In this document: in pieces, positions 1 through 64,000 of the stretch
Position numbering within the stretch: the first letter of the stretch is position 1
How the letters are laid out: each line of letters opens with the position of its first letter
NCBI GenBank assembly: GCA_032768795.1
Contig: CP136497.1
Location: 188,501-252,500, forward strand
DNA: 64,000 nucleotides
From: Tremella fuciformis
Lineage: Eukaryota > Basidiomycota > Tremellomycetes > Tremellales > Tremellaceae
Direction: 5' to 3'
Notes under the pieces: model-generated
Database searches by the model: none
Told to the model about the DNA's origin: nothing
Seen by the model: the letters and a program-made list of their open reading frames with translations, nothing else
Made by a program: the position numbers and the translations under genes

Positions 1-118
1 CCCATCCCGATTTTTCACTCGACACCTTCCGATCCTTTCAGTCGCAACTTATATAGCCTTCTTGCCGACGCGCAATGGGAGCAGCCTGTCCCAGCTGCAG
101 CTCTCCTCGCGCACCGCC

Positions 119-1856
119 ATGTCTGCCGCTGCCGCCATCACCCCCGCGCCCGTCGTTGCCGACGATGTCGAGAAGTTCGAGCACGACGCCAAGATTGAGG
201 GCGTCGACGAGACCTTCACCGAGGAAGAGTCTCGTCGTGTGAGGCGCAAGCTCGACCTGATCGTGCTGCCCATCATGTTCTGCCTGTTCACCCTCACCTT
301 CATGGACAAGCAGTCTCTCAACTACAGCGCCGTGTGGGGCATCAAGACCGACCTTCACGTGAGCCGTCGCTCCTCCCGTTCGCCAGAGCCAATGCTGACT
401 ATCTATAGCTCGACAGCAGCCAATATGCTTGGGCGGGTAGTCTGTTCTACTTTGGCTACATGGCGTCCAACTTTGCCTTCACCCCTATCGTCCACCGAGT
501 GCCCGTGGCCAAGCTCTGCAGTGGCTTGATCTTCGCCTGGTCCATCGTCCTCCTCTGCATGCCCGCCTGCAAGAACTACGGCGGCCTCCTCGTTGTGAGT
601 AGCCCCCGATTATGCCGTGTCGGGGCTCATGCTAGAACCGCTTCTTCCTCGGTCTGGCAGAGGGCGGCATATCTCCCGCTTTCATCATCCTCACATCCAT
701 GTTCTACACCCGCCAGGAACAGGCCCTGCGCGCTTCAGTCTGGGTCTCCGGTAACGCCTTTGGCAACATCTTCGGTGGCGTGTTGGGCTACGCCTTCGGT
801 CTCTCGCACTCTCCTCTGGCCAAGTGGAAGCTCTTCCCCCTCGTCTTCGGCGGCATCTCGTTCGCCTTTGGCTTCCTCTTCCTCTTCATCGTCCCCAGCT
901 CCGTGCAGGAGGCTCGCTTCCTCAACGACAGCGAGAAGCGCGTGGCCGGTACGTCCACCACTCCAAACTATCCGGCTGCAGCTGATGTCAGTCCTTCGTA
1001 TCCGCGCCAACATGACCGGCACGCACACCGACAAGCACAAGACGAGCGAGATTGTCGAGGCGCTGCTCGACCCCAAGACCTACCTCTTCGGCGCCATGTC
1101 CTTCTTCAACAACCTCCAGGCCTCTGGACCCGGCACCTTCGGCTCGCAGATCGTCAAGAGCTTCGGGTTCTCCACGCTCGACACCACCGTCTTGCAGTCC
1201 ATACCCACCGGCGGCTTCCAGGCCATCTGCGTCCTGCTCTTCGGCTACATCGCCACCCACACCAAGGACAAGAGGTGCGCCCATTATGGTACTGCCAAGT
1301 TCGAGCTGACATCAGGCTTATCCTCATGTTCATCTCCTGCATCCCGCCTATCATCGGCGGCGCCTGCCTCTTCCACTTCCCCAAGACCAACAAGGCGCTC
1401 TTAGCCGCTTACGTCTGCATCTACTCTGGTCCCGCCTTCCGTGAGCTCCCTGTTCTAAGACAGTTGGTGGATTGGGCTCATGTCAGAATCTCTGCAATTT
1501 GGCTTTGTCTCGTCCAACGTTGCCGGGTACACCAAAAAGGCTGTCGTGTCGGCCGTCGTCCTCATCACCTACTCCGTTGCGCAGATCGCCGGTCCCCACT
1601 TCTTCACCGAGCCGCCTTACACCCTTGGCTTCGGCATGATGATGGTCTGCTACGCCGCCTGCATGGCGCTCGCCGCTATCACCTACGTCTACCTCAGGAC
1701 CGAGAACGCCCGTCGCGATCGCGCTGCGCTCGAGGCCCCCAGCGAGGTGGTGGCTGATGAAGAGTGGGCAAAATCTCGGATGTGCACAGAACCAGGCTGA
1801 CCTGCAGGGATCTCACCGACATCCAGCGCAAGGCTACCTTCCGCTACACCTTGTAG
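119..1856 (+). CDS. MFS transporter, allantoate/Dal5 (anion:cation symporter) type
   Basis: Spliced gene for a plasma-membrane carrier of the major facilitator superfamily, ACS/Dal5-like group, whose members import organic anions such as allantoate, nicotinate or ureidosuccinate. The first exon (from ATG 119) has the family's acidic leader, then RRKLDLIVLPIMFCLFTLTFMD as TM1 and DKQSLNYS after it. Introns are visible near 359-408, 595-635, 950-992, around 1275-1315 and around 1440-1500. After the second intron the chain reads NRFFLGLAEGGISPAF, the typical TM4 motif RxxLGxxEgg. The last exon has TMs 11-12 and ends at TAG 1854-1856; the final small intron near 1770-1810 is inferred. Substrate cannot be read from sequence. 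It lies tail-to-tail with the regulator at 2074-4189. Confidence 0.85.
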
Positions 1857-2073
1857 ATGGCAAGATTTGAGGAGAAGGGGTGGGGAGATGGGAGTTTGAG
1901 TCGTTTAGTTTGTCCTCGTCCAGTATGAGTTTAGTTTGTCAAGTCGGGTTGTCTTGTATGCCGCCTTGGGATGCATGTCACGTCTGATTATGCTTTGAAT
2001 CTGTACAACAAGCGTCTGCTCATATACACAGAGAAGATTCGGGACCGATTAATCAATAAGGCGAACATGAATC

Positions 2074-4189
2074 TCATGACAAAGGCCAGAGGCTGGACTG
2101 ATCGTCCGGCACACCCCACAACAAATTCCAGAACGGGTCCAAGTCGAACGACTCGGGATTGAGGAACGGGTCCACCGTCGGCTGGCCATTGTTCCCTGCC
2201 TCTCGGTCAGACTGGCGAAGCAGGCGGTCAAACGCCTTGAGCACCCGGTTGTACGTCTTGACCACGTGTCCGAGGGCGTGGTCCGGATACGTGTCGTCCA
2301 GGTGCAGCTCGAGATCCGCAAAGCCCCGAAGGAGCTTGATGGCACGCACGAGCTCGTCGCGGTCGAAGACGTGTCGCAGCTGAAAGAGAAAGTACGCTGG
2401 TAGTACAATGCCGACTAGGGAGACGTCCGAGAGGAACTGCAGATGGCCCGAGTAGGACAGTTCGAGGGCGAGGCAGTGACATCGGTCGATGCCGGTCAGG
2501 AGGTTGTTCTTTGTCTCATGTGTCAAGTCCTTGTACACGTCCTGGACACGGAAGACGAGCATGATGATGTATCGGGAGAACAGGAAGATCTGCCGGGGGA
2601 GATCGACGACTCTGGGATCTTGCAGCCAGCGATCGAACACGGCGTTGAGGTCCATCTCGGCCTTGGTCGAGTGCGCTTCGAGATTGCGTAAGATGCCGTA
2701 TACGGGAACAGCGTTCTTCTCCAGCGCCTCTTGGTAGCTGCCTTGAGCTTCAAGCAACTCGGGTAAGAAATGCCCACCTGTAAGTCATAGCCATATGGAG
2801 ATCACCGGGCAAGTTCAGATGTTGATGACGTCTGTGCCAGTCCTCAACCTCGGCGGCCGATGGTCGCATACCCGAATGAAACATTGCAGGAAGGCGGAAT
2901 ATGCCACTATAAGCCATCTCGTATCCTGCACATCAGCACCCGTGGACGGCGCAGCAATCGCAGCGAACCAAAGAGGGCTGCGATCAGCACCAGCATGCCA
3001 ACAGAGATGCTGCAGCTCACCTAACCATGTCCGCTCCCGATCCAATCTGGCTCTTGCAGCCGTGACCTCTACCGGGAGAGGTTGCATCATGGTCGCGCCG
3101 AGTCTCAACTGCGCTGCTGCCCTGAACGCCATACCCAGCTTCATGTACGAAGACCTGTCGTCCGGATGTTTCCAGTGCACCGTCACAATGTTCGCCTGCA
3201 CAAAGGCCAGGTCAACTTGTCCATCGTATAGTGATCGCTGCATGAGCCTCTCAGCGTGCTCAAGCAGGGGCGCGGCCAATTCCGGTCTCCTGAAACGCGC
3301 CGCTACTCCCAGTATGGCGGTGAACAGGCTGCTCGTCTCCTGCACGCGCTCGAATGTGTGGTAGGCCGGGTCGAAGAGGTGGGATATCTCGGTCATGCGG
3401 GCGATAAAGCTGCGATCTGAGTCTGGTCGCAGGTCAACATGGCACTGTACTGACTATCTGTACAGGAAGCGCGCCTCCTCAGCGCTCAGTATCCCAAGCC
3501 ATATAGGGCACCCGGGCCGGGCATTCGCAGCTCCGCCAACGCCAAAGCTCGAGGGACCAGCAGCAGCCCGGGCCGCAGTTCTGATCGGTGAAGGGGGCCG
3601 GCTGTCCTCAAATCCAAGGTGAGGCTCCAGGTGCTGCGTGACACCTGTCGGTTCGTCCGCTTGGCCGGGGGATTCGGTATCCGGCCCAACGTATGATCTA
3701 CACGACATCAGCTTGCCCGGCTCGTATAGCCAGGTACATCTCACCGCTCTCCGGTACTATTTGGCCGCGCCCCCGCCAGCTGGGAGAAGATATGATCAGT
3801 GGGCGACGGCCCTTGTCCTGACAAACCCGAGCTGCCCATGGGCGGCTGCGGGGGCGGCATCATGGACATCGACCCGGACGGCTCATACTCCATATTCCGC
3901 GTCGAGATCCTGCCGCGCTTCTTGCTCGAGTAGTCGCACACCAGCTGGAAGCGCTTACACCGGGCGCATGGCGCTTCAGAGAAGATGTTCTCGTCGACCG
4001 GGGGAAGACATTTAATCGGCGTTGGTCAGCCGTGCCCCGTCCGATCGCCGCGACACGACTCGGCTCACCTTCAACTTTCGACATGCCACGCAGCTGTTCG
4101 ATCAGCTGACTTCCATGCACAGCACTTCAGGCTCACGCCTTGCGCAGCCGCCTTCTCTCGTCCTCTAAGTCACCCATCATCTTGCTCAT
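2074..4189 (-). CDS. Zn2Cys6 transcription factor with fungal-specific middle domain
   Basis: Nuclear regulator on the minus strand. A first exon starting at ATG 4189 encodes a short charged leader (MSKMMGDLEDERRRLRKA) and, across an intron of about 43 nt, joins to CVACRKLK, the first half of a binuclear zinc cluster. A second intron separates this from PCARCKRFQLVC (about 3975-3940), the second half with its C-x2-C-x6-C spacing, followed by a basic linker. Around 2815-3396 lies the middle homology region (RERTWLGELQHL), and 2074-2757 gives the helical C-terminal part ending in WPLS. The third cysteine of the first half is not placed: the acceptor after CRKLK is uncertain. Targets are unknown; the neighbouring MFS gene is a plausible one. 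Confidence 0.75.
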
Positions 4190-4307
4190 TTGGATGTGTT
4201 GATCTGCAGTTGATCCACAGAATACGCCGTGCACCGAATCCAGCGGGATCAATTTCCTGTGGAAGATTCAGGTACAGCCGGGCACGTGGGCCACAACAAA
4301 TGCCCAG

Positions 4308-4309
4308 TA
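4308..4309. repeat. Target-site duplication TA, left side of the pogo element
   Basis: TA immediately outside the left 41-bp terminal inverted repeat; the partner TA is at 20143-20144. TA duplication is the rule for Tc1/mariner/pogo transposons. Confidence 0.9.
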
Positions 4310-4350
4310 ACGTCAACCACCCCCTTTATGGACACCCCCCCTTTATGGAC
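4310..4350. repeat. Left terminal inverted repeat of pogo element
   Basis: Perfect 41-bp match to the reverse complement of 20102-20142. Inside it the unit CCCCCTTTATGGAC occurs twice in tandem, probably two transposase-binding boxes. Confidence 0.92.
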
Positions 4351-4412
4351 ACCCTTCATCCCGAACAACCTTATACAGCCTGAGAAACGCTTTCATGCAT
4401 GCAGAGCACCAT

Positions 4413-5414
4413 CTACAGCCTCATGGGGACAGGGGTGGGTGTAGGAGACCTCTCTGAGCGGTCCTGAGTCATCATTGAGGGCTGGGAGGCCGCCTGGCGG
4501 CCTCTGCGTCCGTTTCCTTCGGTCTCAAGTTGGATCGCTTGTTGGAGCACCGCGGGCGTGCTGAAATGATGTTGTCCCACGTTGGCAACGGTCATACCCT
4601 TGCGGGGCCTCTTGTTTGCTCGTTCCAGCTCTTCCTTGGCTGCGATCTCCCGCTCAAGTAAAGCGATCTTGCTCAAGGCGGCTTCCAAGCGGTGAGACAG
4701 AGAGGTAAAGTGCTTCTTAGCCGGTGTTCGGAGGCTATCGCCATGATCGCGTATAAAGTCTCGATTCTCTGACATGAGCGATCCTAGAGGGGTGCGGGCG
4801 GCCTCTGACATCGCCGGAGAAGGCGTGGCGGGTGGCTCAATGTCGCCAATGACAACTGACGGCCGCAGCGGCCAAATACCGGTCTCTCTGAATCCGGACG
4901 TGATTTGGCGGGGCGTCATGGCCTGCGAGCGTGCGGCAATGAGCAGAGACGTGTAAATCGCCTTGGGGATCGTCCCCTTCTGATAGGTGGCGACGCGGTC
5001 GGTCTCACGCGTCATAGCGCCTTTCAACGCCCGAAAGACGCTGACATCGAGCGGTTGGGTGATGTGAGACGTGTGCGCAGGTAAGATCATGAGATCAATG
5101 TCGTTCTCGATGCAGAGCCCGATGAACGTGGATCGCACGTGGCTGCCGTGGCCATCGACTATGAGCAGTCGACGGGGACGGGGACGCTGTGCGGTCGGTC
5201 TGGCCGTCAGAGTAGGCGTTGTCGACGGGATGAAGACGTCGCGGAGCCATTTGAGGCCCAGGTAATTGTTGCTCCAGCCTGTGTTGCTCGCAGCCCATGT
5301 CCAGCCCTGCGCCAGTCCTCTGTGCTCCACAGGCAACCACGCAGGATTGAATTCGCCCTTCCCCTTGAGGATGACGAGCGGCTGCAGGGCCCTGCCGTCC
5401 GCCGACACGCATTC
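4413..5414 (-). pseudogene. pogo-type transposase, C-terminal half (DDE catalytic core)
   Basis: C-terminal 333 codons of a DDE_1-superfamily transposase, beginning inside the CATTC target duplication. It has the strand carrying the second catalytic aspartate (IVDGHGSH) and the third (LPAHTSHITQPLDVSVF), followed by GFRETGIWPL, a motif typical of the pogo/Fot1 branch. A basic tail (ANKRPRKG) and low-complexity C-terminus follow. The first catalytic aspartate is in the other half at 19363-20034. The half is open and undecayed; it is broken only by the LTR-element insertion, so it cannot give a full protein. The full-length product would have been about 557 residues. Confidence 0.9.
5410..5414. 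repeat. Target-site duplication CATTC, left of gypsy element
   Basis: CATTC directly abuts the LTR start at 5415; the partner copy is 19358-19362. A 5-bp duplication is usual for Ty3/gypsy integration. Confidence 0.92.
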
Positions 5415-6186
5415 TGTCAGACCTGTACCCGGTGACCTGTTTTAGATCCAACTAAAGCTCACCTAAATCAACCTATCGATTCAAGCTGCTAACTATCAAC
5501 GACTATTCGTAACAGATAGTAACGAACAAGAGTAGAGTGGAACCAAGCTGGGTGAGGAGCGATCAAGACTCACTTCACTTATCTATCTCTCGTCACTGGT
5601 ACGGTCGATTCTCTAAGTAGACGTTCTATCTAGAGGACTAGTTAACTAGATCGCTGAGGAACTTCCTCTGCGATCTTCCTTCTTAAGTATCTGCTGACTC
5701 TCGCCCGCTCTCACTCTGATCCTTCTAGCATCGTCCTTCGTGGATCGTTCCATCGTTCTCCTAGTCGCTTCTACTCGTTCCCAATACTCTCTAGTATTCT
5801 CTCGTCGTCTCTCTTCTCTTCTATCGTCTTCTCTCCGCGCTGGCTTGCATCTAATCTCCTTGCGTGCCCGTCGTCGTCCTTATCGTCCTCGGTCTCCGCC
5901 CCGTGGCCCTGACTGTGAGATAACTCTATCCTCCGTTATCGTGGACCTGACTCTTGTCCTTGCGTGCGTTCCTATCTCAACTCGGCCGATGGAAGACTGA
6001 GACGTATCCTTCTATCGTTCTCCAGGTTGTTCTAGCGCTTTCAAGAGCAAGTCGTAGTTATTCGTGACTAATAGTGACGGTTCTATCGTACTCACGTTCT
6101 TTGGTTCGTAGGATCCTTTGGATGTTTCCGTCGGAAGTTGCCTCGTGGTAGTCTCGTGGTCAGGATGCCGTGTCGGTTTCCTGACA
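5415..6186 (-). repeat. Gypsy 3' LTR (772 bp)
   Basis: Matches 18586-19357 over its whole length. In element sense it starts TGTCAGG and ends TCTGACA. The 86-codon open frame at 5740-6000 recurs in the other LTR and is not treated as a gene. Confidence 0.95.
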
Positions 6187-6201
6187 CTCCTCCCTCCTTT
6201 A
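6187..6201 (-). promoter_or_regulatory. Polypurine tract of gypsy element
   Basis: In element sense TAAAGGAGGGAGGAG lies directly before the 3' LTR, the expected position of the plus-strand primer. Confidence 0.8.
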
Positions 6202-6482
6202 CATCATGAGTCCCTTCATGATAAGATTAGTCGCGACTGATTTTTATTTGTTCCTGATACCGCCTATCGGTTGTCGCTTATCGTCCCGTTGCCTAGCAAC
6301 GACTTTCTACATGTCGAGCATCTGCGAGTTGTCACCCTAGTTGCCTAGCAACCGCTCGCTCTTGCGACTGCCTCATACTCGTTTTTACTCGTAACGCCGT
6401 TTTGCCGATAGACGCCCGCAGGATACATAAGGGCGTGACTGCGCCCTCTCGTTGTTCGTTCGTACATCTACGGCGTACCCCT

Positions 6483-7842
6483 ATGGCCCGCTCTCGCGCA
6501 TCCGCCCAACGACGTGTGAGTACTCGATCATGTTCGTGGCTATTACTGACCAAGAGCATAAGGGACGCTTCACGCGCAAGTCCACCTCGCCCGCTATGAC
6601 GCCCCTGCCTGAGTTGGACGAGTTGGCTCCGTCAAACGAAACCCGACAAGATCTCACCCAGATGGATGCGGACCCGAGTGAGTTACTACTACTCGCTCGT
6701 ATTTGTCACTAATAGCAGATGAGACACCTGCCCTCCCCACTCTCTCGGATGGAGAAGGCGTCACCCAGCCTCTCGCCCCCGCCGACACCGTCTCAGCTCC
6801 CGCTGCTCTCGAACGTGCCCCCACTGCCCCTCTGAACACCGCCCAAGACAAGACTTCGTCGCCCGCCCCGGAGGCTGACAACAAATCCGAAGGTGTGTTT
6901 GTTTTCTTGTATTCGTGTGTATTCGTTCCTAATAGTTTCCAGATGGATCCGAGACTACTGATCCCGAGGGTAACGTCGATGAAGACCCTAGTAAGTCGTT
7001 CCTATTCGATTGTATCCGCAACTAATAGCAGCCTTCCTTCTTTCCTCCGATCCCCCCGCCATCGAAGACGAGCTGGACTCGTCGGAGACAGAGTCCGAAC
7101 CCCCTCGCAAGAAGGGTTCCAAGGGGAAAGGGAAACAACGCGCCATTGCCGATACTCCTATTCGCGAGCTCGACGAGACCAAGCCCATTCCGTCCACTCC
7201 GGAATCAGTTGATCCCGACGAGATCCTGGCCATTGTGAGTAGTTTCTATTCGTTACGAATAGTAACTAATTGTAGGACTATGCCACGTTCATGTCAGCCG
7301 CCCACGCGAGTCAGACCCCGTCTAAGTTTGTTCCGAAGGCAAGTGATCTCGTACTGTTTGGGGTTAATAGTGACGAATAGTCCCACACTGTCGATGTCCC
7401 CCCGCCCTACAAACGGCCGTCCGAACTTAAGGCCGGTGAGGCGCCGCCCAAGCGTGCTGCTCGCGGCACGCGCCCACTTTCAAATGAGAAGTTCGCCGAA
7501 CAGCAAAATTATCCGGTCTCGGTTCCACCGTGCCGAGGCTGTCTCAAGGCCAAGCTTGTTTGTCGAGTCAAGCCAGGCTCAATTCGCTGTGCTGTGTGCA
7601 CTTCGGCATGTTCTTTCTCAGACCCCGCGCCTTATCTTCAGGTTTTACGAGAGCATTTCCTTTCCCTCAAGGAAGGTCTGAAGGGACTCGAACGCGCTCG
7701 ATTGAATTCGTCTACCTCCGGGACAGTCACTATCCCTGCGGGCACTTTTGCGGACATACATTCGCGCATTTCCCAGATAGGTGAAGCCGAGGCAGCTGTT
7801 CGTACTTTGGAGTCGCTGAAGAGGAAGAATAGGGAAATGTAG
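6483..7842 (+). CDS. Antisense, intron-rich gene inside the gypsy element; Cys-cluster protein of unknown function
   Basis: A spliced gene running against the retrotransposon's own gag-pol and meeting it tail-to-tail (pol stops at 7910). Exons that join in frame: about 6483-6514, 6556-6677, 6719-6892, 6943-6990, 7032-7234, 7276-7338 and 7381-7842, giving about 367 residues; the first exon is the least certain (ATG 6597 is an alternative start). The N-terminal two thirds is acidic and proline/serine-rich with a basic patch KKGSKGKGKQR. The last exon has CRGCLKAKLVC followed by RCAVCTSAC: six cysteines spaced 2-6-8-2-3, resembling a fungal Zn2Cys6 cluster with a shortened last loop, then a helical tail. 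No retroviral function is recognisable. The intron at 7339-7380 has a GC donor. A promoter would have to lie in or beside the 3' LTR. Confidence 0.65.
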
Positions 7843-7909
7843 CATATAGTCATCTATCGTTGTACCTATGAAGTCCTCAATCGCACTGGGTGCTATTTGG
7901 GACTAATAG

Positions 7910-9217
7910 TTACTGACGACTTCTTAGATTATGCCTGTGCCCGGTCTCTTGCCTGACTGACTCTTGAGTTCGTTGTCGTTTGTTAGGTCGTATAGGCTCT
8001 TCTTTGTCGCTATTTGTCTTTATTCGTTTTGAATAGCTCCTATCTTTCTTGATTCCTCCGAATGTGTGACCAATGGGCTTGTCGGGGTGTCGCTCGTGGA
8101 ATGTTCTTACAACCTCTGCCGCGTTTCTGACGTTCACCTCCGGCTCCCAGCCCACTTCATCATCCCCGTAGCCTCTCCACTCCACTAGGTACTCGACCTT
8201 TCCATTCCTTGTTCTCCTTGAGTCCAGAATCCTCTCGACTTCAAATTCAGCATCAGGCTCCACTATAGTTGGTAGTCCTTGTGGTTGCCCTTTTGGTCGT
8301 ATTCGTTTGTCTTCGACGCTAATAACGTCGACCGGATGCAGTCTGGACACATGAAAAACATTGTGGATCTTGAGCGTCGCTGGTAACTTTAATTTCTTCG
8401 CGTGTGTTCCTATTGACTCTTCCACCTGGAAGGGTCCATCTCGCCTGTGGTCGAGTTTCTTGCTGGGTCGTTTCGTGTTAAGGCCCTCAAGGTCCAACAT
8501 GACATAGTCCCCGTCCTTGATCTCGACTTGAGGCTGATGCTTCCTGTTGTAGTACTTCTCCATCTCCTTCCCTGCTCGCACATAGTTCTCCCTGCAGATT
8601 GAGTGCACCTCATTCATTGAGTTCGCACGTTGTCTTGCTTGCTGATTGTCGACTTTATTCGGTTCTAATATTTCCTGAACCCATCTAGGATGAAATCCGT
8701 GTAGCGCATAGAACGGGGTCATTCCTATCGTATCGTGATGGGCGTTGTTGATGGCGAACTGGGCGAATGCCAACAACGGTGCCCAGTTGTCCTGGTCGAA
8801 GTTGGTGAAGATCCTCATGAATCCCTCTACTTTCTGGTTATGTCGCTCGGTTTGACCATCAGTCTGCGGCCTTCTTGCCGTACTGAGTGCCAATCGAATG
8901 TCGAATTGCTCCGTTAGACTCCTCCAGAAGTCTGATACAAATTTACTTCCCCTGTCAGATACAATCGTGCTCGGCAGTCCGTATCTGGAGAAAACCGTAT
9001 CGAATAGTAACGAACACATTTCGGGTGCGTTCAACTTTGTTACCGTGGGTATGAGCACTGTGTACTTTGTCAAGCGGTCGACCACTACTAGTATTGAATT
9101 GAAGTTGTTTGAGACTGGCAGCTCTTCGATGAAGTCCATCGTGATGTCCTCGAACGGTAGGCGTGGAACTTCCAAGGTTCGTAGCTGACCTCTTGGTCTC
9201 TGGTTGAAAGGCTTGGT
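7910..9217 (-). pseudogene. Gypsy pol, 3' part: integrase core and chromodomain
   Basis: C-terminal part of gypsy Pol, cut from the rest by the copia element. It carries the integrase catalytic triad: D in TMDFIEELP, D in VSDRGSKF and E in TDGQTERHNQ. A GPF/Y-like region with FHVSRLHP follows, then a chromodomain (EFEVERILDSR, EYLVEWRGYG, WEPEVNV). The chromodomain aromatic residues for methyl-lysine binding appear present (Y, W, W). A basic tail ends at 7910. Removal of the 5047-bp insert plus a 5-bp target copy restores the frame with the part at 14265-15913; as it stands the protein cannot be made in one piece. Confidence 0.93.
9213..9217. repeat. Target-site duplication TTGGT, left of copia element
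   Basis: TTGGT abuts the left LTR; the partner is 14265-14269. The sequence lies inside the gypsy integrase codons between its zinc-binding and catalytic domains. Confidence 0.88.
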
Positions 9218-9536
9218 CAACGGAAATAGGTAGTACGCTCACATGAGCTTGACTCAGCCTCGAGTAGCCTCGTCGAGGCACACACATCCTCGACGAGGTT
9301 GTGCCTCGACGAGGTTCATCCCTCGACGAGGCAGGGGAAGCTGCCACAACGATAACTCCGCATATAACGCCGACACCCTCGACGACCTTGTAGAATGCCG
9401 CCGCCTGTTGCCCTCCTCATCACTCATAGCAAGTGCTGAGCGGGCAACAGGTAAGTCCGAATGCATCACTCATAGCAAGTGCTGAGCGGGCAACAGGTGA
9501 CCGGAATCCCATTGCCTCAGAGCTAAGATTCCGTCG
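9218..9536 (+). repeat. Copia 5' LTR (319 bp)
   Basis: Same as 13946-14264. It contains four copies of CCTCG(A/T)CGAGG (9268-9278, 9288-9298, 9304-9314, 9321-9331) and a 35-bp direct repeat (9418-9452 and 9464-9498). The first 35-bp unit is followed by a perfect splice-donor-like CAGGTAAGT. Confidence 0.95.
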
Positions 9537-9549
9537 TGGTAACGTCTCG
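9537..9549 (+). promoter_or_regulatory. Probable primer-binding site of copia element
   Basis: TGGTAACGTCTCG follows the left LTR directly. The TGG start fits pairing to the CCA end of a tRNA; I could not name the tRNA. Confidence 0.5.
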
Positions 9550-9633
9550 TTCGACAAGTCGCGGTAGATAGAACGCGTCAACAAACTCGTCGACCTTGCC
9601 TACGCACCGCCAGCCTCGAAGTGGTCCTCCGTC

Positions 9634-12600
9634 ATGCCATCTGTGCAGACGGTGAAAGAGGAGCGCAAGCTCAACGGGCGCGACAACTACGCCCAGTGGG
9701 TGCGCGAGATTCGAGTCGTCCTCGGATCCGCCGGTCTCGTACCCCACATCACCAAGGACGCGTCAGCGATTCGGGCACTCGTCGAGGCTCGATATCCAGT
9801 GTCAAGTCCGGCGACAGCAGCCGAGACATCAAAGAGAGCAGTTGCTCTATACGAGCATGAGAAGGAGCAGTCCACCGCCCTCTCCACTCTCTATGGCAGT
9901 CTGACAGAGACTGTCCAAAACAAGCTTCCCTCGAACCTGATCGACTTCGAGAATCCTCAACCGAAGGGGCTCTACGATCATCTGGTCACCACATATGGGG
10001 CCGACAACGGATCTCGCCTAGCCGAATTATGGTCATCGATATTTGGCGAGACCATCCCAGAGAATGAGGACCCCGAACCTCATCTCACAGCTATCCGGTC
10101 GCAACTGGCCGAAATCACCTCCTCCGCCATCACTTCCAAGCTCACCCTTGAGCAATTTGCCAACCAGATTGGCGCATACGCCGCCATCCGTCGCCTACCG
10201 TCCTCATACGGCCTCCTCGCATCGACCTTCTACTCAGGGACCTCGTCGAACAAGATCCACCTCGACGAGGTTATCGATAGGGTCGCCGATGAACATCGCA
10301 GACGTCAACAAAAGGGCGAGAGCGTAAACGAGATGGGGATGCTCAGCAAATCCCTGCAGAAACCGGCAAGCAAGAGATGCATCCACCATCCGGATCAGGG
10401 GAGGCACTCCACAGATGAGTGCTGGAAAGTGATTGGAGTGCCGAAGCACATCCAGGAGCAAAGGTCGGCCAGGGAAGCAGCCAAGGGAAGGAAGCAGGGA
10501 GGACAAGCGAAGAAGGCAAGAGAGCAGATGGAGTCAGAGGATGACTCATCGAGTGAGAGCAAGAGAGGCTCGTCGAGGGAGACAAAGGAGGAAGGATATT
10601 ATGCGACGGAGATTGCACTACACGCCAACGACAACCTCCCATCCACCTCCATCATCATCGACAGCGGTGCCACCAGTCCATTCATCAAGGACAAGCACCT
10701 TCTCTCACATCTCACCAAACTCGACAAGGCCGTCAAGATCCAAATTGGAGACGGATCGATTGTCGAAGCTACACACTCCGGCCGCCTCACCTTCAACAAC
10801 GTATGGTACAACAACGCCCTCTACGTTCCATCATTCTCGCACAACCTCCTCTCAACACAGCGCCTCGGTCCGTACACAGGGACACACTGGCGCTTCTCGA
10901 AGGACTCGGCTACATTGGTCGAGAAAGGGAAGGTCATCCTCCGGGGAAAGAAACTTGGCAACCTATGGGTTGTAGACGACACACCGGTACGCACCACCTC
11001 GCGCATTCACCGAGCACTTCAGGCAATAGAAAACACTGAAGCCGAAGACACTCGCCTCCTCACCTGGCACAAACGCCTAGGTCACTCGAACATGAGGAAG
11101 GTGTGGGAGCTCGGGAAAGAGGGGAAGCTAGGCGCAAAGTGGACAGGGTCATTTCGGAGAGTCGAATGCATGGATTGCCTGAAAGGGAAGGCAACGCGCT
11201 CGGCATCTCTACCTAACCCTCGTCGAGCCAGCAAGCCCCTCGTCGAGGTATCAGTCGATCTATGGGGACCAGCAACCGTCCAGTCGAGAGAAGGCTTCCA
11301 ATACTTCCTCACCTGCTATGACGACCACAGCAAATACGTGCAGGCCATACCACTCAAGAAGAAGTCGGATGCAGCCGAAGCACTGCAAGACTATATCAAG
11401 TTGGCAGAGAATCAGCTTGATCGAACAGTCAAGACCATCCGCTCAGACCAAGGAGGCGAATTCACGAGCAAGGAATTCAGCCACTGGTGCAAAAGCAAGG
11501 GAATTGAGCACACCCTCACGCCGACCGACGCACACAACCAAAACAGTCGAGTCGAGCGCGTCCATCTTACCATCCTCAATGACATCCGGACATGTCTTGC
11601 GGACTCGAACTTGCCAACCCAGTTCTGGGTAGATGCACTGCGGTATGTAGTCTTCACTCGGAACAGGCTGCCAGGCTCCCACGCGAAAATCCCGATAACG
11701 CTCTTCCGACCAGACCACGATATCGACCTGCAGTACCAGGGGATGCAGCCATTCGGCCATCACTGCATCTATCGAGTTGTGAACCCCGCATCGAAGCTCG
11801 ACGAGCGGGGACAATGCGGTCGACTGCTGGGGTACACAGAAGGGAGCTGGGGCTACAAGGTGCTGACCCAATCCAACAGGGTCATCGCAAGCCGAGACGT
11901 CACATTCATCACGGGCAGGAAGACAACGCCCAGTTCAGATGAACCACGACAGATCCTGGAGCCGCCTCAACCTGGACCTCGACGACCATCGACGAGCCTC
12001 GACGAGGATGACGATACATCCATCGAGCTGAACGAGATAGTCGAGGCAGGGGAGGAACCAGAAGAAGAGGAACAAGGGGAAGAGATGGACGACATACCTC
12101 CCCAAGCCGTACCCAGGCAAGGGAGAGGCTGGGCCAATGAGTACATTCGAGAGGATGCACCGAGCCCGGAACCGAATCCCGACGACGGACCAGAGGATCC
12201 CGATCGTCGACTAAACGAGCCCACAGCGGCCAATGCAGATGAGCCAAGACGGTCGGGGAGACTAGCAGGCCAAGAACCTAGTCATCACCCTCTGCACGAC
12301 ATCGATATGGACTATAACCGAGTAGCCATAGAGCACGCGTTATCAGCCCAGTCACTCAACAACCCCCAGTCTTACGCCGAAGCTCGTCGAGCCGCAGACT
12401 GGGAGGATTGGAAATCGGCCATGGACGAGGAGATGGGAAAGATGGAGAAGTACGGAGTGTGGGAGATGGTCCCCAAGGAGAATCACCGTACTCTTACAGG
12501 CAAATGGGTATTCACTCGCAAGATCGACGGGGACACGGGCAAAGCGAGTCAGCACAAGGCCAGATTCGTCGTGAGAGGATTTCAACAGGTCTCAGGACGA

Positions 12601-13926
12601 GATTTCGACGAACTCTTTGCTTCGGTCACCCACAAGTCATCATTCCGCCTATTCCTCTCCATCGTCAACTACCTCGACTGGGAATGCGACCAAATAGACA
12701 TCATTGGAGCATTCCTCAAGGCCAACATCGACAAGGACATCTTCATCGAGCCACCAGAAGGCAGCGACATTGCCGCCGGACACGTCCTGCACCTCCGGAA
12801 ATCACTATACGGTCTCCGACAATCACCGCACTTGTTCAACAAGCGCCTCGACGAGTTCCTACGGGAGCTAGGCTTCAAACCGACCCTAGCGGATCCATGC
12901 ATCTACTCGCTGCGACAAGGACACAAGCGGTGCATGATCTCAGTCCACGTTGACGACATGCTCATAGCTGGCAACGATCGATCAACAATCGACGAGATCA
13001 AACGGAAGATCAACAAGGAACTCGAGTGCAAGGACCAAGGACCGGTTTCTTACTTCCTCGGTATCAACATCTACCGAGACAGGCCAAACAAGAAGATGTA
13101 CCTGTCACAAGAGCACTACATCGAGGCAGTTCTTCAACGCTTCGGTGAACCCGGCAAAGCCTGCAAGACAATCTTGCCAGACGCAAAGCTCGTCGAGGCT
13201 ACGCCAAAGGAGGTCGACGAGGCTCGAGATAAACCATTTCCAGCACTCGCCGGGTCAATCCTCTATATTGCCACGATCACCCGACCCGACATCGCCTACG
13301 CAGCATCACTGCTCTGTCGCTTCATCAGCAAATGGTCTCTCACACACTGGAGGGCCGCAAAGCACCTGTTGAGGTACCTGCGAGGAACATCAGATCTCGC
13401 ACTCACCTTTGACGCACATGCAGGGAGAAGAGCACTGCTAGGCTGGGCAGACGCAGACTGGGGTGGATGTCTCGACACACGTCGATCTACAACCGGCTAC
13501 GTCTTCAATACATACGGGGGCATTGTGTCATGGAAAAGCAGGCGACAACCAACAGTCGCACTCTCGACGACACAGGCCGAACTCCTAGCATCAACAGAAG
13601 CGGGCAAAGAGGCAATATGGCTCAGGCAACTATTGAGCGACCTCGACCTAGGTATAGATGGAGCAGTGCCCATCTACAACGACAACAATGGAGCCATTCA
13701 ACTGGCCAAACATCAACACGGGTTCAAACTGAACAAAGCATTCGACATGCGAGCCCAGTGGATACGAGAGCATCAAGCTGGTGGACTGCTTGAGCTCAAA
13801 TACACACCAACGGACAGCAACCGAGCCGACATCCTGACCAAGAACCTTTCGGCCGAGAAGACGAGACAGCTTCGGCAGCTACTGGGCTTGGGAAGACAAG
13901 GAGAAGCAGAGCAGCAGAGTCAATAG
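9634..13926 (+). CDS. Copia gag-pol polyprotein
   Basis: Single 1430-residue frame with copia domain order. An N-terminal Gag region (UBN2-type) is followed by a Cys/His motif near residue 245 (CIHHPDQGRHSTDECW). Then come the aspartic protease (IIDSGATSPFI, about 341), the GAG-pre-integrase zinc module (WHKRLGHS about 476 and CMDCLKGKA about 512), the integrase core (VDLWGP about 541, RSDQGGEF about 603, NSRVERVH about 637), reverse transcriptase with the VDD site (ISVHVDDML, about 1105) and RNase H (ADADWGGCLD, about 1271; STTQAE). All catalytic residues that I can see are kept and no stop or frameshift is present. Gag and Pol share one frame, as in many copia elements, so the Gag excess must be made by other means. 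The ATG at 9634 is the first in frame after the leader. Confidence 0.95.
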   Translation: MPSVQTVKEERKLNGRDNYAQWVREIRVVLGSAGLVPHITKDASAIRALVEARYPVSSPATAAETSKRAVALYEHEKEQSTALSTLYGSLTETVQNKLPSNLIDFENPQPKGLYDHLVTTYGADNGSRLAELWSSIFGETIPENEDPEPHLTAIRSQLAEITSSAITSKLTLEQFANQIGAYAAIRRLPSSYGLLASTFYSGTSSNKIHLDEVIDRVADEHRRRQQKGESVNEMGMLSKSLQKPASKRCIHHPDQGRHSTDECWKVIGVPKHIQEQRSAREAAKGRKQGGQAKKAREQMESEDDSSSESKRGSSRETKEEGYYATEIALHANDNLPSTSIIIDSGATSPFIKDKHLLSHLTKLDKAVKIQIGDGSIVEATHSGRLTFNNVWYNNALYVPSFSHNLLSTQRLGPYTGTHWRFSKDSATLVEKGKVILRGKKLGNLWVVDDTPVRTTSRIHRALQAIENTEAEDTRLLTWHKRLGHSNMRKVWELGKEGKLGAKWTGSFRRVECMDCLKGKATRSASLPNPRRASKPLVEVSVDLWGPATVQSREGFQYFLTCYDDHSKYVQAIPLKKKSDAAEALQDYIKLAENQLDRTVKTIRSDQGGEFTSKEFSHWCKSKGIEHTLTPTDAHNQNSRVERVHLTILNDIRTCLADSNLPTQFWVDALRYVVFTRNRLPGSHAKIPITLFRPDHDIDLQYQGMQPFGHHCIYRVVNPASKLDERGQCGRLLGYTEGSWGYKVLTQSNRVIASRDVTFITGRKTTPSSDEPRQILEPPQPGPRRPSTSLDEDDDTSIELNEIVEAGEEPEEEEQGEEMDDIPPQAVPRQGRGWANEYIREDAPSPEPNPDDGPEDPDRRLNEPTAANADEPRRSGRLAGQEPSHHPLHDIDMDYNRVAIEHALSAQSLNNPQSYAEARRAADWEDWKSAMDEEMGKMEKYGVWEMVPKENHRTLTGKWVFTRKIDGDTGKASQHKARFVVRGFQQVSGRDFDELFASVTHKSSFRLFLSIVNYLDWECDQIDIIGAFLKANIDKDIFIEPPEGSDIAAGHVLHLRKSLYGLRQSPHLFNKRLDEFLRELGFKPTLADPCIYSLRQGHKRCMISVHVDDMLIAGNDRSTIDEIKRKINKELECKDQGPVSYFLGINIYRDRPNKKMYLSQEHYIEAVLQRFGEPGKACKTILPDAKLVEATPKEVDEARDKPFPALAGSILYIATITRPDIAYAASLLCRFISKWSLTHWRAAKHLLRYLRGTSDLALTFDAHAGRRALLGWADADWGGCLDTRRSTTGYVFNTYGGIVSWKSRRQPTVALSTTQAELLASTEAGKEAIWLRQLLSDLDLGIDGAVPIYNDNNGAIQLAKHQHGFKLNKAFDMRAQWIREHQAGGLLELKYTPTDSNRADILTKNLSAEKTRQLRQLLGLGRQGEAEQQSQ

Positions 13927-13930
13927 ACAT

Positions 13931-13945
13931 GCTCGCGAGGGGAGG
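13931..13945 (+). promoter_or_regulatory. Polypurine tract of copia element
   Basis: The purine-rich GCGAGGGGAGG directly precedes the right LTR, the expected position of the plus-strand primer. Confidence 0.7.
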
Positions 13946-14264
13946 CAACGGAAATAGGTAGTACGCTCACATGAGCTTGACTCAGCCTCGAGTAGCCTCG
14001 TCGAGGCACACACATCCTCGACGAGGTTGTGCCTCGACGAGGTTCATCCCTCGACGAGGCAGGGGAAGCTGCCACAACGATAACTCCGCATATAACGCCG
14101 ACACCCTCGACGACCTTGTAGAATGCCGCCGCCTGTTGCCCTCCTCATCACTCATAGCAAGTGCTGAGCGGGCAACAGGTAAGTCCGAATGCATCACTCA
14201 TAGCAAGTGCTGAGCGGGCAACAGGTGACCGGAATCCCATTGCCTCAGAGCTAAGATTCCGTCG
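13946..14264 (+). repeat. Copia 3' LTR (319 bp)
   Basis: Matches the left LTR at 9218-9536 over its length, including the four CCTCG(A/T)CGAGG palindromes and the 35-bp direct repeat. Confidence 0.95.
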
Positions 14265-15913
14265 TTGGTGCGCAGACAGGCTGTGCAGCTCGACACGTAC
14301 TTGGTGACGTGCGCCGTGAGCCCAGGCCAGTAATAGTCCCGTTGAACCGCCTTCATAGTCCTCTTAACTCCTGGATGTCCTGCCAACGGAGTATCGTGTC
14401 GTGAATTTATGATCTTGAACCTCAAATCATCGTAGTCTGGGATATAGATCTTGCCGTCGATGCGGATGAATCCTTGTTGGTCTATTTCGACTCTAGTATC
14501 GCTTGATAGTCGCAATTCGTTCCTAATATCCTCGAGCGGCTTCTGTGCGGCAATCCCTTCGATGATTTGCCTACACTGCTCGTCCTTCATATACCCTTCC
14601 CTTACTCTGCTCCCATCGATGATCCAGTCATACGTGTTCGGGTCTGCTGTACTGGGTGATTCGGTCGTTGTAACCCCATACATTTCAAGGGGTTCCTGGT
14701 CTTTGACGATAGAAGCTGTCTTCTTTGACTCTTCTAAGTTCGTCACTATTTGGTCCAATTCGTTCTCAGCATCGATTGTCTCGATCACCTGTCGAACCTT
14801 CGAGTCCGTTTGGTAGATGTCGCCGCCTCTTGTCCCTGCCAGGTCAGGTCGTCGCGACAGGGCGTCTGGTACCACATTGCCCTTACCTGGGGTGTACACT
14901 ATTCGTAGATCGAAGCGAGCCAGGATCTCTGCCCATCTGGCCTCCCTGTTTGATACCTGCTTCGGCATGGTATACCCTATCAAGGGCTGATGGTCGGTGA
15001 CGAATATTATTGGCCACTTACTGCCCTCGAAATATGCTCGATGATGCTGTAAGCAATAAATAATTGCGAATAATTCCTTCTCGGTGACAGTCCAGTTCTC
15101 CTCATTCGGTTTGAGTCTTGCTGAGCCATAATGGATTGCCGTTCGCTTCATGGTATTGCGATCCACATGGTAGATCACATACCCAATGGCGAAATCCGAG
15201 GCATCCGTGTGTACCTCTATCGGGAGCTCTGGATCGAAGTGCCCGAGAATAGGCGGTGATGACAGGGCACCCTTCAGCGACTGGAATGCCTTGTCAGCCT
15301 CTTCGTTCCAAATAAACCTTGCTTTCTTCGACATCAACTTGTTGAGAGGTCTCGCAATTCCCGAGAAGTTGGGTACAAATCTTCGGTAGTAACTGAAAAG
15401 ACCCACCGCAGATCGTAGTTCCTTCTGTGTAGTCGGGATAGGGAAGTTCCTAATAGTTTCTGTTAGTCCTTCGTCGGTTGCTATCCCCTCCGCAGACACC
15501 CTGTGTCCTAAGAATGTAATGCTGTCTTTCTCGAACTCGCATTTTGCTGCTTTTAGTCGAAGCTCCCATTGTCGTAGTATATCGAAGACTGTCTTGGTAA
15601 GAGCTCGAAGTTCTTCAACCGTTTTCGCGTAAATGAGAATGTCGTCGATATATACGTAGACACCTTTCCCTATTAGTTCCGAAAATATATCGTTCATAAA
15701 ATGTTGGAACGTTGCGGGAGCCCCTTTTAGGCCATCCCTCATCACAGTGGACTCGAACATACCAAAGATAGTCCTGAACGCTGTCAGGTGTTCGTGTCCT
15801 TCAGCCATCCGCACCAGCTGATAGGCCCCTGCCAAATCCAGCTTCGTGTAGGATCGTGCGTCACGTAGATCTGCCAAGATCTGCGAGATTAATGGTAACG
15901 GATAGGCGCTATT
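14265..15913 (-). pseudogene. Gypsy pol, middle part: reverse transcriptase, RNase H, integrase zinc domain
   Basis: Follows the frameshift near 15915. It contains the rest of the reverse transcriptase (KLDLAGAYQL, LKGAPATFQHFMND, catalytic YIDDILIY, FLGHRVSAEG), RNase H (VHTDASDFAIGYVIYH, TVTEKELFAI, FVTDHQPL, PDALSRRP) and the integrase H2C2 module (HPGVKRTM to SSCTAC). The frame then runs into the copia LTR at 14264. Apart from the insertion it has no stop codon. The catalytic core of integrase continues at 7910-9217. Confidence 0.93.
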
Positions 15914-17454
15914 TACGTGGCTTCATTTAGCTTGCGATAGTCCACGACTAGTCGTAAGCGTCCGTCTTTCTTCGGGACAAAGAACGCCGGCGATCCATAA
16001 GGTGATAACGAATGGTATATCTTTCCTTCCGCCTTCTCCTTTTCCAAGTATTCGTGTAAGGCGTTCTTTTCTTTCGGAGATAGTTGATAGAGAGGAGCAA
16101 GAGGCAGCTTACCTCCCTCCTTTAGTTCTATCCTGTGGTCGTACGGTCGATGTGGCGGCAGCGCTGCCGACCCACTCGGTTCTTCAAACAAGTCTTCCCA
16201 TCCTTGGTAGGCCTCTGGAATCTTGCTTTCCTTTGCCGAAGACTGTTCCTTCTCGTTCAAGGTCGTGTACGAGTCGCTCTCACTGGCGGTTACTCCGTTC
16301 ACCTCTACCCTTGTTTGGTCGTATTCTTTCTCCTCAAGTGCTATTCGTCCCCATTTGTTCCAAATAGTCACATCTTGCAAATCTTCGATTGCCGTCCAAT
16401 CCTCCGGATCGGTTCCGGCTTCATCCTTGCCGTATTTGTAGTCGTCGTAGATTCCACTAGAATCATCGCTTGACTCATCATCCCTCGTAGAAGGGTCACT
16501 GAGTACGGGAGTCCCGTCTTCCGTCCCAGCCCTTTCAAGAGGATCGTCCGCCATTGGCGCTTCTTCGTAGCTATTCGTTTCTGTTGCTCCTTCGCCATCG
16601 TTGCTTATTCCGGCCTCACCAGAACCTTCCTGGGTTACTGAGATCGGTCTCCATCGATTGCCGCTTTCCGCGATCTCGATGTTGTTGGGATAGGTCGTCC
16701 CGGACGCATAGGGCTTCCTGTAAGCCTTCCCTTTTCGTCTGTGTGGTTTTCTCACCACAGGAGTGCACGGGAACTCAGCCCATCCATGCCTCGCATCAAT
16801 GGTTACTCCGTTCTCGGCCATCCACGGCCATCCCAATACAATGTCGGCCCCATTTAATTCTGTCACAAGCAATTTGACATCTATTGGGGGATATTCGGGA
16901 TGAAGTTGGATGTTCGTGTCGATATAGGTGTGAACCAGACCAAACGCGCTTGTACGTCCATCAAACATTACTACGTGTTTGGGTCGTTCGATCACGGTGT
17001 GGTTTAAGGTCTGGGCTATCTCTGACCTCCAGTCGACAAAGCAGGAGCTGGCTCCAGTGTCGAACAGGATGTTGGAGAGATATCCTTGTCGGCAATATAA
17101 GGAAGGGAATCCGCACTGGAGCTTTGCCCGGCCGCCAGTTAGGAGTACCCTCAATCGTAGATTCTCGGTCATGTTATCGTAGCATACAATTGATCTTTTT
17201 GGTAGTAGTTCGTCCCCAATAAATTCTGTTCCGTTATAATTCTCGAATGCCGCACCTAGAGTGAGAGGTTTGTTTGAGCCCCGACTCCCTCTCAATTCGA
17301 CGGGGCGCTTACTTTTGACTGTTGCGAGCTCGTAGAAGGGGTCGTGGTACGCTGGTAGGTGTTCGTAGCATTGGAAGAGACCACCGTTCCTTGAGATCGC
17401 GTCGATTGCGAACAGTCCTTGGCCTGATGACCACTCTGTCCGCAGGAAAAGCAT
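15913..17454 (-). pseudogene. Gypsy pol, 5' part: protease and start of reverse transcriptase
   Basis: Overlaps the end of gag in another frame, so Pol is presumably made by a ribosomal frameshift. It has the aspartic protease motif NILFDTGASSCF near 17080-17040, a long acidic linker, and the beginning of the reverse transcriptase (VPKKDGRLRLVVDYRKLNEAT). Translation then hits TAA at about 15913-15915. One base inserted there would let the conserved NSAYPLPLI follow in frame, so this looks like a one-base deletion rather than a designed stop. The affected RT would lack its active site. Confidence 0.9.
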
Positions 17455-18536
17455 AAGCCCGAATCCCTTCGTCTCTGCTTCTCGAACTCACTCAGGCGTG
17501 GTCGCATACCCAGGCCCGCAAATGGGTTGCCATTCCATGGGGTGGTCGCACGCGGTGGCTGAGTGCTCTTGACTGTGCTGGTTTCTGATGAGCGGTTAAA
17601 ACTGGTAACGGTTGGTCGCACTCGCCCACTATTCGTCTCTATTTGTCGTTGTTCGTGCCTCTCTGGGCGTCCTTGTTCGTTCTTCTTCTCTTGTTCCCGC
17701 TCGAACATGCGTTCATCAAGTCTCGTGATCACCGTGACAAAGTCGTTCCAGGTCTTAGGGATTTCCTCCACCTTGGTAGCGATGGCGTCCTTGAGAGAGG
17801 GCTTCAAGCCTTCCCTAGCCTTGGCGATGAGGACCGAATCGGGCCAATCCAGCAATGATGATAACTGTTCGAACTCTGCAAAGTAATTCGTAACAGAAGA
17901 CTTTTGTTGGATCGCTAATAGTTTCCGTTCGGCTGTATGAACTTCATCTGGATCTCCGTAGGTTCGTTTGATGTGTTTGATAAACAACCCGTAATCGTGA
18001 AGCCATCTAGGCTGATCGTCGACATCCTTAGCTAAGTGCGCCTCAATAGAGTGCAATGGCGCCTTCCTAAAGAACGATATCATATATCGGATCTTGGCAT
18101 AGTCGGTGGCGTATCGGGCTGGTTGTAAGTCGAAGACCAGCTGACACTGCGTCAGGAATCCGGTGAGCTTGTTCCTTTCTCCTTGATACTCGTCCGGAGA
18201 GTTGACCTTTGGTTCCTTGTTGTTCGATTTGTTCGTATTAGTCTCGAATTGGTTCACTCGATGCTCAGCCATCATCCTTTGATTCTGACTCAACAGCAAT
18301 AGTGCCTCACCAATCTTATCGAGTTGGGTCCTGATCGAAGAGAGCCCATCATCCTGGGTAGACTCCATCGTGTCTTCTTGAGCGCCTGGCTCGTACACGC
18401 CTGGCGTACCTTGGGCTCCTTCTCCTTCCTCCGTGGTAGTCCCAGTGGGAGGAGTGATCAGCTCATGCTCTGCGTCGGGATTGCCTGTCGCGCCTCGGTT
18501 CCTAAGGCCGTACCCGGTCGCAGGTGCAGAAGACAT
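17292..18536 (-). CDS. Gypsy Gag (capsid/nucleocapsid)
   Basis: 414-residue structural protein starting at ATG 18536. The N-terminal third is acidic and low complexity. The capsid-like retrotransposon gag domain spans roughly residues 115-265 (FLTQCQLVFDL, YMISFFRKAP, WNDFVTVITRLDERMF). One CCHC zinc knuckle, CFSCGQSGHQAKDC, lies near residue 370. The frame is intact and ends at 17292, overlapping the pol frame by about 160 nt. Gag could still be made even though pol is broken. Confidence 0.93.
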   Translation of the reverse strand: MSSAPATGYGLRNRGATGNPDAEHELITPPTGTTTEEGEGAQGTPGVYEPGAQEDTMESTQDDGLSSIRTQLDKIGEALLLLSQNQRMMAEHRVNQFETNTNKSNNKEPKVNSPDEYQGERNKLTGFLTQCQLVFDLQPARYATDYAKIRYMISFFRKAPLHSIEAHLAKDVDDQPRWLHDYGLFIKHIKRTYGDPDEVHTAERKLLAIQQKSSVTNYFAEFEQLSSLLDWPDSVLIAKAREGLKPSLKDAIATKVEEIPKTWNDFVTVITRLDERMFEREQEKKNEQGRPERHEQRQIETNSGRVRPTVTSFNRSSETSTVKSTQPPRATTPWNGNPFAGLGMRPRLSEFEKQRRRDSGLCFSCGQSGHQAKDCSQSTRSQGTVVSSNATNTYQRTTTPSTSSQQSKVSAPSN

Positions 18537-18570
18537 GTCGTCTTGATTTGGTGGCTTGTCGAAGGATATG

Positions 18571-18583
18571 AGCGATCTAGTTA
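18571..18583 (-). promoter_or_regulatory. Self-priming binding site of gypsy element (Tf1/sushi type)
   Basis: Two bases downstream of the 5' LTR in element sense is TAACTAGATCGCT. The same LTR contains, in element sense, its exact complement AGCGATCTAGTTA (18826 down to 18814). In Tf1-type elements the first bases of the RNA fold back on such a site to prime reverse transcription. This predicts an RNA start near 18826. Confidence 0.75.
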
Positions 18584-18585
18584 TC

Positions 18586-19357
18586 TGTCAGACCTGTACC
18601 CGGTGACCTGTTTTAGATCCAACTAAAGCTCACCTAAATCAACCTATCGATTCAAGCTGCTAACTATCAACGACTATTCGTAACAGATAGTAACGAACAA
18701 GAGTAGAGTGGAACCAAGCTGGGTGAGGAGCGATCAAGACTCACTTCACTTATCTATCTCTCGTCACTGGTACGGTCGATTCTCTAAGTAGACGTTCTAT
18801 CTAGAGGACTAGTTAACTAGATCGCTGAGGAACTTCCTCTGCGATCTTCCTTCTTAAGTATCTGCTGACTCTCGCCCGCTCTCACTCTGATCCTTCTAGC
18901 ATCGTCCTTCGTGGATCGTTCCATCGTTCTCCTAGTCGCTTCTACTCGTTCCCAATACTCTCTAGTATTCTCTCGTCGTCTCTCTTCTCTTCTATCGTCT
19001 TCTCTCCGCGCTGGCTTGCATCTAATCTCCTTGCGTGCCCGTCGTCGTCCTTATCGTCCTCGGTCTCCGCCCCGTGGCCCTGACTGTGAGATAACTCTAT
19101 CCTCCGTTATCGTGGACCTGACTCTTGTCCTTGCGTGCGTTCCTATCTCAACTCGGCCGATGGAAGACTGAGACGTATCCTTCTATCGTTCTCCAGGTTG
19201 TTCTAGCGCTTTCAAGAGCAAGTCGTAGTTATTCGTGACTAATAGTGACGGTTCTATCGTACTCACGTTCTTTGGTTCGTAGGATCCTTTGGATGTTTCC
19301 GTCGGAAGTTGCCTCGTGGTAGTCTCGTGGTCAGGATGCCGTGTCGGTTTCCTGACA
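18586..19357 (-). repeat. Gypsy 5' LTR (772 bp)
   Basis: Promoter-bearing LTR of the minus-strand element, same as 5415-6186. Its inner end carries TCTGACA and its outer end TGTCAGG. The putative R region begins near 18826, inferred from complementarity to the primer site. Confidence 0.95.
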
Positions 19358-19362
19358 CATTC
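19358..19362. repeat. Target-site duplication CATTC, right of gypsy element
   Basis: Partner of 5410-5414. Confidence 0.92.
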
Positions 19363-20034
19363 AATGGATGTCGTCCACTCGCCGTGGTGGTCGGCTTTGG
19401 GTGCTTTACCTCTGCGGCCATTGGCGAAGACCGTCAGGACGCGAGTTGACTGCGTGGCGCCGATCGCGAAGCCCGTCTCGTCCATGTTGTAGATGTTGCC
19501 CGCCTCATAATGGTGACGATCGTATAGGTCGCGCAGCTCTGCGAACCAGGCCACCAGCTTCTCTGGGGCCTCGCCGTCGATCCGAGCGGTGTCAAGAGCG
19601 CGTGTCCATGTAGATACGACGTCGGGGTGACGGCGGCGGAACTTGTCGATCCAGTTCTTGCCAAGCAGAGGAACTGAGGACGACAGAGACGATGTCGGCG
19701 TGATCTCGACAGGCGTGGTCGACAACCGAGAACGACGGAGGTAATTCGCGACGTCATGGATCTCCTCATGAGCGGGTGGATGGCCGATGAGCGACATGCG
19801 ACGAATGTAGTCCACCAGAGACGTCTCCTCAGCCGGTGTCATGGCTTGAAGGTGCGCTGCAGCCGTCTTGTGATCCTGTGCGCCCGATTTCATGCGGTTG
19901 TGGATGGTGGATCTTGGGACGCCGGTTTGAGCTGCCAAATCGCGTAAACTTGGGGAGTTCTTGGTATAATCAGCAAGCCCTGCCTTGTAAGCATCGACGG
20001 CGGCCTGGCGGGCCGCATCCGAGCCGGTCTGCAT
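19363..20034 (-). pseudogene. pogo-type transposase, N-terminal half (DNA-binding domains)
   Basis: First 224 codons of the transposase, ATG at 20034. It begins with a Psq/CENP-B-type helix-turn-helix (LRDLAAQTGVPRSTIHNRM), then a CENP-B-like second DNA-binding domain (GKNWIDKFRRRHPDV), and the first catalytic aspartate in NMDETGFAIG. It stops at the gypsy LTR after TTSIE. The remaining two catalytic aspartates are at 4413-5414. Promoter and left-of-gene spacer lie between 20034 and the inverted repeat. Confidence 0.9.
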
Positions 20035-20101
20035 GATCGTGAGACGAGCGCGAAAAGGTAGATGTCAACAACGCGAAATGATGAAGGGATGTTGACGTGT
20101 C

Positions 20102-20142
20102 GTCCATAAAGGGGGGGTGTCCATAAAGGGGGTGGTTGACGT
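20102..20142. repeat. Right terminal inverted repeat of pogo element
   Basis: Perfect inverted partner of 4310-4350, followed by TA at 20143-20144. It carries the same doubled CCCCCTTTATGGAC box. Confidence 0.92.
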
Positions 20143-20253
20143 TAAGCAGAGTTGAAGACGAGCGTGGTCGCGAGAGCCGTTACGAGCGTCACAAACGACA
20201 TCTCAGGAAGGTCATAAGGGCGACGAGAGATATGTTCAGACTCTACAATGGCC

Positions 20254-22244
20254 TCAAGTCTGCAGACCGCCCGCTTCCCACCAATTGTGTCCGCTCGCAG
20301 TGAAACCGCCGTCGCCTTGTATCGCTCCGGGCGAGAACGCAAAGCCCGTCTCAACCGGCATGGAGCCAAAGTCAAAGGGCGACAGCCCAAGTGACAGCGA
20401 AGGAGATGTCGGGTTCGGCGTCTCGAGGCTACTCGCCAGGATGTCGAACGCCGCCTGGAGCCGGGTCGCTTGTGCTACACCGTCAAATTTGCGCAGCATG
20501 GCCTTGCACAGTTCCAGTTTGACCACGACTTCTTCCTGTGGGACAGTGGTGAGATCTTGCCTCGCCTTGTGTTCCGATATGGCGTACACCATGACCGTGG
20601 CGGCCGTGAAGAGCTGATACAAGTGACACCAATGCGTGATGACCTTGTCATCCGCGCGATAGTGGTCGAATAGGTCGAGGTAGACTGTTGATGCGGAGAG
20701 AAGGGTCGAGATGTAAGAGGATGGAACACGAGGCAGGAGACGAGAGGGTCGATGGAGCAGCAGAATCATTTGCTGATACGACATGTCGTCCAGACTCTGG
20801 CGCTTGATGGTCGCTTCGGACAACGGCACGAAGGCAGCTTTGAGTGGACCCGAGGCATACCATGTCTGGACCTGCGTAACGTATTCGGCGACGATGGCCT
20901 CGCCAAAGTCGCTGGCAGATACGTTGGGCCCGTAGAGGGAAGTATGGATGATGCCGAGTAGTCGTCGGCCGAGGACGGCATGCTGCAGCGATGGAGATGG
21001 AGGGATGCCTTTCCGAGCATTGTCAGGCGGGAGCTGAGATAAGCTCTGGAAGTCTCGCAAGTAGCTATGCTGACCTCGACATCGATGTCTTCGTCTCGGA
21101 TGACTGGCGGGTGTCCAAAGAGATACTGCACCAGCCGTTCGATCAGATACAGGGTCCAGAATACCCGTTTGCGATGGTCATTCATCGCATCCAGAGCGGC
21201 CGCATCCATCTGGGAGCGATACGGAGCCAAGAAAACCTCGTCGTTGCGGTGCATATTGATCGCTACTGCGGTCCGCACGCCAACACCGACCGTCTGCCAG
21301 AGATTCAGGTCGTCGTTGTAGATGGCCACCACGCTCAGCATCGTCAGCGCCTGGACCGCGGTCTGCCGTCAGTCAAGCACTGGACTCGCATCACTTGACT
21401 GACGATGTCCGCTTCCACCAACAGCTTGGGCAGCTCCGCCAGCGCCCTCGCCCTGAACCCCGCCGCTAGCTGCGGGTCCCACTTCGTATACGCCAGTATG
21501 TTCTCCCCGGAGAGATGAAGCACAATCATCAGCCTGAACAGGCTGGCTGGCCGGTCCGGCGCCCGCGCATACACCGCCTGCGCATCGCTGCACAGCTGGC
21601 CAAAGTTGGTCATCTGATGTGTCATCTTGTGGTCCCGCGTGTACCGCCTGCACATCTCGATGGTCGTCTCGTACGGCGGCAGACCGGGCGGGGTCGGCAG
21701 CTGCGTGATGAGCGGAGACGAGGGGTCGATGACCGCGTCTGTCGGATAAGGGATGGTAGGCGTGAATGGGAAGGAGGAGAGGGTGCTGGCGCGCAGGGGC
21801 GAGTTGCTGAGGATGGAGGTGAAGAGCGTGTGCAGGTCGTAGCTTGTCCAAGTGCCCCTGTTCTGGCCTGGCAAGTGCAGGCGTTCGTCCGCGTATGGGG
21901 GCTGCGCCGGGGGCGGAGGGGCCAGCCCGGATGCGATGGACAGGGTCTGCGCTTCCAGCTCGACCACCCGTGCTCGCAGTCGGCTTATCTCCCTGCCTGT
22001 CAGCGCTACGCTCATCTTGCTGGAGCAATACTCACGCTAGGAGTGCCGCGTCCCCTGACCGGCTGTCTATCTCGCACTCTGCATTCGCGGCGACACACGG
22101 TCCGCACCTCGGAAAGCCTCGGTCACACTGTCATCAGGGGAGCTCTGCTACCAGCTAGACAGGGAGACTCGCCTTGCGTTTCCGAGTATGGCACCGCTTG
22201 CACGCCTGCAGGCGCAAAGGCTGCCCGTCCTCTGACCCGGCCAT
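20254..22244 (-). CDS. Zn2Cys6 transcription factor with fungal-specific domain
   Basis: Nuclear regulator, ATG 22244. The first exon encodes MAGSEDGQPLRLQACKRCHTRKRK and is joined by a 45-nt GC-AG intron (22128-22172) to CDRGFPRCGPCVAANAEC, completing a canonical Zn2Cys6 cluster. A leucine-rich dimerisation segment follows (ISRLRARVVELEAQ, about 22000). The middle homology region includes VGVGVRTAVAINMHRN and KRVFWTLYLIERLVQYLFGHPPVIRDEDID (about 21300-21060). The C-terminal helical part ends at 20254. The pogo element lies 111 bp downstream. The divergent-enzyme neighbour at 22431 makes it a candidate regulator of the oxidase-transporter pair; that is inference. Confidence 0.88.
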
Positions 22245-22430
22245 GGTGTTGACTCGACTGAAAAGTAACAAGAAACGGACAGATAAGGACCAGCTGAACA
22301 GAGTCGACTTCGGCCGGAGCACTGCTCCGAGCTCGTGGACCGGCGGAGATGGTGACGTATTTCCCACTCGTGGGCTGTGATGGCCAATACAAGCTATACG
22401 GATGCATGCATGCACGAAGAAATGGCACAA

Positions 22431-24246
22431 CTACGCCTTGACCGCTTGCTGGGGCACAAGAGGGTGCTGCGTCGATTGAGTATGCGACGGAATGTCCAGC
22501 GTGGGCGCGCCAAAGCGCCAGTCCTCCTTGGTCGCCATGGGCGCCTTGCTCAGCACCCGCGGCCCCTCTTCCCCTTCTTCCAGCCCGTTGGCCTTCTCGC
22601 CCGGGGCAGCCGAGCGCCACTTCCAGTACTGCGTAAACTCGTCCTGTTTCCTCTCGAGCTGGTTGACAAAGTGTTCCCCGAATACGGGGAGGAACTTGAA
22701 GCCGTGCCCCGACCCGCCGCTCGCCACGAACAGAGTCTCGTCTGTCCCGGGCACATAGTCGCCCACAAAGTGATTGTCGATCGAGTCGGTGTACCAGCAG
22801 ATCTGCCCTCAGCTACACTCTCTCTGAGGCTCCGAGCTGCGCTTACTCTTGTGCCTGTGATGCCGATCTCGGCGAGTTCCGGGTACACGGCCATGATGTT
22901 GTTCTTGATGGCCTCGAGCGCGTCTTTGGGGATATTGGTGACTGGGTTGGCAGAGTATCGCGTGCGGGGGACAGAGATGCGCCTTTTCCATGAGCACTCT
23001 CGCTCCTTCGCTCTGGTGAGAGGGACTCACTTGCCCGACGAGAGGGTCTCAAAGTTGGTATACTTGATCGCACGGAATCCAAATTTGAGCCGACCGTTAG
23101 GGTCCGCTGGGAACCCGCCCATGCCGCGATACGAGCCCCTGATCGTCAGCCTCTCCTCGATGTTTGCCAGTCAACGCACTCGGAATCATCCTCGTGCTTT
23201 TCGAGCTTCAAGCTCCACCCGCAGAACTCTTCGGGGCCAAAACGCTTCAGCAAGTCTTTGCGATGAGGCGGGATATCGATGAATGCCAGCGAGCCGCCGG
23301 TCGTCTCAAGCAGGCTCGACACTTCTGGCACGATGGACGCCGTCCAGCCGCCCGCAGCAACGACCGTCTTGTCCGCCCTGTGCTCGACGCCGTCTTTCGT
23401 GCGCACGCCCAGCACCTTCGAGCCGTCTTTGATGAACTCGCCAAAGGCGCCTTTGTCGCCGAGGATGAACTTGATGCCTTCCTGCTTGCACAAGTGTAGG
23501 GCCCAGACGCATGCCTTCCATGTCAGTCATGACATCTTGCTTGGCGAGGGAGACTCGCCTTGTCCGCGCGCGTGAAGCCCGAGTCCATATCGATCATACC
23601 GTGGATATTGCCTCCAAGGAGCTTGTCGTACCGCTGCAACTTGGCCCGCCAGTGCATACCGGGATTGCGCTCGTCTTCCACGCTGGCCTTCTCGTAGTCT
23701 TCCGCGTCGTTCTACTCCTCAGTACATGGACAAAAGTGAGTAGCTGAACGACTGACCAAGACATACACCCGGTCCCGCAGGCCCTGCTTGACAATCGTCG
23801 ACAAGCTGTCCTTGTAGTAATCGCCCATCTCCTTGCCCTCGCCGAGGCGCATCACACCGCACTGCACGAGGAGCGAGTCTTGCGGCGTCAAGCCGGCAGG
23901 CAAGTCCTCGGGCCGGCTCTCATGCACCGCCTTGGTCCACTCTTGCCAGACAGGCAGGGCCTTGTACGCCAGCTGCTCGTACATGAAGCGATTCCCATAG
24001 CCGGTCCGGAAGACCTTGTTGATATCTGCCGAAGCGCCGTCCGCGCCTTGGTCCGGGTTGTAGTGGTTGACATCGAACGGGCAGCGGTCGATGACGGTGA
24101 CGTCCTTGTAGCCTGCCCATCAGCACTCACCACCTACATGCTGAATCAATATGAAGCGGCTCACCCCGGCGCGAGAGGAAGAGCGCGGTGCTGAGCCCAA
24201 AGACGCCCGCGCCGACAATCAAGATACTCTGAGAAGGGTCGGACAT
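22431..24246 (-). CDS. FAD-dependent amine oxidase, fructosyl-amino-acid oxidase / saccharopine oxidase type
   Basis: Flavoenzyme of the DAO/MSOX superfamily, ATG 24246. The N-terminal dinucleotide-binding site is ILIVGAGVFGLSTALFLSRRG, followed across an intron by DVTVIDRCPFD. Middle exons include NKVFRTGYGNRFMYEQLAYKALPVWQEW, a substrate-side motif typical of fungal fructosyl amine oxidases, and TVVAAGGWTASIVPE. Near the C-terminus ICWYTDS supplies the cysteine position that covalently holds FAD in this family, and ASGGSGHGFKFLPVFG is the second flavin-contact motif. At least six introns; the one at 23515-23558 has a GC donor. No peroxisomal SKL-type end (it ends QAVKA). It would oxidise a secondary amine or Amadori compound, releasing H2O2. 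It is divergent from the transporter at 24775. Confidence 0.82.
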
Positions 24247-24774
24247 GATGTTGCGCCGAGCAAGATAGTAGCAGTATACTGTAGGGTACAGTAGTCGCTC
24301 AGCATGTCGCCATCGTGCATGCGACTTGTGACTTATGTAGCCACGCACTATCACCTCATCGGCGAGGTCCTATCTTCCCCTGGACCCGTGCTGGCGGTCC
24401 GGCGCCGCCCCACGCGTCGGCCTCGTCCACAGGCACCGGACCACCTCCGATCAGACGATCGACTGTTGACGGGCGTTCGTAAGCCCGCTAGGGCCCCACA
24501 GCTACAGGCGGTTGCTGGCCGATACTTACCCCGGCTTGTGCACACCTGCTCCCGCCGCATCGTGGGGTAGAGTGTGTGTCTTCCCTTGGCAGCGGTCGGC
24601 CACTCAGCGGCGGGTGATATGGACTGCTTTGAAGCAGATAGGACTCCGCCCGCCGGCATACGACACCTTGGCGGGATGTCTTCTGCCAGGCGGCGGCTGC
24701 GACGTATATAACTCGTACCCACCCCAAAGGAGTAGGAGAAGAACCACACGGTCCGGCAAGTCGGCGAGAGCAGA
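24247..24774. other. Divergent intergenic region between oxidase and MFS transporter
   Basis: 528 bp shared upstream region. The stretch just before 24775 contains CGTATATAACTCG (about 24701-24712), a TATA-like box for the plus-strand gene. No open frame here is supportable. Confidence 0.5.
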
Positions 24775-26761
24775 ATGAGCGAAACATACGACAACGAGAA
24801 GAACGCCGGCATGGTCAAGGATATCACGGTTGCTCCTGCTCCCGAAGACCACACCCACAATGTCGACATTCATCGTGTCGAAGAGCTCGACATGGGGGCG
24901 TACCAATACACGTAGGCGCCTCTTCAAGCAGGTTCAGGTCATTCATACTTATCTATAGACCTGAGGAAAGTCGAACCATCGTGAGGAAGTGCGACATGGT
25001 CGTAAGTCGTGCTCATACCTCGTGGCTCTTTGTGCTCATGTACAGATCCTACCTCTGGCATGGGGCGAGTCCTCTGCATGCAGCATTGGTAGGACCTGCT
25101 GATATCAGGTATGTACCTCTTCAACTCGCTCGACCGGAACGCGGCCAGCAACGCCAAGTCGGACGGCATGACCAGTACGTCTTCCATGCTATGGACTTGG
25201 GCTGAGGAGACAGCGCAGCTGCACTTCCCCAACAACGGCTACTCCAACATGATCAGCGTGACATTCGCTACCTTCTGCGCGCTCGGCGTGCCGGCCACAG
25301 CACTGACGCGGCGAGTCGGGCCCCAGTGGACCCTTCCGAGCTATATGCTCGGATGGGGGGCGATGGCCATGATTAGCGCGGCGGCCAAGAACTATGGAAG
25401 TATGCTGGCCGTGCGGGCGAGTGAGTCTCCTCTCAAAGTCTCAAGGACCACATGGAGCTGATGAAACTAAGTCCTTGGAGCATTCGAGGCTGGGTTTGCG
25501 TCGAGCTTGATCTACTACCTTACTACCTTCTACCAGCGCGGTGAGCTGGGTATGGTATGCTTTCCCAAAGTGATGCGAGTTCGGCGATCGCTGAGACGTA
25601 GCGGATCGCGGCGTTCTACTCCTGTAACTGTCTATCGGGGGCATTTTCAGGTTTACTTGCGTATGGTGTATGTTTAGCTGTCCTGTGAACGCACGGACCG
25701 CTGACACCGCAGGTATTCCAGGCCAACTCGTACCTGCACGGCTGGCAGATTCTCTTCCTGCACGTCGGCCCAACTATCACAGTCAGAAAGAGCTGACAAG
25801 CAGAATCGAAGGCGCCGCGACCGCGGCATTCGCCATACTCACCTTCATCTTCCTCCCCGCTTCGCCGGGCAAGGCGCGTTTCCTCTCGCCGAGGGAGAAA
25901 GAAGTCGCTCGGCTGCGGTCCCTGCGAGACGGATCCCAGTCTGTCGGCACCAGCTTCTCCGCGCAGACATTCTTCCTCCCTCTGAAAGACTGGAAATTCT
26001 ACGTGTTCTCCGTCATCGCCGTGTGCTACGGTACAGCCGGCACACTCGCCAGCAACTTCCTGACTCAGATCAGTGCGTCGTCCCTCGCAGGTAAAGAGCG
26101 CTCAGCTTGGCTGACATGTATTATAGTTGGGCGCTTCGGCTACTCGACAGTCAAGACCAACCTCTTCACAGTGGCGCCCTACATCACCGGCACCCTCGTG
26201 CTCTTCCTCACCGCCTACTCGTCGGACCACTTCCGCGAGCGCTCCCTGCACCTCTCGTCCGCCTTTGTGCTCGTCATCATTGGCTGTGTCCTCCTGGCCG
26301 CTTTGCCGGTGACCAACCATGGCGTCGCGTACTTTGCCACGTTCCTCATTACCATGGGCGCCTTCACGCCCTCTGTGCTCTTTCATAGCTGGCATCAGTG
26401 CAATGAGCCCAGTGAGGACGGCCGCGCCTTCCGCGTGGGCACGTTCAGTGAGTAATTGCCCTCACCTCAATCGCACGGTGTGTCAACGGGCTCATGAGCA
26501 GCCTTCCTCGCCAACACCGGCGGCATCGTCTCGGCCAATATCTTCCGCGACGAGTGGGCGCCCCACTATGTCATCCCGCTCATTATCACTGCGTGTCTCG
26601 AGGTCCTCGGCTTGTCCCTCGTGCTTGCTCTTCGGACGTGGATGGCGATGGACAACAGGCGCAGGAATAGAGAGCAGGGTGTGAATTGGGGCTCGAAGGA
26701 TGTTCCGACTGAGGCGCTCGGCGAGGGCCCGTCTAACCCCCTCTTCAGGCATTTCGTCTGA
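24775..26761 (+). CDS. MFS transporter, Dal5/ACS family
   Basis: Plasma-membrane organic-anion carrier, ATG 24775. After an acidic leader, small exons give PEESRTIVRKCDMV and ILPLAWG, then MYLFNSLDRNAASNAKSDGM (TM1 and the conserved SLDRxAxxNAK loop) after a GC-AG intron (25065-25108). HFPNNGYSNMISVTFATFCALGVPA is TM2. Large exons near 25800-26450 hold TMs 6-11 (DHFRERSLHLSS is the loop between TM8 and TM9), and the last exon has ANTGGIVSANIFRDEWAPHY, a strong family signature. It ends at 26761. At least eight introns; the small one near 25760-25803 has an uncertain donor. Pairing with the divergent amine oxidase suggests uptake of its substrate. Confidence 0.85.
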
Positions 26762-27455
26762 GCGAGCCGGATCTGCAGAGAAGAGGATACGGAAGTAGGG
26801 TGTGGGTCCAGTCGGTCAGTGAAGGCAGCAGGGGGGACTCGAGAGAGGGCAGAGAGGATTGTATAGTCGAAAGACGGGACAGCGAGTCTCCCGTTAGTGA
26901 AGTCGATGCAGACAGCCTTGTTGGTGGTCATCGACGTGTCCAGTCGGAGCAGCCGGGCTGAGCTCGGAGTGCGCGGCCGAGAGACGCGATGTTCAGTCGA
27001 CCTCTTCTACCAGTCGTTCTAGCTCGCTTACACCTCGTCGATGGATGCGCACGACGGCCGGAGAGGTCTGCCGAGAGATGAGAGAGCAGACGCATGCATG
27101 CATGTCGTGCTTGGGCAGAGGCGAGAGCAGTCTTGTGACTCGCATATGCTGCCACGTGGTTTTGATGGGTCATGCGTCATCACCATCCCCCCCAACACCA
27201 CCTCAGAAAGATCTCACCTTGTTGTCGCCTCTCTCTTCCACTGTTTATACTCGATCTGACACACCGGCGACTGCCCACTTCGGCCATACCGCTACCTGGC
27301 GCGTGTTGATACCCCGCCCCTTCTCGAGACTTACGATCGACGCGTCAACAGCGTATCGCACGATATTTCGCCCTTTGCGACCGGCACAGCATTATCGACC
27401 GATCTTCTCTTGTACTTGTTTCCGTGTATCGCCAGTAGAGTAGAACATCAGCAAG
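26762..27455. other. Intergenic region upstream of the oxysterol-binding protein gene
   Basis: 694 bp holding the 3' end of the transporter and the promoter side of the next gene. It includes TTTATACTCGATC (about 27243). No coding signal found. Confidence 0.4.
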
Positions 27456-29122
27456 ATGGAGAAAGAAGCCGGCGAGTCGATCTCTCCTCTTCCTTCCCTG
27501 CCTCGGTCCTGGTCTAGCGTCTCTGGCATCACTTCTCCTTCCTTTGACTAAACACGCCCAGCCCTTCCCTTTTGCCTCCCCCTCGGCGCACTGCAACCAT
27601 CGGCCACACTACACCCAGTCCACGTAAAAGGATCATCCTGTCCTCCTTCTCTCCTGCCTCGCCTCGCCTGCTTCGGGCCAGCACGGCAACGCTGACATGT
27701 CAGGCGCCGATGTGCCGCAGGAGCAAAAAGCCGGTTGGGCGTCGTTCATCAAGAGCTTGGCGCATATGACCGGAGACCTCAGCTCGATGACAGCCCCGCC
27801 GTGTGAGTAACCCTTTACTCCCCAGTCTCACGAAGAAGCCGCTCATGCGTAGTCATCCTCTCCCCTGTCTCCCTCACCGAGTTTCCTGCTTATTGGTGTG
27901 AACACCCACTTCTATTTGCCGCCATCGCCGAGGGCTCCTCACCTCAAGATCGCATGGAGCGTGTGCTGAGGTGGTTTATCTGCACCCTCAAGGGGCAGTA
28001 CACTGTCAGTGCCACCGAGGCCGAGCTTCCTCGAGGCTGATGCCCAGACTCGAAATGAGAAGATGGGCTCGGAGAAGAAACCCCTCAACCCGGTGCTTGG
28101 CGAGGAGTTCTTTGGTGTCTGGCCAGATGTCGGTGGTCGTGGAGAGACCAAACTTGTTGTTGAGCAGGTCTCTCACCACCCTCCTATCGTCAGTACCCCC
28201 TTGATATTGATTGCGATGTGCTGATGGGCAGACTGCATAGTGTGTCTGCTTTGTCCTGTATCCTGGTAAAGCTGATCCCAGCTACATCGAAAATGCCAAA
28301 GCTGGTGTACGGCTCCAGGGACATTCTGGGCAGAAGACCACCTTCTCGGGTACAGCTATCCACGGTTCGTACAGCTACAAGGCAAAGACTGTAGCTGATA
28401 TCTAGTCAAACAATCTGGTCACGCCATTCTCTTTGTCAAACCCAAGACGGGCGAGCCAGAGGAAAGGTACTTGATCACTCTTCGTGAGTCGCCCAATGAT
28501 GAGATCTGCAAAGCTAACGCCCAGCCAAACTACGGATCGAGGGTATCGTATGGGGCTCGCCGTACATCGAGTTGGCCGACACCAATGCCATCCAGTCCTC
28601 CACGGGTTTCACCGCAGTTGTCAGTGTCCACTACACTACCTCAAGCAGCCATACTCACCGCAGATCGACTACAAGGGCAAAGGGTATTTCAGCGGCAAGG
28701 CACACTCGTTTAAAGCCTCCATCACCCACGGCCCACAGCAGGTGCAGTCGTACGAGGGCCAATGGACAGGCGTCTCCCATATTGGCGGCAGCAAAGGGCC
28801 CGTCTTCCTCGACACTTCAGCACCGAAGGAGGAAGTCTCCGTCAAACCGGTCGAGGAGCAGGGCGTGTGGGAGAGCAGAAAGCTCTGGTTCAAAGTCGCC
28901 ACAGGCATCAAGACTGGCCAATACGACGAGGCGGGCAAGGAGAAGACGCGGATCGAGAATGATCAGCGGCAGCGGCGCAGAGACGAGGCTGCCGCCGGAA
29001 CGTCTTGGGAGCCGGTGCATTTCACCCACCTGGACGAAGATCCAGAGTACCAAAAGCTCGTTGCGGCACTGCATGACAAGCTCACCCCTGCGCACGAGGA
29101 CGGCTATGTGTTCAAGGGATGA
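27456..29122 (+). CDS. Oxysterol-binding protein, Kes1/Osh4 class
   Basis: Cytosolic lipid-exchange protein consisting of one OSBP-related domain, moving sterol and PI4P between membranes. [19 protein letters not shown] (about 27855-27910) is the lid/entrance segment. [23 protein letters not shown] and the signature EQVSHHPPI (about 28165-28190) follow, with the two histidines that bind the PI4P head group. The C-terminal part ends HEDGYVFKG at 29122. No PH or FFAT part is seen, so it is the short Osh4 type. Start: MEKEAG at 27456, spliced by a 232-nt GC-AG intron (27472-27703) to [11 protein letters not shown]; the alternative start ATG 27697 (MSGADVPQ) would lie just before that acceptor. 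A further intron around 27988-28030 has donor GTCAGT. Confidence 0.88.
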
Positions 29123-29291
29123 TATATACCTACTTATACCTAGTAGAGCAGGTAGACGGGGCGCCGAGATGTATCTCTAGGCATGGATCGTCCATGTGGA
29201 GGTTCACCACGCCCGCAACACGCCTCCTGCCTCCTATTGCATCCCCATCAGCACTTGACTTCTCTGCTCTTCTTTCCTTATGTAGACAGCC

Positions 29292-32291
29292 ATGCCGGCC
29301 AGTCTACCGGGATACCTCACCTCGGGCGCGTCGTCCCGAGCGCACCACTCGTTGCTTGTCAAGCTGGAAGGTGCTGCGTCCGAGCAGGAACAAGACGATA
29401 TCGTCGCGTCCGAGCTGGAACGATGTCGGCAGGTGATCAAAGGGGGCACGAGCAGTGTGAGTCGGTGTTCCTCGTCGATTCGAGCATGCTGTGCGCAGCT
29501 CGCATAAGGGCACCATCCTAAGGCAGAGCTGATCAGCAGGCAAAGGTCGCCGATACGCTGGTGATCGTGTTGCACTGCACGATGTTGCGGAGGGTCCGGC
29601 AGGGAGGCGGCGAGGACTGGGCGTTGGTCGCTGCTCTGGATCTGGCTGAGAGGGGGCGGTCCCTGCGCGAGCGCAAGATGGGTACGATCTATCTCTCAAT
29701 ACTGTCGCGGAGACGGGAGGCTGATGGGGAGGATACACCTTTCTCGCTGAGAGGTTGCCGAGGGGTCACGAGCTCGAGCTCTTGCTCATCAACACTATCC
29801 GCAAGGTACGTCTGCAACATCTCTTATGTATGTTGAGAGGCTGACACCTGCTCCAGGACCTCACTTCCACTCGGGCTCATGATATCCTCCTCGGTCTAGG
29901 GATGGTCGTCAAGCTCCCCTCGGACGACCTCGAACCGGCCGTCTCGCCCCTACTAGTCTCTCGTACGCTGCTCAAACACCCAAAGTCAGCACATCCTCTT
30001 CGGGCGGGACAACCTGACAAGCAGTGCTGCTGTTCGACAGCGTACCCTCCTCGCTCTACATGCGCTCTACCTCTCTCATCCGCCGGATATCAAGGGGAAA
30101 GCCCGAGCGTCATCCGGAGATAGACGGTTCCCTCTCTCCATGGGCAAGCTCGTCCGGCTGTTGAGGGGCGAGGAGGATTTGTCTGTCAAGGCGGTTTTGC
30201 TGAGGCTCATCAGGGGTGTGCTTATGGTATGTCTGCTCTCCATGGATGTTCCACAATAGAGACAGAGAGGGCTGATGCCAGTCTGGGACACATGCCATCG
30301 GGACGGCTGAGGAGGGAACGTATATCCTTGACAGCGTCATCGATGCTGTCGAATACTCGCGGGGACAGCTCAGACTCGAGGCTGTGCGGACGTTGGGAGC
30401 GGTCGTGCTTTCAAGTCAGGACAGGTAGGTCTTGCCAGGGGCACAAGAAGGATCACGCTGAACCCCATAGCTCAACAGACAGGGTCGAACAGTTGATAGC
30501 AGATGGCCTGAGCAGCTTTGATGGAGGCAAGTGCTCCCCTCTTCCTTGCTAAACCTCACTGACCGAATAGCCTTTCTTCTCGAAGCTTGCCGCGTCTCTT
30601 CCTCCATTCGCTCCTCTCATCTGGACGACCTGTCCCTCCGGCGCATATCTCGCCTCCTTCTTCCTCACGCTCCTTCCGGCTCCACTGTTCCCGCAGCCGT
30701 GCCCGCCAACGACCATATACTGGCTATCCGATGTCTCACTGCATTACCGAGAGAGGTATGGGATGGCAAACTGGGAGAGGATGAAATGAGCGTGATCATG
30801 CAAGGGACTCAGCATGGCGATGAGAGTGTTCGGCGGGCCGTGAGCATTCGACAAATCTCTGAGACGTTTGGGCTGAGCGTTCAAGACTCTTCGACTGTTG
30901 GACACGCTCGACGCCTCACTGCTCGAGACGTGCTTCCAGACTCATCTCCATCATCTCAGGAACACGACGTCGAGTAAGCGAGAGCAGGCAGGTGAACGAG
31001 CTCTCGAGATTGCCGAGATCATCGCCACTAGTTCTGAAGTCCCTGGGTCGGAAACGGGTCAGCACCTCGCAAGACGAGTCATGGAGCTGCTGGATGCGTG
31101 GCATGAGGGGAGTGGCGAGACTCCTGCGTCAGTCTGGGAATTTGGTGTCCGACGAGTCTTGGGGTTACTGAGAGAGGGTAAATCACTCAGCGTATGAGGT
31201 CAAGTGCTCATCTTCAGTCACATCGGAAGCTGCGGCGGCTTTTGCACGAGAGATTCTCGTTTCGAGTACAGGTCCGTCTGTTCACAGCTCCGTTCTCAGG
31301 CTCTAATATATCAGACACACCAACCAAGAAGCGGCACTCAAACGATACGGCTACCTGCTCGAACCCGACACTGGCGGTCGTACGAGCTACCGTGGCTTGT
31401 GATACTGCCAGGCTAGATGCCACAGACACCGAGCGCGCTTTGACTATCCTCTTGGACGATATGAGAGCTGCTCCTGGTATGTACTAAGAACACCTCTGCC
31501 CGTCACATGGACGGCTGAGCGGCAGGTTCAGTACAAGAGCTTTTGCTTGTCGGCCTGGTGGCGTTGCTCAGGGACGCGGCGCCAGATGCCTGCGCCCGAT
31601 TGTCCGACGTGGTCATCCACGACCTTCGGCAACAACAGGACGGCATGTCCAAATATGCCAGGAAGGTGAGTCGTGCGTCTGCTGGATTGAGCTGACAGGG
31701 TAGCGATGTCGCCAGGTTCTCAGTATCCTTGATCATGATTCTCTCGATTCTGTCACTGCGACGGCCAAATCCCGCTCGGTCAGTATCCTGCTACCGTTTT
31801 ATGGATTCACGCTCAACGCCCAGCTGCCAGATCTTCTGGCCGCCATCATTGACGTTGCTGCCACCATCAAAGCTGTTGTCACGTCGCCAGTAGAGGGTAC
31901 CTCATCTTCTTCCCCGGGACCGAGACACACCATGTCGGATTCGAGGCTTCGCTATGACGCGTACGAGGTTCCGTCGCCTTCTCGGTCTGCTCGACAAGGC
32001 AGGTCTGCCAATGGGTCCAAAGCTGTTCTTTCTCGTTCATCGATGAATGGCGTTATCCCGATGAGCGCGGGAGAGTTTGCTCTGATGGAGGAGGACGAAA
32101 GGCAAGATGTCAGCCTGCAGCTGCCCACGGAGGTGGGTCGACTGTTCCAGACTCTTTCCTGAGGCTGATGTGTGAAGTCGGACAGGCTGGGACTTGACCT
32201 CGACGGGCTGACTTTAGGGGAAACAGTCTCTCGGAAGCCGTCGCCACAGCGACGACAGTCAAACGACCCGTTCACATCGTCGCCCATCTAA
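29292..32291 (+). CDS. Adaptor-protein complex large subunit (adaptin; AP-4 epsilon or gamma-like)
   Basis: Heat-repeat adaptin that forms part of a coated-vesicle adaptor complex. The start at ATG 29292 gives PGYLTSGASSRAHHSLLVKL. Later exons read ERKMGYLFLAERLPRGHELELLLINTIRKDLTS (about 29680-29875), matching the conserved adaptin segment in which large subunits carry KRxGYLxxxLFL and LxxNTIxKDL. Then come VRQRTLLALHALY (about 30040-30070) and LSVKAVLLRLIRGV. The C-terminal part is serine-rich and ends QSNDPFTSSPI at 32291. About ten introns. The subtype is uncertain: the N-terminal layout looks most like AP-4 epsilon, which most fungi have lost, but AP-1 gamma is not excluded. Confidence 0.65.
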
Positions 32292-32455
32292 TGGTTGTAC
32301 AGTACATACAGGCATCATAGCAGGTTGTGCATTATCATCATGAGAGCCCAATGTATCTTCAGTCGTGTCCTTCTATCCTTCTATCGTGCGGCAGCTCCGG
32401 GCGGCCGGTCTATCTATATCGTCCCGGATCGTAACCTGTACAGTACAACCGTTTC

Positions 32456-33575
32456 TCAAAACCCGGAATGCGTCCACCCTCTCCCTCCTCGCCTCAGGCG
32501 AGGTCTCGGATCGTGCTGCTTCACACACGACCCGTTGGACAGGTCGTACCCCTGCTTACACCGCCGAGAGATGCACTTGCCCTCGGCGCATGTCGCCCAG
32601 CCCAAAGCGGCCCCATCGGCATAGCAACTGATCGTAAGCCGTGACTCCACCTCTTGGACACGAGAAGGCCCACTCTTTGCCAATGGTGTCCGGTGCGTCT
32701 GTGCCATTCACTGCCCCCCATAGACAGCCCCCACAACTGTCGATGTCGCTCGACGTGTCCACGCACTAAAGTCAGCACTGCTTCCCGGGCCAAGGTGGGT
32801 GACCCACTTCGAACGCTTCTGTCATGCCTTGGGCATGGGACGGGATGCGGCATGCGGTCAGGCCTGCTGGGCAGAGAGTTTGAGGACGCTGTTTGGCGAG
32901 TTCCCGCGCGACGCGTTGACGCCTCGACAGACCTTGTGAGGCCTGTGCGACAGAGTGGCTGTAGATCTACAGGTCAGAGTGGGGCAAAAGTGATAGAGGG
33001 AGAGGTGGACTCACGAAATAGGTGTTCGGCCCACACGTCGTCGCCGTCGGAAACGTCCCCACCGTCCCGCACCCACACGTATACGTGTTCGCCGCGCTGT
33101 TCATGAAGAACACAAAGTTGATGCTGTTCGCGCACTTGATCGAACACGAGTCCGGCCCCGTAATCGTCGCAAACGTGAACCCGCTCGGCGCGCTCGTGTA
33201 ACACCCGTCCAGCGCAAACGTCGTCTGCACGATCCGGTTGTCCCAGTCGGTCGAGGCGGCACAGCTGCCCGCCGCGCCGCTGTCCTGCGCGTTGGCGTAC
33301 TGGTACTTGTCGGTGCAGTAGCACGTGTTGTCGCTCGCGCGGAACATGGAGTGCCGGTAGTTGGTGCGGCCCGCGACGGCCGGCGTGGGGTTGACGGCGT
33401 TGTAGCATGCGGACCAGCAGGCGTCGCCGCTGGTGATGCTCCCGTTGGCGAGCACTGTCCCGCCCGGCAGGGCGTTCTGACAGCCGCAGTAGGCGTTGTT
33501 GGCCGCCACCACCACCGAGTGGAGGATGACGGCGAGGCCGAAGGTCACCAAGAATCTGATGGTGGACGTCGACAT
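32456..33575 (-). CDS. Secreted cysteine-rich protein with C-terminal Cpl1-like domain
   Basis: Extracellular protein, ATG 33575. Residues 1-25 are a clear signal peptide (FLVTFGLAVILHSVVVAA). The first long exon holds two cysteine-rich repeats resembling WSC-like modules (YCGCQNALPGG to CYCTDKYQYANAQ, and GCYTSAPSG to TYTCGCG), each with an ACW/SIKC-type core. After introns in 32750-33010, the C-terminal part reads GGCLWGAVNGTD and SCYADGAALGWATCAEGKCISRRC followed by GYDLSNGSCV, the pattern of the Cpl1-like domain found in basidiomycete secreted proteins. Named relatives in Cryptococcus are linked to capsule and host interaction, but function here is not shown. Ends at 32456, convergent with the adaptin gene. 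Confidence 0.78.
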
Positions 33576-35040
33576 CTTGCTGATACTTACTGGGTGTGCT
33601 GGTTGTGGGTATCGGTGGGAAAGCCTCATGAGCAGTGAGCCGCTCTTACTATATTCGCACTGGTCAGAGCCGGTCCACAGACCTCGGTCAGCAGGTGAGG
33701 CCGCCCGATCTCACGACACCGTCTACATCGGCCATCTCACCCATCATGGGGATGGCGTCCACTGATCATGGTCGATGCTGTCACCCCTGGCCGAATTGAG
33801 ACAGAGGCCCGACCACAAACGAACGGACCTCGCGGCCGGCGACCAAAATCACCCACATATCTCGTCACGATCCTCGAAGCGTTCCTGCTACTGCAGGTGC
33901 AGGTGCAGGTCAGCACCCATCTCGCCGCCGTCGAAATTTCGTCGTCCCATCAGGGCGGAAACGACAGTTCAAAACCACGCGTAAGCAATTTCGCGCGTCG
34001 GCAAGCGCGTGCCGCCAGCTGATCGACTGCCGCCTCTCGAATTTCGAGAAAAATCGTAAGGCAGCTCAGACTTCCGCTGGGTTCCACGGTACCCGTGGCG
34101 TATTCCCGAGACCTCGTTGTCTGCAGCAAGCTGCAACGTGTCGCTCTCGTGCCAGGACAATTGCAGTGCCTATACGTGGACTGTCTCGGATACGAATGGC
34201 TCGACCTCCTCATCCTTCCGAATCAGGCAATTACTCGAGTATGGGTCAAAGGAACGCCGAGATCCGATCAAAAAGGTCGATCAGGGCCATCAAAGCCGGT
34301 CAGGCACTGCCGTGCCGTACGCCCTGAACGATCTTACCATCGCTTCATCGCTGCACTGGATGTCACGCACGCTCCCCGAGTCAGGGCCAGGATCGACGTG
34401 ACTGCTCGATGTGCTGTCTTCAGAGTCAGGAGCGACGCCGAGGGCAGGTTGGGAATGTATAAGAGCCATCTCGAAGAACCTGGATTTCTCATATCGCTCT
34501 TCTCCCTCACCATGTCTCGCCGTCGACCAGTCTTCTACGCCTGTCTCTCGTGGATAGAGTGCGCCACGTCGAGTGTTGTCACATTCCAGAGATCTATCTT
34601 TGGGGTCGTCAGTCTCAGATGACGAGAACGCGTGGTCGTGCAGCTCCGAATCTCCGTCGACCAACGGACACCTTTCGTTCATGCTGATAAGAAGCCTCGA
34701 ACGACGTTCCATTCCGTATAAACCGCGACCGATGTCCTCTAGTGGCGCTCGATGCATTCCACGGCGTTCTACACATTCCACCGCCATCTCTTGGACGTCC
34801 AAGCCAACACAGACCACATGTCCACCCCGCCATCCAGAACCATGCGCTGCTCACGTGCCACCAACGTGTCGTATCGGTGACGTGCTCGAGCCATCGCTTC
34901 GAGCCCGGACGAGGACCGCACCGGTGCCGAAAGCACCCATCCCCTCCTTCATCACACTCGTCCGTCGACGCTGCGCAGCCATGCGGACCGGGGTCGGCAA
35001 CGGCGCCTTTCCCACCCCCTCGCGGCGCCTTTGAGTCGTG
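33576..35040. other. Long intergenic region with no supportable gene
   Basis: About 1.46 kb. Open frames here (for instance minus 34290-34817) lack recognisable domains and splice context, so none is called. A short GCAGGT tandem (three units near 33893-33908) is present. Confidence 0.4.
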
Positions 35041-35169
35041 TGGGGTCGCTTCTGATGCACGATGCAGCTTCGCGTCTTCTCGCCCACAAACCAGCGCCTA
35101 TGCTTGCCGCTTCTTCACCACTGCCTCTCTTCCCCGCCTGCCTTGGACCTGAACCAGGGCGTCAAGCAG

Positions 35170-36311
35170 GAAGGGTATATACCCTAGATCTTCATCCTTC
35201 TCAGACGACGAGCACCCCACACAGCCCAGCGGGCACGGCAAGACGAAGCGCTTCATCAGGCGCGAACGCTCCTCGGCCCCAGGGTGGTCTTTGCCCCCTT
35301 ATCCCGACGCTAGCCAGCCCCAGACCCAGTTCCAGTACCCCTTCACACCGCGACTCTCCTCTCCTGGTACAGCGGCGAGACCGAGCGACATGTACGGCAT
35401 GATGCCCGGCGCCATGTACTACCCCGCCCCGGGTCCCATGCCCCTGCCGATGGGCGCCGCCCCGGCCAACCTGCCATTCGCCGCCGACGCCCCTATCGGC
35501 TCGATATCATTCATGCCCGTTCCCCCCGAACTCATCCCCCAAGGCTCGGGACGGGCTCCTCCGCCAGTCGCGCCGGCTGCTCCTGCGCCGGCACCCCCGC
35601 CACCTCCTGGCCCGCGCATGCTGCCGCAATTGACCGAGGAGGAGATGAAGGCCCATGTGGCGGACAGCGAGATGGCGGCTCTGCGGACGTTTGTCGAGTG
35701 GAACACCAACGGTGACCCGCACACGCAGGTCGACTATGGCGTCTACATGCAGTTGTGGCGATGGTGCGAGAGCGAGTGAGTCTTGCCGTGGGGCAAGAGG
35801 ACCGCGCTCACAGGCAGCATCAACAGGAAGGTCATCCGGACGGTGCTGAAAGAACGTCTCAAGCTTCCGTCGCCGTACCGAGACAAGGTCAGTCCAGCTT
35901 TTACATAGAGGACTGCAGCTCGGAACTGACCTACAGGCACTAGTCCTCGTCCAACTTCTCCCGGCTACCGACCTCCCTCAACTTCTACCAGAACTCAAGG
36001 CCCTGTCCAACCTCCCCACCGACCCGTCCAAAGATCCCGCCGCCAATCCGTTCATTGCCTCACTCGGTGCTTCACTCTTCGCCCAAGCGGAGAAGGAGCA
36101 GAAAGCACTGGACGCTGCCAAGGCTGCCAAAGCAGCGGCGGAGGAGAAGGCCAAGTGGGAGGCGTGGTGTAAGCAGGTCGGCGCGATCGCTCCTGGGTTC
36201 GAATGGAGGCCTCCGCCTGCGCCGATCGACTGGACTTGGTGGGCGCGGGGTATGCCTATCCCGCCTGAGGATTGGTGGAAGAATGCTGCGGCCAACGGGG
36301 CAAAGAAGTAG
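35170..36311 (+). CDS. Proline-rich hypothetical protein
   Basis: Unrecognised protein. The 5' end is not resolved: an exon containing YPRSSSFSDDEHPTQ followed by KTKRFIRRERS begins near 35175, probably spliced from an upstream exon. The middle (about 35290-35620) is low-complexity and Pro/Ala/Met-rich. It is followed by a conserved-looking helical part (LTEEEMKAHVADSEMAALRTFVEWN), two introns (about 35777-35818 and 35889-35937) and a C-terminal exon with a KALDAAKAAKAAAEEKAKWEAW coil. It ends in tryptophan-rich PIDWTWWARGMPIPPEDWW and stops at 36311. No signal peptide or membrane segment. Basic N-terminus plus disordered middle would fit a nuclear or RNA-associated scaffold, but that is a guess. 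Confidence 0.6.
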
Positions 36312-36763
36312 TTGACGACCCTCATGACTTGTTGTAATCAATACCAATAACACGGTTGTCTGTTGTGCATGTTGACGTTTCGCTGTGATCAAACGGGATT
36401 GCATTCATTGCAAACGCGCTCAAATATGTTCTATTGACATTGACGCACGTTCGGCACTCCCCGTCGCAACGAGGACATTGTGCAGGCCCTGACACCGAGC
36501 CTGGGACATTTGCAGACGGTTGGCAAATGTATGGCACCTCTTTGCAACTCTGATGTGCAACAGCTGACCATTGGCAACGACCATTTGTACTAAAATTCGC
36601 CTCTTTTGCTGTCTTGAAGGCGCTCTCCCGACCCTTTCTCTGGTCAATCGTCACACACTTCGTACGCTGATGGTATAAGTATCCCTCCCCCCTGAGCGGT
36701 TGTGTTCTTACATCTCCAATCGACCACAAGGTAGGCAACTATCATCCTTGCGTACAATCCGCG
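36312..36763. other. Intergenic region; promoter of array gene A
   Basis: 452 bp. A TATA-like GGTATAAGTATCC lies at about 36672-36684, some 80-90 bp before the ATG of gene A, supporting expression of that gene. Confidence 0.5.
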
Positions 36764-37459
36764 ATGTCTGCAGAGTCAGGTTCCCAGTCCGGTTCGGATG
36801 ATCCGCACAAACAAGTTCATCCAACCGCGGACTGTACGACCATCATCCACACATATTCCACCAGGTTCATGCGGTACATAGATGGGCTCAGGGGCCAGCA
36901 GGTGGCATCGCTCCCAGAGATGGACTTTGACCGGGACCCTTGGGATCTCTTGCCGACGGGCTCAGCCCACGAGCTGGCCCCACTGGAGGACAGTCCGAAT
37001 CCGACCCGAGACTGTGCCAGAGTCCTCCAAGACCATTTCCAGCCTTTTCATCCATACATATCGGCGCTCAAAGGCAGAACCATCAGGCAGTACCTGCAAT
37101 TCCTGAAAGAGGACACGGGCAACTCCGTCGACATCCAGCCTCCTGATTCGAGGGGCATGGTCAAGACAAATGTGAATACCCCTAATGCAACCGTTACCGC
37201 CGAGGAGCAGAGTGATTTTAGCAAGCTCAATATAGCCCTGCCGGGTGAGATTGGTAATATTGTACTCAATGAAGGTTGTAACGGGACAATTTGTATCGCC
37301 AACATACAAGCCAGCTACACGATTGCCGAATATCAATCGGGGAGCACGGTTTGGCGACACATGTGGAATTCCGCCACTCAGAAGATCTATAAGGTGACTG
37401 GCGACAGTATCCACTTTCCAGTGAGAACCCATAGATCTCGAGGTGATGGGCATGATTGA
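36764..37459 (+). CDS. Array gene A: unknown family, two N-modules
   Basis: First member of a tandem paralogue array; I do not recognise the family. 231 residues, no intron, no signal peptide or membrane segment. It has two versions of the family's short helical module: IHTYSTRFMRYIDGLRGQQV (about residues 27-46) and CARVLQDHFQPFHPYISALK followed by GRTIRQYLQFL (about 86-116). The segment NSVDIQPPD and a beta-rich C-terminal part follow (KLNIALPGEIGNIVLNEG, then KVTGDSIHFP). The second half matches the second half of gene D closely (CTRVLTDHFGPFLPYLRALK, NTVSIQPPD, DLTGETIHFP). A TATA-like box precedes it. Confidence 0.72.
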   Translation: MSAESGSQSGSDDPHKQVHPTADCTTIIHTYSTRFMRYIDGLRGQQVASLPEMDFDRDPWDLLPTGSAHELAPLEDSPNPTRDCARVLQDHFQPFHPYISALKGRTIRQYLQFLKEDTGNSVDIQPPDSRGMVKTNVNTPNATVTAEEQSDFSKLNIALPGEIGNIVLNEGCNGTICIANIQASYTIAEYQSGSTVWRHMWNSATQKIYKVTGDSIHFPVRTHRSRGDGHD

Positions 37460-38604
37460 AGTATCCGGTCGCCAGGCAGCCGCGCCTTGGTCAGCACAGT
37501 CCATGAAGTTCCTGGCACCCATGCCGAGTCAAGCCGGGTCTACCGCTCCCGATAGTGGCTGGGGCGGTCATTGAAGGCCGGGTGCTTTTTTGCGGACCCT
37601 CCGTGCCGCGCTCAGTAAGAGTTGTACAGATCCACTCCACACACCCTCCAGGGAATCGCACATGCAGCACTTCGGAAGATATGCCGCCTTCGGCGAATGA
37701 TGTGTGAATCACGCACGGACCATCCTCTGGAGCTACAGTCTGATCTGCGGCAGACCCTGCATAGGTGAGGCGGAGATGTGCTATAGCCTAGCAGATCTAC
37801 TCTCGGACTGCCACTCTTCTGCAGTTTGTGGTGGATATTGGAAAGGACAACCCGATCAACAATTTCAGGTGTCTCATCGTTGTCGCTACTCGTTATGGGC
37901 CGGGCTTTTGACAACTATGACACCACGGACCGTGGTCGTCCCATGCACGCGCTCCGTCAATGGAACTTGCCTCTGCTCATTTAAAAATCAGCGCGATTCA
38001 TAATTGGGAAAGCAGTCTGGCTTCCGCTGCAACAGTGTGGATAGAGGAGGGTAGTGAGTGGACAAGACACAGTGGAAACCGAGCGTACATAGATCGCTCA
38101 AATTGCCGGCGCCAGCAGCCTCCGTGTGACATACATGTAATATACTCTGTGCTTAGTGCATATGCTATGCCGCGGTTGTGAAAGCCGCGATTATCAAAAT
38201 CAGTTCAAAAATTCCAGTCTCTTTTCTTGACAGTCTACCAATCACGAGAAGCGCGGACATTCCCTAGCAAATTCTTGCTTCTCTCCTTTATACTAGTATT
38301 CGTGAGACACTTCAGTCCGATTTGCAACAAGAGGGTCAAATGTTGTGAGAAATCAAAACCCGCGCGGAGTCTGGGCTTCCTTTCTGGACAACATGAAGGC
38401 GCGGTCATCCTCTATCGAAATCTTGCTCGTCTCCTTTATCCAAGTATCCGTGATACGCTTCAGGTCTCCCCGGATATTCGCTAGAATCTGGTTGGGGGTA
38501 GGGGTCTATAGTGCTGGTAGGGTGGCTGATTGCTCCCCAATTCACATTCCAATAACACCCAACCACTACATAAGCCTCGCTACCCACGGGAACGACGGTC
38601 TTCC
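37460..38604. other. Intergenic region with a local 60-bp duplication
   Basis: 1.1 kb between array genes A and B. Two related segments, about 38257-38318 and 38403-38465, share TCTTGCT(T/C)(C/G)TCTCCTTTAT and GATA/GAGACACTTCAG-like ends, pointing to a small tandem duplication. No gene called. Confidence 0.5.
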
Positions 38605-39051
38605 ATGACCGACTCTCAAGGTGACCAAGCCAGCTCGGTGAGGAAGACTGAAGACTATGATACGATTGTCACGGAGAGGTTCGCCGGGTTGGTGCCGCTC
38701 ATAGAGGAGCTACGTGGTAGATCAATTGACGACCTCTTGAGTGGTGCCGGACTCTGCAGGATGACAGTTGATGAGGGACGTGTCTTTGAAACCGATTCTG
38801 CACTTTGTTACCACTCATCCAAGGACGATCATCGAATTCTCATAATCCAGCCTTTTGACGGCAAAGGGGTTTTCACCCTATTCGAGGATCCTGGATATAA
38901 GGCGGGCTCTGTGCGAGGCCCCACAAAGGCTTGGGAGATTGTGGAGAAAAAGCCGCTCGAGGGACCAGTGCGCACCCTATTGCTCCATTACGGGGAGGTT
39001 GAGGCACTCCTGACTGGCGGCACCCTTCATGAGCCAACGGTCACTCGTTGA
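38605..39051 (+). CDS. Array gene B: unknown family, short member
   Basis: 148 residues, no intron. The N-module is YDTIVTERFAGLVPLIEELR followed by GRSIDDLL (about residues 19-46), aligning with YDSMVRHYFPDLAELVDDFR of gene D and CRSVVAKHFPDLVPLIDPIR of gene C. The rest is a short beta-rich region (RILIIQPFDGKGVFTLF). Compared with C and H, the C-terminal region with the DxLxxKxFVE motif is not evident, so it may be a truncated or fast-diverged copy. The ATG at 38605 follows ACTACATAAGCC, a weak TATA-like site at about 38566-38577. Confidence 0.65.
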   Translation: MTDSQGDQASSVRKTEDYDTIVTERFAGLVPLIEELRGRSIDDLLSGAGLCRMTVDEGRVFETDSALCYHSSKDDHRILIIQPFDGKGVFTLFEDPGYKAGSVRGPTKAWEIVEKKPLEGPVRTLLLHYGEVEALLTGGTLHEPTVTR

Positions 39052-39916
39052 GTTGGAACCTGATCCAGAAGCTTTCTCCAGACAGAGGCACAGTCTTTGT
39101 GATCGGATTCGCAACCATCATTGATGCCTTTGCGGTAGGAGTCAGGACCCTGACTCGTAGTGGGCTCTATAGTGTCTTCGTCAATCGTTTTATACAGGCT
39201 GGCTAGTATTTACTTCATATGCATGAACTTCATTACATCCACTGCAGAACCAACCAGAGGGGTACCAGAGTACCAAACAAACAAAGCGACTCACGCAATG
39301 GTCATCACAGGCTGTGAGGACGGAATGAATCAGAAGGCGCCGATGCTCATACTGTAGCCATCGCCCCTCATTTATCTTCCGGCAAAGCAGCTCACCTTCA
39401 TCGCGTTTTCGAGCTCGCGACGGTCAGCGATTTGCCCACGAGTGTCTCTCCGGGGCGGCTTGCTATCATTAAGCCCCTGCTTCATGAGGCTCGCACGCAG
39501 TAGATGTGCGCGATTGGCTCGCAAAACTCCACATGAAGGCGGAATTGTGATGGTCCGGCTGTGAGATGAGCTGCCTTCGACAATCGGGCCGAATGGCGTG
39601 TATCTCTGAGGTTGAGCACCTGCAGCCGACGGATGAGATGTGCACTACACCTGTTGTCTGAGGCAGGAGGTCTGGAATGTTGAGCGGCTGCCGATTCAAA
39701 GCAAGCATTGGCAATCGCTTGCAGAATTCAGTTAATCATCTTGCCAATCGACGGCGCCCGAGGTGTGGCTGTCCCCTGTTTCGCAATTCTTCGGCGCCTC
39801 CTTCCAGAGCTGCCTTCCTTTGCTGCAAGATGGCATATTTCTGCAGGCCTTCTCCAGTATGGTGTCTCTACAGCACTCCCGGTACTTTCCCACTTTCCTT
39901 GGCCCATCAGGGAAAG
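39052..39916. other. Intergenic region between array genes B and C
   Basis: 865 bp; open frames upstream of 39917 in the same frame as gene C have no family similarity. No further gene called. Confidence 0.4.
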
Positions 39917-40588
39917 ATGTCACAAACGGACGCAAACGCCAAGCCCGGCACGAAACCCATCGCGGAGTCGAGCAAGGAGGCCACACACTGCTCCTCAAAC
40001 GACGACTGTCGCTCTGTTGTAGCAAAGCATTTCCCGGACTTGGTACCACTCATTGACCCCATCAGAGGCCATGGCGCCGCTGAATACTGCTGGCTGCTAA
40101 ATGCACCTATCCTCGAATTCGACGAAAAGGAGGATGAAATCGTTTCCGACAACGCCCTGTACAGGCTCACCGGTCTCCCATGTGACAAATTCACGCTTTG
40201 GGTGTACAGCAAGGGGACTTCCCCGGATCCAAAGACAGTCCAACATGCTTTATTGATTCAGAAATCGCGCAATACGCGATTCGAGCTTGTGGATCCCAAA
40301 AGTCATACGAGGTATATTGAAGACAGGGAACGCGGCCCTACCCAAGCCACACTCGTTCTCAACGAGGGCTCCAGGAACGCAATCGTCACAGACTTTACGG
40401 GAAGCACGTACTTCTTCGATCCTTCCTTTGACGAGACTGAAGACGTCAGCGCTCTTCAGAACACCGATGTACAGCCGCCACAACTCCTGCACGGGACCGC
40501 CCCGAGGAGCCTGACACTCCCCGTAAGGTCCAACAACTCAGTGGCAAGCGGGACCAGAAATCTGAGAAACCAACTCTCGCTCAACTAA
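39917..40588 (+). CDS. Array gene C: unknown family
   Basis: 223 residues from ATG 39917 (MSQTDANAK), no intron. N-module CRSVVAKHFPDLVPLIDPIR (about residues 34-53). Then ALYRLTGLPCDKFTLWVYSKG, QHALLIQKSRNTRFELVDP and KSHTRYIEDRERGPTQATLV, which align with ALLRGNRRGLTRLVIRDTLI of D and AVLTESPLGVRKLVMSDTL of H, followed by TGSTYFF. The upstream in-frame extension to 39677 has no family similarity, so it is left out. The last codons (CTCTCGCTCAAC) recur in the non-coding repeat near 47890, downstream of gene H, showing that the duplication unit runs past the stop codon. Confidence 0.7.
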   Translation: MSQTDANAKPGTKPIAESSKEATHCSSNDDCRSVVAKHFPDLVPLIDPIRGHGAAEYCWLLNAPILEFDEKEDEIVSDNALYRLTGLPCDKFTLWVYSKGTSPDPKTVQHALLIQKSRNTRFELVDPKSHTRYIEDRERGPTQATLVLNEGSRNAIVTDFTGSTYFFDPSFDETEDVSALQNTDVQPPQLLHGTAPRSLTLPVRSNNSVASGTRNLRNQLSLN

Positions 40589-41255
40589 AGCATTCCCGCC
40601 TTGTTGCCGACAAATCCCCAAGCCACTGTAATCACAGCCCCTCACGCTGAACAAAAACAACCGGCTCTCAGAAGCTCATTCATTTTCACTGCGCACTAGG
40701 GATGAGAGGCACCGGCGGCGTCTCATCCATCGAGCTGTCATTTCAGACAAGCTGTCCGTATGAGCTGTGGTTGCAACGCACGATGTAGTCTGTGTATAAC
40801 TCCCATAATGTACACATACCACGAAAGGCTGCGCTTCATGAGTCCACCGCATCCTTGTGAAGTCAAGTGCGGGGAGCGCAATTCGCTCAACTCGCCCCTT
40901 TCGTCAGACAGCCTTGACCTTATTCTCAAGCTCCGTACGGGCTTTGAAACCGTGCGAGAAAAGCCATTGTTGAGCACATCTCTGCTGCTCGACTTCCGCA
41001 TCGCGTTATGGACAGAACCTCGTTATATGTGTTGTGCATGCAGCTTTGACGCAGTCGCTTCCGCCATCCTTATGTACAAGCCGCATTTTGAGACTGAGGA
41101 ATGCTACCGTCTCTGCGGCCTATCTTAGGCCAGTTCGACGTGCTCATCAAAGCCCAGCGAGTCACACTTCCTCTTGCCTATTCTGTCGGGAGCTACTTAC
41201 CATTCTCTGTTCCATATCCTCCACATTGACCGAGTCTACCACTGCATGCTAGGGC
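40589..41255. repeat. 3' repeat cassette after gene C
   Basis: Related to 47890-48590 over most of its length: shared CTGTTGCCGA or close, a GTGCATGCAGCTT(T/G)GACGCAG segment, GTCTCTGCGGCC, and GAGTCACACTTCCTCTTGCCTA. The last 130 bp (about 41126-41255) also resembles 46074-46225 and, more weakly, 43985-44150. Confidence 0.75.
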
Positions 41256-42296
41256 CAATGGCACGAAGAAGCGAGCTGGGCTGCATGCGGTGAGCCGTCA
41301 TTGCACAATCCAAGTTTGCCAGCGGTGCAGAGAAAAGGCCGACCAGGTGCAACGCACTCGAGCGACTCTACGTCTGTGCAGGAGCGCTGAGCGCCTCAAG
41401 TCGCCACAAGCTTAGTGAGCTTCATGTTTCTTCGTTTGAAGTGAGAACCCGACTCGCGCCGCCTGCCGCCCAGAGACCTCCTACAGTCCTGACGCAGGAG
41501 CATGTCGCCATCACACATCCGACAGGGACGGCGCCGGTCACCAATACAGAGTACTGACGCACGCTATAGGTCTGCGCCAAGTCATGTGGCGACTTCCTTG
41601 AGGGGCACGGTTGTCCCTCCCCCCTCCTCGCCTGGAGCAGGTCTCGGCAAGGTTTCTTGTTACTGAGCTTGCAGGTTCGCCTTTTGCGAAGGTCATTCCA
41701 ATGTCTACCCAAACAGGGAGCTCTTCCCATATCTCACATACAAGCCATCGAGACTTGGCAGGCGCCCTAAGGATTTCACAAGAAGCCTTCTCATTTGGCT
41801 TTTGCGCAGCTTTCTTGCGTGTTGCGCCTTACTCGTCGATGCGGCTGAGACTCGCTTGCTGCGCTTGGGAGCTTGAGAATTTGCTCTCAGCTACGCTAAG
41901 AAAAGTGGGGGAGATCAAAGGCTCTTGCACGTCTCGTCAGCACTGTCCATTCACGAAAAAATCCTGTAGCGCCATGATCCAGGCTGCTCCACTTGATGCT
42001 GTGGTCTTCCAAGCGTGCTCACTCGGCCAAGCGCTCACCCCAAACGCTCTGAGTGGACAAAGGACGTGAGCCAGACCATCAATCCCTCACGCTGGCGGCA
42101 TTGGCTCTCCCTTGAGGTCCTGCTCCTGCAAAGAGCTGGGTGTGGAATGACCTGTGAGCTTCACATGTATATATAAGCTTGAGACTCGACTTTGCCCTCC
42201 CAACATGTCGCCCGCTGATTTCACAACACATCAGCCCACGAACGCATACGGTCACGCAACACAACTTACTTGCGCATTTGACATACTTACATAGCC
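41256..42296. other. Intergenic region upstream of gene D
   Basis: 1.04 kb. Contains the TATA-like CATGTATATATAAGC at about 42165-42179, some 120 bp before the ATG of gene D. The plus-strand frame at 41611-42069 has no family similarity and is not called. Confidence 0.5.
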
Positions 42297-43557
42297 ATGT
42301 CAGAGCCGTCTCCGACACCGTCCCTTCCTCTTTCGAACGACTATGATTCCATGGTCCGACATTACTTCCCTGATCTGGCGGAACTCGTCGATGACTTCAG
42401 AGGCTGCACGCTCCGCGCAAAAGTGAGTGAATTTGAAGATTCGGAGAATGCCCAGTACATTCATTCCACGGGAAAGCAACCGCAGGTACTCGGCTTCTCC
42501 AGGAGGTGCGTTGAACACCACGCGCGCAAGATACAAATGGACCATTGCTAACGACGTGATCACAGTCAAGGTGAAGCCGCTGGAGGTCCCCGAGGGACAT
42601 GAGCGGTCCGCATTGCTTAGAGGAAATCGCCGCGGTTTGACCCGGCTTGTCATCCGCGACACACTGATCCAGAAACAGTTTGTCGAATCCCGGAAATCTC
42701 ATGGCAGGATTGAGTCCACTCTGTCTCACTTGGCATCAGACGGGACGCACCCTCTCATTGGGTGCACGGGAGATCCGTTCTTGCTTACTTCAAATCAAGC
42801 CGACGCAAGCGCTCAAGTTACAGAAGGCCTGGAACTTGAAGGGCTGGGACTTGAAAGGCTGAGACTTGACGGGCTGGGAGTTGAAGAGAGCTTTGCATCG
42901 ACCTATACCCGGCGAAGCGGATTTGGCTTATTGAGAGACTGCACCCGTGTCCTTACTGACCACTTCGGCCCGTTTCTGCCTTACCTGAGAGCTCTCAAAG
43001 ACAAGACCATCAGGGAATATTTGCAGGACCTGGAGGCAGACTCCCGCAACACTGTGAGCATCCAGCCTCCCGATCCGTCGGGCCCCAGGATGACATTGGT
43101 AACAACCCTCGATGCCAACATTGTCGTCAGCGAGAACACGAGTCTTCGCAAGCTCAAAATCACCCTCCACAGCGGAGACGGTAGAATCGAGCTCGAGGAA
43201 GGTGAGATGAATAGACTTCTCGTTGTTAACGAACAAGAGCACCTCACCATCTTTGAGAATCAAACAGAGACTGGTGTGGTCGCTCGGCAAGTTTACATTC
43301 CCGAAACATCTTCGGATGTGTGGGATCTGACTGGCGAGACGATTCACTTTCCTATGAGTGCGAGTAGATTGAGGGGGACTCTCCCAGAGGCAAGCACTAG
43401 TCCAGGCAGTACCCGCAGCCCCGCAAGGTCCACCAATGACCCTCAAGTTGCGCAACCTCAGTCGTCTGCTCGTACTGGAAGGCGTGCGCACGGAAGTAGT
43501 CGGGGTCACCCCCGGAGAGGCAATGCTCCTCGAGACCCTTCATGCCGAACCCATTAG
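42297..43557 (+). pseudogene. Array gene D: two-module fusion with one frameshift
   Basis: Longest array member (about 400 residues). ATG 42297 gives the N-module YDSMVRHYFPDLAELVDDFR. The frame must then shift between about 42430 and 42520; no intron that I can find restores it, so a small indel is likely. Afterwards comes an H-like domain (YKWTIANDVITVKVKPLE, LVIRDTLIQKQFVESRKSHG, PFLLTS). A leucine-rich linker of about four 15-nt units follows (LELEGLGLERLRLDGLGVEE, about 42833-42892), then a complete A-like module (CTRVLTDHFGPFLPYLRALK to IHFPMS). The downstream frame is long and clean, so either the indel is recent or an unusual splice joins the parts. A good TATA box lies upstream. Confidence 0.65.
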
Positions 43558-44361
43558 CAACAGTCTCCTCGCTCGGAATACAACTATTGACTATCCCTAC
43601 TCCCGCCAATCCGCTTTGCGTATCCATTTCGTCATATTCCACACTGCATGTAGATAATCTATATTCAATTTACGTCTTTGTCAATCACCCCGTTCATTTG
43701 TCTGATACCTTGCTGTGGTGTCGGCACGCCACTTCCAGTGCTATGAGCATATCTCTCAAGTTTGAGCCGGGAGTACTGAGTGGCGGCGCGAACCTCCGTA
43801 AGCCGTCTCCCAAGGCCGTTCAGTGCGTTGCGCAACACCGATTCACCAGCGGCACCGTTCCCGACATACAGATCGACAGAGTCCTGGTTCGTATTCAAAG
43901 TCTTTCGCTAGACATGCATGATATAGAGTATAATCTGGATCCACACAAAATTCGATCATAGACCCACAGGCCGCACTTAGCTCGGCGTCTTTCACTCCAA
44001 CTCGAGGTGTTCGTAATGGATCTATTGGTGGTCGTCATAAGAGCCGATCACCAACTCTGTTCTGATCCGCATCTTCCACAATGCCCCCTCCAGCCGGCGG
44101 CGACTTGCTGTCCACATGGCTCCTCTTCAAGTCAAAAGAGGGAGCGCGAGAACGTCATTCCTCTGACGTATCCGCGGCTCTCATCATTTCCAATTTCTCT
44201 CTAGTTGAAGCGAGCCCAGTACCGTCCTTTGCAAGGCATGTCTTCGCCTCAAGTGGGCCAGGACACTCTTGTCCCCTGGGAATATACATTGCTCTTCGAC
44301 CACATGTTCAATCATACTGGTGTTGGCAGATTCAACTTTGAGACAATCAATCGCAGGCACG
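43558..44361. other. Intergenic region with a diverged repeat cassette
   Basis: About 43985-44150 is weakly related to 46074-46225 (ordered blocks ATCTTCCACAATG and TCCACATGGCTC). No gene called. Confidence 0.45.
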
Positions 44362-44946
44362 ATGTCGATGATTCCTAATGCTCCCTTGCTGCTCCCATCT
44401 ACTCGGAGGTGTGAAGCAGTGGTGTCTGAGGATTTCCCCGAGTTGAAACAACACATTGACCGTATCGGAAGGCGAAAAGCAAGCGATTACATTCACAACC
44501 TTCAGGATGACGGTATGAGGTCCCACCGAGTGGAGACTGATGTCGATCCGACTGAGCTGAACCATCTCCTCCAAGGCTACACGTTCAGCGACACCTTCAC
44601 CATCGAGGCTGGGGGAGCCAATTACAAATATAGCGGTGATACTGACGATTACTCTCTTAGGGTAGACCCAATCACCGATGGCCGCGATGCGCCGTATGCC
44701 CTGATCTTATAGAAGATGTCCCAGAACATGCGTCTGGTGCTGTACAATCCGTCTTTGAAGAAAAAATACGTCGAACAGCGACGACAGGATGGAACGATTC
44801 AAGCAAGACTCACCTCGAGAACCGGTCTCCGTAACGACACATACGAGTACGCCGGTGCGCCATATTTCCTCCTCCCAACGACAACACGCCACGAATCCAG
44901 GACAGCCTATGGTGGGTCTCATATGTCTTCTGCATCCATCTGGTAG
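44362..44946 (+). pseudogene. Array gene F: unknown family, interrupted by one in-frame stop
   Basis: 195 codons in one frame from ATG 44362 to TAG 44946, broken only by a TAG at 44710-44712. N-module CEAVVSEDFPELKQHIDRIGRRKASDYIHNL (about residues 17-47), then YKYSGDTDDYSLRVDP. After the stop, MRLVLYNPSLKKKYVEQRRQ and DGTIQARLTSRTG, then YEYAGAPYFLLP. These line up with LVIRDTLIQKQFVE and PFLLT in D, and LVMSDTLTDKEFVEIMQSDG and PFLW in H. The stop falls inside the conserved core, so a full protein needs read-through; otherwise it is a young pseudogene. Confidence 0.68.
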
Positions 44947-45473
44947 TCCCTCATCCCTGTTCCCTCTCCGTCACAGAAGCATTCCGGACTGTATAGAACG
45001 GCCGACCGCCTGGGCCTATGCCTCGCGACTCCAAGATCCACTATGGCCGCCGGCTCACCTCTGCATATATTCAAAGGCCTTTCTTCATGTATAGGTCACC
45101 GGGCCTTCTTGATACGTGTCGCGCGACAACCAGTAAGGTTTGGACAATTCATGTTCTTCGGATGAGTATAAGACATGGGCAAGGGAACGGGCATATGCCT
45201 TTGACTTTAGATGCTGGTCCGTGAGCGGGTTCTCTCTCCACCCCAGCTCATGCCATTAGTCGAAGGATTCTGGGTCCAGTAAGCACTCCCGCCACATGAG
45301 AGAGGTGGATAGCCCTCTCTTCAATTCTTCTTTCAGGCTGACGGGATCGCGACCCCACATTCCCTTCTTGATTGCAGTCTTTCCCAGCCGCCGGCCGCTG
45401 GGATCGTCCCAGACGTGTTTCTGCATCTTAGATTCGGCCTCCGGTATTGTTGAACAGAATCAGGACCTTCAGA
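44947..45473. other. Intergenic region between array genes F and G
   Basis: 527 bp with no supported gene. The plus frame from 45296 continues into gene G but shows no family similarity before about 45474. Confidence 0.4.
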
Positions 45474-45916
45474 TGACCAACTGTCCTCGTTCACGAGGAC
45501 GTGCAACCGACATGAACCTTTTTTGTTTCGAAGAGGGGTGTTATAACCTGCGCATTCTCCTTACAGACGGCACCGGCGATGTCAATGTTACCGACAGTCA
45601 TGTTCAACTTGGGATCATCATTCGAAACCTCGGAACTGGGAAGTCCATAGAAGAGACTCAAGCGCCCGACGGCGAAATTCTCACTGGGTATCTGCAACGC
45701 TCACATCCAGAATTCCGGATCTTTCTCGAGGACGGCACCATCCAATACCCTTTGAGCGGTGGCGGGGCGATTACCCTTCCGAAAAACGATCCCACAGAGC
45801 AGCATCCGCCCCCCTCCCAGCAAAGCTTGCTTGAAAGCTGGTCGACAAGCCCACTGGGAAGCATGGTCGGAACGTGGACGGGAGATCTTGTAAATCGGAT
45901 CATGCGGCCTCAGTGA
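45474..45916 (+). CDS. Array gene G: possible diverged member
   Basis: From MTNCPRSRG at 45474 (or an in-frame upstream ATG at 45296) to 45916. It lacks the N-module. The segment ILTGYLQRSHPEFRIFLEDGTIQYPL recalls the DGT-containing strand of F and H (QSDGTVHST, RQDGTIQAR), and the length is similar, but the match is weak. The C-terminus is Pro/Ser-rich. Membership in the array family is inferred mainly from position; it might be a remnant. Confidence 0.45.
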
Positions 45917-47060
45917 CTTGAGCATTACTGGCTACCGTACCGCCCGTCGGCTCACGACTGCCTGTTTCTGTCAATGACCAGCTACTATTTTCATGCACGT
46001 ATAAGTCCCATTCTGATCAGCTAGGTGCAGTTTAGGGGGTCATTTCTTGTCACGACCAACCGGTTTCCGTCAGTTCATGCCAGCTCAACGTGTTCATAGT
46101 TGAGCTATCAGGTCACGAGGCTTGTTGTCGCACTTATCCTTTTCTGGTCCGGGTCTTCCACATTGACCGGGTCTACCACTGCTGCTTTCCCATCCACATG
46201 GCTCTCGTGGGCCCCCTCGAGTTCGGGTTCATCGCCTGCTGGCAGTCTGTTACCGTTTTGAGTTCGCAAAGATCATCAAGTGGCTGATGAGTTCTCCATC
46301 CGGCGACTTGACTTGAGGAGGCCCCTGCTCCAAGCGTGAGGGATGCACGCAATACGGTGCTCGGCCGCACAGTAAAGTTCGAGGCGTGACTGAAGTCACT
46401 GTATCCTTTGGAAGACTGTATGATCGGTCTCCTTATGAGTCCTGGAGGACCATAGGCGAGGCTGCTGCTACATTCGCCTGGAAATTTGCCCTCTGTCCTC
46501 TCCAAGGCGAGGCGACGAGATTTTGTACACGATACATCTACGCCCCGTTTGATCCACTCGTGGCTGAGAGCTACTGTACGGGACTTTGCAATCTCGACCG
46601 ATTCAAAACCCTCGCGACTGTGAAAGGGGCTGGGCCAGACTCAGTGTCCTTGCATGTTTGACCAGCGACGTCCATTGTAAGCAAGACTCCCGCGCAAGCG
46701 AGGGCTGAAGGCTTTCTTTGCAAGGGTCGACTCATGAACTACTTTCACCCCACTCGGCTTCTGAATCCCCCGGCAGGTCTGGACTCGTTTCTGGACAACG
46801 AGTGGGGGTCGAGGCGCGAAGGTCTTACGTGATTGAGCTTGACTCTCCTTTCAAGCAAGGCTTCCGCAAGGATCTCACATAGGACTGATTCTTGTGGCGC
46901 GAATATAAAGAGCCAATCCAGCGCCCTCGAGGAGTTTCCAAGTGCTCAGATCTTGCATTTTCGATCGTCAGATCCTCTCAGCAGCCGAGTCTGACGAGTG
47001 GGAATAAAACTGTCAGTTAGCCGCGTACTGCGGACCCTCTCAACGCCCTGATCAATCAAC
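45917..47060. other. Intergenic region with repeat cassette and promoter of gene H
   Basis: About 46074-46225 is a copy of the 3' cassette (shared CCACATTGACCGGGTCTACC-type block and CCACTGCTGCTTTCCCATCC, compare 48521-48560). TATA-like GAATATAAAGAG lies at about 46900-46911, 150 bp before gene H. Confidence 0.55.
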
Positions 47061-47594
47061 ATGTCCACGGCAGTCAAACACGTCGTGTCTACGCTAGATT
47101 GTGACCCGATAGTCCGAGAGGCCTTCCCGGACTTGGCTCAATCTGTAGTCACTTTCAGGGGGAAGAGCATCGATGAGGGGTTGGGTTCGATCGACTGTCC
47201 CGTAATAGATCGGGTCCTGCCGGCTCCAATCTTATGGGCGAGACCCTCGCGTCTTGCGGGAGCGAGGACGGTCGACTCGACTAAATACTTTTGGTCTAGA
47301 ACCGGCGACGGGTTGACCGTTATTGCAAAGCCTTCCAACGCCAATGCTCCGACTGTTCGCTCTGCGGTCCTGACAGAGAGCCCTCTTGGTGTGAGAAAGC
47401 TTGTGATGAGTGACACCCTGACCGACAAAGAGTTTGTCGAAATTATGCAGAGTGACGGGACCGTTCACTCCACTATGACCGAAACGCTTCCGGACGGTAA
47501 GACAACTACCACGTATCAGGGATTCCCTTTTCTGTGGGGCTCGACTGCTAGCCGGGCGCGGGTGCCTTCCTCGACAGAGAAGGCAGCGGCATGA
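47061..47594 (+). CDS. Array gene H: unknown family
   Basis: 177 residues, no intron, ATG 47061. N-module DPIVREAFPDLAQSVVTFRG followed by KSIDEGL (about residues 15-41). Then YFWSRTGDGLTVIAKPS, AVLTESPLGVRKLVMSDTL, TDKEFVEIMQSDGTVHSTMT and YQGFPFLWG. This is the cleanest single-domain member and the best reference for the family. No signal peptide, membrane segment or known catalytic motif. A TATA-like box lies upstream and a full repeat cassette downstream (47890-48590). Confidence 0.72.
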   Translation: MSTAVKHVVSTLDCDPIVREAFPDLAQSVVTFRGKSIDEGLGSIDCPVIDRVLPAPILWARPSRLAGARTVDSTKYFWSRTGDGLTVIAKPSNANAPTVRSAVLTESPLGVRKLVMSDTLTDKEFVEIMQSDGTVHSTMTETLPDGKTTTTYQGFPFLWGSTASRARVPSSTEKAAA

Positions 47595-47889
47595 GGGCCT
47601 TTCCACTTACCGCTTCACGAAGAAGCCTCGCTACAGCTATAAGACCATGTCACTATGAATTTTGTTGAAGTCCCACACCGAGTCATACACTGACGAGTCA
47701 ACCGGGCCAGACTGGCTGGTCTGAGCTCAATTAGGCGCCCGCCCGACGTTCTCCTCACAGATAGCTGGCCCATGCACTTGACCGACTGTGCATCTGTTCA
47801 TATAGCGGTCGGTAGCCGCTCGTTGCCCATGCAACAATCGACCTGTCCTGCAGCCTAAAGCGGTGGAGGTAAAATCTCGGTCCGTGAGA

Positions 47890-48590
47890 CGGATAACTCT
47901 CGCTCAACTGATCTATGCCGGCCCTGTTGCCGATTGTCCCTTCTGCCAGATCACTGTGCTTGAAGCCCTCAGGCTGAATCAAAGCCAAGACTCTCAAGGG
48001 CTCCTATCTTTCCACTATATACCTGGGAGGTGAGGCGCCGACGACGTCTCACGCTTTGCACTACCAATCTAGATGAGCTGTCCGCAAGCTCTCGTTACGA
48101 CTCCTGTTGTCCGTGAAGCCTGCCCATAATGTTAAATTATCTCGGCAGGCTGCGCTCGGGTCTCATCGGATCCATAGCGGCTTGTCAAGTCAAGTGCGGA
48201 GGATCCGGTCTGTGAATCTCGTTCCCTTCGTCGGACAGCCTTGCTCTGATTCTGGGCCTTCGAGTCTGCCTCGACGAGCGTATCTGCTCCTCAACTCTCG
48301 AATCGGGTCAATTTCGGAACCTTCTTCTATCTGTGGTGCATGCAGCTTGGACGCAGCTCGGTCCGCCATTTTTACAATCCGCATTTTCAAAAGTGAGGTA
48401 TGCCACTGTCTCTGCGGCCGATTTCATGCCAGTTCGACATGCTCATAATCGCCCTGCGAGTCACACTTCCTCTTGCCTACACCGTCGGGAGCTACATACC
48501 CTTTTCTGGTCTGGATCCTCCACATTGACATGGTCTGCCACTGCTGCTTTCCCATCCGCGTGACTCTCGTGGGCGCCCTCTAGCTCGGCG
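47890..48590. repeat. 3' repeat cassette after gene H
   Basis: Related to 40560-41255 over about 650 bp. It starts with the sequence that codes for the C-terminus of gene C (CTCTCGCTCAACT) but here is non-coding. The region 47595-48690 holds no gene that I can support. Confidence 0.75.
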
Positions 48591-48690
48591 ATCCGTGCGC
48601 CCACGCCACTCGTCTCGGCTTTGCTGAACTGCCACGCCCAGAGTCGTCTTCTTGTCAGCGCGGTCCCCCTCTTAGTCTATACATTCAGAT

Positions 48691-50553
48691 TCACCTCTCG
48701 AAGAGCTCGTCGACCTCCTCCAGCGACCGACCGCGCAGTTCAGGCACGAAAAAGACGATGAAGATGACACAGAAGCAGGAAATCACGAAGAAGATCCAGC
48801 CGACTTTGGCGCCGAGGTCGAGACCAGGCGAAGCGAGCAGGTAGGGGCTACTGTACGTCACGACGAAAGCCGCGAGTACTTGCCAGGAAGTGGCAAACGA
48901 CATGACTGTATCGTAAGCTGAGAGCGAGATAGGCTGACCACAAACTTTTGCGCCGCAGCTTGACACCGCCAATCTCTGAGCACACTACGTATGCTGCCGA
49001 GTCGGTCGCCATCCGTGCAGAACATGTGAAGAGGATGTTGCACGCCACAACTGCGTTGACGTCCTCGCGAGTTGGATGCGCCTTCCCGCCCACTCCGGCA
49101 ACGATTGCCATGAGCGGCGTCTGGAAGAGCACCGCGGCGATCATGACGGGTCGACGGCCGAGTTTGTCATATAGGTAGATACCCGTACCGAGGGCCACGA
49201 TCAGGCAGGCTGAAGTGATGCAGGTGTAGTCGAACGACTTGTCACCTAGACCCATCTGAAGATAAAAGCTAAAGTATCAGCGAGATCCCCGGTCAGTAAA
49301 CAGGTCCTACGTTGCCCCGAAGGTCTGTATACTGCGGATCAGCGTATGCCGCGGGGATCAGAGGCAGCTCACAATTGGGTCCCGTTGATCTGCTGGAAGA
49401 TGAACATCCAGGCTGCGATCTGAGTCGATCAGCGCCGCCTCAGACTGTGACAGAGACCTACGCAAGTCCGACGAAGATACGTCCCGCGGAAGCTGGCCAG
49501 TGAGTATAAATCTTTAGGACAGCTTCGAGCGCACATGTCAAGCCAAGAACCATGCTCTCGCAACCGAGACTCGGCAATCGCCTCGTCGATTGCCTCGATT
49601 TCCATGACAGTCACTCCAGACTCGACTTCGCGCTTGTTGCGAACCCTGTTCAAGGCTTGCTGGGCTTGATCCTTCTTGCCGTGTAGCAAGAGCCAACGAG
49701 GCGATTCTTCTTTAAGCAAGTGCCTCTTCTCCGCTACAGAAGGCTCACCTGGCGTGAAAGGCAGGAAGCAGACGATGATGACGGGTGGAATGAGCTGCAT
49801 CGCCACTGGTATCTTCCAGCCGCGCTCGGTCAGGACGTTTCGGTATGCCCGTCCCATCAGATTTGACCAGAGCTGACCGATGACCAGGACAAATGTCACC
49901 GAGCCGGTAAAGACGGATCGGACTGGCGCAGGGGCGACCTCGCTCGCGAAGGTAGGGACACAGTTCTCGACGAGTCCTTGGGCGGTGTATGAGAAGCACC
50001 GGCCGACGGTGAATGTGACCCAGTTCCTGCTGATCAGATCTTGTGCGGGCGTAGACAATATTGACACACGTTGAGGTAATCTCGACTGCCGAGTCAGCAT
50101 TGCCACTCGCTTAAGTAGGATCAGACTGACTGATGGCTGCGACGATCTGGATGATACAGGTCAAGAACATGGTCCATCTGAAGCCGATCCTCTCGCAAAT
50201 TGGTTCGAACGACAGCGTGCCAGCAAGTTTGCCGATCCATACGGCTACTGGTCAGGAAAACTCGTATATACAAAACATTCACCTACTCGAATTCATTAGC
50301 GACGAGCGTTTCGTGGGGAGCTTCTGTTTCCCGCCTATGTTCTCCCCGAAAACCTTAAGGAAAGACGGCAAGCTCTGCAGCGTCGAGAACATGCCACTGT
50401 CACTATGAAGTCAGCATCTGCTAGGTTGACAGTTCGGGGGGCTCACTAGCCGAAGAAAAGGTCGGCCAAGGCGTAGGTTGCGCAAGTGAACCAGAGACCG
50501 CCACTGGTGTAGGACCACCTGTTGTGGCTTTGGGTTGGCGCTGGATTTGACAT
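48691..50553 (-). CDS. MFS sugar transporter (maltose/hexose permease type)
   Basis: Plasma-membrane proton/sugar symporter family, ATG 50553 (MSNPAPTQSHNRWSYTSGG, then FTCATYALADLFFG). Further exons hold RNWVTFTVGRCFSYTAQGLVENCVPTF (TM4 and its family-specific arginine), ESPRWLLLHGKKDQAQQAL (the PESPRWL signature region) near 49690, YLYDKLGRRPVM (the GRRP loop after TM8) near 49170, and ELRGRSLEEVDELF near the C-terminus, the PETKG-like end. About eight introns. It is divergent from the regulator at 51027, sharing a promoter with a CCG-N10-CGG element. In this context it may import the substrate of the catabolic cluster. Confidence 0.85.
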
Positions 50554-51026
50554 CTTGCGATCGTATCTGATTGGGTCCGAGAGGAGACAAGGAGACCCAG
50601 TGGTTGTATGCAGGGCATCGGATTGAGGGATCTTTATCTTGAATGTGGACTCAGTGCTTGCCGAACGATACGGCGTACTCCAGTCGCCAGGTCAAGCGGC
50701 TGCCCGCGGCGCAGCGATGACAGTCTCTCTGACTGCTCGTCTCCGCTTGCCTGCGAACGAGTCTCCGTACGTTACCATGGGCACTGCTGACGATGGGATG
50801 CCAAGGCTATGGTGAGTTCGCCCCTCTAAGCGTCAACCGCTTGAGCAAGCGGAACGACAAGCGGGGATGTCAGCGATGGGCCGGGCCGATTTTGCCGACC
50901 GAGGGCTACCAAACTCTATCTCACCGAGGCCGACAGGAGCAGCGGGACCCCATGGACCGAGGTTCACCGCCGCTTGTGATTGCTGAACCGCTTGATCATG
51001 TAACATGACCGTTTCGCATCGTCAAC
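50554..51026. promoter_or_regulatory. Divergent promoter: sugar transporter / Zn2Cys6 regulator
   Basis: 473 bp between two gene starts. It contains CCGCTTGAGCAAGCGG at 50837-50852 and an additional AAGCGG half-site at about 50858-50863. Confidence 0.6.
50837..50852. promoter_or_regulatory. CCG-N10-CGG inverted element, site 1
   Basis: CCGCTTGAGCAAGCGG, a perfect palindrome but for its two central bases. Inverted CCG/CGG triplets with fixed spacing are the classical target of dimeric Zn2Cys6 proteins. Confidence 0.6.
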
Positions 51027-53219
51027 ATGTCCCGCTCGCCAGAGAACGATCGAGAGACGGGGCTGGGGAAGAAGAGACAACGTGGGCCTGTCTTCTAAGG
51101 GCATCAAAGCCATCTGACAGCCAGGCTCTGGAAAAGTATGCACTGCCTGCCGACAGATCAAGGTGAAATGGTCGGTAGTGGTCTGAGCGTCTCGCGTTTG
51201 GCCAGGCTGAGCTGGCCAGTGATGCGGGGGAGCGATTCCCGGATCCTTGCTCAAAGTGTAACGAGAACTCGACCACATGCAGGATTGACCCATTGTTTCG
51301 TCGAACTCGAAGGCCTGCCTTCCCATTCGGGTGCTTGATCGAGGCTGACACCAAGACGGACAGTGGTACAGGCTGAACAAAGTCCTCAAGAGACCATCGT
51401 GGTGGTGGAAAGCTCGAAAACGCCCAAAGCACTTCCACCCAACCGACTCCAGGACGACGAAGATGCGGCGGACGCTTTGGGCATCTACGAGGTCATCGAA
51501 GACCGCTTCCCTCTCGGTACGATAGCCTTGACCCTTCGGCAGGTCAACTACCTCTTCGAACTGTTCGTACACCCTGAAGACCATTGCACCAGGAGCTAAC
51601 TTGGCAGGTTCTTTGCTCGGTACCATCGCTATTGCCCCTTATTCCTAACTCGACGAGATGCAGTCCAGACCTACATCACCGAGCGCTTTCTGTTCTGGAC
51701 CATCGTATATGTGGCTGCTCGAACGGCCATGACGGATGCCGAGGTAGAGGGTGTCGTGTCGAAAGAGACATTTGTGGCGATTATGGACGGTGTCAAGGCA
51801 TTGGCAACCGCCCTTAGCGTGTATACTGGCAGGACTTTGGGAACGGTCCAAGGACTGATTCTGCTCAGTCAGTGGGAGCCGCCATACACCCGGCAGAAGG
51901 ATTCGAGGTCGTGGCCTTATATCAACTTGGTGCGGGTCCGTCATCTTCAAGCGAGCTTCAGCTCACGGCTCAGGCGACGCAGACTGGGCTTCTCATGGGC
52001 CTACACAGACCGTTTCACTCCTTCGAGTTCACCTCGCGGCCGAGTCAGCAAGCTCTGGCGGACACGCTGGTCGGGCGGGAGAGAACGCTTGCATGGATCA
52101 TGTGCCACACCTTCTCGCATCTGTACGTCTGTGATTATAACTCATGCACCCTGCTGAATGCGCAGTCTTGCTCTCGATTCTGGTGTCCCCGCGATGATTA
52201 CAGATGACTGGGTTTCCGTCCAGGCGTCAACACACGCTGGCGAGTCAGACCTGCCAGAGTGGCTTACTGGCATCCCCGATGACGCGCTGCAAGCACTTGT
52301 CATCGCTCGCAACTTGGCTGAAGCGTCGTCTGCACTAGGCAATTCAACTACAGATCCTTCGGGGCAGCTCGAGGGAGTCGCCGCGGAGGTGGTATGGCGG
52401 AATCTAGACCGAACTTTGGCAGAGTACGAGCTGCGAGCGTCCCTGCCGCCCCATCTCAAGTTCATCCTCCACCTCAATCGCTGCCAGCTCAGCTGTCACG
52501 GCCTTCAAACCAGCATGAAGGGACCCCGACGGGCGCAGTGCGTGTCCGAGCTGTATGCCTCCAGCATTGCGGCGATCTCACTGGCCGGAAAGCTACCGCT
52601 AGGAGAACTCTCCTTCTGGCCAAGAGCCGCCGTGCAGGGACTCAAGCCAGTCACAGTGAGTCTCAAGAGTGAAGATCAGGTCCTGGCGAGCTTACCGTGT
52701 TCCAGCTTGTTCTACTACGCCTCATTGCATCAGAGGACGGGAAAGAACTGCCCGTGGGACCGGTCCTCGCAGCTGTATCTACGGCATACAAGCTGGTCAG
52801 CAGTTTGAACACGTTCGATAATGACAAGTACACTCGAGCCGCCAAGTTGATTGCCTTCACCTCGAAAGATGCTCAACAGCGGAAACATGATGGGAGGCTG
52901 TACGGCGGACCGAAGTCTGGCGACTACCCCGAGATCCGCTGCAGGATGGGTGAGCATCTGACCCAATTAGGAGACTTGACTGATCGCAGGGATGGCGAAT
53001 TACTATCACGATTGCTTGTTCACGGCCAAACGGGCCCGCGGGCGGCACGGCGCAGTCTATCAGGACACCGCACCACCATCGGTCGCTACGGTCGCTCCAG
53101 AGGCTGCCGCTCCTGCTGTAGCACTATCAACTGCGAATTTGTCTGTCCCGGTCGCCGAACCTCAGGCCGAGCTGTTTGTCGGAGGATCTCCTCCTCTATG
53201 GATGAATGACCCAGGGTGA
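51027..53219 (+). CDS. Zn2Cys6 transcription factor of the catabolic cluster
   Basis: Nuclear regulator, ATG 51027. The first exon (MSRSPENDRETGLGKKRQRGP) joins over a short intron to PGSGKVCTACRQIKVK. A second intron, splitting a TGT codon, leads to CDAGERFPDPCSKCNENSTTC. Together these make a complete zinc cluster spaced 2-6-9-2-6. A middle domain follows (RFLFWTIVYVAARTAM, LATALSVYTGRTLGTVQGLILLSQW, TGLLMGLHRPF, ERTLAWIMCHTFSHL), then helices to about 52850 and a Pro/Ala-rich tail ending at 53219. Flanked by genes carrying CCG-N10-CGG sites, including its own promoter, so it is the natural candidate for a pathway-specific, self-regulated activator. Confidence 0.82.
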
Positions 53220-53625
53220 ATCTCTACCAAGAAGCTTGTCGGTCAGCTAAAGGCAGTTTTGATATTAGTGCTTTCGACAGCCTGGCTTCAGATTGGACCA
53301 GAGGTAATATTTCCGCTTCTTCTTTGTTTGGATTCGACTTTGGGCAGTAGTGAACACTAGCGATTTGTCATGTATGGCTTCCGACACGTAGAGCGCTTCC
53401 TGTACAGTTGATGACTGCCTCAAGCGGTTTCGCATTACTGCAGGTGTTCCGCCTGTGTAAGCGGTTTAGCGCACGCAACACCGGGCGTGCGCAGCAAGCG
53501 GTGCCTTGAATACATTGAGTCCGCTTCTCAGACCGAAGCAGGCGGCGGATGAGTCGTCAAGTGATCCATATTGCGATCTATATACTCAGATACACTACTC
53601 TGGTCAATTGTACAACAGCGACACC
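53220..53625. promoter_or_regulatory. Promoter of the AtuA-like gene
   Basis: 406 bp with CCGCCTGTGTAAGCGG at 53449-53464, further AAGCGG half-sites at 53422-53427 and about 53494-53499, and a TATA-like CTATATACTC at about 53578-53587. Confidence 0.55.
53449..53464. promoter_or_regulatory. CCG-N10-CGG element, site 2
   Basis: CCGCCTGTGTAAGCGG, same length and same outer triplets as sites at 50837 and 57759. Confidence 0.55.
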
Positions 53626-56004
53626 ATGTCCAGCGCGCCAGCCGTCGAAATTATCACGCCCGTAGGCCAGATAGGGTGGGTTGCGAGCGGCAGGTGGCAA
53701 GAGACAGCACTAACTGATAGCTATGGATATCCCATCACGCCTTTCATGGAGGAGTGTCGGCGTATGCCGGACGGGTCTTTCATCATTGCAGATGCTGGGA
53801 GTACAGACTCGTGAGTGATCTGCTCCAAGCTCGTCACGCACCTCTGACTGCGCAGTGGACCTCAGAAGCTATGTTTCGGGCTGCTCACTGCCCCTCGTGA
53901 AGCATACTTGCGAGACTTGAGGCCCGTCCTTCAGATGGCGCATGAGAGGGGCTTCAAGGTCCTCTTTGGGTCTGTCGGAGGGCATGGCAGCAATCAGCAT
54001 GTGGATATCATGACCGATATCGTCAGGGAGATCTGCGAGGCCGAAGGTTACACCTTCATCGTGGCGAAGATATATGCCGAGGTGGATCAAGACCTCATCA
54101 AGAGCAACATCAAGCGGGGCCTCATCACACCTTGTGGGCCGGTACCCGAGCTCACAGTTGAGGAAGTGAGTGTTCTAGTCGGCAAGCAGGGTTAAAAGCT
54201 GAGATCAGGTGGACAAGTCTCCTAGGGTCGTGGCGCAGATGGGAGTGGAGCCATTCATCGAGGCTCTTAAGGGCGGAGCGGACATTGTTTTGGCCGGTGA
54301 GCGAAGTCCTCCTAGAGTTGAGGTTCCGCTGAGTTGTCTGGCCGCGCGTATGATCCCTCTCCTTATGCGGCGGTGTGCCAGATGGCGGGTATCGATCCGG
54401 GCATCGGCTGGCACATGGGCAAGGCAAGCGTGTTTCCCCAGTGTCAACGGACGCTCGCTTACGCCAGATCTGCGAGTGTGGAGCTCTATGTGCCACACCG
54501 CGAGGCAAGTCAATACGGGCCACAGTGCGTAAAGATGGGTTTGATCTGACAGTGAGTCTCCGTGCACCTCGTATCACATCAAGTTTCATAACTCCAGCCG
54601 GTCAATGTCAACGAGCGCTGCGTGCCCATCTCGGTGGCCGCCCACACACTGTACGAAAAGTCTCGTCCAGACCTTCTTCCCGGCCCAGGCGGCATTCTCG
54701 ACTTGAACCACTGCACTTATACAGCTGTGAATGACCGGACGACCCGAGTATCAGGAGCTATCTTCCGCCCACAGCCTTATACCGTCAAGCTCGAGGGTGC
54801 CAAGCCTATTGGGTTCCGTGCGATTGTTGTGGCCGGAATCAAGGATCCCATCCTCACCCACCAGATCGACGTGAGTCGATACAAGTGTAGCCAAAGCATA
54901 CTAAAGGGGTTATAGTCTTACCTCGGCTTTGTGCGCAAGACGGTCTTTGCCATGATGGACGACTTTGACCCCAAAGTCGACCGCCTCGCTTGGCACGTTT
55001 ACGGCAAGAATGGTGTGAGTCGGCGATGGAATCATAATTTGGGCGTTGACGGGCAGGTTATGGGTGATCTCGAATCGCCCAACACGCCCCTTGCACACGA
55101 GTTGCTCGTCATGGCTGAGGTGCTGTCGAACACCCAAGATAGAGCCAAGTGGATCGGAAACCGTCTTCGCGTTGCCTTGCTGCACACTCCCTACCCCGGA
55201 CAGGTGTGTCTTGTGATCAGAGGCGAATGGTCCTGACCGTCTTCAGATGGCCACTTCTGGCAATGTTGCCTTTCCATATGCCCCATTCGAGACGCCCATC
55301 GGGCAGTTCTCAGAGTTCAACGTATACCACATCATGCCGATCGACGACCCGCTCGCCCTCTTCCCTATTCACTACGAGCAGATGGACTATTCGACCAAGC
55401 ACCTGACGAACGGTCATAACAACGGACACGCCAATGGCAATGTCATGATGAATGGCCATACCCATCAGACTCCTAACGGGGAGAAGTCAAAGGCCGACCC
55501 GTATTCCGCTGTAGCCAAGGAGATCGCCGCATGGTGCGCCAGCGTCAAGCCCAAGCCGACTTTCAGCGAGCTCGTTCAGTCGGGCCGTAAGACCGCCACG
55601 ATCTCAGAACTCGCACGGTTCGTGCGGAGCAAGAATGTCTGTCTCCCTCGAGCGTAACAAAGCTAGGCTGAACAATAGGCTGGGCCGTACGAGGTGACCT
55701 TTGACGTCATGTTCGCCGAAGAGGCCGAGTATCAGTGGATGAAGCAAGCTGGTGTTCTTGAGAAGACAACCCTCGCCAAGCTGTATAACACCGACCCGGA
55801 CAAAGTGGTGACGTGCATGTTCTTCGATCCGGCGAGGGCGTTCAAGTTCACCATCCCTCGCCCAAGGGTGCAAGCGTAAGTATTTGACTGACGACTAGTG
55901 GGAGTCCTGCTGACGACAGTGGGTTTGGTGAGACCGACATGCACGCGGCGCAGGAGTATATGCCGATCGCTCGTTTGGAGGTCCCCTTGCCGGAGCGCTT
56001 GTAG
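53626..56004 (+). CDS. AtuA-like (DUF1446) protein fused to DUF4387
   Basis: Cytosolic protein of the acyclic-terpene-utilisation AtuA family with a C-terminal DUF4387 domain, ATG 53626. Early exons: ITPVGQIGWVASGRWQET, then DLRPVLQMAHERGFKVLFGSVGG, ADIVLAGRAYDPSPYAA, the conserved GWHMGKIMECGALCATP, and VNVNERCVPISVAAHTLYEKSRPDLLPGPGG. A low-complexity linker (NGHNNGHANGN, about 55412-55470) precedes the DUF4387 part: PYEVTFDVMFAEEAEYQWMK, TLAKLYN and FFDPARAFKFTIPRP. It ends at 56004. About nine introns. In bacteria the two domains are usually separate adjacent genes. The reaction is not firmly known for this family; AtuA was named from citronellol/geraniol catabolism. Confidence 0.8.
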
Positions 56005-56407
56005 TCTTTTGCCCCTGACTCGACCGTTTTCCGTGAGAATAGATGCATGACTGCCCGTGAGCGGAGCAGAAGGAGTTATGTGTCATACACTGCCTCTAAA
56101 AAATGCGCGATAAGTTGGTCGAACGAGTCCGGCAGGAGGCCGCCTTCCACACGTTAGGTATGTAGCTTGTGCACGGGGTGGGGCTTTTCGAATTAATCTT
56201 GGCATGATTGGCGGTGGAGTGGATCTACCGCCCGTCCTATCGCTGGTCTTCTAAGTCCTGAATGGGGAAACCATCTCGTGCGGGAAGCTGCCTGACTCGA
56301 CGCGAGTCGAGCTCGTTCTATGGGCAAGGATGTCCTTCTTGCTCACACAATCGATGCCTCTGCCGATCGAGAAAGACAAGCTCTCCTTCAATGCGAATGC
56401 ATACCAT
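56005..56407. other. Convergent intergenic region
   Basis: 403 bp between the 3' ends of the AtuA-like gene and the cyclase gene. No coding signal found. Confidence 0.4.
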
Positions 56408-57618
56408 TCAGAAGATTGCCAGAGCGTTCGGAGGGCTAGCTACGCCACCGGGAACATTCAGCACCTCGCTCGTCAAGAAGAATGTCCAGCGCTTGAGCTC
56501 TGTACACTTGGCCGACAACGCTTCCAGGTCGAACAGCTCGCCGATTGGCAGACCCCAACCGGCCAGACAGATGGGGTGGATGCCGTACGTCTCGTGCTCG
56601 GTGGAAAGGAACGAGCCCGCTTCAAATGCCCTGCGCGTCAACGAAGAATCTGTGAAGTAGACGGAGGAACCGACCTGGTATCGCCTGCGACGGCCGCGAA
56701 CCTGTTCTTCCATATCCACCGAAGGGTGTCTTCGTTCGAGGCGATCCCGATCTGATGCCCTTTGGTCCCTACGTATTCTGGATCCATCCTTCTCGTCAAC
56801 ACCGTGATCAATAGCTGGTAGCTAAGAAACCGCACCACTCTCTATCCTCATCGCTCAGGGCCTCGTACGCCCTCGTGAACCCAAATCGGATGAAGAGGAT
56901 GTCGGCGTGATGCAAGTCTGCTTCGGTCATACCTTGCCACGTCCACGCCTTGAGGAGTTCTTCGACAGACACCAGAGTCTTCTGGAAGATCTCAGGTTTG
57001 AGACTGTGGGCGTCGCTGTACGCGGCATAGTCGATCAGGACGCCCCGACCGACGATACCCTCTTTGGCCATATCTGTCCCAGTAAGCTTGACTCGACACC
57101 ACGCAAGCAGTACTCACGCTGTATGCCGATGGCCTCTGTACCAGACTCGATTTCCTCCCCAGTCGTCCCATTATAGTACAGCTGCCCATTAGCACGACTT
57201 CAGGTGCCGAATTAGACGAACCCCGTGCTGCTGGTATCCATAATGCCTGAGCCCGTCCCATTGACTCGAACACTGACTGTTGAAGCTGAACGAGTCATCG
57301 TGCGCATGCCGCTCTCCCTTCCTCCATAGCTTGTGCTCGAAGGGAATCCGGCCGTAGGCAGGTTTATGCGGCTCGAACATGGACCAGTTGAGGGAGACCC
57401 GCTGCCCTATCCGGATCTCCTTCTGCGCAGCTTCTAGCACCACCTGGGGAGTCAAGAGATTCTGCACCGTCAGTCCCACCTCTGGTGCTGCTGCGCAGAC
57501 GCACCAAAGTGCCTAGCTGGTCGTTCGGCCCATACAAGCCCCAGGCGTTCCATTTCGGCCCGTCCTTCTTCAGCGGGAGCTCGTCAAACGAGGGGTAGGG
57601 GAGCACTGGGGCGACCAT
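56408..57618 (-). CDS. Cyclase family protein (kynurenine-formamidase-like metal hydrolase)
   Basis: Member of the putative cyclase family (PF04199), ATG 57618. The N-terminus is PYPSFDELPLKKDGPKWNAWGLYGPNDQLGTLNLL, a hallmark of fungal cyclases. The metal/active-site stretch CSSQWDGLRHYGYQ lies near 57270, followed by GIVGRGVLIDYAAY (about 57075-57030) and HHADILFIRFGF. The C-terminal part carries HETYGIHPICLAGWGLPIGE and ends at 56408. About four introns. These enzymes hydrolyse or cyclise amide or lactone-type intermediates. Downstream of the AtuA-like gene and facing it, with a CCG-N10-CGG site about 140 bp upstream of its start. Confidence 0.85.
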
Positions 57619-57758
57619 CTCAGCTGTGACTGATGTCGACTACAGGTGGCTGATGCTTCTGCAGAGCTACCATGCTCATACTTGTATGCATGACGCTTGG
57701 CGTAAACAGGTCAGAGTCGAAGATGAAGCGGCGATGAAGCGGTTCTTGGTTGGTGAGA

Positions 57759-57774
57759 CCGCTTAAGCAAGCGG
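57759..57774. promoter_or_regulatory. CCG-N10-CGG element, site 3
   Basis: CCGCTTAAGCAAGCGG, one base different from site 1, with AAGCGG half-sites at 57726-57731 and 57737-57742. Lies upstream of the cyclase gene and past the 3' end of the monooxygenase. Confidence 0.6.
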
Positions 57775-57912
57775 GTTCCGCTACTGTAAAGGGCCCGACG
57801 CGTCTCTGCGTCACGGCAAGTACTGTGTGCACTCGTCTCACCCAAGCAGTTCGACTCGCAGTCAGGACTTTCCAAGGACCCCAAGAGATGCATCACTCTA
57901 CAATAGCGAAAT

Positions 57913-59509
57913 CTATGCCGCGGCCGCGACGGTGGAAGCGATATGCGCCTCGTTCAACACAACCGGCTGTCTCTCTTGGGCTGCCAAGCGCTCTTGCCAC
58001 ACTTTTGTGATCTTCTTCATCAGCTGCGGCGCACTCGCAGATTGGACAGGCTCACATCGTACTTGTAGATCCACTGCGAGTTGCCGCCCAAACCTTTTCG
58101 AACAATCTCCTCGACAAACTCGTCGTCGTCCAGTTCGGGATGGGCCTTCTCGACCTCTTTGGCATTGCGGGCATACCCATCGAGGACGTTGTACAGCGCC
58201 TCATAATGGGGCGAACGGATCTCGTCATACTCGCGCAGCGCCTCGGCGATGGGCTTATCCGTCTTGATGGCCAAGCCGATGGCTTGCGACAGCACGTACG
58301 CGTCCTCAAAGGCAAAAGCAGCCCCAGAACCGAAAGCTCCCGAGAGCGCTGGCTATGAGTTGACTCGCCTCGAGACTAGGCGGACTCACGATGAGACGCG
58401 TCGCCTAGGAGGGCGATGCGTCCGTGATGCACTACCGACTCTAGTCGCGGCCCACCAAACATAGCGAACTCTAGCCACTTGTCCGGGACCTCGATGATCT
58501 TGCGGATGGTCTCGTTGTATTCCTGCTTCATGAGTTGGGCCTTCCAAGGCTAGTGCAACTCGCCGTGTAGTGCGGGACGACCTCCTCTCGCGAGATCTCC
58601 TGTCCCCAGCTGACTTTCGAGCCAATCTCATCCGGCACGATGGCCCTCGTGGCGATCTCAAACAGCCCGTTGTCCAGGGGATTCGTGTACACATGAGTCG
58701 TCTTGGTGTGCCAGAACACCGACCCTTCTGGGATATTGGGAATGTGTGCCACAGCCGATTGCGGAATGAGGACGCGGAAGGCCACCTTGCCCGTGTAGCT
58801 GAGCTTGTGCTCTGGGAAGCTGTAGCGCCGTACGGCAGACCGGATCCCATCTGCGCCAAGGACCAGGTCGAAAGGTCCACTCTCCGTACCATCCTGGAAA
58901 ACCAAGGTCACGCCGTCCGGCGCTTCTCGAAGGGTGTCGAGCTTCTTGCTGAGCTGGATGAGGCCGTCTGGGACTGCAGAGAGGAGCGCGTTCTGGAGTT
59001 TGTACCGCTCGATACGGGAACGGGCAGGCGTGTTTGGGTCGACTAGACGATCAGAAGCAGTCCGATGCGCCGAGACTTACCGCTCTGATATCGGCGGCTG
59101 ATGAGCTTTCCTGTCGTGCCGTTTCTGCCTGTCAGCCTCTTGTTTCAACAAGTGTACCAGGCAGTCGGCTCACCTGCTCTCCACGTCAATCTTGGTCCCG
59201 TCTCCCCGATTTGTAAACTGCTCAATCTTGTCCGCGACTCCGAGCAGTTGGAGATGTCTCCACGTGTTCTCGTTCAAGCTGATGCCCTGCAGGCATCGTC
59301 ACCCCGTTGACTCGCTGGCGTTGGAGCGTACTCACCGCCCCGACCTCTCGCAGCTCCCTGGCACCGTCGAACACGCTCACTTGGACATTCTGAAGGCGAC
59401 GGAAGTGGATGGTCGCGGCTAGACCGCCGGGCCCAGCGCCGACAATGGCCACTTTGAGCGGCAGCTTGGTCGACATTGTCTTGGTGCTTTTGTGTTCGAT
59501 TGGATGCAT
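57913..59509 (-). CDS. FAD-dependent monooxygenase, salicylate-hydroxylase type
   Basis: Class A flavin hydroxylase. Start ATG 59509, or ATG 59476 (MSTKLPLKVAIVGAGPGGLAA), which is closer to the usual length before the GxGxxG motif. Exons then give the FAD/NADPH DG motif in VLGADGIRSAVRRYSFPEH and the GD motif in HHGRIALLGDASH, which contacts the FAD ribityl chain, followed by GSGAAFAFEDAYVLSQAI. A last intron (about 58025-58056) leads to a short exon LMKKITKVWQERLAAQ ending TVAAAA at 57913. About six introns. It would hydroxylate an aromatic acid using NAD(P)H and O2. No CCG-N10-CGG site is found upstream, so co-regulation with the cluster is less certain. Confidence 0.85.
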
Positions 59510-60397
59510 GTGAACTCGGGTCAGCTACATATTAATGTCGCTACTTGTCCCACGGATGCATGTCCGAGAAAGATGACTACGCAAGGTCGAAAAGTTGCGT
59601 GCTCGGCACGTCGAATGACCCAAGAAGAGCGAGATCGCGTCATATCGCAATCAGGTCACGCATAGTTGTTGTTTCCGTCGGCCATCCACAACTTGTCTTA
59701 TCGGGTCTGGAAGATCTCTGTCGTGTGTTCACAGGGATCATTCATTCAGCATGAGCACACTTGTCTACCTGTCCACGCCGCATCTCCATCATTGGACCTC
59801 ATCGCGCTCAACAGTCGCTTGTCTTCTCTGCGAGGAGGCCAGGGTATTTGGACTTCAAGCGGAAGTGAGCAGGGCGCCGACTCCCCCGCGAGGGCGCATG
59901 CATGCGAGGTTATGAGGCCCACACCCGTCCCCATATCTGATCAATCAACGTATCGTTCAACACAGACGCACAGACACACAAACACACGGATTGAACAGCT
60001 TCTATGGTCAAGAGTTCCCCTTTCTCATCTCATACGCCGAGCCTGCTACGAATACTCTCTTTCGCGCTTCCGTCTGGCGAAATCCGCCGAACAACAGATC
60101 TCATCGGTCCTACTTCGTCATCCATCCACGCTAGCTGACGTATTCCGGCCGGGACGGCGCCTGTGGCCCCGGGAGGCGGCCCGAGAGCCCCGCCGGCGCA
60201 GCATCGGATGCATCGATCACCTGGGTCAAGCGAACCCGCTGCTGCTGCTGATCATGCTTCTCTACACGCCGGATGAAAGTCGAGGAACGCGCATGTCGTA
60301 TATCCCTCTTGGGTTGGCCGGTGATAGTGCTAAGAGCTGACACTTTCGGCGAGCGTTGATCAGGCAAGTGACTCGCCACTGTCTGTACGAGTATAAG
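59510..60397. other. Intergenic region between monooxygenase and GH93 genes
   Basis: 888 bp of divergent upstream sequence. A GAGTATAAG motif lies right before the GH93 start. No gene supported. Confidence 0.4.
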
Positions 60398-61774
60398 ATG
60401 TCGAAGCTCAGCTGGTTGAGTAAAACGACAAGGAAGCTCTATTCCATGATGCTCAATCTGCTGTTCACTGGCTTGCTGGCTGCTTGGGCGGTTGTGGCTT
60501 CGCCCCTGGCCAAGCGCGACTTTGGTCCGGTGACCATATTTGACCCGCCTGCCGACTACAACATCCCCCGGACACTCTACGCCAGAGGCCTCAAGCTAAA
60601 CGACGTGAGTAACATTGGATGAGATGTGTGGTGAGCTGAGCCTAGGCCGCTGGAACGCTGCTGTCGACGTGGGAGAACTACACGCCTAATGGCACTTTGC
60701 CGTATTTCCAGATCTACCAGTCTACCGACCAGGGTCACTCGTGGAGTCTGCGCTCGCGAGTCTACGTGAGTCAACACTGGGTTATGGAAGACGGGGTTGA
60801 TATGTAGGACACTCAAAATGGCTGGGGCCTGCGATACCAGCCTCAGATGATCCAGCTCGAAGCGCCCTTTGCGCAGTTCGACACGGGCACCATCCTTTTG
60901 GCTGGGAACTCGATCCCTGAGAATTTGACCAATACCCAGCTCGACCTGTACGCCAGTACGGATGAGGGGTAGGTCCTAGATATATCATCTAGGGCGGTGC
61001 TCATGGCAGGTACTCGTGGTCGTTTGTCAGCCATATCGCCGCTGGAGGCTTTGCCGTGCGTCCCTGCTCAGCCTCGCATCTATCAGCTCATGAATAGTTG
61101 CCTGACGATGGCCTGACGCCCGTCTGGGAGCCATTCCTCATGGTGTACGGCGACCAGCTGATCTGTTACTACTCCGACCAGCGCGACGCGCAGTACAGCC
61201 AGAAGCTCGTCTACCAAGCCACATACGACCTCGTGAACTGGGGCAGCGTAGTCGATACTGTCACTGTCGCCAATCAGACCGCTCGGCCCGGCATGTCGAT
61301 CGTCTCGCTCATGGGGAACGGCAAGTACATCATGACGTACGAGAATGGCGGAGCGCCCGAGGGTACGTCGCACTCACCTCCCTTATTCTATCAGCGTGCT
61401 GATTGTATTTAGTCAACTTTGCCGTGTACTACAAGATCACCGACAACCCGCTCGACTTTGCCTCTGCCCCAGGCCAGGTCCTGCGCACCACCGATGGCTA
61501 TGTGCCCTTTTCGACCCCGTACAATGTGTGGACCGACGTCGAGTCGGCCAATGGAACACTGGTCGTCTCGTCTTATTCGGACTCGGACCTCTTCATCAAT
61601 CACGGCTATGGCGAGGGCGACTGGACGCGCCTTGCGACGCAGATTACTGCGGCCTATTCGCGCAGTCTGGTGCTTGGGTGCAAGGAGGACGAGCTGTACA
61701 TCTTCAGCGGGGGCGCGCTGGCTGGGGCAAACAACACTGTCCAGGTGGCCGAGCAGAACCTGTACGGATGTTAG
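60398..61774 (+). CDS. Secreted glycoside hydrolase, GH93-like exo-arabinanase (sialidase fold)
   Basis: Extracellular enzyme releasing arabinobiose from arabinan if the family call holds. ATG 60398, or 60446, which gives a cleaner signal peptide (MMLNLLFTGLLAAWAVVAS) with a PLAKR Kex2-type site after it. Two Asp-box motifs, STDQGHSWSLRS and STDEGYSWSFVS, mark beta-propeller blades. The block PVWEPFLMVYGDQLICYYSD, then QRDAQYSQKLVYQ, is characteristic of GH93, as is TYENGGAPEVNFAVYYKI near residue 270. It ends LYGC at 61774. Introns near 60604-60646, 60765-60806, 60970-61010, 61054-61098 and 61361-61413. Neighbour of a sugar-type locus, but no shared regulatory element is seen. Confidence 0.85.
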
Positions 61775-61883
61775 CTCCGCATGGAACAGTGCGAGGGGAA
61801 GCAAAAAAGTAGCTATAATGCACCGATGACATGTACTATATGTCCTCTATATCCCCATCTCCACTTGGTATACTGGTAGTAGT

Positions 61884-63835
61884 CTAGACCTCGACAATGG
61901 TCGAGTTGAGCGAGCTCTTTTTCCCCTGCTGCAGCTCCGCATCCTTCTCCTGCCCGGGCGAGTCGACGCTGATGGTGCTCTGGTCGAACCGGATGTAACT
62001 CGGGACGCCCATATCGTCCGCAAAGTACCCCTCGGTCTTGCTGAGCCCCTCCCACACGACCGGCTCGTCCGCGTGGTGGTCCGGCATGATCTTGGGCGGC
62101 CAGATCAGGCAGATGAGGTAATACGAACCACCCCCCGCGAGCGAAGACAGGATGATCCCCATGTAGTAGATGTGCGTGCTGGCGATGCCCAGGCTGCCCG
62201 GGTGCAGCGCGTTCGCCACGCCGTGCACGACCAGCACGACGCCGATCAGCCATGCGGCGTAGGCGCGCGGGTTGATGCCGTATTGGTACCAGTAGATGCT
62301 CTTGGGTCCGCCGATGAACACGGACGGAATGTGCACGTTGCCTTTACGGACGAACCAGTAGTCGACGATCTCGATGGCGAGGATCGGGCAGATGAAGCAG
62401 ATGTAGCTCCCGAGGAAGGTCAGGAATTGCTGGGCCGACGAGACGATCTTCCAAGGGACCACGGCGACGGCTAGCAGGGCGCAGAGGACCTGGCCTCGGA
62501 CGATGGTGAAGTATTTCGGGAACAGACCGGCGAGGTCGCACCCGACTGGAATCGAGTTGGAGCTGATGTTGGTCACGAAGGTCGCGTATACTTGGGTCAT
62601 CGAGGCAAGGAAGACGAGTGTACGGGCCCCGGCGGTCCAATGGTGGTCGAGCGTCGCGTTGAAGAAGTCCCACAGGTTCTGGCTGTAAGCCTGGATATGG
62701 AGAATCCTAGATGGAAACTCACCCAGTAGGTCGTGCCGTACATCTGGTGTCCGCACGAGGCGATTGTCATGCCGATGAGAATGACCACGGGCTTCGAAAT
62801 GATGAGTCCGTACACCTGACAATCAGTCGCTGAGTCACATGCATCAAAAGGCCGCTAACAATCGTCCATGTCTGGCGAGGGCGGTTGGCGTATCGAGCCA
62901 GATCGGCAATGTTGACCAGAGGCGGAATGACATTGGACACGGTCGAATTGAGGGCGTACATGAACCCCCATCCGAGCTGACTCCCGCCAATAGTCTTCAC
63001 GACCAATTTGTCAAAGTGCGCCCCACCTGCCTGATGCACCGCCCAGCCAAGTGTCGCAAACAGGGACGGGACGATGATGAAGGTTTTGGCTGCGAAGATC
63101 TTGCTGGTCTTCGAGGGATGAATGAGCATGAAAGCTGGGGGTCAGACGTGATTCTTGGAAAGACCTTCTGTTGAGCGCTCACGAAACTGAATGAACCCTA
63201 GACGATGATTAGCTTTGATCTCAATCTAGCCAAATGGTCGCTCACACAGTATGAAGAACGCCAGGAGCTTGCGGCTGGTCGTGCCCGCATTGGCAGGAAG
63301 GTGGTTCGGGATATCGGTCCATTTGTGCCCGAAGACACACCTCAGGCAGACATCCATCAAATATCCCGCATAAAGCGTCTGAGTGGCCATGTAGAGTATG
63401 GCGACGACCCCTCGGATGAAGATCCAGAGGAGCGAGCCCCTCAGACCGGCTGATACACGCACAAAACTGGGGAAACCGATGTGATATCGAGATGGGCCGC
63501 GCGCGTTGAAGAGCACGAGGAGGCAGCAGATGACGGTGCCGACGATGGAGGCCAACAGGATGTGCCACCACAGCAGCCCGACGCTCACGAGCGACGCGCC
63601 TGCTGAATAAGTTGTCGGACTGAAGCTGAATGCGCGAGTTCAGCTTCATTTCTATCCAACAAGGGAAGCGCTAACTGGAAAACTGAAAGAGAAAGAAGCT
63701 CCAAGAGTCCCATCGTCGAGTTTCAGGAGGGTTCGGCGCCAAGTCGACGTTTGTCCATTTGTCCGTCTTGGGCCCATCCTCATGCTCCGAATCCTTGACC
63801 TTGACGGCGTTGTTGAGGCGTGACCAGACCGACAT
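61884..63835 (-). CDS. NCS1-family nucleobase / allantoin permease
   Basis: Plasma-membrane symporter of the Fur4/Dal4/Fui1 group, ATG 63835. The leader NNAVKVKDSEHEDG is followed by DLAPNPPETRRWDSWSFFLFQFS, the NCS1 entry motif. TMs include LLWWHILLASIVGTVICCLLVLF and GFPSFVRVSAGLRGSLLWIF (TM2-3), then NSTVSNVIPPLVNIADLARYA with the conserved N-x-D-x-x-R-Y motif, FVTNISSNSIPVGCDLAGLFP (TM8 region) and GSYICFICPILAIEIVDYWF. The tail is hydrophilic and ends TIVEV at 61884. About seven introns. Substrate may be uracil, uridine, allantoin or a thiamine-type ring; not decidable here. Confidence 0.87.
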
Positions 63836-64000
63836 GGCTCAGAGAGGAACGCTCGAGTCGGGAGGAAGGAAGGAAGGGGGGTGGGGGGTCGACCGAGTCA
63901 GAGGTGGCGGCTTATATACCATGTCCGAGAGATGGATGTTCCCGAGCGAATGCAGCTGTATCTTGTGCATCTTTGTAGACGATGGGACGGCCCGCATCCT
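63836..64000. other. Upstream region of the NCS1 permease gene
   Basis: 165 bp to the window edge, with a TATA-like CTTATATACC at about 63911-63920 (reverse strand reads GGTATATAAG), a good position for the minus-strand promoter. Confidence 0.55.

Follow-up and report, generated by a model that had tools for sequence, protein, structure and literature searches.

Fungi have lineage-specific tandem gene families that evolve by birth and death. The array analyzed here resembles families of this general kind in its head-to-tail clusters, in the low identity between its copies and in its changes of domain number; it differs from them in that none of the libraries searched gave a convincing match to its domain. 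The window, i.e., the whole stretch of 64,000 nucleotides that was analyzed, corresponds to C8:188501-252500, and the genome searched comprised 28.1 Mb on 11 contigs. Analysis of the window revealed six related genes (A, B, C, D, F, and H), all on the plus strand between 36764 and 47594 and encoding proteins of 148 to 394 residues. A nearby gene with a fungal transcription-factor domain marks the organism as a fungus. The following features were assigned to the array.

36764..37459, plus strand: gene A, 231 amino acids, with two helical modules and one beta part
38605..39051, plus strand: gene B, 148 amino acids, with a helical module and a divergent beta part
39917..40588, plus strand: gene C, 223 amino acids counted from the ATG at 39917
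42297..42426, plus strand: gene D, exon 1, in which the first domain begins
42427..42502, plus strand: gene D, proposed intron of 76 nucleotides (GTGAAT...CTCCAG)
42503..43557, plus strand: gene D, exon 2, with the remainder of the first domain and the whole second domain
44362..44946, plus strand: gene F, with an in-frame TAG at 44710-44712
45296..45916, plus strand: open frame G, with marginal scores only and left out of the member count
47061..47594, plus strand: gene H, 177 amino acids, one domain

The start codon of gene C was picked by eye; the frame is open further upstream, and the ATG at 39677 is an alternative start.

The whole proteins A, B, C, D, F, and H were compared by Smith-Waterman alignment with 300 shuffles per pair. 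Thirteen of the 15 pairs had z scores of at least 3.2 (range, 3.2 to 50), the highest being those of A-D (50), D-H (21), C-F (16), and F-H (10). Gene B was related to C (z of 7.2), H (6.4), D (5.4), and A (3.2), and the pairs B-F (z of 0.3) and A-H (z of 1.1) were not significant as single pairs with 300 shuffles each. The helical module is present in eight copies (two in A and two in D); in 20 of its 28 pairs at most 5 of 500 shuffles reached the alignment score, in the remaining 8 it was reached by 6 to 60 of 500, and the two modules of A gave a z of 7.6 with each other. An earlier note on this DNA had described a tandem array of related genes with low similarity between copies and had named shuffled controls as a check. 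Scores far above those of the shuffled sequences, together with identities of 26 to 52% in the pairs compared, bear out this description and confirm, at the level of sequence, that the six-gene array is a true gene family. The helical pattern given in that note (F-P-[DE]-L...R-G) holds in part: the exact form occurs three times in the six frames of the window (in C, D, and H); 50 codon-shuffled windows contained no copy of it, and A, B, and F carry looser forms. A regular expression written for the beta pattern had no match in the window; this module is supported by the alignments. Open frame G, proposed as a possible further member, was rejected. Its best whole-protein z was 2.8 (with D, a score reached by 5 of 300 shuffles), the other five ranging from 0.3 to 1.5, and its first 60 residues gave one z of 3.5 against the eight helical modules (with C, 5 of 500 shuffles) and values of at most 1.5 with the rest.

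Gene D encodes two complete domains, the first of which resembles H and the second the C-terminal part of A (44% identity between the C-terminal domain of A and the second domain of D). Module number thus differs between copies as had been claimed, A having two helical modules with a single beta part and D two full domains. The two frames of D need joining, and a GT-AG intron at 42427-42502 yields a protein of 394 residues; this intron is one of nine frame-compatible GT-AG options and was picked by eye as the aligned residues stay. A broken gene D was rejected since this single intron fits better. In gene F, the TAG at 44710-44712 falls inside an aligned strand, and all eight intron options that remove it also remove residues aligned in relatives. 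Gene F is therefore taken as one clear broken copy and as the pseudogene among the copies, judging by its in-frame TAG, which may alternatively be an assembly error. The two broken copies of the earlier note are thereby reduced to one clear break, in F.

Analysis of the intergenic DNA revealed repeated fragments of a sugar transporter gene, which is located on the minus strand downstream of H.

48461..48588, minus strand: sugar transporter, part of the last exon, with the stop codon at 48461-48463; source of the repeated tails
47895..48548, no strand assigned: downstream flank of H running into the transporter 3' end; matches 40572-41250
40572..41250, no strand assigned: second flank copy, downstream of C, the last part of which is a transporter tail fragment
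46132..46226, minus strand: piece of the transporter tail in the G-H interval, 85% identical over 95 nucleotides, frame kept
43991..44122, no strand assigned: weaker flank copy in the D-F interval, 61% to 46074-46204 (E of 5e-4)

The flank copies at 40572-41250 and 47895-48548 match at 68% over 695 columns and at 81% over one 160-nucleotide block, and the counterpart of 46132-46226 in the transporter is 48494-48588. The transporter frame is intact in both clear copies; the copy at 46.1 kb has no stop codon, and the copy at 41 kb ends at the same stop as the transporter. A genome search with the transporter-tail DNA gave matches only in this array. These repeats between the genes indicate that units consisting of a family gene and a transporter end were tandem duplicated or that flanks were exchanged. 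The flanks are far more alike than the synonymous sites of the adjoining genes (pS of 0.65 for C-H over 49 codons and 0.73 for F-H), which implies an older divergence of the genes, a later homogenization of the flanks, or constraint on the flanks. Positive selection was rejected as the cause of the better-kept flanks because the synonymous sites are equally diverged; genes and flanks thus differ in history, by later duplication of flanks or by exchange between copies.

To the genome searches, eight members were submitted as queries, F being represented by its first 116 residues and D by its second frame. The B and F queries gave weak matches (E of 0.02 to 0.18) that lie close together, 31 to 35 kb downstream of H. 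A second cluster of five open plus-strand genes (J, K, L, M, and N) is located there, 29 kb beyond the first cluster, at C8:265486-271878. Its members have profile E values of 3e-19 to 1e-9 and BLAST E values down to 6e-13 (to F), share 36 to 52% identity among themselves (eight pairs computed) and were also confirmed by the K and N queries. The eight-member searches revealed nothing beyond the two main clusters at E <= 0.001. Weak matches on contigs C1, C3, C6, and C10 were rejected, as none of these four loci matched the family profile.

A profile of 12 domains was then run over 4,495 open frames of a 214-kb stretch; 4,495 reversed frames gave no match at E <= 1. This analysis revealed a probable third locus, a very divergent pair spanning C8:297.8-299.8 kb. 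Frame Q (minus strand, C8:299411-299764) matched with an E of 6e-4, and frame P (297770-298381) more weakly, with an E of 0.3. That P and Q are paralogues is clear from both of their parts (z of 18 and 12). Compared with the 12 single domains, Q reached a z of at least 3.5 with five (N, 7.2; second domain of D, 6.4; M, 6.1; B, 4.7; C-terminal domain of A, 3.5) and P a z of 3.1 to 4.2 with four. Q changes frame, by intron or loss, between its helical part and the terminal portion of its beta part; the frame with the latter reached a z of at most 2.7 against the 12 domains. None of 212 frames in the next 10 kb past this locus was a member. In total, a stretch of 75 kb contains at least 13 family genes, a lower bound because the single-protein genome searches missed the third locus. 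Judging by sequence, the family occupies two places, and probably a third, linked on one contig. In a tree of the 12 domains, K, J, L, M, and N were grouped (89/89, short of the value that the program itself regards as firm), as were H with the first domain of D (98/96) and A with the second domain of D (100/100); B and C formed long branches of unsure placement.

Searching Pfam with 16 sequences (eight window frames, five second-cluster proteins, and three third-locus frames) revealed none above the curated cutoff. Below it, seven of the 16 had a stray match (E of 0.045 to 0.62), each to a different family. NCBIfam, PHROGs, and PDB sequences likewise gave no convincing match, in line with the claim that the family carries no known domain. 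No relatives were found in collections with few or no fungi, in which the neighboring transporter found only three; absence from such fungus-poor collections carries little weight for a putative novelty of the domain or a putative restriction of the family to one lineage. AlphaFold models were obtained for A (two-row alignment, mean pLDDT of 55) and H (seven-row alignment, mean pLDDT of 69), with a block confidence of 80 to 89 in parts and low to medium confidence overall. The C-terminal domain of A was predicted as two helices followed by nine strands and H as three short helices followed by eight strands. The two models suggest a like architecture, a domain of two or three short helices and then eight or nine strands. 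No match stood out in the PDB structure search with both models or in the search of a viral structure library with the H model. By eye, none of the N termini of the 11 genes in the two main clusters resembled a secretion signal, which makes a secreted role in host interaction appear less likely and an intracellular location of the proteins plausible.

The explanation that we favor, with about even confidence, is that the array encodes a family of fungal binding proteins, small, soluble, and intracellular, which is restricted to one lineage and turned over by local tandem duplication. Its evolutionary part is strong, and birth-and-death turnover is well supported by the sequence; its biochemical part we infer. 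At its linked loci on a single contig, the family would grow and decay through tandem duplication of neighboring genes, the two-domain fusion in D and the loss of F being parts of this turnover. In each domain, a short helical portion would precede an antiparallel beta stretch, and the domain might serve to bind a small ligand or another protein. The copies may have diverged in their putative binding target, with the core retained.

To characterize selection on the family, pN/pS was determined for 13 of the 55 possible family pairs. Gene-wide values were 0.56 to 0.81 and below 1 in all 13 pairs (upper 95% bounds, 0.70 to 0.98), so that amino acid change exceeding synonymous change was not found gene-wide. 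The third codon position was the most variable in each of these pairs, and their synonymous divergence was 0.77 to 2.7. In a separate set of seven pairs, four of which (F-H, C-H, B-C, and B-H) lie outside the 13, pN was always lower than pS. These results indicate that the proteins are constrained, though weakly. Five control pairs of nearby duplicated kinases at 50 to 62% identity gave pN/pS values of 0.37, 0.40, 0.41, 0.41, and 0.54; a sixth (1.25 at 38% identity) was set aside, as its overlap with another pair suggests that homologous DNA was compared there in out-of-frame readings. Among the sugar-transporter controls (24 pairs listed and 4 more with fewer than 50 aligned codons), only one pair was close enough for comparison, with a pN/pS of 0.50 at 51% identity; the other 23, at 21 to 42% identity, gave 0.64 to 1.04. 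Four family pairs at 47 to 52% identity had values of 0.56, 0.61, 0.62, and 0.74, an excess over the controls that is modest, has overlapping intervals, and is comparable only near 50% identity. At 26 to 38% identity, family and transporter pairs were indistinguishable. Fast evolution, which the earlier note had proposed, is thus seen as ratios above those of kinases at like identity yet below neutral. Of its idea of birth and death under rapid selection, the turnover is upheld by fast change, duplication scars, domain fusion, and one broken copy, and positive selection is not, given ratios below 1 in all 13 pairs; the roles that it offered as examples (self/non-self recognition, stress, or host interaction) are hypothetical.

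Along the length of J, L, M, and N, the lowest ratios (0.42 to 0.49) were found in the helical region and in two beta regions, and only 1 of 17 windows of 25 codons reached 1.04. The 150 nucleotides upstream of the start codons of these four genes are 71 to 81% alike, compared with 63 to 70% for the coding regions, in all six pairs. The four pairs with K were 52 to 72% alike upstream, which limits the signal to the other four genes. Farther upstream and downstream of these genes, similarity was 58 to 73%, near the high baseline of 63% that the flank aligner gives on shuffled sequence. This upstream conservation suggests shared regulation of J, L, M, and N.

The weak constraint might also reflect a family in which a few copies have a minor job and the others drift to loss without any diversifying force. 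The pN/pS values themselves, the lost frame of F and the frame change in Q, be it by intron or by loss, are consistent with such relaxed constraint. It is nevertheless unlikely, as 10 of the 11 main-cluster genes have remained open over 148 to 394 amino acids (D with one intron) despite their synonymous divergence, and J, L, M, and N have retained their upstream regions.

Somewhat less likely is self/non-self recognition or a conflict with a host, parasite, or competitor, with positive selection driving the divergence. A tandem array with domain fusion, a broken copy and low identity between copies would fit such a role, as would pN/pS values somewhat above those of the kinases at similar identity. 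These ratios nowhere exceed 1 gene-wide, however, only the single 25-codon window does so, and the family pairs cannot be separated from transporter pairs at 26 to 38% identity. Moreover, the proteins contain no known recognition domain, and no secretion signal was seen by eye.

A related and still more doubtful reading holds that a new intracellular domain of short helices and a beta sheet or barrel forms one lineage's diversified recognition set. New specificities would then arise by tandem duplication, domain fusion, and flank exchange between copies.

It is improbable that the family is a very distant branch of the fatty acid-binding proteins or calycins, in which the helices would form a lid and the beta barrel a pocket for a hydrophobic ligand. 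The models are like this fold in their predicted order, helices and then eight or nine antiparallel strands, but the array proteins have no significant fold or sequence match to it, and J, L, M, and N differ from it by a long variable insert between helix and strand. Chance open frames within duplicated noncoding DNA, for which the small, mostly single-exon frames and the duplication of noncoding flanks in the same region might speak, can be practically dismissed in view of shuffle z scores of up to 50, codon-position bias, and the preservation of frames across copies.

With 13 or more genes over 75 kb and still readable duplication boundaries, the array offers a bounded case for studying the origin and turnover of a family with an unrecognized domain. 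If the domain is new, it adds one more family to the uncharacterized part of the fungal proteome; a known fold would instead illustrate the distance over which such a fold can drift past sequence detection.

Single-layer beta-sheet proteins, namely, OspA and CPAP G-box chains, were among the matches listed for both models, and MORN-repeat proteins appeared lower down in the match list of the viral library. The array differs from typical clustered secreted effectors in that it has, by eye, no signal-peptide-like start, and it is like the fungal birth-and-death families in its duplication scars and its broken copy.

Inspection of contig CP136497.1 (C8), in the window and in the DNA stretches L021, L022, L023 and L025 beyond it, revealed several genes around the second cluster of family genes (J to N) and gene Q at the third locus:

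C8:260698-264197 (L021/L022), APH-like phosphotransferase genes in tandem (PF01636), on the left side of the second cluster
Window 61884-62822, purine/cytosine permease-like gene, around the second cluster
L021 5943-6584, amidohydrolase gene, around the second cluster
L023 1060-1926, amidohydrolase gene, around the second cluster
L025 6576-7264, minus strand, gene Q, third locus

A Pfam search revealed two frames matching the phosphotransferase family on the left (E values of 5e-11 and 5e-12). To the right of the cluster, a 219-nt inverted DNA match (61%) at about C8:273188-273402 (L023) and the look of its translation suggest another APH-like phosphotransferase gene, but searching Pfam with a frame from this place gave no match. 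The stretch around the second cluster seems prone to tandem duplication.

Comparison of J, L, M, and N (L022) revealed a common upstream stretch that is more alike than their coding sequence. This stretch is core-promoter-like, and inspection by eye found no obvious counterpart before the family genes of the window. In the window, a 65-nt repeat (two copies, 80% identical, 148-nt spacing) was located just 5' of gene B of the array at 38251-38463. Retroelement frames occupy 9634-13926 and 14198-18536 upstream of the array; judged from translations by eye, they include a 1,430-residue open frame of Ty1/copia-like appearance and Ty3-like-looking pieces.

In Q, the helical part and the end of the beta part are held in different frames, which may reflect either an intron or a lost frame.

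The permease-like gene and the two amidohydrolase genes perhaps form a nitrogen-salvage neighborhood around the second cluster.
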